DNA from: Pollenia angustigena
Lineage: Eukaryota; Arthropoda; Insecta; Diptera; Polleniidae
Reading direction: 5' to 3'
Assembly: GCA_930367215.1 (NCBI GenBank)
Contig: OV884056.1
Span: 278,548,067 to 278,612,066, forward strand
Length of the DNA stretch: 64,000 nt
Both the position numbers and the translations under genes were made by a program. Below the pieces are notes generated by a model. The model worked only from the letters and a program-made list of their open reading frames with translations. It was not told the origin of the DNA and did not search any database. Shown in pieces: positions 1-64,000 of the stretch; position 1 is the first letter of the stretch, and each line of letters opens with the position of its first letter.

Positions 1-1119
1 CTTTTTTTTGTTCAAATTTTGACCACCAATTAGGTTAACAACATTTTTGACACATGTTGTTTTATCTGCACTTTTTGTGCCCACATCACTTTTGGTTTTA
101 TTTTATTTGCAAATGTACGGTTTGTACGGTTCAAAAAATTTGTAGAATATTTGAGAAAAATGGAACACTCTTTGGGAAAAATTTGATATCATTTCAAAAA
201 AAACTACAGATTTTTCATTATCATAAAATATCTAAATAACTTCTCTACAGTTTAACTGATCTCATTCCTTGACAAAAAACAGCCATTGTTAACAATTGTT
301 AATTTATTTTAGTGTAAAATTTTTCAAGTTCACATTTTCTTTTGCCTTAAAGGGTAAGTTACTTTTATTTTTCTTTAAGAGCAACACTTGAACGGACACC
401 TTCACTTTCCTTTAACATTTAACTTTAGCATAAACTTTTGGTTTCGCTTTTCTTTAAAATAAAATAAAATTAAAAAAAATCAATTTAAAATTTTCTTTTT
501 TAATTTATAATATAAAATACATTTTATTAAAAAAAAAAATTTTTTTTAATTCATCTTTAATACAAAAATCTGTGTTTTCAATATTTCGCTTTGTTGTTTG
601 ATTGTTAAGAAAATTAACCGTTGTTTACGCGACAACAGATGGTAAGCAACTGTAACAAACTCTGGGATACGATTACAAATTTGAACTACAATGATTTTTT
701 TGTATTATTTTTTTGTTGGTTTTGTGGATTTTTCATCATCGCAGTTGCCGCTACTTACATAGATGTGTATATAAAAATACAAATCTACAACACAACTGAG
801 TAAAGTGTTGCATGTCTCCTCCAAAATTAAGAAAAGATTTTTATATAAGCAGATATTACGCGACACAAAACAAAAGCTGAAAAACTTTTTATACTCATAA
901 CGTAATTTTTTAGCGTAATAAATATCTATACTCAAATTACCCGTAACTTTGGGAAATTGTTGTGGTAATGAAAATTTTCTTAGATTTACAGTGACTTTGC
1001 GGGTCGCTACGGGGTTAAGTGCTTTGGTAGATTAATTTTATATATTTTCTAACGGATTTTATAATAATTTGAACCTTAATTAAAAATGTGGAAAAGATTT
1101 ACATGAACACATGCAATAT
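1..1119. other. AT-rich non-coding stretch
   Basis: No coding region, RNA gene or repeat structure is supported here. There are poly(A)/poly(T) runs around 455-550. The short open frames lack conserved motifs and run through homopolymers. Intron or intergenic DNA is the best description. Confidence 0.6.
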
Positions 1120-2640
1120 GGCCTAACCTCATGGTGGATCTTAACCAATAGATGACAAAAAATGGGTTTAACAAGCGCCCTCGAGTGTGAGAGACACCAG
1201 GAAGAAATTTGAGTCTATAATCCGAAAAAAAATATAAAATTAGGAGCTAGCTACGTCTCTGACCTCCGCTGATTTAGAAAAAGTTTACAGCATCTGTTGA
1301 ATAGGAACAGCACCTAGGGAACCGCCACAGGCCCAACTTCCAACAAGTATGGAAGTCTCCTTTTCCGCAATTTTCAGAAGAAGCCACAGCCGCAACATGA
1401 TCCCCAAAAGTATCCATTCGTCAAAAAGGCCGCCTTTCGTTGAAGCCTCTTGTGAGTTCATGCCATTGAAATGATAACAATTTGATAAAATGCAACTTCC
1501 TTCTTGGAAAGTAATGCTTCCGCAAAGATAATCATCCCGAAAGACAGGAATTAAAAAGTATACTAACAGGGGCCTCAACAAATAGTCAGACTGGTGCCGT
1601 GTCACCACCGGGGCCTACTGACTCCCGTGGTACTAGGTAGATAGGATTTCTGGTGAGCCTTTGGTCTCAAATAATCACGAAGACTTCAGGAGGCCTGATG
1701 TTTTGGACCTGTATTGGAGAACAGGTATGCATATACCATACCTTATATACCTTAAGATGATTTCTACACCCCAGTGGGGAAAACTAAAGTACGAGATTAA
1801 TTCTTTATTAATGTGATTACTTGTCTTGCAACCTACTCCTCGGTGGATCCAATACACATAGGTAACACATTATGCGTTTACTGCCCCCGAGTGTGAGCAC
1901 ACCCAATACCAGGTAACAATTTGGTAAATAATTCGATTCAAACTCGCCCCTTGTTTAGGAGCTGGAGATAACTTTCCTCCGCTACATTAGAAAAGTCAAT
2001 AGCATTGTTTGAATGGGACCACCACCTAGAGAGAACTTCCCCACAATTCGAGCTTCCACAAGTCAAAGTTTTCTTGTTTAAGCCACAGTCTTTACGAGCT
2101 CCTGTAGACACGCGTTCTTAAGACAGCGGCACTTTGTACAAAAGCACAAGTCCATTAAACTCACATTTAGTGCGACAGCAATATTTACTACAAAATCTCC
2201 ATTATTACCAAGATTATCTGTTACAACTTTTCCATCACCATTAACATTATGTGGTACAACTTTTCAATCATCATCATCCTTCGTCACCCCGATCTCATTA
2301 TCTTTTTCATCTAAATATGACATTCTCCAGGTGCGTTTTCAAACAACATTTATCTTATCATTCGCTTAACATACATTAATCATTTTAATAAAACATGGTG
2401 CTGTTGGTGCGACATACTATTAATCAATTATTTTTACACAGTATACAAACTCTTCTTCATCTTTCATCATCTTCCATTATATCATTTCCTTCCCATACTT
2501 CATAACATAATTTGTCTGTCACACAAGTGTGCATCTTACTAAACTTATCTCAAGAACACGGGGACTTTAGCAGCAGTCAGTTCGATACCGAAGTATTGGG
2601 GACTACTGACTCCCGTGGTACCAGAAATCAAAGACTTTGG
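1120..2640. repeat. Diverged direct duplication
   Basis: Two related blocks lie about 710 bp apart, near 1120-1640 and 1831-2640. Shared landmarks in the same order include a 'ggtggatc' motif (1133 and 1842), 'cgagtgtgag' (1180 and 1889), 'aggagct' (1241 and 1957), 'cctccgct' (1262 and 1976) and 'tactgactcccgtggtac' (1616 and 2606). The blocks are clearly related but have many substitutions and indels. No open frame survives in both. It may be an old duplicated element of unknown class. The 107-codon minus frame at 1285-1608 shows no known motif. Confidence 0.55.
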
Positions 2641-4776
2641 TAAATCGCTTGGCCCTAAGAAATCAAAGACTAAAAGATTTAAGCCTTTTTCCGGAATATA
2701 GTCTTTGTGCAGATAAAACATTTTTTAAGGTGCAATATTAAATTTAATCCAAACATATTTTTTTGCAATCAAATCATTCCATCAAATTTTATTGGAATTG
2801 GTCCACATTTGACCAAAGCTCCCATACAAACATCATTTCCGAAATAGCTTTTAATATCATAACTTCCTTTAAGATGTTGGTATATATACAATACAATTTA
2901 ACGACGTTTATGTTTACTTAAGTTACTATATCGTGGCAAACTGTTGTGCTGGTGGGTCCAGGATTGACCATAGGTCCTCCCTTTAGAAATTAAAGGCCAA
3001 GAAAATCTCATAAATATGTAAATATTTAGATAATATTCGGCCCAAACTCTTAATTGAGTTCAAACCTTAAAATTATGCTAATTTTGTGTTGGCGGGTCTG
3101 TGATAACTCATAAGTCGCAAATAGGGTTAACTCGCAAAAAGTTGTCAATTAATACTATGGGGAGGACATCATATGGTCAGGCTTGACTGGCTATACTTTC
3201 TTATTTGTTTTAAGTAACCTTTTCTCTGAGAATAGCAATTCTTTCTGACTCTGCTCCTATTTCGGTATAGAATTTTAAACATTTTTCAGTAAAACTTTTT
3301 CTTATATAGAATTCTAATTCTATGTTTCTTGATTCACTACATCCGAGTTTAGACAAGCGAACATTTGCAGGGAAAACATCAGGAATTTTCCTATGTTTTT
3401 TTATTCGCGGTCACGCAGACGAACATGCTGCCGGTAATATTCTGTAACTTTTATTGATTTTTTGTAAAAAAGCAAAGAAAATGTCAACAAAGAAAATATG
3501 CACAAAGCGTATCTCCGAGTAGCGGAAACAAAAACTATACTCACTTCCCCAACCGTAATGTGCAACCAAATTAAATGTTTCCCTGTCTAAATAAGTATGT
3601 ACACCTTAAAGGTCGGCTTTCATCCAGTATCCAAAAGCTAGGGTTTCCAGAATTAGTTAAAGTTAAGCAAAGATAGTTTCCTGCAGCAAACGGATGCCCA
3701 TAATCCCTCATAACCAAAATTTTGATGCAGCTCATTATTAATATGAAAATTCAACATTCATTGATTCATTCATCCATCTATATGGTCTTGGCTTTTGGTG
3801 TGTTTTTGTAGCGTAGTGTTTATATGCCGCGTTTTTGCCTTTTTTCCATTGATTTTTTTTGAAAGAGAAGGTGTTCGGGAGTGCATAACGCTGATGATCT
3901 CAAAAACAAACCATATTGTACATGTATGTATTACGTTGATACAACAAAACAAAGCAAACAAATGCTGTAAGTATTTAAACAATGTACATTTTACATTTTT
4001 GCAGCAGATACTCGCATCATAAACACACAGAGACAAACAGAAATTAAATGAAAAAGGAAAAAAGCAAACGATAACTTTCGTTTTCATTGGTGGTTAGGAA
4101 AACCGCTTAAAGAAAATTCCAAATGCCACTAAGAGCACAAGTAGTATCACACAAAAAAAAAGACGCAAAAAAATCAGAGAAAAAATCAAATGTTGCAACA
4201 AAACTATTTTGTAAGCCTTTTGTTTTCTCGTACTTGTGCTTGGATGATTGTACGAATGGATGAAATGAATGAGTAAATGAGTCTTGTTTGTTTTATGGTT
4301 AATGATGTTTTTAAACCACTTCAGTGTAATATTATGATCATAATGATGTTACGATTGGTATCCCAGTCAGCATACCTACATACAAACATATGTTGCAGCA
4401 TCAGCACCAGGTTTGTTGCTGCTCAAGACATTATAAAACTGCAGCCACTGCAATAACAAAAACCACTATAGGAAAATCAACAACAATCGTAAGATATAAA
4501 TAGGGAAGTTGATGATGGAAGTATGCTGCAATATATCATGTTTTATTTGGGTATTAAATGCATATTATCGTTACCATTTGATGCAACAGCAACAGAAACA
4601 GCATCAGAGCAATTGCTGTTACTGCTTATTGATATCGTATTGTTGTTGTTGTTTTTATTATAACTTTATTTTAGTTTTAAATCTTGTTCAGTTTATGATT
4701 TCATGCGGATGTTTAATCTCTATTGTGTTTGTTGTAGTATTTGTAGGTGTAGATAAATTAATATAATTTGTTGTTT
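2641..4776. other. Non-coding stretch without recognised element
   Basis: Mostly unique AT-rich sequence. Open frames on both strands near 3770-4090 mirror each other and are low-complexity. CAG/CAA-rich patches occur near 4390-4480 and 4580-4610. Nothing here is supported as a gene. Confidence 0.5.
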
Positions 4777-5515
4777 TTATACCCGCACCACAATAGTGGA
4801 GAGGGTATTATGCGTTTGTGCTTATGTGTGTAACACATAAAAATATTCGTGTATCGATAGACTTTTTTGTGACTTTTCGAGGCGATCTGTCTGACCATGC
4901 CTGTGCGTAATATACAGAGCGCAATTTTGAAGATAATTTAACGAAATTTGATACACGCCTTTTAAATGTCAAAGGGACGTAGACTCTTGTAAATGACGAG
5001 AATCGGCGCATATCCACCATACAAACCTCTTTCCCGTAACATAGATTTTTCGCACATAAACTATATTATTCTGTTGTTATTATTAATTTACAAGATTCGG
5101 GAAACTTCATCCAAAGATTTGTTATTAAATTAAATTTGGTGCAAACATATCCTATTGAAAACACTTTAATCATGTTACCTAATTCTTTTCAAATTGGTCT
5201 ATTTATAAATTTAGCTCTTATAGAAATACCACAACCGAAAATAGTTTTAAATGATATATAAAATATGGCGACGGTAATTATTATACTAGCTACTAAGTAG
5301 TAGTCTTAAACTATCGATATTTGACACTATCGATAGTATGCGATAGGTTTCTAGAAACCATCGAAAGTTTTTAAAACGTACAATATTTCCTACATAATAC
5401 AAAACATTAGTTTGCTATTGGCGCGACCGCGATAGCCCATACATGGGTCCCAAATAGGGTACAACCTTGAACATTTGTATGTACTATGGTGTAGGGTAGA
5501 AAATAGTCCGACTTT
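4777..5515 (+). repeat. Dispersed repeat fragment of the ATACCC type
   Basis: It opens with 'atacccgcaccacaatagtg' and a nearby 'gagagggtat', the same inverted ATACCC...GGGTAT start seen in the better-preserved copies at 32687 and 47249. It closes near 'ggtgtagggtagaaaatag' (about 5489). Around 5313-5347 there are repeated TATCGATA-like palindromes. The ends are approximate and the assignment rests only on the terminal motifs. Confidence 0.35.
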
Positions 5516-5802
5516 ACCAACTACACCTTCTTACTTTTTTGTTGTTGTTTTCGTTTTCGTTTTCGTTTCTGTTACTTTTATTTTCATTTTACAGGAAAAC
5601 ACTCTGTATGTTAACGTTATTTATTTAAAAACACAAAAAAAAAAAAACAAATATCAGAGTTCAAACATTATAATGCAACAATTTTATTTTTACCACAGTG
5701 GTCAATGCATTAAGGAAATTAAAAAGAAATTTTAAATGAGCACTTTCATAATAAAACGATTTAATTTCATTTAAAAATTTATTGGAATAAATCAATATAA
5801 GT

Positions 5803-5860
5803 ATTGTAGGCTAATTGCCTCCTTAGCAATTAGTGAGAGTGTGGCGAATTTGATTCCCTC
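5803..5860 (+). repeat. SINE head (5' part), interrupted
   Basis: This is the tRNA-like head of a SINE, with an A-box-like 'taggctaattgcc' and a B-box-like 'gaatttgattccc'. It stops at the duplicated target ATTCCCTC (5853-5860). Its body resumes at 8606 after the inserted hAT-type element. The joined order matches the second SINE copy at 36940. Confidence 0.5.
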
Positions 5861-6105
5861 CAGTGATAGAAAATTCAGTACTATGGTACTATTTTCAGTA
5901 CATTTTCCTTTCAAAAATACCACGGTACCTCCACGTCCGTTTTAGTCTCTTTTCTTGTTATGCTTCTCTGCTTAGAAATTTAGAGTAGATATTCTTTTAA
6001 TATTGACCACCAGGGCTGTGGAGTCGTCAACAAAAAGTACTAACTCCGACTCCAACCGCTGAAATTCCCACTTCGACTGCTAATCTAACCTTAATGCTAA
6101 ATGTG

Positions 6106-7926
6106 TTAATAGCTGTCGACCGATTAACAGAAGTCTTGGATTCTGCAGCAACCGATAACCGATAACAACCCCAATCAAGCGGACAATTAAACGTGCTCCT
6201 TGCAATACATCAACGGATATAGAGACCCTAATCAGAGAAAAAAGGAAGTTAAGAAGACAATGGCAAAACAGTCGTTCCCCAACCACTAAGGCCCAACTAC
6301 AATTATGCCTGACAACTCTTCGCAACAAATTGAGACAGAAGCACGAGTCTGCAATAGAAGGCTATCTAAACAGCCTAGATGCCACAAAAAACTCCAATTA
6401 CAGCTTATGGAAGGCTGTACGGCATATGAAATGCCCTATAAACCAAGAATCTCCATTAAGACTGGAAAACCGCGCTTGGGCCAAAAACACAAATGAAAAA
6501 TTAAACACCTTCGCGGGCCACCTTGTTCCTGTCGTCCAATCATTCCTGATAAGGTAAACCATCCAATAAAATTTAGCATAACTCAAGTAAAATCTGCAAT
6601 AGAAAAAGTGAATATAAGAAAATATCCCGGACCTGACCGCATCACAGGGTCAATGATAAGAAACTTACCATCGTCTGCTTCTAGAATCTTGCTGCTCATT
6701 TTTAACGCGATATTAAGCGTCGGATACTTCCCATCCTCATGGAAGAGGTCTATAATTGTTATGATTCCCAAGCCAGGAAAATATGCTAGCCAGGTTGCGT
6801 CGTACAGACCGATAAGCTTATTATCAATCCTATCAAAGCTTTTCGAAAAAATATTCGTTTTAAGTATAACGAAACATGGTAGAACAAGTGCATAGAATTG
6901 TCACCCTAATCAGATCGGCGTTTGAGAAAAAGCAATACTGTTCAGCCCTGTTTATAGACATTTCCCAAGCATTTGACAAAGTGTGGCATGATGGGCTACT
7001 CATCAAAATCACACGAATGCTTCCTTAAAACACTCGCAAGCTTCTGGAGAGCTATCTAACAGGCAGAACATTCATAGTAAGGTCGCAAGATAAATACTCC
7101 CACCTCAAGAAAATTACTGCTGGTGTCCCCCAAGGCAGCATATTAGGACCGCTAATATATACAATATATACACAGCGGATATGCCAACAAACCTGAGCAC
7201 GCATACCTCTACATTTGCAGACGACACAGCATTTATTAGCGTCGCATCGCAAAATCTGCAGTCCCACATCGATGAACTAGAGGCTTGGCTAGAAAAATGG
7301 AGAATAAAGGTTAACCCGGCTAAATGTGCTCACTTAACCTTCACGCTCAGAAGACAAACGTGCCCAGCTGTAAAAATAAATAACATCACTGTTCCGGTAA
7401 AAAACCATGTTAAGTACTTGAGAATTCATATAGATAGACGCTTGACCTGGTCTCGTCATACTGAAGCGAAAATAACGGCTATGAAACAAAATTCTCTTAT
7501 ACAAGTCCAGCATAAAACCAATATGGACATATGGCATCCAATTATGGGGTACTGCATGTGCATCTAACATCCAAAAGCTTCAAAGAAGACAGTCAGCCCC
7601 ATGGTATATACGTAATGATATTATCCACAGAGATCTCAGCGTCCCCTCTATCCAGGAGGAAATTAAAAAATATTCAATTAGCTACATCGATAAACTAATG
7701 GCCCACCCTAACTCGGGGTCTGCTTCAGTTCGAAGGTCACTAGAGGCTAAAAAGAACCGATACTTTGAGCCTAACTAGAAGACATTTTTAAAATTTGAAT
7801 ACAACAGTTAGTGGTTACATTGGTAGCAACTAATAAACAGCAAGTAGAATTAAGATTTGAATACATATTGTAAATTTCGATAAGAAAGATTCAATAATAA
7901 AAATAAATTAAAAAAAAAAAATAAAA
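6106..7926 (+). mobile_element. Jockey-clade non-LTR retrotransposon, 5'-truncated
   Basis: The borders are set by comparison with the empty MITE copy at 59155-59522 and by a 7-bp direct repeat AAATGTG (6099-6105 and 7927-7933). The 3' end is an A-rich tail (7905-7926). A 5'-truncated body with an A tail and a short target duplication is typical of LINE insertion. The encoded reverse transcriptase is described separately. Confidence 0.8.
6305..7780 (+). pseudogene. Jockey-like reverse transcriptase pseudogene
   Basis: Translated fragments in shifting frames carry the RT landmarks in order. A 'NYSLWKA' linker precedes the RT near 6400. 'YPGPDRITGSMI' and 'YRPISLLSILSKLFEKI' follow (6620-6860), then 'DISQAFDKVWHDGLL' (about 6958), 'GVPQGSILGP' (about 7122) and the catalytic 'FADDTAF' (about 7210). 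The last part (7181-7567) reads through a typical thumb region. Several frameshifts and stops make it non-functional, and the endonuclease domain is missing. The wording of these motifs is closest to Drosophila jockey-type elements. The clade call is by eye. Confidence 0.8.
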
Positions 7927-8605
7927 AAATGTGCATGAGACTGGCCATTATTTGACTTTAAACTTTTTTAAAATGCAGTACCTTTTTAAAGGTTAAATAC
8001 AGCAAGAAAAGTGTTCAGTAAAAATTTCTAATCAATATTTTAAATATAATTTTGTAAATTATTAGAATATTTGTCTAAATTTTTTATGCCGCAAAATTTT
8101 GGAGTCGGATTCACGAATTTTTTGTGTGTACTTCGGCTCCGACTCCTGTACAAAAACCTCAACTCCGACTCTTGATAACGTTGCCTAGGCAAAATTTATT
8201 CTTATCTTACTGAGCTACCTAAATAAGAGCGGAAGCGTTTTTTGTGTGTCAAAACTTCTCATTTGCATACAATTTATACGAAACAAACCATTAGAATGCG
8301 AATTAGAAACCACCCGGCTGATAAATCTTATTTGACAGATCGCTATGTCGGTTTGTTTTATTGAAATTGTATTTAAATAAAATTTTCATGTTTAAAAAAA
8401 CGCTTGCCGCTTTTGTTTAGGTTGTTCAGTTAATGCTTGTTTGTATTTTTTAATTAAAAAAAAAAAAAAAAATTTTAATTTTTAATTTTTTTGTTTTTAA
8501 ATATATTTTCCAAAACAATATGTTTGTAAAAGTACCAAAATGTTGAAAAAGTACTCTTTTGCTTGGTGGTCAGTACCATCTAAATATTTCAATTTTCCAT
8601 CACTG

Positions 8606-8695
8606 ATTCCCACCATAGATTCTGGCTTGTTTCACTACAACAAGCTGATGAGCTAAGTAACTATTGCTCGGTTTTTTAATTTAGAATTTAATTTG
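8606..8695 (+). repeat. SINE body (3' part) continued from 5860
   Basis: It begins with the second copy of the duplicated target (ATTCCCAC) and continues 'attctggcttgtttcac' and 'taactattgctcgg'. It matches the central part of the SINE at 36940-37120. This shows that the element 5861-8605 landed inside a pre-existing SINE. Confidence 0.5.
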
Positions 8696-8700
8696 TTTTT

Positions 8701-8965
8701 AGGCTTAAATTTACAGTCGTTAGTTAATTACTAGTAAACTAAAATAATTGCAATTGCTTAACTAAAGTATCATATTTACAATAATTGGTTAAGTAAAAAT
8801 TTTAATCAGACCAAAAAATGGTAGCTCTATTAAAATAATAAAAAAATAAAAGTAGTGGAACAATTTAATTTTAGGGTTTAACTAATGGTTAAGAAAAAGC
8901 TGGAAATAACATCTAATTTGTTAAACTGTTGTCATTAGCTAACTAATGACTGTAAATTTGGGCCT
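8701..8965. mobile_element. Foldback MITE
   Basis: The ends are inverted copies of one another. The left is 'aggcttaaatttacagtc' followed by 'gttagtta'. The right, read on the other strand, is 'aggcccaaatttacagtc' followed by 'attagtta'. The interior also repeats TTAGTTAA-like words. No coding capacity. Superfamily unknown because the target duplication is not clear. Confidence 0.6.
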
Positions 8966-9726
8966 TAATTACCCAGTAAAAACTTCGATTACTTTTTCAA
9001 AATAAATTGCTTCTTTCACTCATTATTTAGTAGCTTTATTCTATAACTACTTCTATTACAACTTCTATAACTACTTTTTTTGGACGTGGGTAGGTAAAAA
9101 ATAATGACTAACTTTTAAATGCGTTCATTTTGGGACATTGCCTTGTAAAATTCATTGGTTCTTTCAGTAGAAAATTTTGTAAGCGAAGTTTTTACTGGGA
9201 AATAAATATTTTAAAACGTTTGTTCTCGTAAGATAATTTTCTTGGAATAAATAAATTTATTTATCTGGAGATCAGCTTTTTAGTTGTTAAGATATAAAAT
9301 TTTCAATTGTGGCGTTTTGATCCGGTTGATTGTATTTTTTTTTAATCCATATAAACATCTATTGAGGTTGTTTTGTAATCGCGACTAATAGCACATTTTT
9401 ACAGTAATTGTAATCGTTATCGTAGAAAACATAGGGTTCAATACCGTATATCAAAATTTCTTGGTAGTTTTTCCCTTTTTCTATTTTTCCTATGTTATTT
9501 CAATTGTAAAAATAGGAAAAGGGAAAAAACTCCCAAGTAATTTTTATTCACGATAGGGGTGATTAATAAATATATTTAATACCTTTATTTCCACTGGGCC
9601 ATAGTGTCTTAAATGTATTTCTTTTAAATTGTATATGGTGAACTGGTTTTCTCTCTTAATCTCAATCTCAATTTTTTGATCTGAAGTTTAGGCATTAAAT
9701 TACAGGAAAATATTAGTCCTTGGTAT

Positions 9727-10900
9727 TAGGGTTTTTTCCCGGGATTTCCCGTCCCGGGAATTCCCGGGAATTTCACTTATTATATTTCCCGTTTTCCCGG
9801 GATTTTTGTTGCGGGATCCCGGGAAATAAAAAGTTCTTCATAGTTTCAGAAAACAGCTATTTTTACTCTGAAATTAAGTTTTCTTTTCTCTAAAAATTAG
9901 CACCTGTGGATGGGTTGTCTATTAGATCAATTATAAGAAATGTGTACAAACGTAAATCAATGTCTCCTGCGGCAATAAATCTATAAAAAGCAGAATGGGC
10001 AGTGCAACAGTTGATAATTAATAAATTAAGTGAAGTGATGAATTGATAAAGAACATAAATTCAAATATGATGCAGGCGGTAAATTCTCATTGACCATGGA
10101 CAAGTCTTAAAAATAGGATATACATAAACATATCGCTCCGTTATTGCAACATAGTCGTATATACAAAAAAAAAAAAATTGAGCTTGGTAATATATCCGGG
10201 AAGTGCGGGGAAACCGAAATAAAAAAATAATGAAACTCGTGTAAGTTTCTAAAACATACAATTTGAAAAACACATTGTCCTAAAGATTACAGATGGACCT
10301 AATGAAAAGAAATAGTTTGTAAGAAGTAGTCCGGATGATGCTATTTTTTGCATCAACCTTGACATCAGAAGCATGCAACAACGGTGCACTTTTAATTATT
10401 TGTCCAACCTCGGTAAAAAAGTAACACATGGTAATCAGTAAACAAAATCAGAAATATACTCTTTGGCGACTCACTAAACGCTTTGAGTGTGTCAGAAAGT
10501 AATTTCCTATGCCGTTAAAAAAATGTTAATATATTTATTAAAATATTTTATATATTTTATGATTTTAGTTTTTGATCTCATATCTTGAGTACCTCAATTG
10601 TTATGTTTATTTTATCTTGTACTAGATCATCATAATACGGAATTTACTTATAATAGCCAAAGGTAATAATAATCCAAGTTCCGCTTTCAATCTTCAATTA
10701 ATTTTTGTAGTATTTAAGCATTTATTTTACTTACTTTGTAAACAAGTTCCCTCACGTTTGTTTATAAAAGTTTTTTTCATTAATAAAACCAAGTTTACTT
10801 TGTATTATTTGTATGGAGAAGGATCCCGGGATCCCGGGAAATTTAAAAATTTTTCCCGCTTTCCCGGGAATCGAAAAACTCCGGGAAATAAAAAACTCTA
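9727..10900. mobile_element. hAT-type element with CCCGGG-rich ends
   Basis: A perfect 8-bp target-site duplication CTTGGTAT lies at 9719-9726 and 10901-10908. The termini are TAGGGTTTTTT (left) and, on the other strand, TAGAGTTTTTT (right). The first ~110 bp and last ~80 bp are full of CCCGGGA/TCCCGGG words, which stand out in AT-rich surroundings and can fold on each other. The ~900 bp interior has no transposase-like frame. The 82- and 80-codon frames at 10752-11006 only read the GC-rich end. An 8-bp duplication fits a non-autonomous hAT. Confidence 0.75.
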
Positions 10901-11319
10901 CTTGGTATGCAAGTTTGGCAACCGAAACCATTTTCGGTATCGGTATTATTCTATTTTTTATTTGGGTAACGGTAGCTGTTATTGCTTTAACCAAACAAGG
11001 AACTAAAAAACTTTAACCCGAAAGCGACCAATTTTAAAAAGAGTTTTTTTTAAGTTCAAATACTGAATGCTGGTTCAAAAAACTGTAAAGCCAAAATTGC
11101 CCTCTGTTAATATTTGAGGAGGTTCTTTTCAAACCTTGACTATTCCACTTTTTGTGTTTGTTGCACAATTTTTGTACAATTCATCTCAGACCCAATAAAG
11201 TATATATATTCTGTCTCCTTGAGTAATTTTTTCGATTTAGCAATGTCCATCTGTCTGCCCGCCTGTTGAAAACACACACTTGAAATAATCAAAAGAAAAG
11301 TACAATGTTGGTGTCAACT

Positions 11320-12165
11320 TTTGCGGCCGTATTTTGCCGATAACTCTTCGAATGCTAATTGTTAGGTGTTCAATTGTTTGGGTTTTATCCACGTAGACAA
11401 GTGACTTAACGTAATAGTCCAATGGGGTTAAATCACACATCTTGGTGGCCAATTAATTGTCTTAAAGTTTCTTTGAGCAATTCGATTGTAGCGCCCGCTG
11501 TGTGGCATGTGGCCCCTTCCTGTTGGAACTACATATCAGAAAGATTAATGCCACGTAATTGAGGTACGAACCAATTTTGAATCATGTTCCTTTACAGTTA
11601 ACCACTGACCATAATCGTTTTTGAAGACTCCGCCAGCCCATAAAGCTCGTGGATTCTCCTCACTCCAAATGCGAATATTCTTTTTATTTACGTACTCATA
11701 CCAGAAATGGGCTTCATCGGAAAATAAAACTTTAAATGGAAATTCAAAATCAGTATCAATTTGTGCTTCATCCCATTCGCAGAAATGGTGGCGCAAACGA
11801 TGGTCGTCGGGCTTTAATTCCTGCGCAAGTTGAATCTTGAAATCTTTAAGCCAAGATCCTTTGATTGATTAGGACCATCTTTAATGCTTTCCTGTTCAGC
11901 GACTACATATTCTTCAGTGCGCACTATTCGGCGTCTCACGGGATGCACACTATCAGTAACGGTAAATGCGGTCCGAAAACGATCTATAGTCCTTCGAATT
12001 AGCTGCTCTGAAGGATGATTAAAACAATTTGCACGCGTTGCTCTGGTGTAAGTCGATTCATAATGAAACTTTAAAGCAAACTTAAAAAAAGCAATTTTCA
12101 GCTGTTAAATAGGTACTTAAATAAAGCAGTGAGCAACTCAGTAAACTCTATAAAAAAACACCCAT
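11320..12165 (-). pseudogene. Mariner-type (IS630/Tc1/mariner) transposase pseudogene
   Basis: Read on the minus strand, it starts with 'MNRLTPEQR' (about 12063) and continues through 'RRIVRTEEY' and 'VLFSDEAHFW' (first catalytic Asp context, about 11720). It then has 'WSEENPRALWAGGVF' and, in shifting frames, 'INWPPR' (about 11440), and ends near 11320. It is related to the DD41D copy at 61182 but more decayed, with multiple stops and a large loss between the GGVF block and the WPPR block. The 5' terminus, read inward, begins GGGTG, as in the other copy. It interrupts the dispersed repeat. Confidence 0.65.
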
Positions 12166-12235
12166 TATATGACTAGAAATCATATTATTAAATTTCGTGA
12201 AGATAGGTTCATACTTTATCATAGACCCCATAGTA

Positions 12236-12806
12236 GGGGGGGGGAGGTGCTTAAATATCATGTGAGATAAGGCCATGATGGCTTTATCTCTCATTCAATA
12301 GGGAGATAAAGGCTTTTTTTTATTTTTTTTTTCATTTGAATGGGAGATAAAGCCATCATGGCCTTAGCTCACATTAGCAATATTAGAAAATGGCTTTATC
12401 TCCCATTTCAGTTCCGGAGACACTAAAGTTAAGTATTGAAATCTGGCTTCGCATAATAAAGTTTTTCTGCGTGCTTAGGGGTTTTTTCCTCCAGTAGGGC
12501 GCGGCAGGTGGCTTCGCTGAATAAAGTTTTCCTGCGTGCGTCACAAGATTAAAAAAAATGTTTACACCATGCATAGCAATATTCTGAAAAAAATATTGCT
12601 ATATCTCTCATTTCGCAAAATTTTAAATATGACCTTACTTTATTGCTCAATTGAATGGGAGATAAAGCCATAATGGCCTTATTGCCCAATCATTGAGAAA
12701 TAAGGTCATATTTAAAATAAGGCCATTATGGCTTTATTGCCCAATTGAATGGGAGATTAAGCCATAATGGCCTTATCTCACATGGTTTTAAAGCACCCCC
12801 CTCCCC
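12236..12806. mobile_element. Foldback element with 6-bp target duplication
   Basis: The direct repeat ATAGTA (12230-12235 and 12807-12812) brackets a 571-bp element. Its ends are G-rich on the left and C-rich on the right and pair with each other, followed by 'catgtgagataaggccat' on both arms in inverted orientation. The interior contains at least six copies of the imperfect palindrome AAGGCCATNATGGCTTT, often next to 'gggagataa'. A different pair of short repeats ('tggcttcgc...aaagttt..ctgcgtgc') sits in the centre (12443-12540). There is no open frame. It sits inside the dispersed repeat. Confidence 0.7.
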
Positions 12807-13048
12807 ATAGTACGCCTTAGCCCGTAACAAATTATGCTATTGTAATAAAATTTGGTACGTCACAGTTTTATAGCACTTAAAATCACACTGTTTAGTCTCG
12901 TGAAGATCTGTCCATAATTTACCATGGGCCCTATAAAAAGCCAGCTCTCGAACGAGGTCTAGTACGCGTAAGACCTCGGTTTTAGCTTTTACTTTAACAA
13001 TGTATTTATGCTTGAAGAAATTGCAAATTAAACATCATACTCGTACTT

Positions 13049-14244
13049 CATATACGAAAAGCGGTTGAACATATTATGAAGGATCAGATATTGTCATTTG
13101 TTCGCAATAGTATTGTTTCTTCGCAATATGCTTTTCGCCGTGGTCATAGTACTACATCTCTTTTACTTGGCCTAACTGATGACATCAGATGTCATTTGAA
13201 TGATAATAGGGTAGTGACCTTAGTTTCACTTGACTTGACTAAAGCATTTAATTCTGTTAACTTCCGAATTTTGATAAGGAAATTAAGGGAAATATTTAAT
13301 TTTTCCGCCACGGCTTGTAAGTTGATTTATTCGTATATGACGGGTCGTGTTCAGTTTGTAGATGTTAACAATGTATACTCTAATCTACTACATCTTACAT
13401 CTGGTGTACCCCAAGGCTCAGTTTTGGGACCCATTCTCTTCACGTTATACGTTTATGACTTATCAAGTTATATTGATAACCATATATGTAAATCATTTTT
13501 GTTCGCTGATGACGTATTACTTTTGTTTAATGGCGGGAAATCGGAAATTAATAATTTATGTTTAAATATCAATGATATTCGTCAACGTTTTCTATATTGG
13601 TCTAATGAAAATTGCCTATCTATAAATTCGTCAAAGACTAAAGCTCTTGCTTTTGGTTGAAGTGTCTAGGAATTTATTTAGATAAATGTTTAAACTTTGA
13701 GACTCATATTGATAACATTAGCTGGAAAATTTCAGGGTTAGTGCGGCAACTTTACTTTACGAATATTTATTTGCCACAACGAATTAAATTGCGTTTGGCT
13801 CATGCAGTTTTAATGCCACCGATCTAATATGGTCTTGAAGTTTTTTCTGGTTCAATGAATTATATAACCTCTAAGTTAGGTCATATCGCTAACACGGTTG
13901 TACGGTACGTTTATGGTGTTCGTAGGAATGATCACATATCTGAATATGTTAAACGCTTCATGGGCTGTTCTTTCGGAAATTTAATAACTTTACGTAACTT
14001 GGTGTTTTTCTATAAAATTATAAAAAGCGGGTTTCCCACGCAACTTTATTCCAAATTTCTTTTTTCCCATTCAACAAAGAACCCTCAAATTATATTGCCT
14101 AGAATTAACAATGCTTTATTTGAAAGGTCTTTTATTGTAAGAATTGCACGTCGTTGGAACACATTACCCATTGAGCTTCGTGTGTTTTCACAGTCAAATA
14201 ATGCCTTTCGTGTGAAAATTTTGGCTGTTCTTACGAACTTATAG
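13049..14244 (+). pseudogene. LINE reverse transcriptase pseudogene
   Basis: The first frame (13076-13660, readable from about 13049) contains 'SSQYAFRRGHST', 'SLDLTKAFNSVN', 'SGVPQGSVLGPILF' and the catalytic 'FADDVLL'. These are the central RT palm motifs. After 13660 the frame shifts, with an apparent deletion. 'LKCLGIYLDK' continues in another frame and is stopped at about 13827 (TAA). From 13855 to 14244 the C-terminal region reads cleanly to 'RRWNTLPIEL' and a stop. The endonuclease and the N-terminal RT fingers are missing. It cannot make an active protein. Confidence 0.8.
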
Positions 14245-14340
14245 TGAACAATTCTTCATACTTAATTTAAACGTGATGTTGCTTATATATTTATGGGATC
14301 AATTGTCTTTTGATATTTTCTATTTAATTCTACTTTTAAA

Positions 14341-14392
14341 TTTATATATATATATATATATATATATGTGTACATATATATATATATATATA
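14341..14392. repeat. (TA)n microsatellite
   Basis: An almost pure TA dinucleotide run, broken once by 'gtgtacata'. It lies in the 3' part of the LINE. Confidence 0.9.
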
Positions 14393-14550
14393 TTGATATT
14401 TATTTTGGTTTGGGACCTAGGGATTTAAGTAAAATTCTAAATTTAAATAATTTAAATATTTTTAGTATTAACTCAGGTATATTTCTTTGTAATATAGTTT
14501 ATTGGCCTAATGAGGCTTTTATATTACCTGCAATAAATTGAAATTGAAAA

Positions 14551-15280
14551 CTTTATACACAACAGCCTTCAACAATGACAAGGTATTTCAAAATTCTTAA
14601 AATTCAAAATAAGTACTAAGAAGAACAAATGTTATCTATATAACTCTAAAGTACACACCTTATTTGTGAGGCATAAACTGCAACCTGGGCCACTTGGATC
14701 TTGTATGTAGTTTCTTGTGGCTTTAGAAAAAACTCACACTAACGAGCCCCTGGGCAAGGCTGGGACTACTTTTATATGTATGGAGTTTTATGGCTACAGC
14801 AGGACCATTTTGTTGGGAAATAAAATAATTTTTCGAAAAAACAGAAACGGAAGAATTCTAATGTGTTGTGTATGCTTTTTAAAATGTTTCATTTTGATTT
14901 TATTAACTGCAGTACATATATTATAGGGAATGGCCTGACCAGGCCTAGGTGGATAAAATATGCACAACATTTTCATTTGGCCAATTGCGGAATTGAGGAA
15001 TACATAAAGTTTCGTTCTAAAATGCTTAGTAATTATATAAAAAAAAAACTAGAAAAATGTCAAAAAATTCCTAGCCAGGCCCAGGTATACACTTAGGGGC
15101 GAATAAAAGTACCTGAATTGAAACAAATAAAAAAATTGTATTGCATGAAAAAAATATATATGTTTATGTATGAAGTTTAACTTTGATATTTTCAAAACCG
15201 AAAACCGAACCGAAACCGACCGGTTTTAATCATTGTAAAACCGAAACCGCGGTTTCACATTTTTACGGTTTTTAGCAAAC
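14551..15280. other. Unidentified insertion between LINE and repeat remainder
   Basis: This DNA separates the LINE tail from the resumed dispersed repeat, so it is either an independent insertion or flanking DNA carried along. A block of CCGAAACCG-like words at 15195-15262 resembles the ends of other AACCGG-rich elements in this window (23180, 27950). The frames at 14717-15096 overlap on both strands and show no motif. Confidence 0.35.
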
Positions 15281-16618
15281 TCTAAAGAAATCACACTATC
15301 AAATATCAAAAACATCGCCTAAAAAAGCCTACTCTCAGAAAACAGTTTAGTAACCCTAAAACCTCAACGCATAATGTTTTTGTAGCAGAATTTGGTCTTT
15401 CGTAGTTTTAAAAGGTTTAAAATTACAGTAGAAAATGTCTTGAAAATCGGCCAATAATTTACCATATTCCCTATGTAATGCCCACTCTGGGAAATTATTT
15501 AAAAAAGCGTACACCCGTAGCAAATGTAGATATTGTGTTAAAATTTGGTCAAATTTAGCTACAAATTGCCGTAAATATTACCATGCAATTTTGATATAAT
15601 CGGTCCTTAATTTACGCTCAATTTCAAATTAAGCAGCCTTCTGAAGACCATTTTAAAACTATAAAACGATATAACAAATTTCACACTATTTTGAATTTTT
15701 TTTTTATATTTAGGGTTTTCATACCAGAAAACACTCTACAGAATTTTGTGATGATTTGTCCATAATTTACCATGGGTCTTATATAAATTCCCCTCACGCA
15801 AATAATTTTGGGTCGGTTAAAACTGTAACAAATCGTGATATTTTACTCAATTTGTTCAAATTAACAAAGTTATTTTCGGAAATACAAAGTTTATTATTAA
15901 AACGATTTCCGTATGACGTGTTAAATTCCCAATTTTTCATATTTGATAAATACACTGAAATTTAAGTTTTATATCACTACAAATAAAAGCATAAAGCTTT
16001 CTGATTGTCGGTCAATAATGTAACATAAATAGGTATAAACCGCAACTAATTTTTAGAACTGACATCCGTTTTTAATAAGGCCCTCGCCTGAAATATTCTT
16101 ACTGTCGGTGGATGGTATCAAAGATACGACTCAGCCGAATACAGCACTCTTACTAGTTTTTCTTTATTATAAATATATTTTAATCCCATCTCACCCACCG
16201 TACAGTGTAATCATCCTTATCATCATTATTGTCATCAAATAACTCAAGTCAACCTTTAAATAATAAATAAATAAATAATATATTGCAATTAACCAGCTAT
16301 AAAAAAGTCAAACGGAAGTGATTGGGCAATTGTTACTAATTGAAGGTGGAGAAACATAAACAAAAAAAAAAAAAAAAAAAATATAAAAAAATAAAAGATA
16401 CAGCAACAATAAATAAAAAATTTTAACCAAAAATGGCAAAAATAAAATCGTGCTGCCTGATTTCTGGAACAATAGATTGCAACAAAATCAACGAACATAA
16501 ATAATAAGAAATAAGAAACAGTTAACTTAAAAATTTAAAGGAAAATACACAACATAAAGGCCGTTTTAAACAATATTTTACAAATTAAAAAAAAGAAAAT
16601 CGATTTGTCGTCTTAACC

Positions 16619-16661
16619 ATGGAAGCCAAAATAACACAACAACATCAGCAGCACACAGAGA
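16619..16661 (+). CDS. Candidate host first coding exon
   Basis: An ATG in the context 'taaccATGG' begins a short open stretch translating as MEAKITQQHQQHTE. It meets a strong splice donor, AGA|GTGAGT, at 16661/16662. The ~150 bp upstream are A-rich with no ATG in frame and read like a fly 5' UTR. Gln/His-rich N-termini are common in fly regulatory proteins. Without splicing the frame ends after 33 codons. No gene name can be given. The Kozak-like start plus near-consensus donor is the only support, so this is an inference. Confidence 0.35.
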
Positions 16662-17390
16662 GTGAGTACCCAGAGTTTGCACTTCTGGTAAAACAACAAA
16701 AAGAAAAAAGACCTTGACTTCTTGGTATCACATGGAAGGCAAACAAACGAAGCTTCAAGAGTGATTAAGAAAATCTTTTTATGTCGTGAAAAGAAAAAAA
16801 ATCATTAAAAATATCAATAATAACACCATGTAAGTCTGGTAATTGTTAACAATTTTTCTTCTGAAGATTTATTATTTATTTCTCTTAAGAGTGGAAGTTG
16901 AATACAAATTTTAGAAATAAATATTTTCAATTGTATCTGAGATTACTTTAAGCCGATAATGACAACAAGAAAACTCAAAATTTATTCGTTTATTTACTTA
17001 TTTAAGTTATTTAACATCGCATCAATAAAGTTACAACAATTGCATCATTAAACCGATAAAATGTATAATAATACAACTTAACGAAAGAGTGAAGGAAGCA
17101 ACAACAATGACAATAATTTTACCAATTGTTTACACTACAACATCTTATGTCAGTTTATCTGCTATAAATAAATTGCAAGTTGAAATAACGTAGTATGTAA
17201 TTTTAAAATGAAAATCTCTATTAGTGCACAAACGCAATTACAGCGACAAGCGCTAAGATGCAAAAAACTGCACACATCGACAGATAAGAAATTGGTTGAC
17301 CAAGATTCATAATTTTCTAAAATTTGACTGATTCCTACCAACTAGCCTTTTGGGACTAGCGGCGTGGTTTAATGGTTAAAGCTGGCAATT
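16662..17390 (+). other. Stretch following the candidate donor, no feature
   Basis: If the 16619 exon is real, this would be the beginning of its intron. The sequence is AT-rich and unique-looking. The words 'gtggtttaatggttaaagc' near 17363 resemble a tRNA A-box, as in a SINE head, but no B box follows, so no RNA gene is called. Confidence 0.3.
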
Positions 17391-17699
17391 GTAGTGGCGA
17401 GGTATTTCGATGATGTCAGCATCGAAATAAAGCGAAGTAAAGTGCTGCCAAATAGATGCTACTTTGGAGTTAGCCGGCAGTTTGAGAACATAGCCCTATA
17501 TCGACGCATTCAAAAAAATTATACAACATGCTTAGTCTACATGCACTTTTTTATGGAGCTGAAACACGGGTACTGTGAGCTGTATGTGCGTTTGCGGTTG
17601 CTGGGCTAAATCGTTCAGCCACAAAGCCATTGGAAGACAACTACCACGGAAAACGTAGATGACTGAGACTCCGTTGTAAAGCCCAAGTGGAAGGAAACT

Positions 17700-18798
17700 T
17701 TGGAGACTTTGGTAAATCATTACCTAGAAAGCGACCGCCAGTATGGCTTTCTAAGATGTCGCTCCACTAGATACCTACTCGGACTGTTATCGGAAAAATT
17801 ATGCCGTTCCATTCACCATTTTGGCCAACGTAAGGTAATTGCTTTAGATATTTCCAAGGCGTTTGACAGAGTCTGGCATGGTGCAATCTTTTAACAACTT
17901 GTTGAATTTGCTGTCGGCGATAATTTCTCTCGCTTTACATCGAGCTTTCTCCAAAATCGCACTATATGAGTTGGTATGGATGGGGTTTCGCCAAAGATTC
18001 AATCAGAACTGCAGAAAGGTTCCATTATTTTTTCTACTCTATTTCTAATTTTTTTAACTGAACTTCTATGTCAAACTTTCAACACTATCTACTTTTTTGC
18101 AGATGACAGCAACCTTTCCCATTCGCATTTATTTGATTAAAGACAAACGTACAAACTTTAAGGCAAAATATGAATGATACGCTTGTTTGAGACCTTGATA
18201 TAATCTCGGAATGAGTTCGTGCGAATACGTTCGATTTTGTTGCAGAAATACCCAGAGTTGCATGCTGACGCATTAACACTTGACGGATCAAGGTGCCTTA
18301 TCTGTATATAGGGACGACGGTATAATTATTGAGCAATTAGTATCTGTTGATGTCCTGGGCATGAAAATACAATGTGATGTCCGATGGACTTAACATATAT
18401 TCAAGGTGTCAAAAGAAACATTCAAGTGCCTCCGTTTATAAAAATGGTGTAAGACTTCATTTGATCTCCTTATAATGGAATATAACTCTCATGTGTGGGT
18501 CGGTTCTTCAAAGTCTATTTTGGAACTTTCGACCGTGTGAAGGAGAGGGTGAATGAAAGGTATCCAATTTATTGACTCACTTGAGGACCGACGAAATGCG
18601 GGTTGAATCTGCCTGTTTTATCGTTTTACTGCAATAGCATGTGTTGTGAAGAAATTAGGGATCAGGTTCACGAAACCCGTACGTTTGTTCGATAATACAA
18701 GTTTTTTCTAAAGAGCCCATCCTTTTTTGGTCGATTTGCCGGTGCTTCGTACAACGCATTACAGGGAAAATTTGCTTTTTGAGCGGACTGTTTGTATG
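17700..18798 (+). pseudogene. Strongly decayed LINE reverse transcriptase
   Basis: Fragments in changing frames give 'ESDRQYGFLRCRSTRYLLGLLSE', 'VIALDISKAFDRVWHG' (about 17840), 'VGDNFSRF.SSFLQNRTI', 'FADDSN' (about 18098) and, near the end, 'FYCNSMCCEEI' and 'HYREN'. These are RT motifs plus a C-terminal block. Many stops and indels are present. It differs in wording from the LINEs at 6305, 13049 and 30458, so it is a separate family. The family could not be named with confidence. Its 3' end abuts the piggyBac-like MITE. Confidence 0.65.
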
Positions 18799-18803
18799 TT
18801 TAA

Positions 18804-19499
18804 CCCTCTAATGCTTAAGTCCGCCTCTAGGCGGGGTAGCAAAAAACCGTCATAAAATTGTTATTTTTGACAATATTAAATAATTCTAGATGCAAATCAA
18901 AGCTTATTTTATCAAAAACTTTTAATTCTTTGGCAACATTCTTACTAGTTTAGCAAAAAATATATTGTCATCTTGAATTTGAGCGAAAACGGTAATTTTT
19001 TATTCTTTGTGAAGAAAGTTATATTGTGCATCGAAAAAACAATTTTTCAAAGCTTTTAATTTTAATCGCTGCTGGATATGGATGTTTTTACTGAGCCCTT
19101 CTGGAGGCGGGCTTGGGCATTAACATAGAAAATACCGGGAAGAGCATTAATATTGTGAGTAGGAAAAATAATATTTAAAAGCTTAAGATCGTGCCAAAAA
19201 AATCACTGGTGGGTATCTAAACGTTTAATTGAAATAAATACATATAAATGGATGTTTCTTTTGAACCCGTCTGGAGGTGGACTAGGGAATTACACAGAAA
19301 ATGCCGGGATGTTAATCAAAAACGTATCTTAAATTATTACGATAATGCTCAACTGCGCCTCAAGGCGGACTTTATAGTTTGACCCCTTACAGGTCAACGA
19401 GTACTCAAAGAAAAAAACTGAAGTCAGATTCATGTTCTCACCCTAAAATTAGCTACGAAGGATTTTTTTATGGCAAACAAAAAATGTGGCATTATAGGG
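18804..19499. mobile_element. piggyBac-like MITE
   Basis: It is flanked by TTAA on both sides (18800-18803 and 19500-19503), the target of piggyBac elements. The inverted termini are CCCTCTAATGC on the left and, on the other strand from 19499, CCCTATAATGC. The interior carries four imperfect copies of a CCGCCTC.AGGCGG-like palindrome (about 18822, 19093, 19267, 19358). No transposase frame is present. It may have inserted into the 3' part of the adjacent LINE relic. Confidence 0.7.
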
Positions 19500-19524
19500 T
19501 TAATAAACCTCTTACTTTCAATGC

Positions 19525-20375
19525 TTTGGCATTAGCCAAAGTTTCCGAACAAGGTACTAGCATCGTGGTTATTAATAGACAACATTCCACAAAATATGGG
19601 CGGGATTAGAGAAGTGGGCGTAAAACAAATAAGATTTATTTATATCTTAAGAACTTTAAGAGAAAATTTGTCTAATATAAAATTTTCTTATAGTTTTACA
19701 AAATGATGTTCTATTTTCGGCAAATGATGGATTGTTATTGATTGAAAATAAATGTTTTTAATGAAGTATAAGGGGTTTCATTAAAAACAAGGAAGAGCGC
19801 TATATTCGGCTATGCCCCCACCATGGTTGGGAAAGAACAGAAGTTAATATATACGTGTATCTAAATATATGTATATATATATTTAGTATTAATCGCTGGA
19901 TGGCATTTAATTATTTGCACATGTTTGCGTGCTATTAAATATATTAAAAGATAAACTTGATTATAAAAATAGTAATTTTTGGGATTCCAGTATTTTGGTT
20001 ATAACTCAGCCATTTCTTAACTGATTTGACAGATTTATATACCGCCGTGTTGAAAACCCATTTTTCTATTTACTTGGGCTAATAAACTTGGACTCAGGAA
20101 GATCAATGATTCCCGATAATGGGTATTTAAAAAAAAACTTTATTTTGGTTATAAGTTTTTCGTATCTGAACCGATTTTTCCGAAAATATTTCCTTCTAAA
20201 GATTTTCGATCTTCTGATAACCATTGGCCATATGACAGCCCAAAAAGTCAGGTTTTTAAAAAATTTTTTATATTTTTTGTACGGGAGGTACCACGTCTAA
20301 TCCCGCCCACATTTTGTGGGATGCTTTGGTTTGAAAACCTTAATGTTTGTACCAAATTTGGAAACTTTGGCTCTT
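19525..20375. repeat. Inverted repeat pair
   Basis: The arm at 19525-19620 ('ccacaaaatatgggcgggat', 'gccaaagtttcc') is the inverted counterpart of 20293-20371 ('atcccgcccacattttgtgg', 'ggaaactttggc'). The ~670 bp between the arms has no gene. This could be a MITE with long subterminal repeats or two opposed copies of one repeat. Target duplication not identified. Confidence 0.45.
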
Positions 20376-21472
20376 TCTTTTCTCCAGGTATACAGAAAAA
20401 AGTGATAAAAAATACAACAACAAGGGATTTTTAAAAAAAATTTGAGGTAGTCGTGGTTTTTTGCTCATATCTCAGCCATTTTTAGACCGCTCTGGCTGAA
20501 TTTCAATTGCAAAATTGTTATAAGCATACCTACCTGACATAAATATCTGGAGGCTTCGATAAACCCACTTCAACAGACAGACGGATTTTAACTTCCTCTC
20601 TCATAAGAATCCAGAATTTATTTGCTTTATAGGGTCTAAGAACAATATTGTAGAAATTAAAAACGGAATGACAAATAACATATGGGTTATTCCAAAGTGT
20701 TGAACGTGACAGTCGTACGCATCAAAAATGCAATAACATTTTAAACAAAAAATATTTTTACGTTTTCTTAACCCTTATTAAATTATAGCACTAAGAAAGC
20801 ACTGTTATCTATGCTAAAGTTTATGAAGGGCGCGATTCTAGCTCAAAGATAATGGCAAAATAAGTACCGGTTCGAACTTGAAAAAAGCAGAAGTAGTTTT
20901 TGTGGCCGTGTATAAAAAGGCGTAATTCAGTGAAACCTGGCACAATTTTTTAGTCAAACTATTCTCAGAATTTTACGTAGCAATGTAACATTAAAATGTC
21001 TTGGTTTGATTCCAAAATCTTCTGTATTTTCTTTTTTTTTAAGCCAAAATCTGGGTCGATACGTGACGTTTCGAACGTGAAATTGTTTCCGTTATAATTT
21101 AACTGAATAATGATCAAAATATCATAAAAATTTACCGTTAATCCGAATAACATATTTCTCTTTGAACTCTTCCTTAGATTACAGACCATGTAAGAACATT
21201 TTTTTGGAATAATTTTTATCAAATATCACCTCTTTTAAGAAAAATAAATATTAAAGAAAACATACAATAAAACATTTTCACATATAAGAAATTACGTTTG
21301 CACAACTTTGCAGGCTGATTGTTCATCTAAGTGAACAAATTTATGAGTAAATTTATAAAATTAGTAAAATCTAAATATTTCTCTATAACAATATCGTAAA
21401 ATAATCAGCTTTTAATAACCTTTTGACGGAAATGCCCATATACCCTTGTACCCTCGATGAAGGGTATACAAA
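19785..21472 (-). repeat. Dispersed ATACCC-family repeat, reverse orientation
   Basis: On the minus strand the copy would start in 'gtatacccttcatcgagg' (21450-21470) and end in 'gccgaatatagcgctcttcc' near 19790-19810, matching the family end 'gccgaatatagcactctaac'. The interior is too diverged to align by eye and overlaps the inverted pair above. Only the two ends support the call. Confidence 0.35.
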
Positions 21473-22560
21473 AGCGATATTTTGTTATTACTTTTATTAA
21501 ATACTTGTTCGAAAACAAATTTAAAACACATATGTTTTTAAAAACCGATAGCAATTATTTTTTTTAACACTTTAATTAATATCTTATATAAACGCCAATT
21601 TTCTTCTTTATTAGTTTTTTATTTCTTAATTTTTCCACACATTTCATTTAAACGTTTTTATGTAAAATACTTCTCATACAACGCCTATCGCCCACATTGT
21701 CATTTAGCACTTGCATCTTGCAGTTACTCAACTCAAGTATCTTTATATTACAGTGCTTTTATCTATTTACTTACATGTGAATGTGTCTGTCTGTTAATGA
21801 TGATTATCTTTAGCATTGGCATTGTCTTACATGTTTGAATTTATGAGTGAAGGACGGGCGGACATGTTTAAAAAGAAAATCTTTACCCACAGAGTTCGAA
21901 AAACTCTAATGTTTTGTTACTAACAACCATGACATAAAATAAAATATTTAACAAAATAGCATAATAAACAAAGTAATAGGAAAAAAAAGCAAAGTTTTAA
22001 CATATAAATGATCCAAATGATGATAATGATGATGATGGGGTGTAAAGATATTTAAAGGAATAAAATCGCAGAAAATTTACTTGTGCGATAATTTTTATCA
22101 CAAATCACAAATTATCACAAGTTCCCTTTAACCTAAAAGTGAAGGATAACATAAAGAGACTTTTGTCGTAAGGTTTAGATTTGAGATTGCCATATTATAT
22201 TCACATATTTGTTATATATGGCAACTCCAAGTATACGTATATTTTGTAAATTAATAACAAACTCGAATTTTGACAAAAAAGTTACAAAACGTTAAATTCG
22301 CGTGTACGCGGTTCTTCATTACTATTTTCCATTATTAAAAAATATTTGTGGACACAAAAATTTAATATGAGAAAAGTTAAAGATTGTACGTAGTTGCCAG
22401 TTCGTATTTTTATTTTGGCAAAACTAATCGGTATTTACTTTAGTATTGCCACATTTTTAAAAATGTTAAGTTTATTTTATAGTTGAAGGTAACTTTATTC
22501 CTCACTAGTGCTAAAGGTACCATTAACTATTTCGATCTTTAAAGGTTAGTCGTGAAAACG
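21473..22560. other. AT-rich stretch, no feature
   Basis: No gene, RNA or clear repeat seen. ATGATGATG-type runs occur near 22018-22037. Confidence 0.5.
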
Positions 22561-22561
22561 G

Positions 22562-22789
22562 GCCTTAGGTAAGTTTTCACAACATGCCGATAGCTAAAGT
22601 TTGGATTTAATCGGCCGTATAAAAAGGGTTCCTTTATTACAACTTAACTTTAATCTACCAGCTAGGATGAACCTTAATTTACTTTGTCGCTCACTTTAGG
22701 TTAAAGTAAAGTTTTAATAACGAAACACTTTTTATAAGGCCGGTTAAAGTCTACTTTTAGCTATCAGAAAGTTGTGAATACGGGCCTTA
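22562..22789. mobile_element. Foldback MITE
   Basis: The two halves are inverted copies. The left reads 'gttttcacaacatgccgata' then 'gctaaag', with 'cggccgtataaaaag' further in. The right, on the other strand, gives 'gtattcacaactttctgata' then 'gctaaaag', with 'ccggccttataaaaag'. The loop is near 22670. Non-coding. Outer ends share GGGCCTTA. Confidence 0.55.
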
Positions 22790-23148
22790 AGGTACGGTCA
22801 CATATGTAAAATATTTTCCCAATTTTTGTTTGACTGTGTTCTCCTAAAATTTGTTTAAAACCATAAAAATTTTATTTTCTGGTCACACTATGCCCATTTT
22901 TGTATGTTCAAACAGATTTTAAATAGCGACAAATAAAATATGGGAAAACATGTTTGCCGTGTGTTCACATATAAAAATATTTGCCTAAAAATAAATACTT
23001 GAAAATATTGTCAAAAATAAATAATTAATAAATCAAATTACTATCAAGCATGTTCTGAAAATCATTTTTTCGTAAAGTGATTTTAAATCGCTAAAAAGGT
23101 GTTCTGCACACACAAATTTTTGAAATCTCGTGATTTAAAACCAGTTTG
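22790..23148. other. Repeat-like flank without gene
   Basis: It starts 'ggtacggtcacatatg', which is the inverted counterpart of 'catatgtgatcgtacc' at 30365-30380. The two are probably ends of one MITE family, and neither copy is delimited. The part next to 23148 ('gaaatctcgtgattt') pairs with 'gatttcaaatcac' beyond 28091, the DNA into which the hAT-type element was inserted. Confidence 0.35.
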
Positions 23149-23354
23149 CTTACAGCTAGGGTGATCGATTATTCAATAACCGGGTTTCGAATATTCCGAA
23201 TATAACCGGTTAACCGGTTTTAATTAGAATACATAAAAATACAAACATCAAATTAGATTTTGTAATAAAAACTTAAATAAAATAAAAACAAAGCAATTCA
23301 CGAAGGTAAGGAACCAACAAAATACATAGATATGACTTAAGGTTTGTTCAGACG

Positions 23355-25258
23355 CACAGAGGAGTATTTGGCCTGAAAAGCTGGCCAAAAAGGCAAAACT
23401 GAATTTTAAGAAATCTTAAGAACTAAGTACGCAGCTCGACAGACAACAATATTTTACATTATATTGTAAATTTTGAAGACTTTTAGTTGCGATTTGTAGA
23501 TCTGAGACCCTGCTAAAGTCAGGAAAGTGAAGAAAATTATATGAGATTTAAATGTTTTTTTTCGGTTTCTGGATGTTTATATGATATTTTTTTGCGGCTA
23601 AACGAATAAAGGTTTAACAAAGATTGTTTTTTTCGCTGAAAGGTTTGATCAAAAGTTATTTAAAAACGATAAAAAAATTTAAAATATGTTGAATATTCAT
23701 GTTGAAACAATTCGTTCAACAGCTAAAAAAAAACAAATTATACACTTTTCTTTTGCAAAAAAAGGAAAAGAAGAGGTTTTAAAAGGTGAGGTTAGCATGT
23801 CTACGAATTATGTTTGATACCACAATAAAATTTGGAGTCTCTAATTTTAGAAACCAAAAAAAAGTGTGCGCAAGTTTGCGCCATTATTTTTGACGATTTT
23901 TTTTTAAATTTTCACATTTCTTCTATTTTTGCTCATCGGGCACTTTTTCTTATACCTTTATATCGTCATAAACTTTTATGTATTTTGAATTATTGATTTC
24001 AACTGTTATTCACATCACTTTTAACACTTCACAATATTAATACCTGTCTATATGTAATTATAAATTGCAAAAATTCTTAATTATCCGCAATAGTTTTAAG
24101 GGAATGTCCCACACATCCCCATAAAAAATTATTTTTTGAAAAAATTGCTTTTTCCAAACAGAAATCGAATTTTTTGAATAAAATTGTTTAGTAAGGTAGT
24201 TCTTTTGGACTTTATATTTTTTTACAACTCAAAATTTTTTTTACATTAAAAAATATTTTCACTTAAGTAAACATTTTTCAAGTCGAGAGGCGCGGATTAG
24301 GATTTTATTTTAGACCCATGGTTTCTTCGGAGAATTTTCTTAGAATTTTAAGTAGATTACGTTTTTGCTATATGATTTTTAATTTTTTTTTATCCATACA
24401 AATCGACCCGCCCTAATGTACATACAGTCTGTCAAGAATGAGTTTAAACCTTTAAAATCAACATTTGTTAATTGAGTTTTGCGATTTATACCAACTTTTA
24501 TTCCTTAAGCTTCGTACAGACGATGGCCAGATCTTACAATATTGGTAAGCAGCGTTGCTTAAATTGCATTAAAATTGGCTAGAATGTCTTACAACTGTGT
24601 GAACATTGTAAGCTCATTTGTATTTGCAGATGTGCAAAATTAATGCATCTGACAATGGACCATTGTCAGAAAAATTTTGCTGTTGGCAACGCCTGCTTAC
24701 AATATTGTAAGATCTGACCATCGTCTGTACGAAGCTTTAGGAATGTGGCTTAATCTTAAAAATTTAAACTTTTTGGTTCTTAAATTTTTTTATTGCATGT
24801 TGAAAACAAAAAATTTGACGCATTTTGCATGTAAATTTTTTTTCGCCATTATATTTTTAATAACTCCAAAATAGTAATAGATATAAAATAAATGTGTATG
24901 GTTAAGCAGAATTTTCCGGTGCATCTTCTGATCCTCCTACTATTAAAATCGGAGAACACGTTTTCAAGTTTTGGCAAAATATATAAGGCAACCCAACGAT
25001 TAAGGGGGTGAAGTATGCCACGCCTTTAAAAGAAAATCCTCACGTACTAGAGAAAAACGGAAAACAGATTTGAATTAAGGGCATCAAAATTTTTTTGTTG
25101 CGCAGTGTACTTTTGTTGCGCAGTGTAATTTTTTCAAAATCTGCCACTAGACTTTTTATATCATACTACACCTAAAACTATCAAAAAACTAAAACTTTTA
25201 ATTCAAAAAACACGTTTAATAATTTTGGCCAGCTTTTCAGGCCAAATACTCCTCTGTG
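23355..25258. mobile_element. Element with CAC-starting TIRs and 5-bp target duplication
   Basis: The inverted repeats of about 36 bp begin CACAGAGGAGTATTTGGCCT and are almost identical at both ends (23355 onward, and 25258 backward). The direct repeat AGACG (23350-23354 and 25259-25263) is the target duplication. CAC-starting ends with 5-bp duplications occur in Transib. However, the heptamer CACAGAG departs from the usual form, and no transposase is present to decide. It may be a non-autonomous Transib-like element or another superfamily. It contains the foldback at 24500. Confidence 0.7.
24500..24744. mobile_element. Foldback MITE
   Basis: Long inverted arms: 'aagcttcgtacagacgatgg' then 'ccagatcttacaatattg' from 24507, mirrored by 'caatattgtaagatctgacc' and 'atcgtctgtacgaagctt' up to 24737. 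The outermost ATTCCT/AGGAAT also pairs. The loop contains further inverted words ('gcatctgacaatgg...ccattgtcag'). Non-coding. The target duplication could not be identified. Confidence 0.7.
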
Positions 25259-28168
25259 AGACGTAACAAATATTTGACATTAAATCCAAAAAAGCGTGAC
25301 CAGTAAATTTATCAAACTTTGACTTTATTTTAAATAATTTCTGTTTATTTATAATAATGTAATTTAGAAACTGTTAAATAATGTTTGCACTTGCCTAACG
25401 TTTTGCAAAAGCAAACAATTCTTTAAGAAAACTAGTAGTGACGTGTGAGACATCAAATATTTAATAGGTGCGAACATATGTAGCTGTAGAAGTTTTGAAA
25501 CACTTTGGTTTTAAGAAATTATAGGAATTTAATAAATTTATTAATTGAGATATTCCCCGAAATTTATTTTAAATGAGTTTTAATTGATGGTGGTTAAGCT
25601 TGTCTATATGAATCAGTAGACTTCATGCATATTTTTGAAAAGTCGCAAACAAAACCTTTTATCCAGGATTATATATTTTAAATTATTTTGTTTCATCAGT
25701 ATAAAATCGAATAGTAATATGAATATGATTTTTGTATGAAATATCTGACAATTCGTCGATCACAATTTAAAGCCTTCCATGAGATTGTTTGATTCTTTAA
25801 ATTTTGCTTTAAGTTCTTGGTAATTTAAAATAAATAAAACGTAAGAATATTTCCACATCGTTGATTTCGCCGGTATGTTGTAGTTTTTAGCATGAAGATA
25901 TGCTAGAACCACTTAACAGCCGTACCACAAAGCATACAGAGATGAAAAAAGTGACGCGTGAAAAATGCCTAAATCATTTGCGAGGGCAGCTTTCGAAGAA
26001 AGAGAAAGAAAACGTTTTTTGGTGGTGAAGTGGCAATGTGTAAAAACAGGCCGCTACTTTCGACACAAATGGCGTAATCAAAGCAAAAAATGTTAAAAGG
26101 GCAGCTTTCGAAGGAAAAGACAGAAAAAACACAATATTTTCTGTATCGTAACGCCTCTGTGTGCTCTGTGGCCGTAACAAGAGTGGAAGGTGGGACGTTT
26201 TCATCCGCTTACGCTGATATGCAATACCCAAACAAGAGCATCCACGTTGTGCCCCAAACAGTAGTGTTAACTTTCTTGTTTAATAAAACCCACATAATAG
26301 AAATAAAAATAAGAGAAAAAACCGATTGATTGACGAAAAAATAGCTAAATTGACATTATTGATTAACAAAGCGGCCAACTTCTCTATTAAATGCTCTGTC
26401 AAAACCAGATTTTCCCATTGCAAAGCGTTGACGCCGCGCTATTTAGGGATGCTTCATACAACTTGTATTGGCACGAGAATTTTTGACAACTAGAATACGC
26501 TTTCCGCTCTTCTTTAGGTATGGCTGTAAGAGTTTTTCATTCTTTTTTGGCAGCATATTTTGGTAAAGTATTATTTGCAGTCTCTTAAAAACTACTTAGA
26601 GCAGAGTTCAGTTTTACTTGGCGTTTATTTATGTCAAGCTTGTGGACTTATTAAAGGTGATTAATAAGTCGTGACGTTGAAGGACCTTTGCAACTCATCA
26701 TTTGAAGGCCCATTAACCACTTTTGTCTTTAAAATAACTTCGATATATCACTTAAAATACTGTCAAATTGCTAAATACTTTTTAAGCTGAATGTTTTTTT
26801 GTAGTATTTTGAATTGTTTTTGTTTTTTTTTTTACAAGAACACACGCTTTTATAAGCGATTTGTATTTACATTGCTCATAATTTTTTTTTTTTTAAACTT
26901 TTGTTTTGTCATTCTTTATAAAAAGTTCAAGTTTGCCCACACAGAAAAAATTATTGCCGAATTATTTTCAAACAAACGCTTGTTTGAAAATTTTTTTAAT
27001 TTCTATTAACTTTTTATTGATTCAAACAATATTTTTGTTTGATTTTTATTTAACCAACAAAAGTGTGGACAACTCTTCAAAAATATAATAAACGCGTTAT
27101 TGGTGTCAAGTTTTCATAATTTTCTATGAAATATTTAACGCTCTTTAATGTTGTCGTCTTTTTGCATTTTTTTATTTGATCGTAAGCAACACTTCTTTAT
27201 GTGAAATATAAGAACAACAACAAAAAACACACACAGTCTATTTTTGGACGCTTTAAAAAAGTGCAACTATAAGAAAAACAATAGCAGAAACAACATTACA
27301 AGAAACAAAATCCCGTATTCAATTTTTTAAAACTTTTTGCTTAAATACATCAAATACAAAAATAGAATGATGACGAAAAACATATCGAGTCGGTCTGCTG
27401 CCGTTTTTGGGTACATTTCTTCTTTAGCAAAGGAAAGGATACAGCAACAGAGAGTGATAGAGAAAAACATTGTGTTGTGTGTATAAATAAGACTTCGTGC
27501 AAAAATTATTCCAACAGAAAAAAATTTGTCTCAAAGCCAGTCGGCGGCTCTGCTCTGCCGTCATCTTCTCATACAGTGCTTACTTGTGTGCGCGTCTTTG
27601 CTTTTTTTTTATTTTGAAATTTAGTATATGAATTTCAGTAAACTGTTTGTTTGATTCAGTTAAATTATTTGTTTGAAAAAATCAGTGTTTTTTTTCAATA
27701 AACAAAATGCAAATAAATTGTTTGAATATGCAAATTTGTTTATAGGACCGATTTCAGACAAAAAATTGCTTGATTCTACAAATTTTTTGTTTGAATTGGA
27801 AAAATAATTTTTTCTGTGCAAGTAGAAAAACACTTAAATTACGGGTAAATTTATAACAATAAATAAATAAATAAAATTGTTAATAAAACTAATTCAAAAT
27901 GAAATTTATAACAAAAGTAAGGAAAATGTATTTAAATTACACATTACAAAAATAACCGGATTATTTTACCAAAATAACCGGTTTATTCGATATTCAAAAA
28001 ATAGACATTTTAAACTATTCGACTTGGGCAAAACTAAAATAACCGCTTAAAACCGGTCGAATACTATTCGATCGATCTCCCTACTTACAGCTTGACGATT
28101 TCAAATCACTTAAAGTTTTTTAAGCATTTTTTTTTTAAATCTATAAAAATATTCTCACATACACTTTA

Positions 28169-28312
28169 ACTGCCTGGCCCACGATTTCGACAAGCACATT
28201 TTGTTCGTATATTTACATATATTAAAAACAAAAACAAATTTTAGTTTTTTGTTATTGTTTTCAATATAAATATGAGAAAGAAATGTTTTTGTCGACATTG
28301 TGGGCCTGGCTG
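28169..28312. mobile_element. Short foldback MITE
   Basis: The left arm 'ctgcctggcccacgatttcg' continues 'acaagcacatt'. The right arm on the other strand is 'cagccaggcccacaatgtcg' then 'acaaaaacatt'. The 144-bp element has an AT-rich loop. Class unknown. Confidence 0.6.
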
Positions 28313-28319
28313 TAAATGA

Positions 28320-30420
28320 TTTGTCCGTAATTTGTTTTTGCATTAAAATTAATTATTTTACACGAGAGAACCTTAAAATTTACAAATTGAGGAAGCCGCT
28401 GTGATTTTGCAATCGCTGTTATAGTTTTGTTTACATTTTTCGTGATTTACTTTTCAGTAGTCTGTTGATATAGTTCATCAAAGAGTCTTCTATGGTTGCC
28501 AGAGCAAAAAAGTCTTAAAGTCGTGCAGCATATAAATAATTTCTTCAATTAAATAAAATAGTAAAAATAAAAATTAAATTAATATGTTAAATAAAAACCA
28601 AAAGTAACAATAACTATGAAGTTTGATTGGTTAAATTTTAATATACGAAGGTAAAAAATAAATGAAAATGGCAACCATACGTACTTAATCAACGACAACA
28701 TTTCAAAAAGAAGCGAACAGTTGTTTTCTTGTGGTTTAGAACAGCGAAGGGCAGATAGAGAACATTGAATAAAAGATAGTAAATTAGTTGATTTACACTT
28801 AGAGAAATTTTTGAAAAGTTTTTCAAACTGTATGTAAATTTGCAAAACAAAAAAAAAAAAAAAAAAAGTTTAGTAAAAATATTATTATTATATAATTCAT
28901 CAAGTTTTCCTTAACGGTAAAACATATATATGCATATTGTCACCTGAAATCGAAAAGACCGTGAGCACAAACTTCAAAATGTGTACTATTTATATGTAAA
29001 TATGCAAAAAACAAGAAAATCAATAAAAAAAACTTGGTTATTATATAATTCATCATCCCACATGATTGCTGAAAAGTTTTTAAAAAAAGCTGAAAAACAA
29101 ACATAAGCAGAGCTTGATCACAACACAATAAATATATTGTCAGTGTACCACTACGAAATTGCAAAATTTGCCAAATTAACAACATGCGCAACAGTCCTGC
29201 TTTGTTGAAATTTATTAAGCAACTGAATACAATTTTAGTTTTTTTCCTTTTGTTCTATTTATTTTTCGGGTTGCCTTTGTTACTGTTTATGCATGAAACA
29301 ATGAATTCAAGATTTTCGGTTTGTGGGCAGTAGTAAATGAACGAAAACAACATCACACAAACACGTGTATGTGTTATACGGTAAATTTTTTCACATTCTG
29401 ATTTCAATGTAAATATTGTTGTTTCTTCTTTTTTTGACTGCTAAAAAATAGTTTTTTATTTATTTTCTCTATTTTAAATCTACTTTTTTTAAGTAAAAAA
29501 GTAGTATAATAAAACAAGTGTATGGTATGTTTTAGGGATTTTAAGTAATACCTTAGTAGGGAAGTTTTTGCAGTTTTAGCAGCTCTGGTAAAAAAATACA
29601 CGATGAGTAAATGTAAAAACCCGAAAAACTTCGTAATCCAGGCAAACCAGCGCCCATCGCTGGTTTAGAACAATGAAAATCACAACTAAAAATAATAAAT
29701 CTAGTGATTTTCAGAACACCAAAATATTTCTCGGGAGATTTCAAATTCGTTCGTGATTTGAAATCACCGTTATTTCAGAACATGCCTGTATTTATAGAAA
29801 CTAAAAATCATTATTTTGATATAAAAACGAAACTTTTTTGGTTTTAGGGTACAGGAGAGCGAAAGTATTCGCAAAGTACAGGGGCCAAACTACGGCATTC
29901 GATATCGATCGAAATTCCAATTCAAATTGTATTGGTCAAGTCAAAATTTTGTCTTGGTAGATCCAAAATTGATTCTATGTCCCATTTAAACCCAACAATC
30001 ACTTTAAGACGAAAGAAATCTCAAAAAGATGTCGATATCAGTAAAATGTTCGGCACAAATAAAAACTTTTTACACAAATCTCTTTTTTCGTCATAAAAAA
30101 TGGTTTAATTTTGTTAATTTTTTATATTTTAAATTTTTTGTTTGACGCTGTTTGATCTTACAAAATTTTTGTAAGAACAAATATTTATTTGCCCTAAAGT
30201 GAAGAAAATATTTTACGTTTACTGGTCACATTATGAACATTTTTGTTTGCTGGCAAATAATTTTGTTTGCCCAAAATCAGCTGTTTTTCTGTTTGCCCCT
30301 CAAAAATATTTTCTGGTCAGAATAAGGGCAAACAAATATTTTAAATTTTTTGTGAAATGTTTGCCATATGTGATCGTACCTTTAGTAATTTACACACGCA
30401 GGCTTTAGGAAATCTTTTAG
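28320..30420. other. AT-rich stretch, no gene
   Basis: Homopolymer-rich sequence, including an A-run at 28849-28867. Repeated GTGATTTNAAATCAC-like palindromes occur near 29750. A MITE-like segment 30118-30390 ends in 'catatgtgatcgtacctt'. No frame shows coding features. Confidence 0.45.
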
Positions 30421-30424
30421 GAAA

Positions 30425-32685
30425 AAATCGTGCTAAATTTGAAAGTTTCGAGCGTTATTGTATAACGTAATAGTACCAATTCAAACGAAGGAAATGAGTA
30501 ACCGCCAGAAACCGTGGTTCACATCTGAAATAAAGCGCCTTACAGTAGATCATGACAACGCTTTCTCTCGATGGAAACGCTTTAAAACTGATAATCTACA
30601 CGAAAATTATCGCAATGCTAGAAAAATCGTAACCAAAACCATTAAGAACGCAAAATCTAAATACTACTCTGAAAAATTTATGAATTCTGTTAGCACTAAA
30701 AATACTTGGAAAACTATTAGGGAAATTGGAATCGTAGAAAATAAGAATAAGCAGGATAATAGTATATCGGATCCTTATGAATTAAATTCAAACTTTGTTA
30801 ATATACCCATGCCTCAAGCAGATCATACCCATTATATCAATTTTCATGCAACCAATCTCCCATCTAACCCTTTTAATTTTGAGTATGTTAGCCAGTTGGA
30901 TGTTCTCAAAAGCTGCCTTTCCATTAAATCAAAAGCTATAGGAATGGATAGTATACACCCAGCTTTCCTTAAAATTATTCTTCCGTCACTACTACCATTT
31001 ATCACTCATATTTTCAATAAAATAATTATGGCAGGCACTTATCCACTAAGATGGAAATAGGCAAAAATTATTCCAATACCAAAATCATCCACTGAATATC
31101 GGCCCATAGCTATTTTACCTTATCTCTCAAAGGCTTTCGAGAAACTTTTACATGAACAGATAACCAATTATATAAATGATAGTAAATTATTGACCGATCA
31201 ACAATCTGGCTTTCGGGCCAAACATAGCTGTATTACTGCTCTAACTGATGTAGCAGAAGATCTTAGAAAGGAAATGGACGATAGGTGCGTTGCATATTTA
31301 GTACTGTTGGATCATTCAAAGGCTTTTGATACCGTTGACCACACAATACTTATTCAAAAACTGGAGAAAATGATGAATTTTTCATCAACATCCATTAGAT
31401 TGATTGATTCATATCTTAAAGATCGTGTCCAGTGTGTTGAAACTAGTCCTTCAACTATCTCAAACTTTCTTCCTGTTGGTAGGGGTGTTCCTCAGGGATC
31501 CATTCTAGGTCCTCTCCTCTTCTCCATTTACGCAAACGATCTTCCTGAACAGTTGCTGCATTGCAACATTATAATGTATGCCGATGACGTACAATTGTAC
31601 ATAAGTAACAAAAAAGGGAACTTAGATGAATGTACTGCAAGACTAAATCAGGACTTACAACGGGTTTCACGTTGGGCTGATGTTAACGGGTTAAGTTTAA
31701 ATCCTACCAAATCGAAATGCATTGTAATACATAAAAGAACACAGAAAATTATTGATTATCCCAACATTTTTATTAAAAACCAACGGATTGAAATCGTAGA
31801 TAAAGCAAAAAATCTTGGTGTAATTTTTAATAACACTTTAACCTGGTCTGATCACGTTATAGCTGCCTGTGGTAAAACATATTCGATGCTAAGAACCCTA
31901 TGACCTACTCAATATTGCACCCCATTGAAAATACGCTTATTACTTGCTAAGACATATTTGATACCAATTTTAACCTACGGATGTGAGATTTTTGCAAGTT
32001 GTGATGAAACCAGTAAATCTAAATTGACCGTCACATATAACAACATTGCAAGGTACGTTTACGGGATCAGAAATTATAACATAAATGGTATTTACATTAG
32101 TATAACACCTTACTCTAAAAAAATATTCGGGGTACTTTTTGAAGATTTACTGAAAATAAGAACTTTAGTATTTCTTCACAAAATTATAACCACCCGTGAG
32201 CCAGGTCATCTTTTTAATCGTTTACAATTTAGTCGACTCAGAAGAAATAGAAATTTAATTCAAATCAGACATCACACATTAATATCTGAATGGCAATTTT
32301 TCATATTTGCAATACGTCTTTGGAATAATATTACTAATCCAACAATAAAAGAAATCAGCAATGTGTTACAATTTAAGAAAGAAATATTTAAATATTATTC
32401 GTAGTCAACAAGTTTGTTTATAGTTCGGTATAATTCTATAGTTCAATATTTTTTGATTTTTTATAAATGTATTTATGATATTTTGATATGTAGTTTTTCG
32501 TTATTTATTTGTTTGGTTTAGTTACAATAATTTTATTTATATCGATTTTGTAATAACTATACCTAGACTTAAGTTTATTATTTTTCATTTTCCAAAATAA
32601 CATCATAAGATTTCTACTGTTTAAGACTAATGTTTTGTTGTAGAAGTTACAATTTTTTCTTAAATAAATAAATAAATAAATTGTC
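30425..32685 (+). mobile_element. 5'-truncated LINE with well-preserved ORF
   Basis: It contains the reverse transcriptase ORF (30458-32404), about 250 bp of 3' UTR and a 3' tail of AAAT repeats (about 32659-32681). The 5' end is truncated upstream of the RT, and the endonuclease is absent. Directly after the tail (from 32687) begins a dispersed repeat copy. The good preservation of the frame suggests a fairly young insertion. Confidence 0.7.
30458..32404 (+). pseudogene. LINE reverse transcriptase, two nonsense codons
   Basis: One reading frame stays open across about 1950 bp except for TAG at 31058-31060 and TGA at 31901-31903. Before the RT a basic linker 'KPWFTSEIKRL' is seen. RT motifs in order are 'AIGMDSIHPAFLK', 'AKIIPIPK' and 'EYRPIAILPYLSKAFEK' (31061-31150), 'QSGFRAKHS', 'LLDHSKAFDTVDH' (first catalytic Asp), 'RGVPQGSILGPLLF', the catalytic 'MYADDVQLY' (about 31576) and 'KNLGVIF'. 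The C-terminal domain has 'IARYVYGIRNY' and 'IRLWNNI'. Both stops differ by one base from TGG. The C-terminal pattern resembles CR1/jockey-group LINEs; exact family not determined. Confidence 0.85.
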
Positions 32686-32686
32686 A

Positions 32687-33761
32687 TACCCTCCACCACA
32701 ATTACTTGTGAAGAGGGTATACTAAGCTTGTTATTCCGTGTGAAACTTTTTTATTATTCATCTCAGACCCCATAAAGTATATATATTCTGGGCCTTTGAG
32801 TAATTCTAAGTCGATTTAGTCATGTCACGCTGTAAAATTTCGTGAAGATCCGTTCATAATTTACCCTAGGCCCCATACAAGCCCTACTCCCGAAAAGAGT
32901 GAAGTACACCTACAACACCAACCACCAATGCTATCATAACAAATTTTGGCTCGTCACAGTTTTATAGGACTAAAAATAACACTGTGAAGTTTCGTGCAGA
33001 ACGGTCTATAATTTACACTAGGTCCTATACAAACCCTACTTCCAGAAAACAGTTTAGTACGCCTAAAACCGTAAAAAATAATGCTATCGTAACAAAATTT
33101 GGTACATCAAAGTTTTATAGGACTAGAAATAAGACTGTGAAATTTCGTGAAGATCCGTCTATAATTTACCCTAGGCCCCATATAAAGCCCACTCTGGTAA
33201 AATAATTAAATACGCCTAAAACCGTAGCAGATAAAGATATTGCGGTTAACTTTCTGCCAGCTTAGCTTCATATGGCCAACAAAAAATATTATGCAATTTT
33301 ATGATATACGGTCTCTAATTTACCTTAGATCCCATTTTAGCAGCTTTCTGAAATTCACTGCAAACGCTTAAACTAATTGCCCCTCTGTATTGAAATTAAG
33401 GGTTTGTAATACCAGAAATCACTCTGCAGAATTTTGGGATGATTGGTTCATAGCTGACCATGGCTCCAATATAAATTGCCCTCCTGAAAATCATTTAAGT
33501 TCGGCTTAAACTGTTACGAATCATGATATTTTGCTCAAGCTATTTAAAATTGCTAAAAAAAGCATTAAACTTTCTAATTGTCGGTCAATAATTTAATATA
33601 TGTAGGTCTGAACCGCAACCAATTTTAATGCAGATATCTGTTTTTATAATGATAATAATAATAAATATACATCATACAGACATACTTCTAAAGCATTCGA
33701 ACTGTCGGTGGAGGGTATCAAAGATTCGGCATTGCCGAATATAACACTCTAACTTGTTTTA
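32687..33761 (+). repeat. Dispersed ATACCC-family repeat, uninterrupted copy
   Basis: It begins 'ataccctccaccacaattac' with 'gaagagggtat' closing a terminal hairpin. It continues with 'catctcagaccccataaag' and about two 153-bp units (32850-33190), then a more diverged interior. It ends 'gtcggtggagggtatcaaag' plus a hairpin ATTCGGC...GCCGAAT and 'ctctaacttgtttt'. The subterminal CCCTCCACC and GGTGGAGGG words are inverted. No transposase or RT is encoded. The 73-codon open frame at 32984-33205 reads the tandem unit. Confidence 0.7.
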
Positions 33762-33982
33762 TTTTTATTTTTGAAGAAAAGCAAGTATTTGAAAAGTTAA
33801 ACTTTTTTGCATTCTTGCATCGTATAAATTTTCTTTTGGCGTTATCTATATGTGCTAAGATTAAAGCGATGTTTTGTTTAATTCGCGGTCATTCTGGTTT
33901 CTTTGTTAATGGTGTTACAAAACATTTCTAAGTTTTGGTATGATTTCATACTTTTAAATCGCCTTATGACGATACCTCATAG
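33762..33982 (+). other. Stretch before the candidate exon
   Basis: AT-rich, with a moderately pyrimidine-rich segment leading to 'cctcatag' at 33982, the possible splice acceptor of the next feature. Confidence 0.3.
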
Positions 33983-34106
33983 TTATGCATACAAAAGGAA
34001 AAAATTAGACAGTGAAGATCCAACAACAGCTGATCAATATCTTGAATTACACCATCATCAGCAGCTAGCAGCAGCACCGCCACCAACTTCACCCTCATCA
34101 GCAGCA
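33983..34106 (+). CDS. Candidate host exon, Gln/His/Ala/Pro-rich
   Basis: The frame reads YAYKRKKLDSEDPTTADQ followed by YLELHHHQQLAAAPPPTSPSSAA. It has a basic stretch, then an acidic/Thr patch and His/Gln/Ala/Pro runs, the style of fly transcription regulators. This composition is unlike the A/T-dominated surroundings. A possible acceptor AG is at 33981-33982 and a possible donor GCA|GTAAAT at 34106/34107. If unspliced the frame stops at TAA 34116-34118. The exon would be 124 nt, with one base completing the preceding codon. This phase does not match the 16619 exon directly, so further exons or a separate gene would be needed. No gene name is recognised. Confidence 0.35.
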
Positions 34107-34118
34107 GTAAATAACTAA

Positions 34119-35560
34119 ACTGCAGATATCTTACAGCACAGCATACAGATCTCTCAAGCACATACATTCATACGTATGAAAGTAAGTATGTGAACGAACA
34201 CCTTACATTGTGTAGTTTTACTTTCGCTGTGGCTTTAGACACTGGCACGTGACGCCTGAATGAAAACGAAAGTGCAAGAGCGTTTGGTTGTTCACGTATG
34301 AGAATGTACGAACGAGTACAAGTATGAAGTACTTAAGTTTGTATGTACGTATGTATGTTGTAAGCCACAAAGTTTTCCACATTAAATACTTTTGTATTTG
34401 TTGTTGGTCGGTTGACTGGTTGGTTGTTTGGGTGGCTGTGTAAAGTTGGCTTCTTCAAGCTGTTGGATTATGTTGTTTTTGTTGTGGGTTTTATATGTAA
34501 GAGATCGTTTCCTGGATTTACCAGTTTTTTTCTGCCTTATACGAATTACGACTCTATTGTATAATGTATGAGTTCAAGTCTAATAGTGTATGACAACTCA
34601 CTACATCATTATCATCATCCTCAAATGTAGCTAAATATGTGGCAGTAGCAGTTCGTATCTCTTCTTTGATTGGTTTTGAAACGTAACGAGAAAATTCGTT
34701 TAATTTGTGGCTTGAAGCTAAACATTGTTTGTCTTTATTTTTCCCTCTTTTGTCACATGTTTATTCATCAGCACAAAATGTTTTGAAAATTCAAAGTTGT
34801 TGCAATTGAGTTTGTAGTTGTAAAAAAAATTTTGTTTTTGCTATATTGGGGATTAAATCTTTTTTAAAAAAAGTACCAAAGTTTGTATTTATATACTATT
34901 TCCTGGATAAGGAAAATGGAAAAATTGAAGCTGAGATGTTTTTGAAAAGAAAAAATTCCTAAAATAACTCAGATAAATATCTATAGAATAGTAAGAGATA
35001 GTTAAATTCAATATATCCAGCCTTATTTGCGATTATATCGTAATTTATCGAAATTTAGTTTTTATTCTTGCAAATAAGTTGTAAGTACTCGTTGCATTGA
35101 AAATCCAAAAAAAATAATAAAAACCCTTATCCTGTACAATTTGCCTTTCGTCGCTTAAGATATAATCGCAAATAGCGCTCGATATGTATGGAAATATCCA
35201 AAATTATAGTGCTTTGTTAAATTTTCTACTAGATTTCTGAATTTAGTATTTTGATAATTAGTTGAAAACAAAAACTAGTCTCAATGACAATTGCGTCACA
35301 TGTAAAGTGATCGATTCGTTATTTTAATAACCGGTTCTCAGAACTGATGACCAAAAATTGTCTAAATTTAAGGCAACAAATTTTATTTTTTATTAAACAA
35401 CATGAACCTTTAACAAAATTCATTCTTTTAATAACTTTTAACACTTAGTCGGCATTTATACGATGATTTTTAAGACATGTTTTTTTATTTGTAGACAAAT
35501 TCGGTAGAATATAGTGAAGGGTAGAAAAAGACACGGTTTTTTTTTTAATTTTCTTTTACT
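34119..35560. other. AT-rich stretch, no gene
   Basis: No feature supported apart from a hAT-type end near 35308 ('gtgatcgattcg' with 'aataaccggtt'), which belongs to the family of 23157-28083. TGTATG-rich words occur at 34338-34360. Confidence 0.4.
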
Positions 35561-35584
35561 GTCATTTTAGAGTTTGGTATCATC

Positions 35585-35778
35585 ATATATATTATTTCTA
35601 AAGCACTTTTTTTTTGTCGGTTGCAAATATCTCCCATACCACCGCATCAAATTTAATGAATGATATCTCATTTTAAAGGCTATTTCTAACACTAATGACA
35701 AAAAATAATTAGAAATTGAAAAATTAATATTTTCATTGATAAAAATTACGGTGCGAAATAGTCGCACGGGTCATCTAG
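35585..35778 (+). mobile_element. Helitron 3' end, copy 1
   Basis: The sequence ends GTGCGA-AATAG-TCGCAC (35751-35767), a perfect 6-bp-stem hairpin. Seven bases later comes CTAG (35775-35778), followed by T. A hairpin about 10 nt before CTRR is the signature of Helitron 3' termini. The body ('ctaaagcac', 'tcccataccaccgcatcaaa') is repeated in copy 2. The 5' TC end was not found. Confidence 0.65.
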
Positions 35779-35784
35779 TATGTA

Positions 35785-36020
35785 TTATTTCTAAAGCACT
35801 TTTTTTTGTCGGTTGCAAATATCTCCCATACCACCGCATCAAATTCAATGAATGATATCTCATTTTAAAGCTTATTTCTAACCCTAATGACGAAAAATAA
35901 TAAGAAATTGAAAAATTAATATTTTCATTGATAAAGGATTCGTACGGGCAAAAAGTTAACGATGATCATGTCATTACCTCTAACATTGTATTCAAAGAAG
36001 TATTATAAAAGCATTAAAAC

Positions 36021-36051
<31 letters not shown>

Positions 36052-36277
36052 TGTATGTATGTATGTATGTATGTATGTATGTATGTATGTATGTATGTAT
36101 GTATGTATGTATGTATGTATGTATGTATGTACATATGTATGATATATATTATGATTTCTAATATTTTTATACTTTTAATAAAATATATTGAAGTTACTAA
36201 AATTTCTATTAATTATTTTCATTTTATGTTACAAAAATGACAATTAACGATGCGAAATATTCGCACGGGTCATCTAG
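35785..36277 (+). mobile_element. Helitron 3' end, copy 2, with microsatellite
   Basis: It repeats about 155 bp of copy 1 almost exactly. It then carries a (TATG)n array and ends with hairpin TGCGAA-ATA-TTCGCA (36251-36265) and CTAG (36274-36277) followed by T. The two copies lie head to tail with the second beginning at the 3' end of the first. Tandem Helitrons are known, and this fits. The stretch between the shared body and the end has been expanded by the microsatellite. Confidence 0.65.
36021..36131. repeat. (TATG)n microsatellite
   Basis: About 27 nearly perfect tandem copies of the tetranucleotide. The 92-codon frame running through it (MYVC repeats) is a by-product. It lies inside Helitron copy 2. 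Confidence 0.95.
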
Positions 36278-36937
36278 TTATGTTTTATTTTCAAATTAAA
36301 TTATGCAAATAAAAATTATTTTAAAACAACAACAAAAAAAAGACATGTCTCAAAAGTCATCGTGTAAATGTACAAAAGATTTTGGTAGCATAAATGCTGC
36401 CTATAATTGTTAAAAGATATAGAATATTTTTATATGTAAAAAATAAAAGTTAATTTTTAAATTTTTTTTTTTTTTTTTGGTTCGAAATCTCTTAAAACCA
36501 AGGTTAGCATTATTATTGCGAAGAAAATAATATAAAAAAAAGAAACCATAATATGAATATGAGATTTCATTAAAAAAAGTTCATTTATGCACGGGAAGAT
36601 GTATTTACTAAATCGCCAGAAAATATGGCTTGAACAACGAAAATTTTGCATGATCTCGACCAAGCCAAAAATTAATTACTCTAAATATCATCTGCTAAAT
36701 CACTTTTTTAGCAAATTGAGGTTTTGATGCCGTGTGGTAGAGACAGATACGTCTCGTCGACCAGTTTAGTTTTTCTTCAGTTTGAGTCTTGAAGTGTGTA
36801 AAACCAACTATTTTTTTGGTTTTCCTCTCAAGCTGCAAGTATGAAATATAAAAAGTTTTTTGTCTCTCCTGTAAAATGTGCTGAAAGGGAGTTAGCAGGT
36901 TTGCCAATTAAGCCGACGATATGTTTATGCGTGAGGT
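36278..36937. other. AT-rich stretch, no gene
   Basis: A poly(T) run sits at 36463-36478. The frames on either strand (36457-36663, 36695-36907) show no motifs. Confidence 0.4.
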
Positions 36938-37122
36938 TCGCCGGTAGGCTAGTTGGTAGTGTGCTAGTCTATCAGTACGGGGGTTGCGGTTTCCAATACC
37001 TCCAGAGACTCTGGTCTGTTTCACTAGAACGGGCTGAAGGTCTACGTTACTATTGCTCGGTTAATAAAGTTAGAATATAATTTGTAATTGTATTTGTAAC
37101 TCTTATTAAATAAATAAAATGT
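36938..37122 (+). repeat. tRNA-derived SINE
   Basis: The head has an A-box-like 'taggctagttggtagtg' (36955) and a degenerate B-box region 'gggttgcggtttccaatacc' (36981). The body includes 'ctggtctgtttcactag' and 'gttactattgctcgg', shared with the split SINE at 5803/8606. The 3' end is A/T-rich ('attaaataaataaaatg'). The pol III boxes are inferred by eye. The parental tRNA is not identified. Confidence 0.6.
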
Positions 37123-40002
37123 TTATGTGTGGCTTGATTTAAGCAAAATGTTTCTTTATTTAAGAAAATTTTACTAAATACGAACGAAAGAGTTTAAATC
37201 AAGAATTATTATGAATTTCTTGTTTTAACCTTAGAGGGAAGCGAACTGATACCAAAGTAGTCCCGTGATAGGTCTTTGAGGGTAGAGATCGGTTTTAGTT
37301 CTAACACTTTATATGAATAAGCCTATCACTTTTACATGGGGTTGTCATTGGAGGGGGTCAATTGACACCATTTGACCAGTCACGCATCTATTCTCAATGG
37401 ACGTGTTTAGTTTCAGTTATTTCATTGTAGTTTTATTTCGTTACAATGTATTATTTCAATAAAACAAGTCATAGATTAAATTCAAGAACCAAATTTTAGA
37501 AAGTCCCAAAAATTGTATCACAGCACCGGTGAAGACTGTACTGTAATTCAATACGTTTTGTACCTTTTTGTTCTTCATAAAACAGTTGAATAATTGGTTC
37601 TCCTTTCACTGGTCATGAGATGTTTCTTTTTGTACTTGTTCTATTTTCACTAGTCCCAGGACCAGTCCGTTAGACCAATTGACACAAATGGCCCGCAGGG
37701 AAGAAACGAAATTGACAACTTTAGAAAATACTCTTAAAATTTTAAGCCTGTTGCCAAAGTATTTTAGGTAAAGTGTTTAATTTTTTTAATTACCAGTTAC
37801 GTAAGAAAGTACCAATTATATTTTAGTACCAAATTAGTATTGTACCACAGTTAAATTTCCTTAAACATCTTCACTTAGCCACTTCCACAATTTTTGAAGA
37901 TTTATGTATATGTGTGTGCATGTGGCAAGTTGTAAAGTATACACGTTTGTATATTGTTTAGTTTTAGTTTTATTTTTGCAACATTATTTTATTGCTTGAT
38001 TGTTGTTTGAATTTGTTTAACATTTCTAAGCAGGCAGCAACTTGGTATTGCTCGAACTCAATAATTAAAATTAAATACACAGCAACACACATGTACGAAC
38101 TTACACAAAAGCGGCAGCAGCAGCAGCAAAGGCAGCAGTTTTAATGTCTATTGTGTTTTTCCTCTTCAAATTGTTGTTAAAATTTTCCTTCCTCTCTGTG
38201 CAGGTATTTAGTAAATTGTATGTAGGTACAAAATACTTGTTCAAGTTTAGTTGGAGTATGTGATGTTGCTTATTTTTTTTTTTCTTAATTTGATTTTGGC
38301 GCCGCTTAACTACTTATTTGTTTAATAATAAAATAAAATTAAATAAATTTTTATTGAATTAAGTGAAGTTGGTGTCGTGCGATTTTCTTCAAAAACACAC
38401 AATTGCCAGATAATTTTTCAAAAGAGAGGAAGTTTGCTTTTCAATATTTAACGTTTAAATTATAAATTTAATGAAATTATGTATTTGTTAGTTTGTTTGC
38501 TGTTCATAAATTATTTGATTATTTTATGTGTGTAAGTGTGTTATTAATTACCGTTTTCATTAAATTGAACTTGTGCCATGAACTTGGCTGAACTTGGTTT
38601 TTTTTTTTAATAATTTTCTCACAATAATTTAAAGAAAGAAAAAAAAAGCAAATGCTTTGTTTGTCGAGATTTGTATTTGAATTAAACATTAATTTACGTT
38701 AAAAAGACGTACAAATGAAATGTAAATGTTTGTTTAACAATTCTTTTAAGAGGAATTTTTTGTCTGAGTTTAAGTGGCCAAGATTGGAATGGCATTTGAT
38801 TGTTAACGATAAATTGTGAACATTAGTTTTTTTTTTGGTTTAAAGAGAAAAATATGCAAACTTTTTAAGGACTTAAGAAATCAATTTTTTAATTTTTATC
38901 AAATTAGATTTATGTATATCTTATAATTTATATAATAACGGGTTGGAAATAAAATAATCTTTTGACTATTTAAAATCCGAAACAAGAAATATGTTGTTGA
39001 TTAACATGATAACCACTCCATAGACTCGCGAGCATGTCAATAATCGTATTTTTCACTCAGACACGGTTGGCAATTCACATGTATATTACAACTTTGTTCG
39101 TTTCAAAACATCAGACTATCATCAGTCTCTGCGACCGCACACAAGCACATAATATGTTTGTGTGCGTGCGTTCGGGGCTTTCTTAGTTCGAGGCTTGGTT
39201 ATCACTGCCCTAGATCGATGAAACTTGGCAGATATATGTGTTATTGTCATAGACAGGTAAACCTTAAATATAAATAAAATCGGACAAGGAGGAAAAGGCC
39301 CCCCCCCAAAGAACTAATCCAACGTCTGAAAAATTCAACTTTTCTTAAAATTTCCCATACTTTTGTTTGGCAAATGCAACTTTTAACGTCGGCGAAAGTT
39401 AAAAAACCTAAAATTGGACCCAGGAGATCGTAAAATTATACTTTTCGCCCCCGCCCCCTTTTGTGGGCGGTTACATAAAATAATATTTTTTAAAAGATTT
39501 AAATATTAAAAGAATTTTCGATATTCTTTAATTAGGCTTGAGTTAATCAAATTTAATTTTCATTAAATTATTTTCACTGAGGGAAGGAATTTTACAACTT
39601 GGAATTTTTATTAAAATTTATTGATAATTTTTCTTGGCTGAGCTGGGATTTGAAAAAAAAGAAATAGATTACTTACGCCATAATACTATAAAAATTAAAT
39701 TTTTTAACTTTTATGGGCAGGGGGAGGTATTCCTCAAAACCCACCCCCCGGAAAGAATCTGACAAACATTTTTTTTTTGCTAATTTCCAAAAAATATTAA
39801 TTTTTAAGATTTTATGTGACTTTTATGTATTTCATAGTATTTAATTTTTCTGCAAATACTTAATTTATTCGTAATTATAACTGATCTATAAAAGTAACAA
39901 CAAATTTTATTTAAAATAATAACAACTAATTTATTTAAAATAACTTCTCTTTTGCACTAAGATGATGATGAGTGCCATGGTTCTTCTTCGTCTGTTTTTT
40001 CA
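37123..40002. other. Long non-coding stretch
   Basis: No gene supported. A CAG-repeat patch at 38112-38140 is short. Between 39190 and 39760 there are phrases such as 'gatcgatgaaacttggcaga' and 'aaaatcggacaagg' next to long C and G runs, of the sort found inside fly Helitrons, but no terminus was located. The rest is AT-rich and unique-looking. Confidence 0.4.
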
Positions 40003-40074
40003 AAAGTAAGTACAGGTGGAAGCATAAAAGAAATTGCTATTTTCGTAAAGTGTAATAACTTCTTTTTGGCTTTT

Positions 40075-40369
40075 GTAGTCGTTTTGAAGACGAACTCCCA
40101 AATATAGGTATTGTCACTGTTCCTTCCAGCCATTTGGCATGCATGCTTACAAATCGATCATTTTTTCTTTGTGCTGAATGACAAAATATTTTAAAAAAAT
40201 ATTTGAAATCCTTTAATCACTGATGTACTTCTGATATGTCACTATCTCCCTGACATTTTGAAATTTCGCACAGTTTTCTAACTAAAAATTTTAATTTCTC
40301 TTCAACGAGTTTAGCATTACATTCATGTATAATTTGGAATAACTCTAATTTCGTATACACTTTTTCCAT
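40075..40369 (-). pseudogene. Possible Transib-like N-terminal relic
   Basis: On the minus strand a frame starts at ATG 40369, reads MEKVYTKLELFQIIHEC and goes on with one TGA after about 50 codons. It then continues in the same frame through 'HSAQRKNDRFVSMHAKWLEG' and 'TVTIP' to 'KRLQKPKRSYYTLRK' and a stop. The block 'KWLEGTVTIP' plus a later K/R-P-K/R-S-[YF] matches the layout 'NWLEGTFTIKF...GRPRKSF' in the Transib protein at 54719-56425. No catalytic region follows. The resemblance is short, so this is a suggestion only. Confidence 0.4.
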
Positions 40370-40379
40370 TTTACTCTCG

Positions 40380-41460
40380 AAGCTTCAAAATGGTTCTGAT
40401 AACAATTTTATGCAATAACCACAATACATAGTAAAAAAAAAAACTAAGGACCTGGAGGTCAGATTTGATTTTTTATTAAATATTATTTTTGTTGTTAATA
40501 ATTTTGAAAGTTATGCAAACCAGGTCCATTTATTTTGCTCCATAAAATAACGTTATTTAGCTGGCGAACAGGTTGTTAAAAACCGTTACTTACTGTTTCG
40601 CATATTCCTTTTTTTACACAGGTAATATTAGTCTTAGATGTAATTATTTAAATAAAAAAAATCTACGTACAACCAATACACTTTATGACTGACGAAAGGG
40701 TTTCTATCATATGTACCTATGCAAGATGAGCAAAAACAGAAAAAAATTGAAATTTTCAAAAAATCATAAAAAATGGCGCAACAACGCGCACCTTTTTTTT
40801 GAATTTAAAAGTAGAGATTTCAAATTTTATCGTGATGTTAAAGCTTTTAATTGATACAACAAAACACACTTTCAAAAACCTTTTATTTTTTTTTTTTTTT
40901 TTTATAAAAAAGTGAACAAAAAAATTCGCTTTTTTTAATTTCGAACGAATTTTTTTATCATAAAAATTTCTAGTCAAATTTTTCTAAAAATGTTTATAAG
41001 TAGCTTTTAATATAGTCCTTCACAGAAAAAAAAAAAATCTTAATTCGTTTACTCACAAAAAAATATATTGTAAACCTCCCACAACCGTAAAAAGTCAATG
41101 CACACGCATGCAATTTTATCAACTTTCCTGAATTTAACAGTGTCCCAAAACCACAAAATTCACTATACGATGTAGAACTTGTCTGTCGAGGTGCGTACTT
41201 AAATTTTTACATATCTTAAATTTAATTTTTTGCCTTATGTCCGGCTAGATTGGCAAAAAAAACCCCTATGTGCAGCGGTTAAATAGCATCAGCATACAGG
41301 AACAGACACTACAAAGCATACCTTCACCCTGGTTAACAAGCAAAATTTATTCTCCAACTCTGCTTCCTTATGATCTCGTACCCAGCGATTTGGGTTAAAA
41401 AAAAATGCAGCCATCACGTGATTGCCAAAGATGCTTAATCATTTCATGATATTTCCTAGT
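40380..41460. other. AT-rich stretch, no gene
   Basis: Poly(T)/poly(A) runs (40880-40905, 41025-41036). Frames here are homopolymer-driven. Nothing recognised. Confidence 0.45.
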
Positions 41461-41466
41461 CCTGTG

Positions 41467-42138
41467 CCCATGTTCTGTAACTCTCGCGTCGATAAACTTT
41501 TCGACTGAAATGTGTGAAATAAAACAAAAATGCCGTATATTAAAAAAACAGCTGTTTTTCTCACTAAACTGTGTCTGAAACTTTTTTTGGCGCGTACAGA
41601 ATGTGACGTAAGCAAATTACTCGCCAATTTACAGAAAAAGTGTATCTGTAACATTTTGGTGAGAAACGTTCCCGCTTTGAACTGTCAAATAAACTCACGA
41701 ATAAAAATGGAGCGAGAAAAAATTTTAACACCAAAAAACGATTAAAAATGCAAATAATATTAATATTTTAACATTTTTATAAAATTTATAAATGTTTTCA
41801 AAGCGCTTTTGCAAGCAACACACATTAAAGTCGCACTTTACATTATTTGGTGTTGCCGACGCTTGTATTTTCGCCGCCGTCGTTGAAAAATGTTCAATTT
41901 CAGTAATTTTTGATCGCCGTCAACGATATGAGTTACTGGCGTTCTCAACCTCTGCAATGTCACATCGGCTTCGAGTGCAATGTTATGGCATTTATAACGT
42001 AATGACATTATCTCTTTTGATAGTTTTCGACATGAGTTACAGACACAGTTTTTTCTCACTTTTTGAGAAACGATGGAATATTTTGTTTCACGTCTTTTCG
42101 ACGCGATAAGTTCTCACTAAAGTTACAGAACATGGGTA
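41467..42138. mobile_element. Foldback element with subterminal repeats
   Basis: The ends are inverted: CCCATGTTCTGTAAC at 41467, and the same word on the other strand from 42138. The motif CTGTAAC followed by a GTGAGAA-like word recurs. It appears in forward orientation near 41475 and 41646, and in reverse near 42030-42060 and 42103-42128. The 71- and 105-codon frames inside read these repeats and show no protein family. Repeated subterminal motifs suggest transposase-binding sites; this is inference. Target duplication unclear. Confidence 0.55.
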
Positions 42139-42397
42139 CTGAACTGCGATCTTAAAATAGAGCTTCATGTAATGGCTGCACCTGTTTTTTTTTTTTTTTT
42201 TGTTTATTATTTACGCTATAGCTAGCAGTTTTTTTCAATTGCCGGCTTATCGGAGACATGTTTGATGAACTTCTTCCTTAACTAGTTTTAGTAAACAATT
42301 TATATTAATTTTCTTTAAAAATTTGGTTTATTAAAGAAAAAAATTTATTGCTTTGTATTCTTGCAAAGCATTTAAGCTTTTAAAGTTGTTGCTTTGG

Positions 42398-43850
42398 TTT
42401 CGTTATAATGTGCTAAATTCCCATTTCATACTATTGACAAACTGAAGTTTGTTGTTGATGGGATAAGCTATACCTATGCGCATTTTACTGGTTGCTTAGG
42501 CCAGATCATCAGGAAACTTCATCCAAAGATTTCAGAAAAACTAAAGATATTATGCAAATAAAACGGTTAATCGAATAAGAATTATAAGTCCCAGTTTCAC
42601 TTGTAACAATATCAAAGCTTAAACAAACACAACAACAATAAACAGTGAGTTTATCTTTTCTTACAGCCCCGACCACAATTGGTTGATTTTTTGTCAACTA
42701 TAAATGTAGTTGTAAGTGGGTAAAGAAAAAACAAAAATAAAACAAATTACTTTATTTTATTTTGCCAGTTCAGCTTTTTAAACTGCCACATGCATATTAG
42801 TTATCAAAGTTTTTCTTGGGATTCAAAAATTAATTATCAAGGTTTCGTTATAATGTGCTAAATTCCCATTTCATATTATTGACAAGCTTATCCTATCATA
42901 GTATTGATAGGATAAGCTATTCCTATGCGCATTTTACTTGTAACAATATCAAAGCTTTAACAAAAACAACAACAATAATATTATTGGAAAGCATTTAAAA
43001 AAAGTTTGGCCTTAAATTCTTTAAGAAAAATGTTTGCTTTTTGTTTTCCTGAAGATAACTTTTTCACTTTATTTATTGTATTATCTGCAGTGTTTCTACT
43101 TTGTGTAGAGCGTGGGTAATTTCGTATAGGTGAAGATATTGTCACATGTAAAACTGGGGCTTATAATTCCATTCGCTTAACAGTTTTATATGAATAAAAT
43201 ATCTCAAGTTTTTCTAAAATCTTTGGATGAAGTTTGCTGACGATCTGGTCTAAGCAACCAGTGACATGCGCATAGGAATAGCTTATCCCATCAACAATAA
43301 ATGTCAAGTATTTTTATCAAGAATAAAAACTGGGAATTAAGCACGAATAACAAAATCTTTTGAAATTAAAATTTTGTATTCCCAAAGAAATTACTTTTTG
43401 ATAATAAACAGGCAAGTGCACGGCCTAAAAAAACACTTAATTGACAACATGCTTTTGAAAGTTGTTGTTGTTTTCATTTTGTTTTTCTTAACCTACTTAC
43501 AACTACAATTAATGTTGGGAGAATTTCAACTAATTGTAGTGGGGAATGTAAGATGAGATAAACTCACTGTTTATTGTTAATGTTTTTTGTTTAAACTTAG
43601 GTATTGTTACAAGTAGAACTGTTGCTTATAAGTCTTATAGGTTTAACAGTTTTGTTTGGTTTGATATCTTAAGTTTTTCTAAAATCTTTATGGATGAAGT
43701 TTCCTGATGATCTGGTCTCTGCAAACAGTGAAATGCGCATAGGAATAGCTTATCCCATCAACAATAAATGTCAAGTGTTTTTATAAAGAATAAAATCTGG
43801 GAATTAAGCACGAATAACAAAATCTTTTGAAATTAAAAAGATTTGATTTC
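42398..43850. repeat. Dispersed repeat family, forward and inverted copies
   Basis: Shared blocks include 'acaattaatgttgg', 'gataaactcactgtttattg', 'tcctgatgatctgg', 'gcgcataggaatagcttatc' and 'gggaattaagcacgaataac'. They occur in forward orientation at about 43240-43370 and 43500-43830, and inverted at 42410-42720 and 42840-42960. One more forward copy lies at 59970-60290. The arrangement looks like several insertions of one MITE-like family in opposite directions. No protein is encoded. Confidence 0.55.
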
Positions 43851-43854
43851 ACAG

Positions 43855-44486
43855 AAAAAACATTCTACCATATATAAAATCGCTGATTCAATAAAGCACA
43901 ATCTTTTCAACCAAAGCTATGGATCCATTTCAAGAAAAGATTTCCACCGTTAAGTATAGATTCTCAAACGCTCGATTATGAAAGGCGCCAGATGGACTCT
44001 TAGATTTCGATAAATATGAGCTTAGAACCCGAAGTTAGTTAAAAAAAGACTATGCAAATCATGAAGTCGCCTATAAATTTCGTGAATCGATGATTGATTC
44101 CTAAAGGTAATTTGGATTATTTGGTTGCGTTTTTCAAAAATAAATCTATTCATCATTATTTTCCAGATAGCAGTATGACAGTTGGGTTGACAGCTTATCC
44201 TTTCGTTAGTTCTATAGGGCTTACAAAAACCCTTTATAAAGAAACAATTTTGATGTTTCCCTAGATATATTTTTTTTTTAACCAAGCAATTTATGTTATT
44301 TTTGCTTATTTTTTTTAAATATCAAAATCAAATCAAAATAGTAAGATTAATATTAATCTCTATTTAATATGCTTTTTGTGTTTTATATTTTTATATTTTG
44401 TATCAGGTGTAATTTCATTTAAATACGGTAATTCTTAATCTTTTAAGAGGATTAATTACATAGATACATAATATTTTATTTGCAAA
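43855..44486. other. Non-coding stretch
   Basis: No supported feature. The 87-codon minus frame at 44022-44285 shows no motif. Confidence 0.4.
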
Positions 44487-45834
44487 TCTATATACAGTAG
44501 AATCCCGATAATTCGTAATAGCAAGGGACCGGCCATTTCTTACGAATTATAAAATGATAAAAAAAAATAAAAAAACAATTGTTAAAAATAAAATATACAA
44601 AAATTATTCATGTAATAAACTGATCAAACTGATCTTAAGAAAATAAACCCAATACACAAGCAAAAACCCACGCAAAAATAAAATAGTGGTAAACAAAAAA
44701 TCATTCTTTCCATGTTTCTGTTGTTTTTATTACGAATTATAAGTGGTAGTTAGCAAAAAATTACGATTTATAAGAGATAAAGAAGATTTTATTTGAAACA
44801 AAAATTACGAATAAGCGAGGGGACCAAAATGTATGGAAGTTTTACGAATTAACGAGTTTTTTTCAAGGGACCGACAGTTTATTACGAATTATCGGGAATT
44901 ACGATTTAACGGGGTACGAATTATCGGGATTTGACTGTATATAAAAATGAAAAATTTTTGTTTGTTGGCTTATAGACTCCTAAACTACTGAACCGATTTT
45001 CCTGAAATTTTTACAGTAGCATTACGTGAGCCCTTAAAAATAAAATAGGCTACTTATTTTTTCGATAGGGGCAGGGGAATTGGTACCCCCATTGGATGCC
45101 AATATTAAATATCGCATATCTTAAGAGCCCCTTCACGCATTTTGTTGAAATTTTGGTTGTAGGATCTTCTGAGCCCCAAAATTTAAATAAAGTAGCAGCG
45201 GGTGAAGTGGTTTCCATCATAGGACGCCAATGTTTAATTTCGGATATCTTAAAAACTGTTATAGTAAGAATGTTCAAACTTTGTAGAAGTCACTCTTATG
45301 GTATACTACACTTTTGAAAAAAAAAAAAATAAAGCGGGTAGGCGCAGGGGGGAAATACCTCCCATAGGATGCATATATTACATATCGCTTAACTGAAGAA
45401 CTGTTAAAGGGAGAGTCTTCATACGTGGTTAAAGCTACTATTATCGTTAACTATAAATTTCAATATAGAAATGGGCGGGGTAGACAGAGGAGGAGCAGTA
45501 CCCCTCATAGATAGAAATATTAATAAGAGCCGCTGCAAGCAATTTGTTCAACTTTTGTTAGTAGGATCTTCTGAGCCCCAAAATTTAATGAAATAGCAGC
45601 GGGGGAAGTGTTACCCCCCATAGGACGCCAATGTTTGATATCGCATATCTTAAGAACTGTTATAGTAAGAATGTTCAAACTTTGTAGAAGTCACTCGTAC
45701 ACTACACTTTTGAAAATAAAAATAAAGCGGGTAGGCGCAGGGGGAAAATACGTCCCATAGGATGCATATATTACATATCTCTCAACTGAAGAAGTGGTTA
45801 AAGTAGTGTAGCGAAGCGCACCGGGTTAAGCTAG
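44487..45834 (+). mobile_element. Helitron, interrupted near its 5' tip
   Basis: If the nested MITE is removed, the 5' end reads A|TCTATATATAAAAATG, a typical fly Helitron start. The 3' end has a GCG-AA-GCGC hairpin region 'gtagcgaagcgcac', then 'cgggttaag' and CTAG (45831-45834). The next base is C rather than the usual T. The interior has two related blocks (about 45060-45400 and 45480-45790) with 'ggatcttctgagccccaaaa'. It has no Rep/helicase gene, so it is non-autonomous. Confidence 0.65.
44495..44937. mobile_element. pogo/Tc1-mariner-type MITE
   Basis: The inverted termini are CAGTAGAATCCCGATAATTC (left) and CAGTCAAATCCCGATAATTC (right, other strand), flanked by the TA duplication (44493-44494, 44938-44939). 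CAGT-starting ends with TA targets fit pogo/Tigger-like elements. Multiple ACGAATTA words occur inside. No transposase. Inserted in the Helitron 8 bp from its 5' end. Confidence 0.75.
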
Positions 45835-45839
45835 CTTTA

Positions 45840-46676
45840 TATAAAAAAACTATTACTCTTGGTTTTTTTAAGAAAAAATCTTTTTCTTAGTTGTCTGTAT
45901 AAAAAATGCTGCTCTTAAGTTTTATCGGGAAATTTTTTTAAGTGAAGTTTATCTATTCTTAATATTTTTTTTTATCTATTTTTTAATTTCAAAAAATATT
46001 ATTTCCTTATTTATTTAAAAAAATTTGTTTTTATAAATCTTTTCTTTCAATATCCTGAGAATATTTTGATTAAGGTTTGAGTGAAGAAAATGTTACTCTT
46101 AACTTCCCACAGATAAAATGTTGGTCCTAGTTTTTAAAGATAAAATAAACTTTTCAAATTATAACAGAGAAACCTAATATTTTAGTTAAGAAAAGTAAAT
46201 ATTTAATTTTTACAGAGAAAATTTTGCTTAAATTTTCTTCCAGGATAATCTAACTTTTAATGTTTTACACAGGAAATTTTGCTTTTGAATAAGAAAAATA
46301 TTGCATTAGCTGCAAATTTCACAAATTCGAAAAAATTCTTGTTTTCGTACAACTTCATATGGAACAGAAATAAAATCTTAAATTAAATTTTTCTTTCAAA
46401 TGTTTCTGTGCGATATAAAGAATTCACTTGACATCGTGAAAAAGGCAGTAAGTTTTTTATTGAAAAAATTTGTTCTATATTTACAAAAGAGATTTGTTGA
46501 TCTTAATTTCCTGCAAATAATATTTTGCTCTCAATTTTATCAAGAGAAAATTTGGCGAATAATTTTACTGAGAGAACTTTGCCTTTAATATTTTATTAAG
46601 AAAATTTTAATCTTAATTTTCTATTAAAAAATCTTTAGTCTTAATTTTCTATAGGGAAAATTTTACTTCTTATTTT
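45840..46676. other. AT-rich stretch, repetitive wording
   Basis: Rich in short repeated phrases such as 'aaaattttactcttaattttc', similar to 58770-58830. No gene. It may be an expanded low-complexity or satellite-like segment. Confidence 0.35.
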
Positions 46677-46738
46677 TTCAACATTTTTCATTTATCGAAT
46701 TTATTCTATGAGCTAAATTTCAGTTATGTATTTTATAA

Positions 46739-46769
<31 letters not shown>

Positions 46770-47089
46770 GTAATAGTTCTATTCCTACAATTTTTCAGAA
46801 ATGACTTTATACACTACCAGACTATTATATTGTATTTTTTTTTTTTTTTTATACATTTTACCTTAGCCTTCCGTTGGAAAGCAATGAGGTATATTGAATG
46901 TACAGAAAAATTTACAATTATTAGACACCAGCAGAATGTAATGCATTTTCTGGCCCGCTACGGCCGTCGTCAGCATTCTTTGTGTCTCACTGGATAGTGT
47001 TGCTTTATAAATTGAATGTATTTAACTCAACTATTTTTAACAAATAGAAACTGGGAATTATTTCCTTCCGAAGGTAACTTTATATTATA
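46677..47089. repeat. First copy of a ~413-bp tandem duplication
   Basis: Two parts: 'ttcaacatttttcattt' to the poly(T) near 46850, then 'atacattttaccttagcc' through 'gaaactgggaattattt' (about 47061). Both parts recur nearly identically at 47090-47248 and 48682-48897. The poly(T) lengths differ between copies. Confidence 0.8.
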
Positions 47090-47389
47090 TTCAACATTTT
47101 TCATTTTTCGAATTTATTCTATGAGCTAAATTTCAGTTATGTATTTTATAAAGCTTTTTTTTTTTTTTGTAATAGTTCTATTCCTACAATTTTTCAGAAA
47201 TGACTTTATACACTACCAGACTATTATATTGTATTTTCTTTTTTTTTATACCCTCCACCACAATTAGTTGTGAAGAGGGTATATTCAGTTTGTCATTCCG
47301 TGTGAAACTTTTTTACTATTCATCTCAGACCCTATAAAGTATATATATTCTGGGTCCTTGGGTAATTTTAAGTCGATTTAGCCATGTCC

Positions 47390-47440
47390 GTCTGTCTGTC
47401 CGTCTGACCGTCTGTCCGTCTGTCCGTCTGTCCGTCTGTT
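47390..47440. repeat. CCGTCTGT-type minisatellite
   Basis: Short tandem copies of CCGTCTGT with one variant. Single or double units occupy the same place in the other copies of the family (11249). Confidence 0.85.
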
Positions 47441-47699
47441 GAAAACACGCTCACTTTCGAAAAACTCAAAAGAAATCAACAAACTTGGTGTCAAATTGCT
47501 TGTAGTTATCCTAAGCAGTTTGGGATTGAAATTCAGCAAAATCGGTTCAATAGGATCTGAGCTATGAATCAAAATGTGGAACCACCACCTAAAAAAAATT
47601 GATAATTTTGTTACAAAAAGTAACATAAATGGTGGAAAAATGCACAGAATGATATAAGATTTCGCAGCAATTCGTTTTATTCAACTGGAAATCACGCTG

Positions 47700-48540
47700 T
47701 GAAATTTCGTGAAGATCCGTCAATAATTTACCCTAGGCCCCATATAAGCCCTACTCCCGGAAAACAGTATATTAAGCCTAAAACCCTAACTAGCAATGCT
47801 ATCATTACAAATTTTGGCAAGTCACAGTTACATAGGACTAGAAATTAAACTGTTAAGTTTCGTGAATATCGGTCCATAATTTACCATAGGCCCCATATAA
47901 AACCTACTTCCGGAAAACAACTTAGTACGCCTAAAAACGTAAAAAATAATGCTATCATAACAAAATTTGGTACATTAAAGTTTTATTGGACAACAAATAA
48001 AATTGTGTTATTTCGTGAAGATCGGTCCATAACTTACCCTGGGCCCCATATAAACCCTACTCCCGGAAAACAGTTTAGTACGCCTAATACCGTAAAAAAT
48101 AACGCTAGCGTAACAAAATTTGGTACGTCACAGTTTTTTAGGACAAGAAATAACACTGTGAAATTTCGTGACGATCGGTCCATAATTTACCTTGGGCTCC
48201 ATATAAACCCTACTACCGGAAAACAGTTTAGTACGCCTAAAACCGTAAAAAATAATGCAATCATAACAAATTTTGGCTCGTCACAGTTTTATAGGACTAT
48301 AAATGATACTGTGAAATTTCGTGAAGATCGGTACATAATTTACTCTAGGCCCCATAGAAACCCTACTCCCGGAAAACAGTTCAGTACACCTAAAACCATA
48401 ATTAATAATGCTATCATAACAGAAATTGGTACGTCACAGTTTTAAAGGACTAGAAATGACGCTGTGAAATTTCGTGATGATAGGTCCATAATTTACCCTA
48501 GGCCCCATATAAACCCTTTTACCGGAAAACAGTTTGGTTG
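47700..48540 (+). repeat. 153-bp tandem array (about 5.5 units)
   Basis: The phrase 'tttcgtgaagatcggtcc' and its variants recur at 47704, 47857, 48009, 48163, 48316 and 48469, so the period is 152-154 bp. Each unit also has 'ggccccatataaaccctac', 'ggaaaacagtttagtacgcc' and a 'gtcacagttttatagga' phrase. Because 153 is a multiple of three, one frame stays open for 146 codons (48005-48445) as a 51-residue repeated peptide. Similar units lie in the copies at 32850 and 12190-15790. Confidence 0.85.
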
Positions 48541-48897
48541 CCTTAAACCATAATTAATAACAAATCGTCACAGTTTAAGATTATAATAACATCATACAAA
48601 TATTACTCCTTAAACATTCGAACTGTCGGTGGAGGGTATCAAAGATTCGGCACAGCCGAATATAGCACTCTAACTTGTTTTTTATACATTTTACCTTAGC
48701 CTTCCGTTGGAAAGCAATGAGGTATATTGAATGTACAGAAAAATTTACAATTATTAGACACCAGCAGAATGTAATGCATTTTCTGGCCCGCTACGGCCGT
48801 CGTCAGCATTCTTTGTGTCTCACTGGATAGTGTTGCTTTATAAATTGAATGTATTTAACTCAACTATTTTTAACAAATAGAAACTGGGAATTATTAT

Positions 48898-51550
48898 TAT
48901 TATTTTGTTGTTGTGTTGTGCAAATATGTTTATTTTTGCAAGCATTTGCATCGTTTGAATACTTTGCACTACCCATCGTGATTTCTCTTATTATTTTTTT
49001 TTTTAACGTGCATTCTTCTGAATGTCATTTTATATCCTTGACTTAAAATTCCACAAATACAATCGATATTTTTTTAAACAACCAATAAACGTTGACTTTA
49101 AATTAAAGCCACAATTTAAATTAAATATTTTAAGTTTACAATAACAATTAAATGTATTTACATTTACTTAATCATGATTTTTTTTTATTATTTAATTTGT
49201 ATAATAACAACAACTCACAAAACAAACAAAATTATCTTCTCATGACACATCGCCCAATAAAAAAATAAAAATTAAAAAAAAAAAATTGTAATAAAATTAC
49301 TTAAAAGTAAATATTACTAAGAGTTTGTATTACTGATTTCAAGTTTAAACAAGACATACTGACAAAATTAAAAGCAGGCAAATTTGTGTCTTAAATATAC
49401 ACAAAAAAAAAAAAATTATACGAAAATTATAAGCCGCAACAACAAACAACAAAACTTAACTAGACTAAACCAAAGCCAAACCATAATAATGATTTCATGC
49501 ATTACATTATACTTCTTTAGTAATGAGAGTGTTGTATCTTGCACGCAAACACACACAAACTCACTATCAATGTATTAAGCATAGAAAACGACAAGAATGG
49601 AAAGATATAGAGAGAAAAAGAGCTAGCTTCAGCTACTGTTAAATATTAACGAAGAGTGCATTAAAAAAACCTAATTCCAATAACATCAGATTCCGTACGG
49701 AATAAGCGATCAGTTTTCCACATAGTTTAAGCAAATGACAGCTTCATTAAACTTAACGAACAGTTTCCTTATCCCCTTGTAGCAATATTTATTGCGGCAA
49801 ACTTAAAATTTTGCTCCGTTAAATTTGCAACGTGTGGACCGCATATTGCCATGAGTGGCAATCCATTGCGCAATGATTTCTCCTCTGATTGTCAAATCAG
49901 TTGTCACTTATCTGACATTTAATTTTTCTGTGCATTTGCTTTTGCGTTTGCAAAGTAATTTCACGTGTCCTCCAGCAATTATTGCGCCATTGTTCTGCCG
50001 ACGAATTTGCTTGTGCTTAGCAAAAAATTGCTTCGTGGAGACGCAGCGTTAAGTTCAATATGGTTTGACACATCATGCTGTCTAAAAAAAACTTAACTTT
50101 ATTACTTTCTTAAGGCCCAAATACACTTGTCAAATGCTTGTCCAGCCGGCGAATTCATCGTGTACGTGTGCTTGACGTAATATTCGCCGTCATATCTAAA
50201 TTATTTGATTTTCCATCCAGCATCGTCGGTGTGACACATACAAACACATTTCCACTAATACTACCACAATGCTTGATGAGAATTTTGATCAATGTATTTG
50301 GGTCTTTAGTAAGACATGTGTTTACCTTGTTGTTGCAACATCACACGTACGGAATTTTGAAAAATAAGTTTTTAATTTGGTTTAAGAGAGTTTCTTCTCT
50401 AGTCGTTTTCCGATGATATTTAGTATGAAGATAGTACGAATGAGTCTTAGTATTTAAATTTACACAACAACTGCAATAATAAGAAAATAATAATTGACGA
50501 TTACTAATTGCATTATAATTGCACAGGCACTTTAAACGGCAAACTTTTTGTTGTACATACAAACATACATACTCTTTTTTATATCTGAGTTTTAGTTTTG
50601 CCATAAAATATAAACTAATGCACTGATTTACAGACGACAAGATAAATACGACAAATAGTCAGTTTGGCAAATATTGAATGCACTTGATTTGAGGCAGCAA
50701 TCAACAACAATTATGCCTTGATTTAATTTGATAATTAAAACACAAGTATCTTAAATTTGTTATGTATGACGGTTATAAATTAAATTATCTTAAAATTTTT
50801 TAAGTTTAATACGCAAACAAACACCCTCGTTCTATTGTGTTTTTTGCTGGTTTTTTTATAGCAGGGATTTTAAGGAGTAAATTCAAATAAATGCTATAAT
50901 ATAGGGCCGAAATTAATCTTAGCTTTGCTTAAATCAACCTAATTTTCGGATTATTTCAAGTACGAATTTGGGATTGAATATGAATACGTTAATTATTTCG
51001 CGATTGAAAATCCGTGCTTGAATCATTCTTTCTGTACTTGATGCAAGAATATTATAATATTATATTAATACCGCTTCGGATTGATATGAGTACGGACGGA
51101 TTGAATTTTCTTTTGATTGTACATGACTAGGGATGCGATTTCCATGCAAATACATGTTTTTTGTCGATAGTCTAAGATCGAAATTGATCAATTATTTTTC
51201 CGAATCATTAAATTTGGGTTTAAATGGCATCGATTTGTTTTTGCATATTTTGGTTAAAATGCATATTTTTGCATATTTTGGTTTTAAATGTATATTTTTG
51301 CATATTTTAACATTTTTGAGTGATATATTTTTTTAATTTACATATTATAAAAAATTTCTTCAAAAAATATCAATGCAAAAAAAAAAAAATCTTCAAAAAA
51401 AATTTTCAAATCAATAAATAAATTTTTTTGGAGCTCTGCTTAAAATACAAGATTTTCAAGATTTCGACAAAAGATCCATCTATTTTTAACCAATGCTGCA
51501 CCTAACATAGCTAATGCTGCCGATGGGATTGAAATATTTTATCCAACCTG
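48898..51550. other. Long non-coding stretch
   Basis: AT-rich with homopolymers. MITE-like wording near 49790-50055 ('aacgtgtggaccgc', 'gcaatccattgcgcaatg', end 'cttcgtggagacgcagcg') and near 50110-50345 suggests short transposons, but their ends were not resolved. Frames between 49384 and 50640 have no known motif. TATTTTGCAT-type repeats at 51240-51310. Confidence 0.4.
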
Positions 51551-52042
51551 GTACATGTTACATGATTGGCATATGAGTTACACCGATTTGCAGAGGAAAT
51601 TATAGTTTAATTCGATAATATTGGTTTCATACGGAAAAAACTATTTTTTAAGGCCCCTCCACGAGTTGCAATTTTTAATGAAATGTATCTTTTGGTACTG
51701 TTACCACCGCAGCCAGTATTAATAAGATGAGGAACCTGGATAGATGCTGTAGAATACTATTCAAAAAACTTTGAGCAACATAAGAATGTTATTAAAAAAC
51801 TTGTTGCTACCGATGCTTATGCAACTAAAAAAAGTAAAAGATCAATTAGCATTTGTATTTTCCAACTACGGATATGTTGGTGAAACAATAATTAAATTGG
51901 AGGAAATAAGTTCACTTAATAGACAGCTCAAATCAACTGATATTGCAGAAAGTAAAATAAACAATGTGGAAGGAAAAATATCACAACAAATTAAAAAAAT
52001 ATTCAAAACGTTTTGCCAAAACAATAGGTTTTTAAAAAAATA
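51551..52042 (+). pseudogene. hAT-transposase-derived pseudogene fragment
   Basis: A frame from 51551 reads 'HVT*LAYELHRFAEEIIV*F', 'KLFFKAPPRVAIFNEMY', 'LLPPQPVLIR*GTWIDAV' and 'EYYSKNFEQHKNV'. It then shifts by one at an A-run (about 51828) into 'KVKDQLAFVFSNYGYVGETI' and 'IKLEEISSLNRQLK'. The 'HVTCLAHxLHRxAE' and 'TRWGTWxxAxxYY' style is that of hAT-related (DUF659-type) insect transposase-derived proteins. At least three stops and one frameshift are visible. The N-terminal part and the C-terminal dimerisation domain are absent. Confidence 0.6.
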
Positions 52043-52044
52043 AA

Positions 52045-52487
52045 AACAAATTTCAACCATTTTAGATATGTGGCCGTATTCTGTAATTCGCTAAAGCTAA
52101 ATCTCTCAGACGACGTTGAGAGTTTATTTTTCATGTAAAAAAGTTGTTTGCGGCTGTAGGAAAAATGGCCCAAAAAAAAAAATGAAAAATGACCCAAAAA
52201 GAAAAAACGAATTTTTTCCCAAAAAGAAAAATTAAAAATTACCCAATTTGCAAAACAGTGTTTATTATTCATATAAATTTAGTAACTTACAAAGGTAAGA
52301 GAAAAACATGTTTTATTATGGTCACAACCAACAAAACTATTTTTAAAGAGACTTATTTTACCATAATGTGGTTGTCGGTGACAATGATTTGGTTAAATTA
52401 AACATAATATATTCAACATTTTTTTAAAAATGGTTTTGTTGTTTTTTCTCTGGGTGCATATATTAAACATACAGCGAAAACACTTTT
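52045..52487. other. Non-coding stretch
   Basis: No gene. It includes A-rich near-repeats 'aaaaatggcccaaaaa', 'aaaaatgacccaaaaa' and 'aaaaattacccaa' (52163-52245), a small local tandem of about 30 bp. Confidence 0.45.
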
Positions 52488-52930
52488 GGGCGCAAGGATT
52501 TTCTCCCCTATGTTCTAACAAATACCGGCAGCGCTTACTAAAGCGTCTCGGCATAGCCGGCCTTCGGCCGTGCGCAAGGATTTTCTACTCTATGGTATAA
52601 CAAAAACCGGTTTCGCTGACCAAAGCTTCTCTGCATAGCCGGCCTATGGGCGGGCGCAAGGATTTTCTCCTTTATGATATAACAAAGACCGGCTTCGCTA
52701 ACTAAAGCTTCTCTGCGCAGACGGCCTTTGGGCGGGCGCAAGGATTTTTTCCTTTATGGTATAACAAGTATCGGTTTCGCTAAGTAAAGCTTCTAAAATC
52801 TGCCTTGTTTCCGAACGAAGGCCGACTTCACAGAGAAGCTTTAGTTAGCGAAGCCGGTTTTTGTTATACCATAGAGGAGAAAATCCTTGCCCCGGCCGAA
52901 GGCCGGCTGTGCAGAGAAGCTTTTTATTAA
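52488..52930. repeat. 82-bp tandem array with an inverted partial copy
   Basis: The word GCGCAAGGATTTT starts at 52490, 52572, 52654 and 52736, an exact 82-bp period. Each unit has 'tataacaa..accgg', 'cgct...aaagcttct' and a GGCCGGCCTTCGGCCG-like palindrome, and is GC-richer than its surroundings. From about 52800 the same unit returns in reverse orientation ('gagaagctttagttagcgaa', 'gccggtttttgttatacc', 'aaaatccttg'). The array can therefore fold into a long hairpin. No gene. The minus frame at 52538-52741 reads the repeat. Confidence 0.85.
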
Positions 52931-53087
52931 CACTGCTCGGCAAAAAACAAAAAAAGTCGGTGTAGAGAACTTGATTATGTAATTTGAATTGACTTTAGCG
53001 TGCTGAATCGAAATAGTTTATTCATTCACGTCTAGTTAACATTTTGCTTACTCATCTTCATGATTTCAGGTCTTATTTTATTCATAA

Positions 53088-53989
53088 CTAGCTGACCCGG
53101 TCCGCGTTGCTGGCCATAAGCAAACATTATTGTTGTATTACTAGAAGATTTAAATCGAGCTTTAAACGAAATTTACCGCCTTTAAATACAAATTCATGGA
53201 ATACCTTTTTTTTACAGAATAACTTACATATGGTGTAGATATGGGTAAATCGAAAAAAATGCGCTAAAGTGGGCGGGGCAAAATTTTCCTAAGTTGGACC
53301 ATGGCGATTTAAAGAAAAAATCGTCCAAATCGGTCAAGCCGTTTTCAAGTTATGCGCTTAATAGAAAAAGTTGGCGTAAAAGTAGACGTGATACATTATT
53401 CTTTCGATGAAAACGTAAAATGGATTAATACGAACAGTAAACAGAAAAATTAGGTAAATCGATGGAGCCGTTTTTTGGTTTTAGGTAAATCGGAAAGAGT
53501 GGGCGGGGCAAAATTTTCTTTCCGTAAAAACTTAAGTTGGACCATGGCAATCATTTTAAAGAAACAATCGTTTGAATCGGTCAAGCCGTTCTCAGCTTAT
53601 GCGCTTAATTGAAAAAGTGGGCGTAAAAGTAGGCGTGGTAAATTTTTCTTTCGATGAAAACTAAAATGGATTAATACGAACATTTGAAAGAAAAATTTGT
53701 CAAATCGATGGAGCCGTTCTGATTTTAGGTAATTCGAAAAAAGTGGGCGGGGCAAAATTTTTTTTTTCGTATAAATCTAATTTGGACCATGGCGATCATT
53801 TTAAAGAAAAATCGTCCAAATTATTTAGAAGTCATTGGTGGTGCAATATGAAAATTGGATTTCAGACTTCACAGTGTCACCCGCCTGAATATTCTGAAGA
53901 TTCCCTGAAAATTTCATCAAAATCGGACCAGTCGTTTTGGAGTCCATGCGTTACATACACACATACATCCTATTTTATATATATATAGA
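53088..53989 (-). mobile_element. Non-autonomous Helitron
   Basis: On the minus strand it begins A|TCTATATATATATAAAATAG (53989 backward) and ends '...ggaccgggtcagCTAG' (53091-53088) followed by T. Both ends match Helitron rules (5' TC, 3' CTRR, insertion between A and T). A GC-rich segment before the 3' end can form the usual hairpin imperfectly. The inside has three related blocks at intervals of about 230-245 bp around 'gtgggcggggcaaaatttt' (53269, 53499, 53743). No helicase. Confidence 0.75.
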
Positions 53990-54312
53990 TATATGAACCT
54001 GGATTTCTGATGAATGATACAAATATGTATATACTTATTTGCATGAAAAAATGGTCGCCACTAATTATGAAATTCTTTTGAAAATAATCATAAGTAAAAA
54101 ATCAAAATCGCACAAATAGCCGCCTTATTTCGGTCGAAATATTAGTTTAGCCTAGACTAGACATGATAGAAAAAACTGGAAAGGATTTGAATTTAATTCT
54201 GTAACATCTTTGTATTTCATATATTTTTATTAATAACTATTTTTTTTTCTTTGGTTCTTAAATATTCATTAAGTTTTTGATTTAAATCTTATTTAGCGCT
54301 TTTTTGCGGACA

Positions 54313-54317
54313 CGGCG
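54313..54317. repeat. Transib target-site duplication, left
   Basis: CGGCG, identical to 57944-57948. A GC-rich 5-bp duplication of the CGNCG type is characteristic of Transib insertion. Confidence 0.9.
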
Positions 54318-54356
54318 CACACTGGGGATTTTTGTATGGAGGTGAGGAAAAAAGTA
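54318..54356 (+). repeat. Transib left end: heptamer, 23-bp spacer, A-rich motif
   Basis: Heptamer CACACTG (54318-54324), spacer 54325-54347 (23 bp), then AAAAAAGTA (54348-54356). It resembles a 23-type recombination signal (CACAGTG, 23 bp, ACAAAAACC). This end lies downstream of the transposase gene. Confidence 0.8.
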
Positions 54357-54378
54357 TATTTTTCAAAAAATATAATGA

Positions 54379-54708
54379 TTTCATTACAAATTTAGTTTTA
54401 TTTATATAGTAATACACAAAAGTAATCAAAATAAAGAAAGTTAGAGAAATATATATCGTTACCTACAATGTAAAAAGCCCTAACTAACAAAAAAAATGTA
54501 AATGATTTTTTTAATTCATTATTTATTTTAAATCTATTTTTAATTTCATCACAAACTTAGTTTTATTTATATAGTTATATACAAAAGTAATCAAAATAAA
54601 GAAAGCTAGACAAATGTATATCGTTACCTACAATGTAAAAAGCCCTAACTAACAAAAAATTTAAATGATTTTTTTAATTTTTAATTTATTATTTATTTTA
54701 AATCTACT
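54379..54708. repeat. 165-bp tandem duplication in the Transib 3' region
   Basis: Two copies (54379-54543 and 54544-54708) share 'agttttatttatatag', 'aaaagtaatcaaaataaaga' and 'cctacaatgtaaaaagccct' with few differences. They lie between the transposase stop and the left terminus. The event duplicated non-coding DNA and leaves the terminus intact. Confidence 0.85.
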
Positions 54709-54718
54709 TTTTAATTTA

Positions 54719-56425
54719 TTATTCTAAAAGAGCCTTAACTTCGTCGCTTATATCACTATGCTTTTTCTGGCTAAATGAAGGAGTCAAGTGTGAGGTCATG
54801 GGATCTGATGTTACCATCATTCGGTGCATAATATCTTCGTTTGTGGCAATTCGACTGCATTTTCTGGAGTGTCTAAGGCGATATTTTTTATAGTCTTTGT
54901 TACGACTTTCCTGAGCCTCTTCGGATAATAAGACTACAGGAAAAATACACTTTTCAATTATATATTTTCCATGAATCAGAATTTTGTGGAGTGTTGGTGG
55001 CATATTGTACCACTCGTACAGTGCAACAAACTTTTTTGCCGTCTCCAGACAAAAATCACCAAATTTTTTCGGATCTAGTGCCTCGGTAATGGTTATAGCT
55101 TCGAGAATTGTTGAAAACCTCTTGATTATGTCTTCATCTAGACCCGTGATTTCGGAAATTAAAGCAGGATTAGCAAAGAATCTTCGTGACGTATTTCCTG
55201 AATTTGTCGTACCAGAGCCTTGTTTAACAGTATCAACCTGTATTCCAATTTTCTCTTTAATTTCACGCTTTATCAAACATTTTCGGGCTTCTCTTATCGG
55301 ACGAGTATTTGAGTCGACTCTTCCACGTTTAAATTCAAGATTGTAAGCTACATGCAAAAGACACTCCATCAGCTTAATACGCGCATGAAGTGGTGACATA
55401 CCAAATTGCAGTGCTTGTTCATTTACGGGCATAGCTTGAACTTCTTCGATTTTATTCATCTTGGATGTTGTTGCTCCACAAATAAAACAAGAAGATGCTG
55501 CTGGTGTCTCTGTTACTGATTGTGCTGTCTTGCCGTCAATCATTGTAAAATATAATTCATGTTTAACTTTAAAGTTACGATTATTTACTGTTAACTCAAA
55601 TTCTTTTAGTTGAGATATCTCCTCATCGACTCTTCTCTTTTCTTCTCGTATAACTTGAGGTGTCTCTTTAACGTACGCAAACTGTAGTGTTCTACAATAT
55701 TGTGTGGAAGAAGGTTTATTGTTGTTCCATACTAATGATAATTTTAGTGGTACAACTGATGTCATATATAAATGAGAGTCAGAAATTTGATCATCTGAAA
55801 ACCTCTGTTGGTATTCGCTTTGACCAGATGCCCCATCACATCCCCACTTAAAGTACATTGTTAGATTTCCGCTTTCAATATTATTTATTTCCTTTACTGA
55901 TTTGGTCTCTAGGACTCTTTTAGCAGTATGATCCAACAGATTTTGCAGAGGTACACTGCCTGAACTTTCAGTGATAGAAATTTCTAGAGGATAACTGTTA
56001 GTTTTTTCTTTCGTGAGTTGTTTGTATGGTACGAGTATGTTATATCCTTCATTTTGTAACCAATGCATTAGATACTCGTATTTTTCTTTTGTAAGTTCAA
56101 GCTTTGTAAACATCCCCAAAGTTTTTAATGTACAAATTTTGTGGTTGGTTTTTGAAATATTAGAAGAAAAATCAATTACTTCTTGAGGAAACATAGAACG
56201 TACTTCATCCCTTTTGTATCGTTTGGCGCGATCACAGCACTCCTCAAACGATTTGCGGGGCCGACCAAGTGCAGAATTGGTAGAACATTCAGCCTCAGTA
56301 AACTTAATTGTAAATGTGCCTTCAAGCCAATTTACATTCTTTTTTTCAAATCGCGACTTCGTACGGTTAGAATCCTGCCATCTTTGTTTGAAGTTATAGT
56401 AAAAGTGTTTATATATTGTATCCAA
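54719..56425 (-). CDS. Transib transposase, RAG1-like DDE recombinase
   Basis: A DDE/RNase H-like transposase that would cut at the element's ends via hairpin intermediates; family knowledge from Transib/RAG1. The frame has 568 codons. Residues 50-75 hold the Transib-type 'GRPRKSFEECCDRAKRYKR'. Catalytic candidates are D197 (KWGCDGASGQSEY), D297 (FTMIDGK) and E506 (EEAQESRNK). Zinc ligands are C313/C316 (CFIC) and H480/H485 (LHKILIH), with the same spacing as RAG1 C727/C730 and H937/H942. 'SGNTSRRFF' (409-417) matches the RAG1 GNFARKL block. The first codon here is TTG, not ATG, so the true start lies upstream in another frame (see 56426-56556). The stop TAA overlaps an AATAAA poly(A) signal (54715-54720). 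Confidence 0.9.
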   Translation of the reverse strand: MDTIYKHFYYNFKQRWQDSNRTKSRFEKKNVNWLEGTFTIKFTEAECSTNSALGRPRKSFEECCDRAKRYKRDEVRSMFPQEVIDFSSNISKTNHKICTLKTLGMFTKLELTKEKYEYLMHWLQNEGYNILVPYKQLTKEKTNSYPLEISITESSGSVPLQNLLDHTAKRVLETKSVKEINNIESGNLTMYFKWGCDGASGQSEYQQRFSDDQISDSHLYMTSVVPLKLSLVWNNNKPSSTQYCRTLQFAYVKETPQVIREEKRRVDEEISQLKEFELTVNNRNFKVKHELYFTMIDGKTAQSVTETPAASSCFICGATTSKMNKIEEVQAMPVNEQALQFGMSPLHARIKLMECLLHVAYNLEFKRGRVDSNTRPIREARKCLIKREIKEKIGIQVDTVKQGSGTTNSGNTSRRFFANPALISEITGLDEDIIKRFSTILEAITITEALDPKKFGDFCLETAKKFVALYEWYNMPPTLHKILIHGKYIIEKCIFPVVLLSEEAQESRNKDYKKYRLRHSRKCSRIATNEDIMHRMMVTSDPMTSHLTPSFSQKKHSDISDEVKALLE

Positions 56426-56556
56426 AATTTCACATGCTCTATATCGTTTAAGCCAACGTGCAATTGTTGCAAAAACTGTTTTAATTTTGTTCTGTCTTTG
56501 TCAAATTCCAGAAGCTTCGAGCATAAAACCCCATGAGAAATAGAAAAACTTTCCAT
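56426..56556 (-). pseudogene. Transib transposase N-terminus, out of frame
   Basis: An ATG at 56556 opens a frame (MESFSISHGVLCSKLLEFDK onward) that runs to 56332. It overlaps the main transposase frame in a different phase. The main frame can be extended upstream from 56425 through 'TIARWLKRYRACEI' to a TGA just before 'QRQNKIK' at about 56500. A single indel in the A/T-rich stretch near 56460-56500 would account for this. Either this copy has lost its start through a frameshift, or there is a small intron or assembly error. Confidence 0.6.
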
Positions 56557-56599
56557 TGCCGTAAAACTCTTGGTCCTTAGTTTCAGTTATAATTAAATA

Positions 56600-57915
56600 A
56601 TTTCGCGTTCGCCAGCACTTGTTGAATGACAAAAATCGATCAGTGAACACCTATAAATACTACGTAAGTTTCAACATTTTACTGAAAGGTACTTATGAAT
56701 TCGCGCATCTTTTAAGGGAGTCTATATACCTGTTTCGTGTGCGTTTAAAATTTTTCGAAACATTCTAAAACATGACCACTCATAAATGTGGGTGCAATTT
56801 GTGTAAAAAAATCATGCAGGTAGCCAACGAAAAAAACCCAAATAATTAAAAAAGTGCACTTACCTTTTTTCCTTTCAATTTTCCACGCACATTTATTACC
56901 GCTTATTACTTTGCTACCGCAATCATAAAAATCAAATAACCTTTTGTTTATTGCTTTTTTTTTTTTTTAATTCTGAGAATCATAAAAAAAGTCATAAATG
57001 TTTTTGCAAAGAATTTTGTGCATATCTCGAGCAAATTTTTGAAATGCATACCTTCACTTAATTGTGAATAAAAGCGAAACGCGTTCATCGATTTTCATGA
57101 TTTATGTCTCATTTTTTTTCATAGGTTATGCGACTTTACGTGAAAGTAATAAAACTTGAAACTTTTTTTTACTGTTTTGGATTTTTTATGAATTAAAAAT
57201 AAAAAATTTAAATTTTTTGGGCAAAAAATATTTTTTTTCTTCATACATTTATTTATAACTGCGAAACTGTTGCTTATGTAGCAAAATGTTATATAAACAG
57301 ATGAAAGTAATTGTAATTCTTGATTTTTCTAAATTTTTTTCAGCAAAATCCGACTAGTGGTTCTCGAGTTATGTTAAACAAAAGAGCCTTATCAGAATTG
57401 AGTCCCGAATCAATCAGCTGAAAAATGTTGTACTGTGTAATGCAAAAACTTGAGAGGTGGCACCTGGTGGCACTTGAAATTGATTAATAATGTTAAAACA
57501 GATATAAGACAATGTATTCGGTGTGATTTCAAACTGAGGAAAAGTAAAGAAAAAATTCCAGGTCCAAATGTTTGGAGAAAAATGGGATTTTTGTTATATG
57601 TCCATAAAAATACAAAAAAAAAAAAAAAAGTTAAGTCTGCAGATTTTTTTTTTTCAATTTTAGTATACTGAAATATACTACTTTAAATAGAAAAAAAAAG
57701 AAAAACGTTAGCTCACATAGTAAAATAATATTCGTATTTAAATTCTTAGGTTTAAATTAAGTTGGTTCGGTAAAACACACAAGTTCTGAGTTTGAGACGG
57801 ATATAAAAAAAAACTGGCAGTCAGATCGGAGTAAATCTGTTTGATTTGATTGTACCATTTAGTCTAAAATTGCAACATATCACTGCATATTGCTTGAAGA
57901 CTATGTTGACAATTT
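56600..57915. other. Transib 5' non-coding region
   Basis: AT-rich DNA between the gene start and the right terminus. No second gene (no RAG2-like frame) is present. The longest frame is 73 codons and repetitive. The promoter should lie here but no TATA/Inr pair is convincing. Confidence 0.5.
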
Positions 57916-57943
57916 GACTTTTTTCCGCGAAATCCCCAGTGTG
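57916..57943 (-). repeat. Transib right end: heptamer, 12-bp spacer, A-rich motif
   Basis: Read inward on the minus strand: heptamer CACACTG (57943-57937), spacer GGGATTTCGCGG (57936-57925, 12 bp), then AAAAAAGTC (57924-57916). The A6GT core is identical to the left end but 11 bp closer to the heptamer. It resembles a 12-type recombination signal. Confidence 0.8.
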
Positions 57944-57948
57944 CGGCG
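57944..57948. repeat. Transib target-site duplication, right
   Basis: CGGCG, identical to 54313-54317. Confidence 0.9.
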
Positions 57949-58858
57949 CACATTGGTTGAAGAGTGGCCAAAACTCATTTTTTTCATGTTCGCCGATTTG
58001 GATAATTTTTTGGTATTTTGTTGGCAGATATCAGAATATTATGATTCCGTAATATTAGGCTGATATATTTATTATTTGTTTGGATAGACACGCTCGAAGT
58101 TCATATATGTTCGCTTGTTTAAAATGGCATGCAAATTTACTGTGTATTCAATCTTTTGGTACAATCACAGTAAACTTATCATTTGACTTTGTTGTATATT
58201 TTCGTAAATGACAATTGTCAAAGATGAGATTTGCATTAAAAAAAGTTGGAAAAAGTGCCATATAAAAAATTTCGTAGAACAAAATATAAACAACATCAAA
58301 ATTTCAATGTTCATCAACTTCAATAGGCTGTATCTTTTTAGCGCTGTGAAGCGCTGTTTAACGAATGATGTCAAATTACAGCTTGAAGTCTCAGCTAAAA
58401 GTTAAAAAAAAAATTCAGCTGCACATATTTGCACTTTTCCAAAAAAAAAAAAAAAAACAGTAAAAACTATAGAGTGATAAAGTAACAAAACATGAATTTT
58501 CGTTCATGCTTGTTGTTGTTGCCATAATTCTTAACTGTTTAAAATTATTGCAAAATGTAATTTACATACCAGTCAATAGTGTTAATTATACATTTCATTC
58601 TTGAAAAAAACATAAGTTTCAATTGAATTTGAATTGTTGTTTACTAATTTACATTAAATTGGCAAGTGCAGTGATAAGTGGTGTATTATAAAGTGATATC
58701 AAAATTTTATTTTATTAATTATGTAAAATTTAACAATTTCTTATTTCTTATTCATGTTTTTTCTTTTTTTTGCTCTTAATTTTCTAAAGAGAAAATTTTA
58801 TTTTTAATTTGCTTTAGAGAAAATTTCGCTCTTTATTTTATTTAAATCATATTTTAGA
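57949..58858. other. AT-rich stretch, no gene
   Basis: Unique-looking DNA with A-runs (58440-58456). No supported feature. Confidence 0.45.
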
Positions 58859-58863
58859 CCAGT

Positions 58864-58960
58864 GATCGAAAATTTAAAAATTTAGATGGTACTGACCACC
58901 AAGCAAAAGAGTGCTTTTTTCAATATTTTGGTACTTTAAAAAAAATTTTTTGTTTTTTTA
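58864..58960. mobile_element. One end of the CAGTGAT hAT-type family
   Basis: Starts CAGTGATCGAAAATTT and continues 'tttagatggtactgaccacc', 'aagcaaaagagtgc' and 'attttggtacttt'. It matches the right end of the element 5861-8605 (read from 8605 inward). The opposite end was not found, so this is a fragment or a diverged copy. Confidence 0.6.
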
Positions 58961-59154
58961 ATATAAACTTAAAAATATAAAACTAAAATACATATTTGCT
59001 TGTTCAATTCTCAGCCATTTATGGACCGAGATTATTTTCAACTAAATTTCAACAGCAAAATTCTGATGAGGATATCTGACATTAAATTATATCAACAAGC
59101 TGTGTTGCCATAACCTTTTGATAAGAATAATTTTTGTGTAGGCAATGTTGTTAA

Positions 59155-59522
59155 CAGGGCTGTGGAGTCGGAGTTGTAGAGTCGGTGTTGAAGTTTTTGT
59201 ACTGGAGTCGGAGTTGAAGTACCCAAAAAAATTCGCAACATCGACTCCAAAATTTTTCAACATCGAATAATTTAACAAAAAAAAAAAAAAAATAGTTCGA
59301 AATTGGCGATTCAATATTTAAAATATTGATTCGAAATTTTAACTTAATACTTTTCTCGCTATATTTAACCATTTAAAAGGTACTGGATTAAAAAAAGAGT
59401 TTAAAGTCAAATAAGGACCAGTTTCATATACATTTAGCATTAAGGGTAGATTAGAAGTCGGAGTTGGAATTTCAGTGGTTGGAGTCGAGTAAGTTCTTTT
59501 TGTTGACGGCTCAACAGCCCTG
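59155..59522. mobile_element. hAT MITE, complete copy
   Basis: A 368-bp element with termini CAGGGCTGTGGAGTCG (left) and CAGGGCTGTTGAGCCG (right, other strand). It has an 8-bp duplication GTTGTTAA/GTTGTCAA (59147-59154, 59523-59530) with one mismatch. GGAGTCGGAGTTG words are repeated near both ends. It is the uninterrupted counterpart of the copy at 6011-8178, in inverse orientation. No coding capacity. Confidence 0.85.
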
Positions 59523-59639
59523 GTTGTCAATGTTAAAAAAACTTAAACTGCTTAAAAAAACTTAAACTGGCAACATGCTTTTGCAAGTTGTTTTTGTTTA
59601 CATTTTGTTTTTTCTTAACCTACTTACAACTATGGTGAA

Positions 59640-60290
59640 ATAAAAAGGTGGCAGAACTACGAAAGATGACGATTTTTTGTTCTTGCATTTTTTGTCTAGG
59701 TTCATGTCAAAGTTGTGTTTATGTTTACAAAAAGTCCACGTTTTGTGCTGTGATTATTGTATCTTATTGAAGTTTTTGATAATTTTAAATTAAAATCAAT
59801 AAGATATTGACCATAATTAAAAATTGGCTAAAAATGTATTTATTTCATCACGTTCAGCGGCACGCTTGGATTTTTGTTCAAAGTATTTTTTGACGTAAAC
59901 GGTGATATAACTTCCATATTTGTTGTATTTGTTGCTGCAACGATGCCACCTGCTTATTCCACCATTCTTACAACAACAATTAATGTTGGAAGAATTCCAA
60001 TCAATTGTAGTAGGGAATGTAAGAAGAGATAAACTGTTTATTGTTGATGTTTTTGTTGAAACTTTGATATTTACAAGAACAACTGTTGCTTATAATTCTT
60101 ATACGTTTAACAGTTTTATTTGGTTTAATATCTTTAGTTTTTCTAAAATCTTAATTGATGCAGTTTCCTGACGATCTGGCCTAAGCAACCAGTGAAATGC
60201 GCATAGGAATAGCCTTTCCCATCAAAAATAAGTTTCAGTGTTTTTATCAAGAATAAAAATTGGGAATTAAGCACGAATAACAAAGTTTAT
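59640..60290 (+). repeat. Dispersed repeat copy (family of 42398-43850)
   Basis: The part from 59964 ('acaacaattaatgttggaag') to 'gggaattaagcacgaataac' (60258) matches 43500-43820 closely. The preceding 300 bp have no counterpart seen. Non-coding. Confidence 0.55.
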
Positions 60291-61181
60291 TTTTCCAGGT
60301 TTTAACTTGATTATTTTATGTTTCTGGGTCCAATACTAACGGAAATTCAAAAGCACCAGATAATACACAAAAAAGTGCCAAAAACTTTCTTCCTATAGAT
60401 TCTTATCCACTCAGTACATTGCATCTTGAATTTTATGTTTCACGAAAGTTCAAAAAGTTCCAGTTAAAGGACAAAAAGGACCAAAAAGTTCCCTCATAGA
60501 TTCGTTTCCACTCAGGACATTGCATGTTGAATTTTATGTTTTAAGGTCAAATATTAAAGATAATTAAAAAAATACTAGTTGGAGAACCAAAAAGCTGAAG
60601 AAAGATATTAAATTTCTCGTATTTCCCATTTTGGTACTATTTTTCCCCCATTAATGTGTAAAAAATTGCAGTATTTTAGTGGGTGCCCATAATTTAGTAC
60701 GAATATGTCAATGAATGAAGAAAAATGTTTTGTAAAAAAAGTATAGTTACGATTTTCACCCCTTAAACTTTCGAATTTCCAAAAAGTAACAAACTCGTAT
60801 TTGTATTTCTTTGATAAGTTTCAATGTGGTATAAACTTTATTTCTAGGTTTATTGGATCAAAAGATAGATGGGCTGACAAAAACGTACCAAAATTCAGTT
60901 TTACCTGTTTTCACCCTAAAAGTGCTGAATTTCCAAAAAAGTACCACACAACTGTCCACTTATTTTTCAATAGAACAACAATACGTATTACAGTTTTTTT
61001 GTATCTCTTTTAGTTTTGGAGATTTCCGAATTTACCCCTTTTTACCTCCTAAACAAATCCCGTCTTAGTGGATCGAATTGGGGAGAGACCCACCTCCGAT
61101 CGAAATGTCAAGTCCTTAGCTTTAGGCGTTTAGGCTGTACGATTTTGACTGAGTCAGTCACTCACGCAACTCTTTTATATA
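60291..61181. other. Non-coding stretch with a 94-bp direct repeat
   Basis: 'cctatagattcttatccact' at about 60393 recurs as 'cctcatagattcgtttccac' at about 60490. Each is followed by 'cattgcat.ttgaattttat', so two tandem units of about 94-96 bp are present. Repeated 'ccaaaaagt' phrases continue to 60960. No gene. Confidence 0.45.
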
Positions 61182-62073
61182 ATGGGTGATTTTTGAAGAG
61201 CTATAGGAAAGTAAAAAAAAAACTCATAAAATTCAGAAAAATTCATGAAATCTTTATTTTAATCGATAGTGCGGTCCATATAATTTAATGTTTGAAGATT
61301 ATTTCATGCAAATGTTGACCGTGACTGCGCCTCAAATGGTCCAACATTTCGGCCGGTATCTCATGAATAATGAATGTTGTCTTCCAATGCGTCAATTGAA
61401 GCGGGCATGTGTGTATAGACATGAGCTTTTTGACATAGTCCCACAAAAAATAGTCTAAAGGCGTTAAATCGCATGATCTAGGCGGCCAATTGACCGGTCC
61501 TGGACGTGAAATAAAATGTTCACCGAACTCGCCTCTCAATAAGTCCATTGTCAAGCGTGCTGTGTGGAATGTGGCACCGTCTTGTTGAAACCACATGTCA
61601 TGCAAGTCAAGCTGTGTAGTTTGGACAAAAAAAAGTTGGATATCATCTCACGGTAGCGCTCACCATTCACAGTTACGTTATGATTCGCATCATCTTTGAA
61701 GAAGCACGGTCCAATAATGCCACCAGCCCATAAACCGCACCAAACTGTAGCTTTTTCTGGACGCATTGGTAGCTCTTGCAATACTTCTGGCTGATCTTCA
61801 CTCCAAAAACTACAATTCTGCTTATTAACGTACCCATTGAGCTAAAAATGTGCTGACCATACAATGGAAGAAGCGCGCGATTAACTTTCTTAACAGAGCA
61901 CGCATTTTGATAATAAAACTCAACAATTTGCAACCGTTGTTCGTTTGTAAGACGATTTATGGTTAAATTATAGACCAAACTGAAGATGTTTGATAGTGAA
62001 ACAAAACACGAAAGGTGCGTCAGCTGTTTAAACCAGTGTTGCCAAAAAGATAATAGCTAAAAAAATCACCCGA
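61182..62073 (-). mobile_element. Mariner-type (DD41D) element, internally deleted
   Basis: Terminal repeats ATGGGTGATTTTT at 61182 and, on the other strand from 62073, TCGGGTGATTTTT, each next to TA (61180-61181, 62074-62075). The length of 892 bp is short for an element whose transposase would need about 1.0 kb of coding sequence plus ends. The loss lies inside the transposase (see the gene entry). Confidence 0.75.
61285..61978 (-). pseudogene. DD41D mariner-type transposase, deleted and frameshifted
   Basis: The N-terminus (61978 on) reads 'INRLTNEQRLQIVEFYYQNA' and 'CSVKKVNRALLPLYGQ'. It then jumps to 'AHF*LNGYVNKQNCSFWSED', where the DNA-binding domain end and the region before the first catalytic Asp are lost. 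The remainder is well kept: 'ATVWCGLWAGGIIGP', 'NVTVNGERYREMISNFFL', 'WFQQDGATFHTARLT', 'VNWPPRSCDLTPLDYFLW' and 'LRRSHGQHLHEIIFKH'. Between the Asp of QQDGA and the Asp of TPLDYFLW there are 41 residues, the DD41D spacing of rosa-type Tc1/mariner elements. Frameshifts occur near 61600 and 61750. Confidence 0.8.
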
Positions 62074-62075
62074 TA

Positions 62076-63455
62076 TATAGATAGATAATATAATATGTAA
62101 TATGCATTGGATAATAGTTTCCTTTTGCATTATTGAAAAGCAGTTTTTGCACCAAATTGTTAGATTTTTATAAATTTAACACATCATTCCTTTAAATTTA
62201 ATTTTAAACTTTATTTCTTTATTTTCATAAAAACTTTGTTGTATGTTTAATATTCTGTTGATGACAATTTTATTAGTTTCACTTTATTATTCTAGCTTTA
62301 AATCATACGCGAATTTAGCACAGTTCTCTTTTGACTGGAAAATACTCAGAACACACAGTCACACACCTATTAAACATTAGGCATACAAACATTAGTGTCT
62401 GGTTATCAGTTAAATAATCTTTGAAACTGTATTTGGTGAGATTCACTAACAATTTTCTTATCAGCCAAAAAGAAATTATTCAGGAATTAGGAATTGTATA
62501 TTAAAAAAAGTAAAATGCCGCATTAAAAACTAATTTTTTTTTCAGTCAACATATTTACTGGGAGATACCAATGCGGTATGATTGCATTCAAAGGCTTTTT
62601 TTTTTTTGGTTGACGACAGCAAACTTGGTTACCTCTGCTGACGCTTACGAGTACAAATGCAGAGCTGTCGACTTCTGTATCTCATTTCTTCATAATTTTC
62701 TTTGGATGAAGCTGTTTGGACTCTAGTACCTCTTGTAGAATAAAATAAATTAGCAATAACAGCATTTTTTATTTTGGAAAATTGTTCTGTAAGATTCTTG
62801 GCGTTGCTTTTTATAATAAGGTTCAATTTCAGTTGAAAAAGTCCACCTCCCGTTTTTTTTCATATTTGGTAGTTTTTTTTGTGTTCCTATTGCCAAAATC
62901 GATAGTATTTAGGCCGTGTCAAGTTTCTTTATATCTAGTAGTGTATAGTTTTTTTTTGTCGGTTTTTTCAGATGTTATGCCCTACGGTGTTGTAGGGGTA
63001 TTATTTGATTTTGTTTAGGGATTTGTAAATTTTAAATGATATTTATTTTTTAATTGTTAAAATAAAAAATTTTTTTAAAGAAAGGTAATTATATTTTATA
63101 TGTTACAAAAGAATTAGAAAGCAAATTTAAAATTATTTTACCTAGAAAATGTTTCATAAAGCATCAGTCTGTTTTAACAAAAGCGACCAGATATAAAACC
63201 CACAACTTCCAGACTAATTGACTAATAGCTCTCTAACAATCAGCCTACCGAGACATCCAATACCCAGCAAAAACTTCGCCTCCTTTTTTGAAAGTCATGG
63301 CTTTATTCACTTATTATTTAGTAGCTTTTTTCTATAACTTCTATTTTGCTGATGTATGCAAATGACCTACATTTAAATGCTTCCATTTTGGGACATCCCC
63401 ATTTGTTCTTTCAGTACAATTGAAAGTATGTAGTATTTTTACCTTTTCCGGATTT
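62076..63455. other. Non-coding stretch
   Basis: No gene supported. The minus frame at 62629-62826 is non-repetitive but shows no recognised motif. A segment 63265-63420 resembles 8970-9170 ('tttattcacttattatttag', 'tttgggacat'), so a shared repeat is likely. Confidence 0.4.
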
Positions 63456-63598
63456 GTCTGGGATCACACCATGAAAGTTTTCTTTCAGAAAGTCTGAGCT
63501 TATTGGTGAGAGGGAAAGAGATCATGCTATTATTCTTTCCCCTCTCACTAATAAACTCAGACTTCCTGAAAGAAAACTTTCATAGTGTGAACCCAGAC
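63456..63598. repeat. Long near-perfect palindrome
   Basis: Arms of about 66 bp. 'gtctgggatcacaccatgaa' then 'agttttctttcagaaagtct' on the left is mirrored by 'agacttcctgaaagaaaact' and 'ttcatagtgtgaacccagac' on the right. A short loop lies around 63522-63532. It would form a strong hairpin in RNA or a cruciform in DNA. It is probably a foldback MITE. A second GGGATCACACGATTG element follows at 63608. Confidence 0.75.
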
Positions 63599-64000
63599 TT
63601 AAGCTGGGATCACACGATTGCCGCAAATGCGCTAATATGGGACAATTTTGATTGTGCTTTATTGACGCACAATAAAGAAATTGCACCAATCAAATATTCT
63701 GAAATCACACGATTGCCCTGTTTTATACAAATTAAATTGCCGCTAGTTGGTACAAAGCGAAATGGGTACAATAATTGCCGCAGCACAGTCACACGATTGT
63801 TCTTACTTGACAACTATGAAAACAGCTGTTGTGGTACCTTTTATACAATTTTTTGTTGAATAGTTTTATTTGAAATATTTTAAGAAAAATGTATGAAATT
63901 AAAAAAATGAACAGTCTGTTCAACAATTTCGAATGTTAACGTCATAGAAAATTTGTATGAAATAATAAAATTTAAATAATATTATTTAAATATCGGTAAC

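Follow-up and report, generated by a model that had tools for sequence, protein, structure and literature searches.

Heritable 23/12-type ends in a Transib transposon family of Pollenia angustigena

Transib transposase is related to RAG1, the enzyme that cuts antibody genes, and the two ends of a Transib element in the genome of Pollenia angustigena resemble the 12/23 signals used by the immune system. The question raised by this locus is whether the unequal spacing of these ends is an accident of one copy or a property of a family, and how such ends could have arisen and be used. The window, meaning the whole stretch of 64,000 nucleotides that was analysed (G000:C1:278548067-278612066 in an assembly of 1.37 Gb), is AT-rich with a GC content of 31.5%. 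The element, assigned here to family F1, has the following features.

54313..54317, strand not specified: left target-site duplication CGGCG
54318..57943, strand not specified: Transib element of family F1 with both ends, 3626 bp
54318..54324, plus strand: left heptamer CACACTG
54325..54347, plus strand: left 23-bp spacer
54348..54356, plus strand: left nonamer-like AAAAAAGTA
54355..54659, plus strand: sub-terminal direct duplication (140 nt aligned, 87% alike, offset 165)
54719..56556, minus strand: single-exon Transib transposase gene
57916..57924, minus strand: right nonamer-like AAAAAAGTC
57925..57936, minus strand: right 12-bp spacer
57937..57943, minus strand: right heptamer CACACTG
57944..57948, strand not specified: right target-site duplication CGGCG

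Direct reading of the window copy agreed with what the sequence-only reading had claimed for the ends: from 54318 the left end reads CACACTG, 23 bp and AAAAAAGTA, and on the reverse strand from 57943 the right end reads CACACTG, 12 bp and AAAAAAGTC. That both ends share an A6GT core and their outermost 14 bp was likewise borne out in this copy, and when an 11-bp gap is given to the right end, GG and AAAAAAGT match the left end too. The 10-bp block GGAAAAAAGT is the same at both F1 ends with an offset of exactly 11 bp, the DNA just inward being less alike.

The assignment to Transib, also proposed from the letters alone, holds, as the transposase matched that of HzTransib (Helicoverpa zea) at E=1e-114 and the element has CGGCG duplications and CAC ends. 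In the window copy, the reading frame of the gene shifts at about 56443-56452 and shows an in-frame gap of 7 residues near 55733; the catalytic D, D and E, placed by HzTransib numbering (PMC6941560; all papers are cited for those parts of their text that were available), fall at residues 197, 297 and 506 of the 568-aa frame 54719-56425. Structure matches mostly span residues 137-604 only, and a GRPRK segment aligns with the GGRPR region of RAG1 as a weak profile match (12.3 bits, i-Evalue 0.4). In copies retaining gene sequence, the 23-end lies on the 3' side of the gene and the 12-end on its 5' side. As for a RAG2-like gene, no other unspliced frame of at least 80 aa (ATG, GTG or TTG to stop) was present at 56560-57943 or in the rest of the window copy, where frames of this size comprised the transposase frame and two antisense to it.

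In 200,000 draws of random segments from the AT-rich window, A6GT occurred in both inner ends at a frequency of 1.15e-4 and at exactly 12 and 23 in one draw (1/200,000, or 5e-6, a rough figure), while a loose criterion of A5 at 12±1 and 23±1 gave 1.8e-3. The question of chance is nevertheless moot, because family copies across the genome carry the same layout. The genome contains 270 matches to CACACTGN{20,26}A6GT against 87 for the reversed control, 569 to the N{9,15} version of the end pattern (control 74) and 605 to the 30-bp left end with at most 3 mismatches (control 0).

Of the 45 family matches listed on contig C1, the first 20 were taken as copies reached through their 23-end. A script located the partner end in 19 of them; all 19 spacers measured exactly 12 bp, and all 19 copies had matching 5-bp duplications. 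In the twentieth (L083), read by eye, a 12-bp end with an altered first heptamer base and matching flanks was found, such altered 12-ends amounting to three in total. The set of 20 formed by the 19 copies plus the window copy shows perfect, CGNCG-like 5-bp duplications throughout (20/20), composed of C in 18/20, G in 16/20, a mixed position, C in 16/20 and G in 20/20, preceded by A in 13/20 and followed by T in 13/20. Since sampling by the 23-end introduces a bias, copies were also picked by their transposase, namely the first ten on C3-C5 among the matches listed. Eight of these were two-ended, all of them 23/12 with matching duplications, and the remaining two showed the 12-end alone within the short stretch examined. 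The sequence-only reading had proposed to test whether 23/12 spacing is conserved in copies with intact CGGCG-type duplications, and so it is in 20/20 copies sampled by the 23-end and 8/10 sampled by transposase. What has moved by cut-and-paste, with a 5-bp duplication, is the DNA bounded by a 23-end on one side and a 12-end on the other.

Pairing of facing ends at most 8 kb apart on C1 provided at least 57 pairings among the matches listed, all of them 12/23. The input consisted of 88 of 100 listed 12-ends, 12 being dropped as other than F1, and 86 of 100 listed 23-ends, the 14 beyond C1 263.5 Mb being omitted. The pairings involve 55 distinct 12-ends and 57 23-ends, a single 12-end at 89.0 Mb facing three tandem 23-ends. 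No 12/12 or 23/23 element was found within 8 kb among the listed C1 ends. Two facing 23-ends 12.7 kb apart were considered as a 23/23 element and rejected, each owning a 12-end with an altered first base and matching duplications, so that they represent two separate 23/12 elements. Without a partner among the matches listed on C1 were 33 12-ends and 29 23-ends, because the lists comprise exact matches only. Three of four partnerless 12-ends inspected do have a 23-type partner, at 22 bp in L101, and the fourth, L102, has no 23-type partner within 4.2 kb.

These partnerless 12-ends led to a second F1 subfamily that differs from the young one by 3-10%. Its right end is likewise of the 12 type, and at its left end a spacer of 23 bp (22 bp in L101) is followed by AAAAAAATA. 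Much of the gene is missing from L100 and L101 of this subfamily and most of it is retained in L103. According to the sequence-only reading, equal spacers in other copies or loss of A6GT at one end would point to a chance deletion; equal spacers were not encountered in the copies read and A6 is kept in the AAAAAAATA subfamily as well, but the conservation of A6GT stands only in part, as the seventh nonamer base differs at the 23-end of this subfamily, and one spacer is 22 bp long. The asymmetric, 12/23-like ends suggested for the window element are a property of independently inserted F1 copies, and in the copies read the 23/12 layout is a heritable trait of F1 rather than an accident of one copy.

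A protein search of the genome with P0106 recovered two symmetric sister families, F2 and F3. F3 has 45 listed matches of nearly equal score, each with some 683 aa of open frame; its ends are perfectly symmetric over 36 bp (CACATAG-23-ACATTA). Both ends with matching duplications were present in L105 and in 7 of 10 further copies, sampled as ten plus-strand matches; L140, L144 and L146 have the right end alone, one T short in L140, and in L104 no right F3 end was found. F2 copies mostly contain stops and have CACAGAG-23-CCAAAA ends. L107 is symmetric with ends alike at 35/36 bp and duplications agreeing at 4/5 bases. Among six further F2 copies, L148 and L158 both have symmetric ends, flanked by matching duplications in L148 and by unlike sequence in L158; the duplications of L154 match but its right end contains a deletion, and L150, L152 and L156 have a single visible end; in L106 the ends were not found. 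In both families the terminal repeat extends to position 36, giving a 7+23+6 layout, and GG closes the long spacer in F1, F2 and F3 alike. They belong to the same superfamily as F1 and share its 7+23+6 layout and similar 5-bp duplications, but unlike F1 they have two ends of the 23 type. Their transposases are about 37% identical to P0001 (closest relative of F1), and no family closer to F1 than these two appeared among the 71 matches listed in a search with P0004, which scored the best candidates alone and in which all matches had 52-54% identity, the value expected for F1. Since F2 and F3 have been able to insert in this genome with symmetric ends, Transib transposition does not in general require asymmetry. 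Their symmetric 7+23+6 ends also suggest that the 12-type end of F1 was probably derived from a 23-type end by the loss of 11 bp.

Whether such asymmetry had been reported earlier was left by the sequence-only reading for the literature to answer, and 12/23 ends in some Transib families are indeed already published (PMC8355894), as are asymmetric Transib ends in general (PMC9435367). In the accessible parts of PMC8355894, citing Kapitonov and Jurka 2005, 12/23-asymmetric ends are given for Transib5 of Drosophila melanogaster and for Transib2, N1, N2 and N3 of Anopheles gambiae, and PMC9435367 describes one Transib subgroup as all asymmetric and the other as mixed. F1 is therefore a further asymmetric family. 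By description only, it is like Transib5 and the Anopheles elements in that a heptamer is separated from a nonamer-like block by 12- and 23-like spacers; what is given here on copy number, on duplications and on sister families concerns F1 in the Pollenia angustigena genome. Autonomous Transibs usually have one or few copies (PMC4411706), from which F1 differs. The literature searched, with few subscription papers among it and including the available parts of PMC2686171, PMC11844651 and PMC10299278, contained no description of F1 and no test of a Transib transposase on its own 12/12, 23/23 and 12/23 end pairs. No DNA relative of F1 outside the host genome was confirmed in viral_contigs, genome_contigs, phages or plasmids; the outer 14 bp recur in 71 viral-contig stretches, 0/71 of which contain a run of A5 up to 50 bp inward.

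With the V(D)J signals and RAG1/RAG2, F1 has in common the heptamer, a spacer of 12 or 23, an A-rich nonamer and the RAG1 fold, its nonamer agreeing with the V(D)J consensus at 5-6/9 positions and its heptamer at 6/7; unlike that system, no second, RAG2-type open frame was seen in the window copy. Amphioxus ProtoRAG is like F1 in its asymmetric bipartite ends (27/31) and 5-bp duplications (PMC8289069), but it has two genes, RAG1L and RAG2L, and different end sequences (PMC8289069, PMC7204232). The HzTransib transposase is 42% identical to the P0001 model over 471 aligned residues and also makes a 5-bp duplication (PMC1852546); its solved chain starts at about profile position 143, and therefore without the N-terminal segment present in F1. 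PMC8289069, in the portions available, describes the HzTransib ends as symmetric and as bearing little or no resemblance to a nonamer.

The best explanation for these observations, and one that we hold with moderate confidence, is that F1 ends are heritably unequal with a derived short end, that the inner block is read, and that synapsis of a long with a short end is favoured. In this proposal, an ancestor of F1 with two 23-type ends would have lost 11 bp from one of them and, 11 bp being close to one turn of DNA, the inner block would stay on the same face of the helix. The transposase would cut at the CAC of each heptamer and additionally read the inner A-rich GGAAAAAAGT block, perhaps via the N-terminal segment that aligns weakly with the nonamer-binding region of RAG1. 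By analogy with ProtoRAG, which prefers its own asymmetric end pair (PMC8289069), the synapse may function most effectively when a long end is paired with a short one. The opposite polarity, asymmetric ends inherited from a Transib ancestor, is put forward in PMC9435367, and F2 and F3, at about 37% identity to P0001, are distant outgroups, which speaks against the polarity of a contraction.

The N-terminal segment was also considered as a hallmark of asymmetric families and rejected, a comparable segment being present in symmetric F3. Since symmetric families insert here and F3 has this segment, Transib as such has no inherent pairing rule. F1 copies themselves cannot test the pairing of like with like, because the descendants of one master element would all be 23/12 anyway. 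Also against favoured synapsis of unlike ends, RAG1 without RAG2 is said to have no 12/23 preference (PMC8355894). We regard as rather doubtful the further step, in which a Transib with a single gene and no RAG2 acquired a 12/23 rule independently, through contraction of one symmetric 23-type end by one helical turn. If the step were true, 12/23-type synapsis could arise from a symmetric transposon, and neither RAG2 nor vertebrates would be needed.

The asymmetry could instead be heritable and mechanically irrelevant, the transposase reading the outer 14-16 bp and the inner block being a relic of a symmetric repeat, an alternative that we consider unlikely but deserving of serious weight. Protostome RAG-like transposons are thought, in the available text of PMC7204232, to depend chiefly on their outermost 15-17 bp, with asymmetry having relatively little effect on them. 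In addition, 19 F1 copies diverge by a median of 0.8% and a maximum of 2.3%, and 49/71 listed transposase matches lack an internal stop, in a listing that favours the best matches; these low divergences and many stop-free genes indicate that F1 is young and may be active, as a high-copy cut-and-paste family. As the copies are young, the conservation of their spacers says little. Non-majority letters in the 19 copies (1/722 at the left end and 1/513 at the right end vs 139/30830 in the gene) make the ends just somewhat less varied than the gene, the left-end figure being biased by copy selection and the diversity uninformative as to constraint on the ends. Against irrelevance, the 10-bp block is identical at both ends at an exact 11-bp shift with less similar DNA inward of it, the F2 and F3 repeats also end at position 36 with a block in the same place, and A6 is retained in the other F1 subfamily.

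It is improbable, to our judgement, that the unequal ends serve to mark left versus right, with ordered binding or damped sister-copy synapsis and no strict pairing rule, although the constant placement of the ends relative to the retained gene, the 23-end 3' of it and the 12-end 5', would suit such a role, as does the existence of other transposons with unlike ends. A deletion by chance in a single copy is ruled out for practical purposes, every two-ended F1 copy that was read being 23/12 (one with 22 for 23).

With respect to the origin of the 12/23 rule, an asymmetric ancestor has been proposed on the one hand, and a symmetric one to which RAG2 added the rule on the other (PMC8289069 and PMC8355894, in their accessible parts). 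Because a young 23/12 family and two symmetric 23-type families share one genome, this origin becomes directly testable, and it is as a clean, high-copy test system with intact genes beside symmetric sisters that F1 has its value.

Two further observations were made on F1 structure. The sub-terminal repeat is double in the window copy and L160 and single in L100, L101 and L103; its doubling was considered as a mark of the young subfamily and rejected, L160 having a AAAAAAATA end together with the doubled repeat. Finally, the element L091, 6.4 kb long, contains two transposase stretches that overlap, enclosed by a single 23-end and a single 12-end.

In the young Transib family with unequal ends (F1), whose termini consist of a heptamer, a 23-bp or 12-bp spacer and an inner A-rich block, the first heptamer base was found changed from C to A or T in three 12-bp-spacer ends (L083, L160 and L161), and the 5-bp target-site duplications of these copies still match despite this alteration. 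Another F1 member, L091, is a composite element of 6438 bp, made up of coordinates 1-3563 and then 762-3650 of the F1 sequence L096; it is bounded by a single 23-end and a single 12-end, with matching duplications. Beside the F1 copy of the window (54318-57943), the host DNA directly past the right duplication reads CACATTG (57949-57955), which is heptamer-like and is followed by 12 bp and then CCAAAACTC, an arrangement that is probably due to chance.

A second Transib family with symmetric 36-bp ends, F3, is represented in the window by the following pieces.

39208-41272, minus strand: F3 relic, the second Transib of the window, internally deleted, 84-91% identity to a full copy
23355-23937: older F3-like piece, about 71% identity with F3 over its first 581 bp

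The CACATAGGGG end of the relic sits at 41272, and the N-terminal-domain fragment at 40046-40384 is part of it. In the host genome, F3, of which L104 and L105 are examples, has undergone a Transib burst very recently. Among the F3 matches listed in the protein search of this genome, 45 rows score nearly alike and carry an open frame about 683 aa long, whereas one or few autonomous copies are usual for Transibs according to PMC4411706.

The window also holds other repeats and open frames.

13016-13660, plus strand: open frame
30443-31903, plus strand: open frame
32825-33240 and 47674-48560: two tandem arrays related to each other, with a repeat unit of about 153 bp
42396-43838 and 59967-60284: copies of an interspersed repeat family that occurs in both orientations, with a similarity of about 74-87%

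Judged by a motif, the two plus-strand frames may be reverse transcriptase pieces of non-LTR retrotransposons, and a 198-aa stop-to-stop frame lies within the array at 47674-48560.
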